From positions 1-20,107 of the forward strand of contig JAFGOU010000433.1 in NCBI GenBank assembly GCA_016926315.1: a stretch of DNA of 20,107 nucleotides. Reading direction: 5' to 3'. Each line of letters begins with the position of its first letter. The first letter of the stretch is position 1. Under the pieces are notes generated by a model that was given only the letters and a program-made list of their open reading frames with translations, was not told where the DNA came from and ran no database searches. The position numbers were made by a program, and so were the translations under genes. Shown here in pieces: positions 1-20,107 of the stretch. The DNA is from Chitinispirillaceae bacterium (lineage in GTDB: Bacteria; Fibrobacterota; Chitinivibrionia; Chitinivibrionales; Chitinispirillaceae).

Positions 1-897
1 GAGGATGGCGAGCGTCCGGCCGTATACATTCTTGAACAAGACACTGTTGCGATACAGCATCTCATAGCAGAGAATCGCCTGCGGATAATCGCTTTTCTGC
101 AGATACACCTGGGCCGCACTCCGGATCGCCTCATCGTAGGACGAATCGATTCCGATCGCCGCCTTGAACAGCATAAGCGCACCGGCAGTATCATGCCGTT
201 CGAGCGCCATGGTTCCCTTTATTTCGAACAGCGCCGGCCGCTGGCCGTGCGTGTCTTCAAGCGCGGCAAGCAGCGTATCCGCTGCGGCGTACCGCCCGGC
301 ATTGACAAGCAATCGCACGATTTTAAGACCCAGCTCAAACGACGAGCTGTTTTCATCGTAAAACAGGAGATAGTACAGCAGCGCCTTGTTGGCATTGCCA
401 ATCGATTCGTACATGATCGCAAGGGAGTAGTAGTCCTTGTCAGACGGATCACTGATGCTTTCGATTGCCTCAATGGCGCGCATGAAATCCCCGGTCTTTA
501 TATAGATGCCGGCAACGACCCTCAGTTCTTCCACGTCAAGCTCTTTCAGGGTACGGTCGCCTTTTGTCAGAACCAGCGCCTGCATGAATTTTCCGGATTC
601 GATGTACTTCCTGGCGAGCTGGTCGCGCAGGACGCGGGAGGAGGGGTCGAGCTGAGAGGCCAGTTCGTAAAAACGTTCCGCTTCGCGATGCAGGCCGCGC
701 CGTTCAAGGTCCCGCGCCTGTATGAAATACTCTACAGCCTTTCCCTGGGCCATTTCAGCGCGGCTTATTGCCGGTACCGGATGGAGAACCGGAAACCGGG
801 CGGGTGAACAGTGAAGGCCGAGCAAAGCCCCCGCCATGATATACGCTGCCCGGAAGACAACCGAACGGATCGTGCCTGGACTTGGTGCGCCGTGCAT
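1..897 (-). CDS. TPR-repeat protein, probably exported or lipid-anchored (3' end cut by window)
   Basis: The frame is open from about 897 to the left edge (299 codons visible, no stop seen), so the protein is truncated by the window. After an N-terminal hydrophobic stretch ending near Cys30 (AGALLGLHC, a weak lipobox) the sequence is a run of helix-turn-helix units of TPR type. Examples are AVEYFIQARDLERRGLHREA, a unit ending LASQLDPSSR, one with YIKTGDFMRAIEAIE, one with YESIGNANKALLYYLLF, and the last visible, YLQKSDYPQAILCYEMLYRN. TPR proteins of this kind are scaffolds; no enzyme motif is visible. The gene starts right behind the PASTA gene (an alternative GTG at 918 lies one base after the PASTA stop), so the two are very likely cotranscribed. 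ATG 837 is another possible start but would leave a very short leader. Function is unknown; the TPR fold itself is fairly certain. Confidence 0.75.
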   Translation of the reverse strand, partial: MHGAPSPGTIRSVVFRAAYIMAGALLGLHCSPARFPVLHPVPAISRAEMAQGKAVEYFIQARDLERRGLHREAERFYELASQLDPSSRVLRDQLARKYIESGKFMQALVLTKGDRTLKELDVEELRVVAGIYIKTGDFMRAIEAIESISDPSDKDYYSLAIMYESIGNANKALLYYLLFYDENSSSFELGLKIVRLLVNAGRYAAADTLLAALEDTHGQRPALFEIKGTMALERHDTAGALMLFKAAIGIDSSYDEAIRSAAQVYLQKSDYPQAILCYEMLYRNSVLFKNVYGRTLAIL

Positions 898-919
898 GAC
901 AATGGTGCGTTGCTTCACG

Positions 920-1696
920 CTAGCGAATGATGGAAACGGTTATGTTGACGGCGCTTTCAAAGGGCACGCGATTGCCCGGAGGGACCGACTGGGATATAAC
1001 CGTACCGGGAAGCAGGGAGTGGTCGTTGCGGTAGCGGGTCTTGCCGACCCTAAGTCCGCTCTCCTTCAGTTTTTTCTTTGCCTCGGCAAGGGGTTCTCCC
1101 ACGATATTGGGCATCTCCGCGCTCGTGGGTTTGGGCCCCATGGACAGGATCAGGTCCACCTTCATATCCCGGGAAATAGTGGTCCGGTTCGCCGGGACCG
1201 TATTGATGACCAGATCTTTCGGCCGTTTATTATGGTACACCTTCTCTACTTCACCCACGGAAAATCCCATTTTCTTCAGCTCATTTTTCGCCTGGATCTC
1301 GGTCAGGTTCTGCAGATCCGGTACCACGGCATACTCTTCGCCCTTGCTCACGATCACCAGAACCCGGCGGCTCTTTTTCACGTTGGTGCCCGGTTCAGGA
1401 TACTGTTTGATAATACCGTCAACCGGGATCTTGGAATCGTATTCGCGGCTTTTGATCTCGGTAAGAAGTCCGACGCCAAACAGTTTTTCCCTGGCCTGTT
1501 CATACGAAATTCCGCTGACATCCGGAACAACCACCATGTCGCGGTTGATGCCGACAATACGCGGCATAACGTACAGGTCCACGAAAAAAAGACCCGCGAA
1601 AAACGCGACACAACATATACCAAAGGCCACCGGCATATAAATCTTCCAGAATGCGCCGACCGGAATATGTATGGAATAGTATTTTTTTGGGACCAT
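920..1696 (-). CDS. Membrane-anchored protein with three PASTA domains
   Basis: 258 residues. A short basic cytoplasmic N-terminus is followed by one transmembrane helix (about residues 19-42, MPVAFGICCVAFFAGLFF). Three tandem PASTA domains follow at about 54-118, 122-187 and 192-257, each beginning with the typical VPDVSG / VPDLQN / MPNIVG pattern followed by an A-(R/K)-x-x-L helix. PASTA domains bind peptidoglycan fragments or beta-lactams in Ser/Thr kinases and class A PBPs, or act as spacers. Here there is no kinase or transpeptidase domain, so the topology (N-in, PASTA in the periplasm) suggests a cell-wall sensor or adaptor; that role is inferred. Stand-alone PASTA proteins of this layout are known in several Gram-negative phyla. 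The start has only a weak AGGG about 10 bases upstream. The gene precedes the TPR gene in a probable two-gene operon. Confidence 0.88.
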   Translation of the reverse strand: MVPKKYYSIHIPVGAFWKIYMPVAFGICCVAFFAGLFFVDLYVMPRIVGINRDMVVVPDVSGISYEQAREKLFGVGLLTEIKSREYDSKIPVDGIIKQYPEPGTNVKKSRRVLVIVSKGEEYAVVPDLQNLTEIQAKNELKKMGFSVGEVEKVYHNKRPKDLVINTVPANRTTISRDMKVDLILSMGPKPTSAEMPNIVGEPLAEAKKKLKESGLRVGKTRYRNDHSLLPGTVISQSVPPGNRVPFESAVNITVSIIR

Positions 1697-1805
1697 GATC
1701 GTTTGAAACCCTGAACGGCCGGAGAAACCGGACTGCCTTCCCCTTCACCGGTCATTAAAAACCAGAAAATAAAAATAGTATTTTGCGCCCCGATCTGCAG
1801 AGAGG

Positions 1806-1835
1806 ATAATAAGCATCCCTTCCGCGATCAAACAA
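1806..1835 (-). promoter_or_regulatory. Candidate sigma-70-type promoter for the PASTA-TPR operon
   Basis: Reading the minus strand, TTGTTT (1835-1830) is followed after 18 bases by TATTAT (1811-1806). This would give a leader of about 100 bases before the PASTA start at 1696. The match is moderate and the call rests on sequence only; the upstream gene ends at 1886, so read-through from it is also possible. Confidence 0.35.
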
Positions 1836-1885
1836 TCAGCTGTAGCGCTCCTGAGAAAAGATCCGGAGATGACGCAAGGCCGTTC

Positions 1886-2797
1886 TTATTTATCCGGCCG
1901 ATCAGGCAGGTCGTCGATTGAAATTTCTTCCGGGCCTTTAGGGCCGGGCCTGAGAAAATACCACACCAGCGTGCTCACGCCTGCCGTGGCAAGCCCTGCC
2001 CCGGACCAAAACATGATCTTTTTGGTCGGGTCCTTGACCACATACTGGTCCTCTTTCGAAGGATCGGTGGTCCACTTGTAGCTGAAAGAGATGATATTGT
2101 ATTCGTCACTGACACGAATGTCGGGAATCTTGTCCAGCTTGAATATCACCCGTATCTGGGTATGCCATTCCGGCTTGAGCCCGCGTACGTCCTTGTTGAT
2201 ATCAACCTTGCGCTGCTCCACCGTGAACCCGGTGATCGGCGGCTCTGCGGTTGACGGAACAGGCGCGGCGCTCGCCCTGGTGTCATTGAATTCGAAAATG
2301 ATTTTTTTTTCACGTTTCTTCATTTCGTAAAAATAGCTTGACGGTTTGTCCCGGAAAATAAAATAGCAGCTCACCACCTTTTCATCCTCTTTATCACCCG
2401 GTTCAGCGGAAAGCTGCACGCCTTCGATAATCGCGTTCTGGACCAGCGCATCGCTCTCGGTGGAGCTGAATACCGGCTCAGGGCCCAGGTCAGGCTCAGG
2501 CTCGAGCACCGGCTCAGGACCGAGATCCGGCGGCGGCTCCTTTTTACTCTCAACCTTTTTGGGTGCCGGTTCATCCGAATACATTGATTCGTCGATCGGC
2601 GGCAGGTCAAGCTCCTCTTCCTTCTTCTGCTCCTCCTCTTCCAGCACCTGCTCCATCTGCTCCTGCATCACCTTATCCGCTTGCTCTTCCTGCGCCAGTT
2701 CCTCTTCCTCATCCTGTCCCAGAACAGTGCCCCCGAAAAAGGTAAAACAGAGCGCAAGCAGGGCAGTGAAAAGGAACTTGATTGACAGATTTTTCAT
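1886..2797 (-). CDS. Exported acidic protein with AMIN-like domain and C-terminal membrane helix
   Basis: 303 residues from the ATG at 2797, which has AGGA about 8 bases upstream. An upstream in-frame ATG at 2854 is rejected because it coincides with the expected transcription start. Residues 1-27 form a signal peptide (KFLFTALLALCFTF, cleavage near VLG-QD). Residues 28-70 are strongly acidic and probably coiled, and 75-110 are a Pro/Glu repeat (GPEPV, EPEP units). From about 140 to 243 is a beta-rich domain with alternating hydrophobics, DTRAS, a conserved-looking stretch of about 20 residues beginning ITGFTVEQRKVD, and an IRVIFKL strand; this looks like an AMIN domain, a periplasmic module of PilQ and AmiC-type proteins that targets the cell wall. 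Residues 261-283 form a membrane helix near the C-terminus. A role in envelope assembly or secretin-type targeting is inferred only. The domain call is by pattern and uncertain. Confidence 0.7.
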   Translation of the reverse strand: MKNLSIKFLFTALLALCFTFFGGTVLGQDEEEELAQEEQADKVMQEQMEQVLEEEEQKKEEELDLPPIDESMYSDEPAPKKVESKKEPPPDLGPEPVLEPEPDLGPEPVFSSTESDALVQNAIIEGVQLSAEPGDKEDEKVVSCYFIFRDKPSSYFYEMKKREKKIIFEFNDTRASAAPVPSTAEPPITGFTVEQRKVDINKDVRGLKPEWHTQIRVIFKLDKIPDIRVSDEYNIISFSYKWTTDPSKEDQYVVKDPTKKIMFWSGAGLATAGVSTLVWYFLRPGPKGPEEISIDDLPDRPDK

Positions 2798-2859
2798 TAT
2801 GGTACATCCTTGAATACGGGAGGATATCAATAATCTATAACTATATGATCTCAAATTAT

Positions 2860-2888
2860 AAAATACCCCAAATACGGGTTTTTGTCAA
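2860..2888 (-). promoter_or_regulatory. Strong sigma-70-like promoter for the AMIN-like gene
   Basis: On the minus strand, TTGACA (2888-2883) is followed after exactly 17 bases by TATTTT (2865-2860), which runs on into TATAAT (2860-2855). Transcription would start near 2853, giving a leader of about 55 bases and excluding the longer reading frame that begins at 2854. The -35 is a perfect consensus and the spacing is optimal. Experimental proof is absent. Confidence 0.65.
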
Positions 2889-2906
2889 TAGGTACGGGGG
2901 GAGGGG

Positions 2907-2933
2907 GGCCAGCACCAAGACTTGGTGCTGGCC
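2907..2933. repeat. Perfect palindrome with 13-bp arms (possible operator)
   Basis: Arms 2907-2919 (GGCCAGCACCAAG) and 2921-2933 (CTTGGTGCTGGCC) are exact reverse complements around the single base 2920. The centre is about 67 bases upstream of the predicted start of the AMIN-like gene and the near edge is 18 bp from its -35 box, a typical position for an activator dimer. No T-run follows on either strand, so it does not look like an intrinsic terminator. A smaller hairpin (GTGAG / CTCAC, 2936-2940 and 2945-2949) lies directly beside it. Confidence 0.7.
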
Positions 2934-3204
2934 GGGTGAGGCGACTCACGCCGCCTCTGCCCCTGTCGGTCGCCCCATATCCTTTTCAGGGAATAACAGC
3001 GATGTTTGATCCCTATGCCATGCGCAAGGCAGAAACCTTTTTAATTGATGATTTTTGAATGATGAATGATGCTTGAAACCAAAAATCACGGTTAACGACC
3101 ATCTCTTCATTCCATAATGAAAAAGGGTGAGTCGCTATTCACGGTTCACGAGGGGATCGCAGATTCTTGGTAAGGAATAACGGCGGTCAGCTTGGAAGGG
3201 GTGT

Positions 3205-3237
3205 GTCCGGAAACCGCGCACAGCGCGGGTTTCGGAC
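3205..3237 (-). terminator. Long hairpin downstream of polA, possible transcription end
   Basis: Arms 3205-3219 and 3223-3237 (15 bases each, around ACA) pair with two mismatches; the core CGCGC/GCGCG is GC-rich. An outer partial pairing (GGAAGGGG near 3194-3201 with TTCCCCTCC near 3250-3258) could extend it. It lies about 95 bases beyond the polA stop, in the polA reading direction. No U-tract follows, so an intrinsic terminator is not proven; it may be an RNA-stabilising or repeat structure. Confidence 0.35.
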
Positions 3238-3272
3238 CCAGGGAACCCATTCCCCTCCAATAATTCTTTCCT

Positions 3273-3320
3273 CTCTTCATCTTTTCATCTCTTCATCTTT
3301 TCATCTCTTCATCTTTTCAA
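3273..3320. repeat. Three tandem copies of a 16-bp unit
   Basis: The unit CTCTTCATCTTTTCAT occurs at 3273-3288, 3289-3304 and 3305-3320; the last copy differs only in its final base. Within each unit two TTCAT sub-repeats alternate. It is non-coding, pyrimidine-rich on the plus strand, and ends 10 bases before the polA stop. It is a likely slippage-generated microsatellite. Confidence 0.9.
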
Positions 3321-3330
3321 ACGATTTTAT

Positions 3331-6018
3331 TCAATGCGCCTCTTTCCAGTTCTTCCCGATCCCCGCATCCACCTTGAGCGGCACGTCGAGTTTGAGCGCT
3401 GTGCCCATCTTCTCCTTGACCCATTCTGAAAATGTCATGGCCTTTTTTTGCGGCGCTTCGAACACCAGCTCGTCGTGCACCTGGAGCAGTATGGTGACAT
3501 CCGGGAACGCGGCAGGCAGCTCTTCGTGAATGCGCACCATGGCGATCTTTATGATGTCGGCCGCGGTCCCCTGCACCGGCGTGTTGATCGCCACCCGTTC
3601 GGCAGCCTCGCGGATGGTGCGGTTGGGTGAAGCGATGTCGGGCAGGTAGCGCCTCCTGCCGAGCATGGTTTCGGTATAGCCGGCGTCGCGCGCCTTTACA
3701 ATGGAGGCGTCGATGTATGCCTTTACCTTCGGGAACTGCCTGAAATAAGCGTCAATAAACCGGTTCGCCTCGGCAAAGGAGATGCCGAGCTGGCGCGACA
3801 GATTGACGGGCCCCATGCCGTACATGAGGCCGAAGTTGATGGTCTTGGCCGCGCGCCGCATGTCGGGCGTGACCATTTCAGGGAAACAGCCGTAAATGGC
3901 GGACGCGGTCTGGGTGTGAATGTCCTTGTCCTGGTGAAACGCCTCAAGCAGGAACGGGTCCTGCGACAGATGGGCAAGAATGCGCAGCTCGATCTGCGAA
4001 TAGTCGGCCGAAACAAGCAGGTGTCCCCTGGGCGCGACAAACGCCTCCCTGATCTGCCTGCCCTCTTCGGTGCGCACCGGAATGTTCTGCAGGTTCGGCC
4101 CGGTGCTCGAGAGCCTGCCGGTCGCGGTCACGGTCTGGTTGAACGAGGTGTGAACCCGTCCGGTGAGCGGATTGATCGCCGCGGGCAGCGTGTCGATGTA
4201 AGTTGAGAGCAGCTTCTGCGCTTCGCGATGGTCAAGGATTTTTCTGGCGATCGGGTGGGCAGGCGCGAGCTTCTCCAAAACGTCAACGTTAGTCTCGTAC
4301 GACCCGACCTTGGTCTTTTTCGACCGGGGCAGCTTGAGGGTATCGAACAGCACCTCGCTCACCTGCTTTGGCGAGTTGAGATTGAACGGGACACCGGCAC
4401 AATCGTGGATTTCACTGGTCAATGCGTCAATGACCCTGGAATATTTCACCGAAAGGGTTTTAAGGAGCGTGGTATCGATGAGCACACCGGCCCATTCGAG
4501 ATCGGCAAGCGCCTGCACGAGCGGCATCTCGATTTCATCATACAGACGGTCGAGTTTCCGTTCGACGAGCAGGGGCTCCAATATCCGCTTGAGCGCGATG
4601 GGTACGATCACGTCCTCGCCCGCGTACGAGGCCGCGTCGCTTACCGTTGTTTCGCCGAAGCTTTTCTGCGTTTTGCCCTTGCCGATAAGCGCCTCGATGG
4701 GCGTGGTCTCGACGCCGAGCCAGTCTGCCGCCAGCTTGTCAAGATTGTACTGCCGCTTTCCGGGATCGATCAGGTAGGCGGCCACCATCGCGTCAAACGC
4801 CAGCCCTTTCATGTCGATCCCCTCGTTTTTAAACACCTGGCAATCGTATTTCAGGTTCTGGCCGATTTTTTTTACCTTGGGCGATTCGATGACCGGGCGC
4901 AGCGTCTTCACTACCTGCTTGAGCGGCAGGTTGTTCCCCTGCACATGGCCTACCGGAACGTAGAACGCCTCTGTCTCGTCTATCGCGAGCGCGATGCCGA
5001 CGAGCCGTGCGCTCCGCGGCTCGGTGCTCGTTGTCTCAGTGTCAATCGATACCTGGCCCGCGTCGGCGATCCTTTCGGCGAGCGCTGCTAGTTCGTCAAT
5101 TGATCCGGCAATACGGGTCGCATGGCCAAGCTTTTTAACCGTTGAAAACAAAGGGTTGCGCAGGAGCGATCCGAATTCGAGCTCCTTGAACAGGGCAATG
5201 CACTGCTCATGCTTCATGGGCTTTCGCCTGAGCGCATCGGGCGCTGCGTCCAACGCAACGTCGTACTGCAGGGTTGCCAGTTTCCTGCTGAGTACCAGGA
5301 TCTCTTTATTCGCCTTGATTTTCTCCTCAAGCTTTGCGTTCTTTGCCATGCCGGGGTCCTTGAGAAGGTTTTCCACGCTTCCTGCCGCCGCGAGCAGTTT
5401 GAGCGCGGTTTTCGGACCCACGCCCGGAAGGCCGGGAATGTTGTCTGACGCGTCGCCCACGAGCGCCAGATAATCGATGATGCGCTCGGGTTCCACACCC
5501 ATTTTCGTTTTCACCTCGTCTGGTCCCATGGCGACAAGAGCGCCGCCGGCTTCCGGAGCGAGCATCCTGACCCTGGGCCCCACGAGCTGCATCAGGTCCT
5601 TGTCCTTGCTGATGATGTAGACCTCGAATCCCTGCGCCACGGCGCGGCGGGTCAGCGCGGCGATGAGATCGTCGGCTTCTACGCCGTCCTGCCTTACCCA
5701 GGGAATGTTCATGGCCGCAATGAGATCATTGACCAGCGGGATCTGCGTTTTCAGGTCGTCGGGCATCTCCTCGCGGTTGGCCTTGTACTCGGCGTACATC
5801 TTGTGCCGGAACGTGGGCTTGTCGCTGTCGAGCGCGATCGCCCAGTACTGGCAGTCGTGGGTTTCGAGCAGGCGCAGAAGGTAGTTGGCGAACCCATACA
5901 CCGCGCCGGTCGGTACGCCCTTGGTGTTGGTAAGGGGATTCCTTATGAGCGCGTAATAGGCGCGGTAGATCAAGGCGTGACCGTCGATGAGATAGAGCCG
6001 TTTGTCTTTATTATTCAT
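3331..6018 (-). CDS. polA: DNA polymerase I, with proofreading
   Basis: 895 residues, full length for the family. Residues 1-290 form the 5'-nuclease (LYLIDGHALIYRAYYA; D116/D117 in EADDL; the KDKDLMQLV acidic cluster; GDASDNIPGLPGVGPKTA helix-hairpin-helix). Residues about 315-480 form the 3'-5' exonuclease, with all motifs present: D326-T-E328, N388-x-x-Y-D392 and Y465-x-x-x-D469. So, unlike Taq-type enzymes, proofreading should be active. The polymerase domain has motif A at D672 (ADYSQIELR), motif B (RRAAKTINFGLMYG, K725, F729, Y733) and motif C H848-D849-E850 (QVHDE). The enzyme removes RNA primers and fills gaps in repair and lagging-strand maturation. The start is the ATG at 6018. The GT2 gene ends only 27 bp upstream on the same strand, so polA is probably read from that transcript. 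Confidence 0.97.
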   Translation of the reverse strand: MNNKDKRLYLIDGHALIYRAYYALIRNPLTNTKGVPTGAVYGFANYLLRLLETHDCQYWAIALDSDKPTFRHKMYAEYKANREEMPDDLKTQIPLVNDLIAAMNIPWVRQDGVEADDLIAALTRRAVAQGFEVYIISKDKDLMQLVGPRVRMLAPEAGGALVAMGPDEVKTKMGVEPERIIDYLALVGDASDNIPGLPGVGPKTALKLLAAAGSVENLLKDPGMAKNAKLEEKIKANKEILVLSRKLATLQYDVALDAAPDALRRKPMKHEQCIALFKELEFGSLLRNPLFSTVKKLGHATRIAGSIDELAALAERIADAGQVSIDTETTSTEPRSARLVGIALAIDETEAFYVPVGHVQGNNLPLKQVVKTLRPVIESPKVKKIGQNLKYDCQVFKNEGIDMKGLAFDAMVAAYLIDPGKRQYNLDKLAADWLGVETTPIEALIGKGKTQKSFGETTVSDAASYAGEDVIVPIALKRILEPLLVERKLDRLYDEIEMPLVQALADLEWAGVLIDTTLLKTLSVKYSRVIDALTSEIHDCAGVPFNLNSPKQVSEVLFDTLKLPRSKKTKVGSYETNVDVLEKLAPAHPIARKILDHREAQKLLSTYIDTLPAAINPLTGRVHTSFNQTVTATGRLSSTGPNLQNIPVRTEEGRQIREAFVAPRGHLLVSADYSQIELRILAHLSQDPFLLEAFHQDKDIHTQTASAIYGCFPEMVTPDMRRAAKTINFGLMYGMGPVNLSRQLGISFAEANRFIDAYFRQFPKVKAYIDASIVKARDAGYTETMLGRRRYLPDIASPNRTIREAAERVAINTPVQGTAADIIKIAMVRIHEELPAAFPDVTILLQVHDELVFEAPQKKAMTFSEWVKEKMGTALKLDVPLKVDAGIGKNWKEAH

Positions 6019-6045
6019 TAGGGAGGTCCCTTCGTCAATCCCTGT

Positions 6046-6846
6046 TCAGAGGCCCAGCATTTCCCTGAGTGCGCTGCGCAAAAAATGGCCCGATTTGAGA
6101 CCCTTTTTCACGGTTGTCAACCATAATGCCCGCCTGAAAATCCCATCATATTCCTCATGGCGATACTTCCTTCCCAGATACCGGACCGCCCTGGCGTGGT
6201 TTGCGTAATTGAACGAGACGTTTCCGGTCCGGTCCATGAAATAGTACCGGACCAGCGGCTTGTCGATCCCCTTTATCAAACACCCTTTCCTGCAGAGGCG
6301 CAGGTAAAAATCCCAGTCCTGCAGCGCAGGAAGGGCCGGATCGAACCCGCCGATTTCCCGTACCAGCGCGGTCCGGACCATGACCGATGAGGTGGTCCCG
6401 ATATAGTTATCGTACATGATCGATCGCACGCTGTTGTCATATCGAGCCTTCTTGAACACGTACGTGAGCAACCTGCCGTGCGCCGAATACACATTGATGC
6501 CGGTATGGCACAGATCTGGGTCGTGTGGGGCGATGACCGACATCTGTTCTTCAAGCTTTTTCGGCTCCCATGCGTCATCATCGTCAATAAAGGCGCAATA
6601 GTCGCCCGCGGCGAGCATGATTCCCTCGTTGCGCGCTGCGCTCCCGCCGCCGGTGCATTCACGCTGTACCACCCTTATCTTCTCCGATGCAATGGCCGAC
6701 AGATAGGACGCTGTCTCATCACCGGAGCCGTCATTGACCACGATCAGTTCGTAATCGGTAAAGGTCTGGTCGAGCACACTCTGTACGGCGCGCCTGAGCA
6801 CGGCGCACCGATTACAGGTAGGGAGAATGACCGACACGCGCGGCAC
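6046..6846 (-). CDS. Family 2 glycosyltransferase (GT-A fold)
   Basis: 266 residues. It begins with the classic GT2 signature VSVILPTCNR and VQSVLDQTFTDYELIVVNDGS, and has the GSAARNEG motif at 68-75. The DxD-type cluster D88-D91 (FIDDDDAW) binds the metal and nucleotide-sugar, and the catalytic-base region is LQDWDFYLRL (D177/D179). There is no transmembrane segment. It should transfer one sugar from an NDP-sugar to a glycan or lipid acceptor at the cytoplasmic face; the substrate cannot be read from the sequence. The start is GTG at 6846, with a strong AGGAGG 7 bases upstream. It lies just upstream of polA on the same strand and divergently from the GT4 gene at 7006, so together they look like a small surface-polysaccharide locus. 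Confidence 0.92.
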   Translation of the reverse strand: MPRVSVILPTCNRCAVLRRAVQSVLDQTFTDYELIVVNDGSGDETASYLSAIASEKIRVVQRECTGGGSAARNEGIMLAAGDYCAFIDDDDAWEPKKLEEQMSVIAPHDPDLCHTGINVYSAHGRLLTYVFKKARYDNSVRSIMYDNYIGTTSSVMVRTALVREIGGFDPALPALQDWDFYLRLCRKGCLIKGIDKPLVRYYFMDRTGNVSFNYANHARAVRYLGRKYRHEEYDGIFRRALWLTTVKKGLKSGHFLRSALREMLGL

Positions 6847-7005
6847 GAATGAGCCTCCTGGTATACTGTTTTGATGCGCGCAGATGCCCGCAAGGAGCGT
6901 TCAAATAAAGTAACACAAGCCAAAAGGAAAATCTATGATGGCCTCGAATGCAGCAAGAATACGCGTCAGGGCGCATTCCTATTTACTATTTTGAAATGCA
7001 ACGCC

Positions 7006-8151
7006 ATGCGTGTCCTGCATCTCACCAATACGTTTCTGCCCGTGACCCAGAACTGGATCTACAACCAGCTCCGGTTCATGAGCCGCTGCACGTCGTCGGT
7101 GCTCTGCCAGTACCGTGAGAACAGCGAGCTGTTTCCGTTTGATCCGGTCTATCCGATGGTCGAGCGCCTCACGCCGGGCGCCAGGCTGGCCATGCTGGTA
7201 TGGCGGGCGCTGGCGCACTATCCGGCGAGCGCAACCAGAAATGCTTTGGGCCGGTTCAAGCCCGACCTGATTCACGGCCATTTTGCGCATGAATCGTGGC
7301 GGCACCTTGCTGCTCTGCAATCAACCGCTCTTCCGCTGGTAACCACGTTTTACGGCATCGACGTGAACAAGCTGCCCCAAAAAGCGGTCTGGCGCAGACG
7401 ATACGCAGAACTATTCAGCCGTGGCGACGCATTCATTGTCGAGGGTGATTTCATGGCAGAGCAGCTTGCCGGTTGTGGCTGCCCGGCGCAGAAAATCCAT
7501 ACGATTCCGATCGGCATTGATATAGAAGCAATACGGTCACAGCCGCGGGCCCGTGACTCGAGTCTGGTCCGGGTGCTTTTCATCGGGCTCAACCGGGAAA
7601 AAAAGGGTGCGCCGTACGCAGCAAAAGCCGTTGTAAAGGCTTTGCAGAACTGTCCTAACCTGGTTCTCGATTGTATCGGTGACGGAAGGTTTCGCAGCAA
7701 GGTCCAAGCGATTTTCAAACAGACGGGCAGGGCGGAAAGGGTCACCTTCCATGGCACCGTGCCGGTCCAGCGTTATCTTGCACTGCTGGGGAGCGCGGAT
7801 ATCGTGCTTGCACCCAGTATTACCGCCGCTGACGGCGACACTGAGGGCGGGGCGCCCGTCACGGTACTGGAAGCGCAGGCTGCGGGTATCCCGGTGGTCG
7901 GCACGCTGCACTGCGATATTCCCATGGTTGTGGAGCACGGCCGCACGGGACTTCTTGCCCCTGAGCGGGACACGGATGCCCTTGCCGCACATCTGGAGCT
8001 GCTGGCAGGCGACCGCGAACTGCGGGCGGCATTCGGCGTGCGAGGAGCGGCCCGGGCAGCACAGCGGCATGATATCAAAAAACAGGTGGAACGAATCTGC
8101 GACCTGTACGATGTTCTTACTTCCGGTTCTTCGCGCTCAGCTCTTTCTTGA
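7006..8151 (+). CDS. Family 4 glycosyltransferase (GT-B fold)
   Basis: 381 residues from the ATG at 7006, where the family N-terminus MRVLHLTNTFLPVTQNWIYN begins. The frame is open 45 codons further to 6871, but that extension has no family resemblance. The N-terminal Rossmann-like half carries HGHFAHESW and TTFYGIDV. The C-terminal nucleotide-sugar-binding half has VLFIGLNREKKG, LDCIGDG, VTFHGTV, and the signature region SADIVLAPS with EGGAPVTVLEAQAAGIPVV (about 265-298), followed by GRTGLLAP. It resembles the colanic-acid/exopolysaccharide GT4 group (WcaL-like), retaining enzymes that elongate lipid-linked or surface glycans; the actual sugar is unknown. It is the only plus-strand gene recognised here. 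Its last 35 bp overlap the 3' end of the opposing lipoprotein gene. Confidence 0.92.
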   Translation: MRVLHLTNTFLPVTQNWIYNQLRFMSRCTSSVLCQYRENSELFPFDPVYPMVERLTPGARLAMLVWRALAHYPASATRNALGRFKPDLIHGHFAHESWRHLAALQSTALPLVTTFYGIDVNKLPQKAVWRRRYAELFSRGDAFIVEGDFMAEQLAGCGCPAQKIHTIPIGIDIEAIRSQPRARDSSLVRVLFIGLNREKKGAPYAAKAVVKALQNCPNLVLDCIGDGRFRSKVQAIFKQTGRAERVTFHGTVPVQRYLALLGSADIVLAPSITAADGDTEGGAPVTVLEAQAAGIPVVGTLHCDIPMVVEHGRTGLLAPERDTDALAAHLELLAGDRELRAAFGVRGAARAAQRHDIKKQVERICDLYDVLTSGSSRSALS

Positions 8152-8821
8152 TCTCCTGATACACTTTTCTCGACCACTCATCGTCCGGATCAAATGCAAG
8201 ATAGCTGATAAAATAGCCAAACGCCTTTTCCGGGTCATTTCTGCATGAGTGGTAGTAATAGCCCCAGAGCATCTGTAAATACGGGAAATAGGTCTCACTC
8301 AGTTTCCGGTCCACCACCGTGAGCAGGTAGCGCGTTTTTTCCGGAAACTGGCACCCCCGTCTCAGGTAGAGCCATGCAAGAAGCAGATAGGGCCGGTAAT
8401 CCCGGCCATGCAGACCAACGCACTGGGTCAGATAAAATTCCGCGGATTCTGCAGCATCCGGAACCCCGAAAAAAATAGCGATGCGATAGAGTTCGCCAAG
8501 AAGGAAAAGAAGGTGCTTGTTGGCCGGGATTTCTTTCTGGATCGCTTCAGCCTCCCGCGTCAGAGCAAGCCACTTTTTTTTAATGTGCCCGGGCAGCGGC
8601 CCCTTTTCCTGAAGTCTGAGGAATCGCGCGGTCAGGCTGTCAACCTGCAGAGCAAGGGAGTCAATCCTGCTCTCCTGTTCAGGGGTGATTTCTGTTTCCT
8701 TTGGCAAAGAAATCAGCGGCGGCGGCTTGTGATGAAGCGAGGGAGACGCGCACGCCGTCAACAGCGGCACCACAGCGCACACCAGCGCTACCCGCTTTCG
8801 AAGAAAAACCTGTCGTATCAT
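8117..8821 (-). CDS. Lipoprotein with helical repeat (TPR-like) domain, function unknown
   Basis: 234 residues from the ATG at 8821; an ATG at 8869 in the same frame would add 16 residues before the signal and is less likely. The N-terminus is a lipoprotein signal (RKRVALVCAVVPLLTAC) with lipobox L-T-A-C24; Ala at +2 is compatible with outer-membrane sorting. Residues 45-75 are helical with SLALQVDSL heptad-like spacing. From about 100 to the end are paired helices (LLFLLGELYRIAIFFG, PYLLLAWLYLRRG, YLQMLWGYYYH, KAFGYFISYLAFDPDDEW), the last resembling a TPR unit. No enzyme motif is seen. It is the last host-like gene before the phage module and overlaps the GT4 gene tail-to-tail. Confidence 0.78.
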   Translation of the reverse strand: MIRQVFLRKRVALVCAVVPLLTACASPSLHHKPPPLISLPKETEITPEQESRIDSLALQVDSLTARFLRLQEKGPLPGHIKKKWLALTREAEAIQKEIPANKHLLFLLGELYRIAIFFGVPDAAESAEFYLTQCVGLHGRDYRPYLLLAWLYLRRGCQFPEKTRYLLTVVDRKLSETYFPYLQMLWGYYYHSCRNDPEKAFGYFISYLAFDPDDEWSRKVYQEIKKELSAKNRK

Positions 8822-8901
8822 TATCGTCCCGGTTAAATCGCTTACTCTTTCCCTACGGAAAAAAAACAACTGGCGTGCAATAATGGCACATGATATCCGT
8901 T

Positions 8902-8907
8902 ATTATA
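8902..8907 (-). promoter_or_regulatory. Candidate -10 box for the lipoprotein gene
   Basis: The minus strand reads TATAAT, a perfect -10, about 80 bases upstream of the ATG at 8821. No good -35 is found 16-18 bases further upstream. The motif sits inside a near-symmetric AT run (TTATAATAA), so it is suggestive only. Confidence 0.35.
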
Positions 8908-9029
8908 ATGCCAGGGAAGAACAACTCGTACCATTCCCTTTTTATGCAGTTATAACGCACCGTTTGGATTGAAAATATTTACCACATGAATTGAAATATT
9001 TTATTTAACAAGCTAAACCGATTAAGCAA

Positions 9030-9055
9030 ACACCTTAAAAATGCATTTAAGGGGT
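9030..9055 (-). terminator. Hairpin behind the last tail gene, possible terminator
   Basis: Arms 9030-9039 (ACACCTTAAA) and 9046-9055 (TTTAAGGGGT) pair over 10 bases with one mismatch around AATGCA. It lies about 45 bases past the stop of the last fibre gene in its reading direction and is followed on that strand by the weak T-rich GTTTGCTT. The stem is AT-rich, so termination efficiency is doubtful. Confidence 0.35.
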
Positions 9056-9101
9056 ATTAAAAATCAAATTAAATAAAATGTAAATTGGGGGTTTTTTATA
9101 A

Positions 9102-9926
9102 TTATGACCACGTTGTATATAAAATCTCCAAATTAGGAATACCCTTAGTTCCGCTCGCTGTGAATATATTGGCAACATGAATATTTGAATTTGCATCACC
9201 AGAAACGCTGCCAGCCAAGGTGAAAGCTACATTTCCTGCTGCAGATATGTGAATTGCACCCATCAATTCATTGCCATTATCAATTATAATACAGGGTATT
9301 TTTATATCGTCAGGTGGTCGTATGGTGGTAGGCAGGGGTTGTGCAGAGGTCCCAAAGCCAGTACCGTTCGAGGTTGCAGTAAATCGTTTTATTGACAACC
9401 ATATAACATCCGGCTTGCCGGATTCCAATGCCTGATGCCGCCTGTACCTCGCGGCGATGGTTTGTTCTGTTGTAAACTGAGTATTTGGGAATACCAGTGA
9501 AATATCCCCCTCCGTCACCCCGTCTATGTGATTATATTGATGAATTTTTGCCCTTTGCGATCCATCATGGGTATGATCAACCTGGTTAGCAACGGGCAAG
9601 GTGCCTGTAACTTCTGCGGCTCCGGTTAATAATACCTTAGGTGCCGATCCGTCAAATGCTTTTTCATCGTGTAAATGTCCACCAAAGAGTTCCCACGTCA
9701 CGCTTCCATCAGCAACAGTGGCCCTTAGCGCACCAGGGACCCCAGGTTCCGACGACCCCGATGTCCCTCCTATAGTACACCTCAGCATCTCCCCGCCGCT
9801 CAATTCTATTACATCCCCTGCCGCGTATGCGGTCGAGGCCTGCCACGTCGCCGCGCCGCCGCCGAATATGGTGTTGAGCCATTTACTAAAAACCGTTGAT
9901 CCGCTGATAAATTTTGTCTTCGGCAT
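9102..9926 (-). CDS. Phage tail fibre / tip protein with sugar-binding-like N-terminal module
   Basis: 274 residues, ATG at 9926 with AGGGG about 6 bases upstream. Residues 1-25 (PKTKFISGSTVFSKWLNTIFGGG) are probably an attachment segment. Residues 28-80 match a module common in tail fibres and chitin-binding-like domains (W-x-A-x-TAYAAGDVI, then C50TIGGTSGSSEPG, then DGSVTWEL). Residues 84-135 are rich in His (HLHDEK, DHTHDG, HQYNHIDG), often seen near metal-coordinated fibre shafts. The C-terminal third (205-274) is beta-rich (IKIPCIIIDNGNE, NVAFTLAGSVSG) and could be the receptor-binding head. No peptidase S74 chaperone is present. As the last gene of the operon it follows the gp48-like gene, the usual place for a Mu-type fibre. 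Composition is AT-richer than the baseplate genes. Confidence 0.75.
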   Translation of the reverse strand: MPKTKFISGSTVFSKWLNTIFGGGAATWQASTAYAAGDVIELSGGEMLRCTIGGTSGSSEPGVPGALRATVADGSVTWELFGGHLHDEKAFDGSAPKVLLTGAAEVTGTLPVANQVDHTHDGSQRAKIHQYNHIDGVTEGDISLVFPNTQFTTEQTIAARYRRHQALESGKPDVIWLSIKRFTATSNGTGFGTSAQPLPTTIRPPDDIKIPCIIIDNGNELMGAIHISAAGNVAFTLAGSVSGDANSNIHVANIFTASGTKGIPNLEILYTTWS

Positions 9927-9934
9927 AATTACCC

Positions 9935-10528
9935 CTATTCATTGATAAAAAGTATTTCCCTGCCTGTTTTTTTAAGTCTGTTCAATATTGTCTGCAGGAC
10001 CGTGTCGGTTTCGACGTTGGTGCCATAAACACAACACGTATATCGAGACGCCCCGGTATCTTCGTCGTATACTTCGTCGATATCCGCCTGAGAGATGTCT
10101 GCCCTGAACGGCTTATATTCACCATCGGTCAATCTCGCGTGTGGATCGCCCATCTCGGGCCCGCCGATTGTATAACCCAGCTTTACAACGATACCTTCGA
10201 AATACGGGATGCTCAAACCGCCTATCGCCGCTTCATGGGCAATGACAACCGCACGACGTTGATCCAACGTCGCTCCGGCCGATGGGCTTATCCGATATTT
10301 GGCTTCCCAATATTCCAACAGACCGTATGGCGACGCTCCTGGTGTCGGGTTCTGCGATGAGATATTGTCCCTGGTCGTATCGGGGAACATTTCCTTGAGC
10401 AGTTCGGCAGCAACGGTTTCGATATCGTCGAGAGCATCGCCTTGGATACCGATTATTTTATCAATATTCGGCCCGGTGAAAATACGCGGCAGCAGTTGCC
10501 GCAATATTGTCGCGTTGCTGTTTGCCAT
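9935..10528 (-). CDS. Baseplate wedge protein, Mu gp48 / YmfQ (DUF2313)-like
   Basis: 197 residues. The layout fits the gp48/YmfQ family: an N-terminal helix with LRQLLPRIF, the segment IDKIIGIQGDALDDIETVAAEL, then a stretch with SPYGLLEYWEAKYRI and the family's RRAVVIAHEAAIGGLSIPYFEGIVVKLGY (replacing the common RRAAVxAxxxxxGG core). Its C-terminal half (KPFRADISQ, CCVYGT, LQTILNRLKKTG) matches the usual ending with two beta strands and a helix. In Mu, gp48 and gp47 build the wedge that joins the hub to the fibres. Here it is displaced about 4 kb downstream of the gp47-like gene. The start is ATG 10528, directly after the stop of the previous gene, with GAGG upstream; the next gene begins 8 bp after its stop. 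Confidence 0.8.
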   Translation of the reverse strand: MANSNATILRQLLPRIFTGPNIDKIIGIQGDALDDIETVAAELLKEMFPDTTRDNISSQNPTPGASPYGLLEYWEAKYRISPSAGATLDQRRAVVIAHEAAIGGLSIPYFEGIVVKLGYTIGGPEMGDPHARLTDGEYKPFRADISQADIDEVYDEDTGASRYTCCVYGTNVETDTVLQTILNRLKKTGREILFINE

Positions 10529-10894
10529 TTACTTTACCTCTTCGATTTCCGGCTGTTCGAATTGTTTGAAAAGATTGCGGGCATAAAACCAGCCTGTAGG
10601 GCGCTGACCAGCCGTTTTGCCGAATGCGGTTATAATAAATTCGTCAAGTTCCCCCTTCGAAACACGATATACCTCGACTTCGTCCTGTTCTTTCAAACGC
10701 TTTATCTCATCCACCAGGTCATAACAGGTATTTGCTTTTCGCAATTCTTTCTGATCGGCAGCCGCCACCCCAGCAAGATTTTCCAAGGCTGACAATTCAA
10801 TTTCTCGTACCGACATTTTACCGCCGCCGACCGCGTTATCAATATCGGAAAATGTATCTTTCGGCGATAATTTGAGAATAGCTATTTTTGACAT
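10529..10894 (-). CDS. Small phage protein of unknown function in the fibre cassette
   Basis: 121 residues from the ATG at 10894, chosen because AGGGAG lies about 6 bases upstream; the frame extends to 10951 but that would run into the glycosyltransferase gene. No family was recognised. The protein is soluble and charged: MSKIAILKLSPKDTF, a helical middle (IELSALENLAGVAAADQKELRK, read as two helices), then CYDLVDEIKRLKEQDEVEVYRVS, where the E-V-E-V-Y segment is likely a strand, and a C-terminal helix GWFYARNLFKQFEQPEIEEVK. Similar small helical proteins occur in many tail operons as chaperones or minor tail components; assignment as a fibre or wedge assembly helper is inference from position, between the glycosyltransferase and the gp48-like gene. 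It has 10 bp spacing to the former and none to the latter. Confidence 0.65.
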   Translation of the reverse strand: MSKIAILKLSPKDTFSDIDNAVGGGKMSVREIELSALENLAGVAAADQKELRKANTCYDLVDEIKRLKEQDEVEVYRVSKGELDEFIITAFGKTAGQRPTGWFYARNLFKQFEQPEIEEVK

Positions 10895-10904
10895 AATTCT
10901 CCCT

Positions 10905-11450
10905 CTAATTGGTTTGAGGTTTCCATCCCATAAAATGTTTGTGAATAGCAATAGTTTTCTTCGTTACTGGTGTATTTAATTTTCCACCCATTACTATCGG
11001 ACAATATTCCGTCTCTAAAACAGTTTTGCATTTTTCAAGCATAACAGAATTAGCTTTGCATAGGTCAATCACCAGACATTTTCCATAAATCTTTTTGTTC
11101 GTTTCGACCAGCAGCCGTTCGATTAAAGTATTTTTCTTTTCGCAGCCGACAAAACAATTCATCATTTGCACCATATACCCGGACTTGACGGCAAAGCATT
11201 CGGTATTTAATAGGAGCCCAAACATACCGATCCTATACATATCGCAATCGCAATAGATACCCCCGTTTTCAAGTAGTATTTTCCATCTTGCAATATCTGA
11301 TTGAAAATTAACCGGCAAATCGATGTCAATATTTAATTCCTTAGGAGTCCATATTTTAATTTCGCACGGCCGCCAAGTATTTATGCATTCTTTGTATTTA
11401 TTAGGCATCATACCGCCGGACCAATAAAAATGTATGGTTTGTGGTATCAT
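10905..11450 (-). CDS. Small GT32-type (DXD sugar-binding) glycosyltransferase inside the tail operon
   Basis: 181 residues. It starts with IPQTIHFYWSGG and MPNKYKECINTW, the usual opening of family 32 / Gly_transf_sug enzymes (as in capsule synthesis and OCH1-like proteins). It continues with the diagnostic SDIARWKILLENGGIYCDCDM; the DXD metal-binding pair is D68 and D70 and the S51-D52-x-x-R motif precedes it. A C-terminal H170..W176 (HKHFMGW) fits the family's late HxxxxSW-type motif. It is shorter than most members, lacks a membrane segment and is unusually rich in cysteine (10 Cys). The ATG overlaps the fibre stop by ATGA, so it is cotranslated with the fibre. Substrate is unknown; possible targets are the fibre itself or host surface glycans. 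Base composition is clearly AT-rich, like the neighbouring fibre sequence. Confidence 0.85.
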   Translation of the reverse strand: MIPQTIHFYWSGGMMPNKYKECINTWRPCEIKIWTPKELNIDIDLPVNFQSDIARWKILLENGGIYCDCDMYRIGMFGLLLNTECFAVKSGYMVQMMNCFVGCEKKNTLIERLLVETNKKIYGKCLVIDLCKANSVMLEKCKTVLETEYCPIVMGGKLNTPVTKKTIAIHKHFMGWKPQTN

Positions 11451-14029
11451 AAACTTTCTATCACCATTTTAGTAAGCACACCGAAATAAGACAAATGACA
11501 GGTGCCGCCGAGCCTGTTTTTTATGACAACCTTTTTATTGCTTCCCGGTTTTATATACAGGCATAAACTATTGTCGGTATCGGCACCAACATCATACAAA
11601 CCTGCAGAACTTATGTTTCCAACATTTTGTATATAATGGCCTCCCATTTCTGTCATATAAATCCGCCCAAATATATGAGCATAACGGTAAACTCCATAAC
11701 ATGCGTCCCATTCTCCTACAGCGCTGATATTGATAAATCCCTCGTAATAAAAACTGTCGTCAACGGAATCCTCCAGTAATATTTCTAACTCGCCATCATC
11801 CGTCAACGTTCCCTTGTCTGCGATAATCAACGGCGGGTTTACGGTGTTGTCTCTCGTGAATGTCCCGCTTGATGCGGTAGGATTTCCAACATTTAACCTA
11901 ATAGCTTGAGAAGGATTTGACGAAAGTGATTTTATCCAATGAGTAATCCCTAATGGTGATCCCGTACCTACCCCTACATTTTTAGAACTCCCGTCAAAAA
12001 ACATGACGGTACTTCCCTTACCGTCACATATATATAAATCACGATATTGCGTTGTCGAACCGGCATAACCGTTTTTATTTATATAACCTGCAGCATTGCC
12101 ATTCGTTGATCTATAAAAATCAATCTCACCGGGAGCAATGAATACATCTCCCTGTGTAACACCAAGCATTACCAAATTACAATTTACATCTACATCAGTA
12201 TATGTTCCTCCTATACCAAGCACTAAATTTGTTCCGTTATCATAAATTTGACTATTTACCAGCTTGCTTCCGTCGTTCTTTAAAAGGTAATTGTTAGTCA
12301 AGCTGCCTATGCTGTGGTCGCTGGTAGAATCGAGGGCATGCAGACGATCATGAACACCTATATCTAATAATACTTCCGCACCTGTACGATATTTCAGTTC
12401 ACCCGAATCGCTGACTAAAAACTTATCAGTATCAGAAGTGGCATGAGAAATTGCCGCAAGGGTAAGATTGCCGCTGCTTGTCAATGTCATTACCGGAGTA
12501 GAAAAGTCATTGTTCGTATAATCAAATCTCAGCTGCGCTGTAGAAGCAGCAATCCCGATACGCCAAGCGGCAACGGTTTCCTGTTCTAATTTTATGCCTA
12601 CACGATTTCCGCTTGCTCTTGTAATATGCAAAGGTAAATCCGGGGAAACTTCGCCAATACCCAAATTGCCATTATTTCCAAGCAAGGTCATTATCATCGT
12701 GCCATTAATACCATAACGCCAATAAAAACAATTGACAGTATCTATATAAAGACTACCGGAATTTGCATTAACAAGAAATTGTGATTTATCTGCTTCGCCT
12801 GATCTAAATATTTGACAAGGATATTGATCCCCATAAGGAAAAACAATATTTCCATTATATGTTCCACCAGATGTTCGAGCAAGTTTTAATAATTTACCGC
12901 TCAATGTTTCAACGTCAAGCCTTGCCGCAGGCGATGTTATTCCATTGCCTAAACCCATATTTCCGCTTGTGTCAATATGAAATCTGACCGTTGTTCCAGT
13001 TACATCATATAATGAATACGAACCGCTTACCCCGCCTGCGGCAAGCCCGGCCTGATATTCCCTCACCGTGCTTTTATATACGGTTGCGGCGGTGTTGGCG
13101 CTGCCTGTTTCTATTTTATTAAACACATTGCCGCTTGCCAAATAAGTATGAAGACTTACGGTTGGTGTACAATTTATTCCGACAAAACCGGTATCACGCT
13201 TAATTATCAATGCATCTGCTATACTGCTGCCATCATCCGCCCTTCTGTTTACAACAAGATTGCTTCCAGCATTACTGCCGCTTTCCGCATCACCATTCAC
13301 CCCTATTTTCCATCTGCCAAGCGATCCGGTTTTCAGCCAAAAATTACCTTGATAACCGGCAGGACGTTCAATGGTGAAATTTGCTCCGCCACCTGATGAA
13401 CATTTAGAAGCCACGGCAACATCAGTTCCGGAAACCTCCAATTTGTTGGCTACAGGCACGCCCCCTATTCCAACATTAGTCCCATTATCAAATATCTGCG
13501 AGTTTACCAGCTTGCTCCCGTCGTTCTTGACAACATAATTTGTTGTCAGTGAACCTATGCTATGGTCGCTGGTAGAATCAAGGGCGTGAAGGCGGGTGTG
13601 CGCATTGCCGAGGACCTTTATCCATGACGTCCCGTTGAATGTATAAATCTCGTCCTCGTCCAGGACATAACAGGCAAGGCCTTTCAATGCCGTCACCTCT
13701 ACCCAGGCCAAGCCGTTCCATTCGTAGATATTGTTGTCCGTCCAGCCGTTTGCCGTGGCCGATGCGATATACCGGTCCCCTTCACCGGGATCAGCGGGCA
13801 GGCCCGGCGTCGGATCGTAAATATCAATAACCGGCTCTATCCAATATTTGCTGCCGAAGCCGAATTCGTCCGTGATGGCGTTGCCCAGGCACTCAGCATA
13901 CGCCTTGCCCGGCGAATATTCCGCGCCCGCGGGAACCTCCCAGGCCGCGGGGGCCTGATATACGCGGCCGGCCGCCTGCACCAGACGGGCTTGATCGATT
14001 ATCGACTCTCGCAGTGTCGCCGCGCTCAT
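11447..14029 (-). CDS. Large tail fibre protein with DUF2793-like N-terminal region
   Basis: 860 residues. Residues 1-60 are helical, probably docking to the baseplate. Residues 75-140 resemble DUF2793 of phage fibres (GDRYIASATANGW, IYEWNGLAWVEV, GLACYVLDEDEIYTFNGTSW). The rest is beta-helical fibre text with repeated short motifs of the type G-F-V-G-I-N, N-L-G-I-G-x-x-S-P-x-x-x-L-H-I and N-V-G-V-G (about 183, 282, 357, 455, 684). A block RLHALDSTSDHSIGSLT..NDGSKLVNSQI occurs twice (about 146-186 and 562-600). A common phage module (TSDTDKFLVSDSGELKYRTG) lies at 531-550. The C-terminus (735-860) looks like a compact beta domain; no S74 auto-chaperone motif is seen. It is probably the host-range determinant. 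The start overlaps the spike gene by ATGA. The 5' end is GC-rich like the baseplate genes but the rest is AT-rich, suggesting mosaic origin. Confidence 0.85.
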   Translation of the reverse strand: MSAATLRESIIDQARLVQAAGRVYQAPAAWEVPAGAEYSPGKAYAECLGNAITDEFGFGSKYWIEPVIDIYDPTPGLPADPGEGDRYIASATANGWTDNNIYEWNGLAWVEVTALKGLACYVLDEDEIYTFNGTSWIKVLGNAHTRLHALDSTSDHSIGSLTTNYVVKNDGSKLVNSQIFDNGTNVGIGGVPVANKLEVSGTDVAVASKCSSGGGANFTIERPAGYQGNFWLKTGSLGRWKIGVNGDAESGSNAGSNLVVNRRADDGSSIADALIIKRDTGFVGINCTPTVSLHTYLASGNVFNKIETGSANTAATVYKSTVREYQAGLAAGGVSGSYSLYDVTGTTVRFHIDTSGNMGLGNGITSPAARLDVETLSGKLLKLARTSGGTYNGNIVFPYGDQYPCQIFRSGEADKSQFLVNANSGSLYIDTVNCFYWRYGINGTMIMTLLGNNGNLGIGEVSPDLPLHITRASGNRVGIKLEQETVAAWRIGIAASTAQLRFDYTNNDFSTPVMTLTSSGNLTLAAISHATSDTDKFLVSDSGELKYRTGAEVLLDIGVHDRLHALDSTSDHSIGSLTNNYLLKNDGSKLVNSQIYDNGTNLVLGIGGTYTDVDVNCNLVMLGVTQGDVFIAPGEIDFYRSTNGNAAGYINKNGYAGSTTQYRDLYICDGKGSTVMFFDGSSKNVGVGTGSPLGITHWIKSLSSNPSQAIRLNVGNPTASSGTFTRDNTVNPPLIIADKGTLTDDGELEILLEDSVDDSFYYEGFINISAVGEWDACYGVYRYAHIFGRIYMTEMGGHYIQNVGNISSAGLYDVGADTDNSLCLYIKPGSNKKVVIKNRLGGTCHLSYFGVLTKMVIESL
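12230..12355 (-). repeat. Fibre-internal repeat, copy 2
   Basis: It encodes about 42 residues beginning VHDRLHALDSTSDHSIGSLT, nearly the same as copy 1 (13472-13600). At DNA level the two share stretches such as TGGTCGCTGGTAGAATC and TTTACCAGCTTGCT (plus strand) but differ at many third positions. The copies are in the same frame, 415 codons apart. Confidence 0.85.
13472..13600 (-). repeat. Fibre-internal repeat, copy 1
   Basis: It encodes about 43 residues beginning with HTRLHALDSTSDHSIGSLT and ending SQIFDNGTN. This copy sits at the point where the gene changes from GC-rich to AT-rich sequence. See copy 2 at 12230-12355. Confidence 0.85.
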
Positions 14030-14538
14030 ACGGCCTTTACCTTTGTCGAGAGATGAAGAGGCGCGGACATCTGCACCACGACCGGCGACGACGGCGCGCC
14101 GAGGTTGCCGACATGCGTGTGCGAATTAAACAGCGTCAGGAACGTCTCCCCCTTGATTACCCGTTCAAGGGATTCGGTCAGCGTCTCCCTGCCGATGCGC
14201 ACGTCATCGGACTCGATGATGACCGGCTTGTCGGTCTTCACTTCCACCGTTCCGTCCTTTTTAATCAGGATATAATGAGTCGCGTCGCTGTAGAGCGACG
14301 AGGCGCCGGACATGGCGTTGAGATCCGGACGCTTCGACGGGTCGTCCTCGGCGACGCACACGAGATTGTTGCCGAGGCCGATGACGACCGCGGCGCTCCC
14401 TGCCGGCGGATCGCTGGCAAACCCGTAATGCTGCATGATCTCGCGGTTCCGCAGCATCTGCCCCGGCAGCCCCGTGCCGGTGAATCGCCTCAGCTTCCCC
14501 GCGATCCAGGTCATGCCTTGAATAATCGCCCGAACCAC
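14026..14538 (-). CDS. Baseplate spike protein, Mu gp45 / P2 gpV-like
   Basis: 170 residues. The N-terminal OB-like part (YGFASDPPAGSAAVVIGLGNN, 38-58) matches the gp45 core, followed by the Tyr-Ser-Asp-Ala-Thr turn and a beta-helix shaft (HYILIKKDGTVEVKTDKP, 88-105). Near the C-terminus is the apex motif NSH140-T-H142 followed by VGNLGAPSSPVVV. In P2 gpV and phi92/Mu spikes an HxH pair binds an iron ion at the membrane-piercing tip. A trimer of this protein would puncture the host outer membrane. The start is GTG 14538, one base after the previous stop, with GAGGTG 8 bases upstream. In Mu the spike gene precedes the gp46/47 genes; here it follows the gp47-like gene. Confidence 0.87.
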   Translation of the reverse strand: MVRAIIQGMTWIAGKLRRFTGTGLPGQMLRNREIMQHYGFASDPPAGSAAVVIGLGNNLVCVAEDDPSKRPDLNAMSGASSLYSDATHYILIKKDGTVEVKTDKPVIIESDDVRIGRETLTESLERVIKGETFLTLFNSHTHVGNLGAPSSPVVVQMSAPLHLSTKVKAV

Positions 14539-14539
14539 G

Positions 14540-15367
14540 TCACACCTCGTTGATGGTTATGGTGCCGGGCCAGATGCGCTCGTATACCGTCGGCCCGGTG
14601 GTGACCGCGACGTCGGCCGACGGCGTCGTCACCGACGCGTCGTCGGCGCCGTTGTTTATGGCAATGCTTTCAAGCTGCGACCGGTACAGTTTCTTCCCGA
14701 CGTTGAGCTGCTTCATATGGGCGATGATGTCGGTTTCGGTCTTGTCAACGTCGCAGTCCCCGGACACGTCGATCTCGACGTCCTGCGTTTTCTTGGTCGC
14801 GCCGATCACCAGATAGTCCCCGTCGCCCCAGCATCGTACCAGCTCGATCTTCGCCGTGACCGCGGCGACGAGCTCGGACGTCGGCTCCTCCTCGCCGCCC
14901 TGGGCCTCGGTCCTGGACGACGTGATCACGAGATTGACGCTGCCCATGCCTCGCATGTGCTCGAACGCGAACGCGTCCCTGACGAGCTCGGTGTACGTCG
15001 CATGGCCGTAGGAGACCTCCTTCGCCCATATCGGCCAGTCGAACTGGTTCCCGGACGCGGGCGCGTACCGCAGCCGCTCCAGTATCCGTTCCAGGTAGGC
15101 GGCCCTTGTCTCGCCTGGCAGGCGCGCGATGCCGCGCGCGTTGCCGTGCCGGTCGAGCAGCTCGTCGTCGCAGGTATCCGGGAACAGTTGCCGGGCGATC
15201 CAGTCGAGGTATTTGTACAGTCCCCATTCGGCGCTCGCGTTTGTCGCGGCCAGGACATGGCATAGGCTTCCGACCGACTGGTCGCACCCGGCGAACTCGC
15301 TGTCAAGGTCGGCGAGGCGCGCCTCGAGCAGGTCGTTAAAGTCCTTTAAAAACGGTGTAGCGGTCAT
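14540..15367 (-). CDS. Baseplate wedge protein, gp47 / J-like
   Basis: 275 residues. The family order is recognisable: N-terminal FLKDFNDLLEARLADLD, then SVGSLCHVLAATNASAEWGLYKYLDWIARQLFPDTCDDELLDRHGNARGI (read in parts), the segment TRAAYLERILERLR at about 88-101, then the beta domain with TYTELVRDAF, GMGSVNLVITSSRT and EPTSELVAAVTAKIEL. The C-terminal domain has KKTQDVEIDVSG and DIIAHMKQLNVGKKLYRSQLESIAINN. It is shorter than Mu gp47. J-like proteins form the wedge ring that releases sheath contraction. The start is directly next to the preceding gp46-like stop (TAA then ATG) with AGGG about 9 bases upstream. Confidence 0.87.
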   Translation of the reverse strand: MTATPFLKDFNDLLEARLADLDSEFAGCDQSVGSLCHVLAATNASAEWGLYKYLDWIARQLFPDTCDDELLDRHGNARGIARLPGETRAAYLERILERLRYAPASGNQFDWPIWAKEVSYGHATYTELVRDAFAFEHMRGMGSVNLVITSSRTEAQGGEEEPTSELVAAVTAKIELVRCWGDGDYLVIGATKKTQDVEIDVSGDCDVDKTETDIIAHMKQLNVGKKLYRSQLESIAINNGADDASVTTPSADVAVTTGPTVYERIWPGTITINEV

Positions 15368-15757
15368 TTAAATCACCCTTACGAAGGTTGTGAAAGGCAC
15401 GGTATCCCCGTTTGATTTACGGGCGACGACCTGGATATTTATCCTGTTCGGTTCCGCCCTGTCCTCTTCGGCCGATACCGTTATATCGATGCACCGTCCG
15501 GCCTGGACGATCCATTTTGTCGCGTCCACGATATGCCTCTCGATCTCGGCGGCGATATCGGAGGTCTTTTTTTTGAGGCGCGCATGTCCAGACCCAAACG
15601 ATGTGTTCGCGAAAAAACTTTCCCTCGCAACGACAACGCTCAGGATCAGGTTGTTCCGACAGTCGTCGACGGGGGCGAAATCCGCCGCCGTCGCGTCATA
15701 CGCGAGATCGGCCTCGCCGGTGCTTGTGTCGACCGTTATCGCGAAATCACGAGGCAT
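15368..15757 (-). CDS. Baseplate protein, Mu gp46 / W-like
   Basis: 129 residues from the ATG at 15757, which lies inside the last codons of the hub gene (11 bp overlap); the longer frame to 15835 reads the hub sequence in another frame and is rejected. The sequence MPRDFAITVDTSTGEADLAYD and DDCRNNLILSVVVARESFFANTSFGSG matches the GP46 family, a lysozyme-free relative of T4 gp25 that anchors the sheath to the baseplate. The following part has LKKKTSDIAAEIERHIVDATKWIVQAG and a C-terminal strand pair (RINIQVVARKSN, VPFTTFVRV). The usual acidic start with alternating hydrophobics is present. It sits directly between hub and wedge genes as in Mu and P2. Confidence 0.8.
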   Translation of the reverse strand: MPRDFAITVDTSTGEADLAYDATAADFAPVDDCRNNLILSVVVARESFFANTSFGSGHARLKKKTSDIAAEIERHIVDATKWIVQAGRCIDITVSAEEDRAEPNRINIQVVARKSNGDTVPFTTFVRVI

Positions 15758-16802
15758 AGATCGCCACCCCCGGCATGCCGAGCCGCAACAGGGTCTGCGG
15801 TCCGGCAATTTTATCGCTGGTAAACTTCCTGGCATAGACCAGGTAATCGCCCGCGACGTCGAGCAGCTCGTCGTCGACGTGCGCCAGGACGTTGGTCCGG
15901 TAGTTTTCGCCGTTCTGCGAATGGCCGGGCACCGTATATTCGAACTGGACGAGTTTCGCGCGCACCTGGTTCAGGAGCCGCTTCGCCTCGAGCGCCGGAC
16001 TCCTCTTGTCCATGTTTATCTGCACCACCTTCGGGCGATAAAAAGGGAACTCTTCCGGCACGCTCAGGCTGGCGGTGGCGACGAGATTGTTGTCGTCGGC
16101 GTCCCCGTCCGATTCCTGCGACTGGCTGTAGACGTATACCTTCGAGTACCCGTCGGTGATGTCGTTTTTCCTCTTGCCGCTGATGACATTGTTCCCGCCG
16201 CCGGATTGTTTGCGCGTGATCGAGAACAGCGCCGGCCCCGATGATACCGGCTTGCCGAAGATGAACCGGCCCTGCTCATCGCACCAGAAATGCAGGCCGC
16301 GGGAGGTCGCCGCGGAGCGCAGGATTTCGAACACCGTTGATCCGGGCGTGCAGGTGATCTGCTCGAACGAGATGTTGAGCCCGGAGGCGCCCGGTTCGTA
16401 CATGATGTCGTTGAGCGTATGCACGAACGGCACGCCCTGCAGCACGGACCGCACCAGGCGCGACAGATCGATCGACGACGCCTCTCCTTCGGGATCGACG
16501 AGGTCCCCGAGCGTGGTACAGCAATGGTCGCAGAGCACGCCCATCATGTCGCGGCCCTCGGCCATGACCGCCGTCCCCTCCCGCGACCCGCCGCCGCTTG
16601 TCACTTTATCAATGATCCCCGCCATGGCCTTGCGGTCGTTCACCCACAGGTCGACGCGGCTGCCGGCGGCCAGGCCGGCGGCGCCGGGCCCGGCCGAGAA
16701 TTCGAACGCGTCCGCCGCCATGAACATGTCCGAATCGAACGAATAGGCCGTCACGGTTTCCAGCCGCTCGTTGTTCACGGTTATATGGACGGTGTTATGC
16801 AT
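15747..16802 (-). CDS. Baseplate hub protein, Mu gpP (gp44) / P2 gpD-like
   Basis: 351 residues. The first domain (VHITVNNERLETVTAYSFDSDMFMAADAFEFSAG in parts, then GSRVDLWVNDRKAMAGIIDKV) is the typical hub beta-barrel start. It is followed by an AVMAEGRDMMGVLCDH motif, which corresponds to the family's G-R-D-x-x-x-x-L-V-D core at about 80-92, and DLSRLVRSVLQGV. A middle part with GSTVFEILRSAATSRGLHFWCDEQGRFIFGKP fits the FxxLxxxAxxxGLxxxxDxxG hub motif. The rest (SKVYVYSQSQ, VVQINMDKRSPALEAKRLLNQVRAK) also matches. The hub trimer holds the spike. The start overlaps the gpN-like stop by 8 bp. Confidence 0.88.
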   Translation of the reverse strand: MHNTVHITVNNERLETVTAYSFDSDMFMAADAFEFSAGPGAAGLAAGSRVDLWVNDRKAMAGIIDKVTSGGGSREGTAVMAEGRDMMGVLCDHCCTTLGDLVDPEGEASSIDLSRLVRSVLQGVPFVHTLNDIMYEPGASGLNISFEQITCTPGSTVFEILRSAATSRGLHFWCDEQGRFIFGKPVSSGPALFSITRKQSGGGNNVISGKRKNDITDGYSKVYVYSQSQESDGDADDNNLVATASLSVPEEFPFYRPKVVQINMDKRSPALEAKRLLNQVRAKLVQFEYTVPGHSQNGENYRTNVLAHVDDELLDVAGDYLVYARKFTSDKIAGPQTLLRLGMPGVAIYAS

Positions 16803-18072
16803 AAGTCAATATCTCGCCGGATACGCGGTTCGGGTTCCGTATCGCCGGGTTCACCGACAACACCCGGTCCGCCATGCCGACCGGGATGCCGTACCGCAGG
16901 CAGACGATATGCAGCGGCGTCGACGTTTCGATTGTTTTCGGCACGAGCCGGTGCCGCTGCAGGCGGATCTCCATGACCTGGCGCAGCAGGATTTCGGCGG
17001 TTTTTTTCCAGCACGGCGACGACCGGTCCAGGTCGACGCACTGCTGCAGCATGGCCCTGGCGATCGCCAGCGTGTCGTCGAGCTCGTTGATGGTCATGAC
17101 CGCGGGCGCGCTTTCGGTTGAGGTCCTCGTTCCCAGGACGTCGAATTGCGGCTCGGACTCGAGCCGTTTGAGCGTCATCGCCGCGTCGTTGTCGATGCCG
17201 TACTGGTACGCCGTTTCCAGGGAGTACCGGGACGCCGTTGCCATGCGCGCCTGGTCCCGCGCGTTGAAATCGTCGTTCCGGAACAGCGCGACGAAGCCTT
17301 CGTACGCCGCCTCCAGGTTGGCGAGCCAGGCGCGCGGCGACAGGGCGTCGGGCTTGTCCGCGCAGAACCTCTCGGCCGCGCGCGCCATCGCCTCGACCAG
17401 CCTGCCGGGCAGGCGGGACCCGTAATCGATGGTGTTTACAAACGATGAAGCGGCGATGTCGGTGTCGCCGAGCGTTGCTTCGCACCGCGCGATCGCCGCG
17501 TCGACGTCGGCGAGGTAATCGCGCGCGGCCTGCGAGGCGGACGTGAATTGCGATAGCAGCGATTGCTCCGGGTCGATGTCGGTGCCGCAGATCTCCGACG
17601 CCTCGGCGCCGAGCGAATCCTCCATGCCGTCGGCGAACGACTGCATCTGCGCCTCCTGCGCCGAGGTATACTGCTCCTCGACCTGCGGGCCCACGGTCGT
17701 CGGCAAAAACGATACGGCGTCGGCATCGTCCTCTTCGACGATAAAGGTCAGGTCTATTTCAGCGGCGTTCTTCCGGTCGTCATAGACGATTATACAGGAC
17801 GATACCTGCCCGTAGAGCGTGCCGAACGCGGGGTGTTCGAGCATGTGCCGGTCGCCGACAGTGGTCATGCGGCGCACGAAATCCGCGTGCTCGGCATATC
17901 GGTCCTCGAAAAACTGGCACTTGATGCGTATTGGCCGGTCGTCGAGGCCCATGTTCTCGAGCAGGGCACCGCGCCGGTACGGGATTTTGTGCTGGGCCAC
18001 GGCCATGGCGAACGAATCCTGCACGTCGATCGTGTCGAGGATGATGCCGTCAATGCTCCATCGTTCGGTCAT
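16795..18072 (-). CDS. DNA-circularisation N-terminal domain protein, Mu gpN-like tail protein
   Basis: 425 residues from the ATG at 18072 (ATGA overlap with the tape-measure stop; GGAGGG about 8 bases upstream). An in-frame ATG at 18093 would add only seven residues. The N-terminal 90 residues (TERWSIDGIILDTIDVQDSFAMAVAQHKIPYRRGALLENMG in parts, then IRIKCQFFED) match the family named DNA circularisation N (Mu gpN), a tail component between tape measure and hub. A long acidic helical middle follows. The last 40 residues (TPLHIVCLRYGIPVGMADRVLSVN.. and NRVSGEILTY) look like a LysM-type or tail-X-type peptidoglycan-binding end. The family name comes from Mu genetics; the structural role is as a tail-tip or hub protein. 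Confidence 0.87.
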   Translation of the reverse strand: MTERWSIDGIILDTIDVQDSFAMAVAQHKIPYRRGALLENMGLDDRPIRIKCQFFEDRYAEHADFVRRMTTVGDRHMLEHPAFGTLYGQVSSCIIVYDDRKNAAEIDLTFIVEEDDADAVSFLPTTVGPQVEEQYTSAQEAQMQSFADGMEDSLGAEASEICGTDIDPEQSLLSQFTSASQAARDYLADVDAAIARCEATLGDTDIAASSFVNTIDYGSRLPGRLVEAMARAAERFCADKPDALSPRAWLANLEAAYEGFVALFRNDDFNARDQARMATASRYSLETAYQYGIDNDAAMTLKRLESEPQFDVLGTRTSTESAPAVMTINELDDTLAIARAMLQQCVDLDRSSPCWKKTAEILLRQVMEIRLQRHRLVPKTIETSTPLHIVCLRYGIPVGMADRVLSVNPAIRNPNRVSGEILTYA

Positions 18073-19850
18073 CGTGCCTGCCCTCCGGGCCATGCGAACA
18101 GCGGTCCTTCGTCGGTGACGCCGAGGTAGAACGATCCCCGGTTGCGCACCGTGGTCTGCGCCTTCGTTTCCGGCGCGTTGCTCTGCACGACCTGCCGGCC
18201 CTCCTTGTCGATCGTTATCTGGATGTTGACCGGCGGCGTCTGTCCCTTTGCCTTGTAAATGGCGTCGCGGATCTCGTCCGAGGCGTAGCCGGTCTTCTCG
18301 ATGGTCTTCTCCCGCTCGATCTCGGCGAGCCGCACGCTGGTCTGTTTTTCGTGGACCTTGGACACCACCGTCATCGCCCCCGCGGCAAGCGCGACCGGCA
18401 GAGCGGCCCGCGGCCCGTACGTCAACAGCCCGCGCCCCACGGTCCCGAGCGCCTTGCGGCCAGCGATCCCGCCGGTCCCCGCGGCGCCCGCCACTCCCGC
18501 CAGCCCAAGCCCGGCGGGCCAGTTGGTCACGAACACGGGCGTCACCCCGGCCGCGGCCTCCACCGCCTTGCCCGCCGCGATCCCGCCGGCCGTGCCGGTC
18601 CCGGTCCGCAGCAGGCGGCCGATGCCGCCCTTGACAAACCGCGCCCCGACATAGGCGGCGAGCAGGGTGCCGAACCCGAGCCCGGCGATCTGGCCGCCGG
18701 AAAGCTTTTTCTCGTCGCGCAGGTATTTGATGAGGTTGGTCGTCGCCTTGTTCAAGGGCACGGTGAACGATTCGGCGGCCCGCCGGAGCGAGGCGTTCAG
18801 GCGGCCGGTCTGCGCGATGCTATTGTTGAGGGCGTCGGGCAGATCTCTCTTGAGCGTCCCCCCGGCGTCCTCTATCGTTTTTTGGAATTTCTGTCCGAAA
18901 TCCAGGAAATCCTTGTCAAGGAGCATGCGCAGGCCTTTCAAGCTGCGCCGGTCCATCCCTTCAAACAACCTTCCGATCAGCATGGTCTTGCCGTATTCCG
19001 TTTTTTCGTCGTTGTATTTTTTCCTGATGTCTTTGAAAACGGAAAAGACATCCCTGCGCGATTCATCGGGATTGAAAAAATTTATCCCGGTTTTACGCTC
19101 AAGACGTTTCATTACCTTAAGGTTGTCAAACAGGCGTAATGTCGCATCGGCCATTGTTGCGAGGACCTCAGGTTGTTTCTCCGCCTTGCTCATCACTTCA
19201 AGAAACGCAAGCGTTCCCTCAAACGATAATCCCGCGCTCTGCGCCTGGCCGGCCACGCGGGGGAAAATCATGCTCAGGTTTTCCAGCTCGGCGTTTCCAA
19301 GCCGACCGGCGACAGTGAGTTTATCAAGTATCGCCGTTGCATTTTCCGCCTTTGACAGATCGAGGTCCTTGAATAGTGCTGCTGCAGAGGTCATTGCGTC
19401 GGCCAAAACCTGCGCATTCGCGCCAGTCACTGCCGTTGCGACATTGACTCCTTGGATCATGGATCTTGCCTGCCCCCATTCGGCTCCGGAGGCAATCAGT
19501 TTCTCAAAGCCTTCCCCGAGCTCGGCGACCGGCTGCCCGGTCTCCTCGGCCATGCGGAACAGCTCTTCACGCAGCTCCTTGATTTCCTCTTTTCCCACGC
19601 CCGCCATCTGGCCGATTCTGGTCAGGTTCTTGTCGAGCTGCGCGCTTCCCTTGACAACTTGAAACGCGCCGAACCCGACGCCGAGCGCCGCGACCTTTCC
19701 CATGGCCGATCCCATGAAGTGCTGCATCGCCTTGATCTCGGTCCTGGCCGCGTGCGCGAACGTGCGCACGCCCCGCTGCGCCTGGCGCAGCGCCGCCTGC
19801 GCTCCGGCTGAGCTGCCGATGATCTCCAGCGCGATTGACAGTTTCGACAT
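18069..19850 (-). CDS. Tail tape measure protein (TP901 family core)
   Basis: 593 residues. N-terminal helical part (ALEIIGSSAGAQAALRQAQRGVRT), then the TP901-type core at about 68-330: AQLDKNLTRIGQMAGVGKEEIKELREELFRMAEETGQ in sequence, followed by LADAMTSAAALFKDLDL, LDKLTVAGRLGNAELENLSMIFPRVAGQAQSAGLSFEGTLAFLEVMSKAEK, and GMDRRSLKGLRMLLDKDF. Residues 385-495 are Gly/Ala-rich with hydrophobic helices (LGFGTLLAAYVGARFVKGG, PAGLGLAGVAGAAGTGG), likely the membrane-interacting part. The C-terminal tail is soluble. By the ruler rule (about 1.5 angstrom per residue) the tail would be roughly 90 nm. The start has AGG 5 bases upstream and overlaps the TAA of the chaperone extension by one base. Confidence 0.88.
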   Translation of the reverse strand: MSKLSIALEIIGSSAGAQAALRQAQRGVRTFAHAARTEIKAMQHFMGSAMGKVAALGVGFGAFQVVKGSAQLDKNLTRIGQMAGVGKEEIKELREELFRMAEETGQPVAELGEGFEKLIASGAEWGQARSMIQGVNVATAVTGANAQVLADAMTSAAALFKDLDLSKAENATAILDKLTVAGRLGNAELENLSMIFPRVAGQAQSAGLSFEGTLAFLEVMSKAEKQPEVLATMADATLRLFDNLKVMKRLERKTGINFFNPDESRRDVFSVFKDIRKKYNDEKTEYGKTMLIGRLFEGMDRRSLKGLRMLLDKDFLDFGQKFQKTIEDAGGTLKRDLPDALNNSIAQTGRLNASLRRAAESFTVPLNKATTNLIKYLRDEKKLSGGQIAGLGFGTLLAAYVGARFVKGGIGRLLRTGTGTAGGIAAGKAVEAAAGVTPVFVTNWPAGLGLAGVAGAAGTGGIAGRKALGTVGRGLLTYGPRAALPVALAAGAMTVVSKVHEKQTSVRLAEIEREKTIEKTGYASDEIRDAIYKAKGQTPPVNIQITIDKEGRQVVQSNAPETKAQTTVRNRGSFYLGVTDEGPLFAWPGGQAR

Positions 19851-20041
19851 TATGACCTCATGACCATCCGTTTGCGCGGCGTCCCGCCGTCCCCGGCCTT
19901 GCCGGCGCGCAGGACGATTTCGATTCGTGCGTCGAATTCGGCCAGTCCCATGCTCCTGATCTCATCGAGGCGGTAGCCGTGCTTGACCAGCAACTGCTCC
20001 TTCAACCGGAGCAGTCTCAGTCCCTCTTCTGCCTGAGCGCT
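19850..20041 (-). CDS. -1-frame extension of the tail assembly chaperone (E'/GT-like part)
   Basis: This frame has no usable start codon of its own near 20041 and its only internal ATGs are late, but it is open for 63 codons from the A9 run to a TAA whose last base is the first of the tape-measure ATG. The encoded text AEEGLRLLRLKEQLLVKHGY, then RLDEIRSMGLAEFDARIEIV, has the look of the second half of P2 gpE' / lambda gpGT-type proteins, which recruits the tape measure protein. It would be made only after a -1 frameshift at 20041-20049. The frame is read here from the raw sequence. Confidence 0.7.
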   Translation of the reverse strand, partial: SAQAEEGLRLLRLKEQLLVKHGYRLDEIRSMGLAEFDARIEIVLRAGKAGDGGTPRKRMVMRS

Positions 20042-20107
20042 TTTTTTTTCAGATCGTCGGACGCCTCGCGCAGCATTTCGAGGTCCGTTTCAGTCAGCAT
20101 GCCGAGC
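20017..20107 (-). CDS. Tail assembly chaperone, 0-frame C-terminus (5' end beyond window)
   Basis: The last 29 codons of a gene cut off by the right window edge. The visible text (LTETDLEMLREASDDLKKKA then LRQKRD) ends at TGA 20019-20017. An ATG at 20100 is in frame but is probably internal, since the gene continues past the edge. The position upstream of the tape measure and the slippery run in its 3' end are those of P2 gpE / lambda gpG / Mu gp41-type chaperones, which hold the tape measure during tube assembly. Confidence 0.65.
   Translation of the reverse strand, partial: LGMLTETDLEMLREASDDLKKKALRQKRD
20041..20049 (-). other. A9 slippery run for programmed -1 frameshift
   Basis: On the minus strand the 0 frame reads CTG AAA AAA AAA GCG. 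The A-AAA-AAA heptamer allows the two tRNAs to slip back one base and enter the 63-codon frame below. A hairpin (8-bp stem, 20015-20008 with 20000-19993) lies about 25 bases downstream, farther than classical stimulators. Frameshifting at this position of the tail operon is conserved in many dsDNA phages. Confidence 0.7.

Follow-up and report, generated by a model that had tools for sequence, protein, structure and literature searches.

Contractile tails of the Mu kind are represented by phage SuMu and the Klebsiella phage ST405-OXA48phi1.1. Both carry genes for a tail tape measure protein (TMP), GpN, GpP/gp44, gp45-gp48 and a fibre, in the order gp45-gp46-gp47-gp48-fibre-fibre assembly, and no glycosyltransferase (GT) is annotated in the stretches of these phages that were viewed. 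In the Gtr-type cluster of serotype conversion, the flippase GtrA and the bactoprenol transferase GtrB lie beside the GT. Enzymes of the GT32 type carry out retaining sugar transfer from a nucleotide-sugar. A precedent for glycosylation of the virion by phage GTs comes from mycobacteriophages, according to excerpts from two papers (PMC12363180, PMC12619734), the first of which describes Che8 gp110 and Corndog gp38 as GTs that glycosylate the phage's own virion proteins.

The window considered here, that is, the whole analysed stretch of 20,107 nt from a Chitinispirillaceae bacterium, holds a tail operon with the gene set of SuMu and ST405-OXA48phi1.1, but in a different order, namely gp46-gp47-gp45-fibre-GT-ORF121-gp48-second fibre. 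The GT placed within it may resemble Che8 gp110 and Corndog gp38 in the role that is reported for them.

Layout of the tail operon

The operon occupies positions 19850-9102 of the minus strand. The Mu-like contractile tail context proposed in the first-pass annotation is borne out by family matches, as the TMP, GpN, hub and gp45-gp48 families all occur in this one operon, gp46 and the hub being recognised by PHROG. The genes are as follows.

18069..19850, minus strand: tail tape measure protein, TMP (PF10145, 78.4 bits)
16795..18093, minus strand: GpN/DNA-circularisation-like tail protein (PF07157, 38.3 bits)
15747..16802, minus strand: Gp44/GpP-like baseplate hub (phrog_177, 156 bits; Pfam matches below cut-off)
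15368..15835, minus strand: Gp46-like baseplate protein, start uncertain (phrog_180; PF07409 below cut-off)
14540..15367, minus strand: Baseplate J / Mu Gp47-like protein (PF04865, 56.2 bits)
14026..14538, minus strand: Mu Gp45-like baseplate/spike protein, GTG start (PF06890, 36.6 bits)
11447..14029, minus strand: large tail fibre of 860 aa, DUF2793 in the GC-rich N-terminus, AT-rich body
10905..11450, minus strand: GT32-type glycosyltransferase of 181 aa (DXD = D68-C69-D70; SD..R = D52, R55; C-terminal H170-x5-W176)
10529..10894, minus strand: ORF121, 121 aa, no recognised family, between GT and gp48
9935..10528, minus strand: Mu Gp48-like baseplate protein (PF10076, 48.9 bits; phrog_203)
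9102..9926, minus strand: second fibre- or decoration-like protein at the distal operon end (weak phrog_20658, head decoration; position)

The coordinates, strand and 181-aa length of the GT frame, as well as its ATGA overlap with the fibre stop, agree with the first-pass annotation. However, the GT had been placed directly beside gp48, while a 121-aa ORF (10894-10529) intervenes. ORF121 starts 10 nt past the GT stop with GAGGGAG ahead of it, and no recognised relative was found in the libraries and sets searched, which in part were searched with a 118-aa version (10529-10885). PADLOC gave no match for the GT or ORF121. The possibility that ORF121 is the small gene often trailing related fibres was rejected, as it resembled none of 19 ORFs of this kind (best E 0.14). 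In the alignment, the gp47/Baseplate J protein of the window is without about 80 middle residues found in SuMu and the Klebsiella phage.

Downstream of the operon, a gap of 232 nt is followed by chromosomal-looking genes including PolA, GT2 and GT4, the divergent GT2 and GT4 genes (6046-8151) lying beside PolA. When GTDB genomes were scanned for PolA (3331-6018) in a search limited by a pattern, the best segments reached only 37-48% identity in 22 loci, and therefore the host may be poorly sampled. The contig ends upstream of TMP, and an operon so placed may be compatible alike with a prophage, a remnant or a tailocin. Scanning viral contigs with the GT, the hub or gp48 confirmed no close relatives of the operon. 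The gp48 profile gave weak matches in 1/193 and 2/198 genomes of two phyla, and gp48 relatives of 56-66% identity occur in metagenomes.

Family, catalytic residues and fold of the glycosyltransferase

The protein encoded at 10905-11450 is almost certainly a GT-A protein of the GT32 kind. In the Pfam profile search, PF04488 (Gly_transf_sug) matched it with 25.4 bits, above the cut-off of 23 (E 2.4e-5), and therefore the match is more than chance; the signature QSDIARWKILLENGGIYCDCD, reported in the first-pass annotation, was found again in the frame. Sequence-only searching of 5.8 billion proteins returned only the protein itself from 15 candidates, and nothing was returned from the viral collection. 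A profile built from three sequences (the window GT, one phage GT and one bacterial-type GT) found 6858 proteins at E <= 0.001, of which the best 120, including the window GT itself, were listed; the other 119 are called the listed relatives below. A second set, the phage-locus ORFs, consists of 65 GT ORFs from 64 of 69 viral loci and from L002, the 5 loci without such an ORF being left out. The residues D52, G63, G64, D68 and D70 are invariant in 119/119 listed relatives and in 65/65 phage-locus ORFs, the latter set being biased in this respect, as it was partly gathered with patterns containing the motif. R55 is kept in 119/119 listed relatives and 64/65 phage-locus ORFs, and C22 in 119/119 listed relatives. 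Conservation of D68 and D70, which had been suggested as a check on activity, is therefore unbroken in both sets. Identity of the window GT to GT32-type relatives amounts to 19-30% over the alignments, with local segments up to 38%, and the phage-collection matches MW202462 and MW202544 cover GT residues 1-70 only, at 36%. The enzyme family is a known one, within which the window GT stands isolated.

The content of cysteine is unusual. The first-pass annotation had counted 10 residues, and the count is 11; the richness itself is genuine, with 6.1% as compared to a maximum of 3.4% among the 119 listed relatives. The 11 cysteines in 181 aa exceed the highest numbers in the listed relatives (9) and in the phage-locus ORFs below 320 aa (7). 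The DXD itself reads D-C-D with a further cysteine ahead (C67, C69). All of the listed relatives (119/119) have Leu or Val at position 67 and Ser or Ala at position 69, and Cys at 69 is present also in 3/65 phage-locus ORFs.

The protein was rightly described as shorter than usual, since 117/119 listed relatives exceed it in length, and the loop before the SD helix (ahead of D52) is absent from it in the alignment. A truncated GT32 was ruled out because the C-terminal H-x5-W is kept (HKHFMGW, residues 170-176), and an artefact or pseudogene was ruled out by the open frame and the conservation of both domain ends. When sought after residue 90, H-x5-W was present in 89/89 listed relatives and 5/7 phage-locus ORFs of 230-330 aa; in sequences of 190-230 aa it was found in 0/28 and 0/54 (0/82 together). 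By chance, it arose in 43/2000 shuffles of the window GT C-terminus and in 97/1780 for the long relatives. A tree of the window GT and 17 representatives of 177 sequences, with a bootstrap that had not yet converged, groups seven short sequences in one clade (support 100/99). The window GT stands outside this clade on a long branch of unsupported placement, with L045 nearest. The short phage GT32 proteins (e.g., MW202462, L028) are likewise phage-borne and short, but unlike the window GT they form a clade of their own, have no H-x5-W, lie among packaging-side neighbours (terminase) and often have a methyltransferase gene after them. The window GT may thus be a longer-type GT32 that was shortened independently of the common phage form. 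With GT32-type proteins in general (PF04488, Och1 fold) it has in common the DXD, the SD..R..GG, the GT-A fold and the H-x5-W of the longer members, whereas it differs from them by its 181 aa, the missing pre-SD loop and the 11 cysteines.

A first model of the protein, based on 53 sequences, had a pLDDT of 73.2 and was poor beyond residue 120. A second model (AlphaFold), with 40 more varied sequences, reached a pLDDT of 86.4 and a pTM of 0.84, and was good over most of residues 1-170, residues 121-130 averaging 51 and residues 171-180 averaging 68. The structural search, proposed earlier as a check, gave GT32/Och1-like GT-A matches: the predicted model matched YeGT, PaToxG, SetA, Och1, GlyE and alpha-1,3-galactosyltransferase, and also a small GT of PBCV-1 titled as involved in capsid glycosylation. 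Together with the conservation of D68/D70, this search backs the GT32-type GT-A fold with an intact DXD. Aligned over residues 1-181, the protein is the catalytic domain alone, with no added domain.

The fibre gene and comparable phage loci

The overlap of the GT start with the fibre stop had been taken as a sign of special coupling between the two genes, a claim that is weakened by the present results. The overlap amounts to 4 nt (ATGA), the gp45/fibre pair has the same 4-nt overlap, and all ten intergenic distances, from TMP through to the second fibre-like gene, fall between -89 and +10 nt. As overlaps are the norm in this operon, the one at the GT says little on special coupling to the fibre, and it was ruled out as proof of such coupling. 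Moreover, terminator-like sites precede the GT. Between 8800 and 14600, pattern matching gave 13 terminator-like sites against 5.7 in shuffles (sd 2.4), which is an excess, and 14 promoter-like sites against 12.5 (sd 3.7), which is the chance level. Several terminator-like sites, likewise pattern matches only, are oriented with the operon and fall inside the fibre gene, upstream of the GT; if real, they would lower GT expression.

The GC3 value is 0.65-0.86 in the six tail genes upstream, 0.40 in the fibre and 0.39 in the GT, and inside the fibre gene GC drops from 64% over the initial 200 nt to 35-45% past residue 333. Such a trace is what an exchange of the fibre body plus the GT would leave. 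Low GC3 was also found in the 118-aa ORF (0.44), gp48 (0.55) and the distal gene (0.43), and the low-GC block therefore reaches beyond the fibre and GT genes. Nowhere in the fibre are Ser and Thr markedly enriched, as they make up at most 27% of a 60-residue block. A module of the form RLHALDSTSDHSIGSL..NDGSKLVNSQI.DNGTN is present in it twice, at residues 146-185 and 562-601, and the fibre fragment holding the first copy matched 203 viral stretches.

A survey of Mu-like tail operons for a GT, also suggested in the first-pass annotation, was carried out with a gp47 profile on the best 80 of at least 524 confirmed viral loci. All 80 are at least 50% identical to the Klebsiella-phage gp47; 72 show gp48, and 63 extend at least 2 kb and 41 at least 3 kb downstream of gp47. 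No GT32 was found in these best 80 of at least 524 loci together with L098-L100 (83 loci, 1177 ORFs; best E 0.012), and GT2 (PF00535) was present in 0/50 records of Mu-like loci examined. The fibre-fragment set comprised the best 80 of 203 viral loci, in 33 of which a related fibre ORF was recognised, 22 of these having at least 600 nt after the fibre. No GT32 at E <= 0.1 was found in these best 80 of 203 loci, of which the 22 were well testable. In the reverse survey of 47/70 phage GT loci, many of them fragments, Baseplate_J was found in one at E <= 0.001 and in none above the cut-off. The titles and abstract openings of open-licence literature gave no account of a GT32 in a Mu-like tail operon. 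Thus, there is no sign of a general GT-fibre or GT-Mu-tail partnership in the 80 Mu-like and 80 fibre-fragment loci, many of which are cut short.

The GT32 genes of other phages are found in different surroundings. Among the phage-locus ORFs, 52/65 have 200-219 aa. Their same-strand neighbours within 4 kb were clustered, with identification of cluster representatives, and against 65 GT ORFs the clusters included methyltransferase (28; representative phrog_8156, from L070), terminase large subunits (23 and 17, by representatives), portal protein (21) and a second downstream gene (20; about 227 aa, no match in PHROG). The downstream neighbour of the GT in L050 is FkbM by Pfam, and L045, nearest to the window GT in the tree, adjoins a nucleotide-sugar epimerase. 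Some other phages have GT32 genes within their virion operons. At L056:3583-5193 and L066:3671-5281, two IMG/VR contigs, a GT32 protein of 536 aa follows the major capsid gene and one 111-aa ORF and precedes the head-tail joining gene; the L056 major capsid protein matches Phage_capsid_4 with 167 bits and Mu-like gpT with 41 bits. As the two GT proteins are 98% identical, L056 and L066 represent one lineage, and their GT32 is a candidate capsid glycosyltransferase. Like the window GT, it is located inside a virion structural operon, but it differs from it by its 536 aa and its position on the head side. In L075:1887-8405, a tail fibre, a 408-aa unknown protein and a 1195-aa GT2-methyltransferase-GT32 fusion follow in a row on one strand. 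MT835535 (L001), filed as an unverified phage, was rejected as a phage precedent, its GT32 lying in what its translations indicate to be a bacterial surface-polysaccharide locus.

Possible acceptors of the sugar

The GT gene sits in a virion structural operon, as expected of a virion-glycosylating GT, and the most parsimonious interpretation of this position is an enzyme that acts on the virion. That the enzyme glycosylates the virion, probably the fibre, is proposed tentatively, with a little less than an even chance of being correct. The observed basis comprises the gene, its family, the conserved catalytic residues, the predicted fold, the position and the low GC common to the fibre body; the low GC3 of fibre and GT and the GT32s in virion operons of other phages tilt the balance in this direction. 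A small, catalytically intact-looking GT32-type enzyme (GT-A, DXD metal-dependent) would have been taken up with an exchangeable fibre body and would be made late, together with the tail proteins. With a nucleotide-sugar as donor, it may then attach one sugar to a protein of the virion, likeliest the upstream fibre, where the added sugar would alter receptor binding or shield the particle. Several results speak against glycosylation of the virion: the overlap is not special, the fibre lacks a Ser/Thr-rich stretch, terminator-like sites are in excess in 8800-14600, some of them on the operon strand upstream of the GT, and low GC3 extends beyond fibre and GT. Moreover, GT32 is absent from the 80 Mu-like and 80 fibre-fragment loci, most of the phage GT32 loci found have other neighbours, and the GT is a singleton on a long branch. 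It is possible, but rather doubtful, that the body of the fibre and a minimal GT32 dedicated to it form a cassette which passes as one piece from one contractile phage to another. A new fibre would then bring its own sugar decoration, and receptor binding or shielding would hang on a phage-written post-translational glycan.

The acceptor may instead belong to the host. Alteration of an envelope glycan during infection or lysogeny, which would block superinfection or change the receptor, is somewhat unlikely. The H-x5-W of the GT is that of the longer GT32 type, one of which lies in the apparent surface-polysaccharide locus of L001, and the epimerase beside the GT of L045 also fits such a role. 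However, no flippase or GtrB-like partner accompanies the window GT, as GtrA/GtrB-like families were absent from the ten operon proteins scanned and from TMP, in an element that is itself incomplete. Outside the operon, past its end and near PolA, are the GT2 and GT4 genes (6046-8151), and the position of the window GT among tail genes suggests late expression, which would be of little use for lysogenic conversion.

It is likewise unlikely that the GT is a passenger (moron) captured by the exchangeable fibre region, with a target outside virion and envelope, such as DNA bases or small molecules, or kept only transiently. This would agree with an AT-rich singleton that was not seen in the 80 Mu-like and 80 fibre-fragment loci, and with the several different neighbourhoods of phage GT32s elsewhere. 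Nevertheless, the gene is in frame with catalytic residues and both domain ends intact, and therefore selection on its function is probably present or recent.

A degenerate GT32 that has lost sugar transfer is very unlikely. The missing loop before D52, a length below that of 117/119 listed relatives, and 11 cysteines, with Cys67 and Cys69 at positions held by Leu/Val and Ser/Ala in 119/119 listed relatives, would suit such a protein, but the core catalytic positions are kept, Cys69 recurs in 3/65 phage-locus ORFs, and the fold is predicted with high confidence over most of residues 1-170. That the contractile particle delivers the GT as cargo to a target cell is hardly credible: effector and toxin GT domains are among the best solved-structure matches by fold and, weakly, by sequence, but these may only mirror the set of GT-A structures available, Och1, GlyE and alpha-1,3-galactosyltransferase are matched as well, and the protein is a catalytic domain alone over 1-181 with no extra domain.

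Summarizing, should the GT prove to be a passenger, it would be an ordinary moron. As regards glycosylation of the virion, a small candidate enzyme of one domain here lies next to the protein that it would most likely modify, so that the matter can be addressed by co-expression. If true, glycosylation of the fibre by a phage enzyme would constitute a layer of host range that is invisible in the fibre sequence alone.
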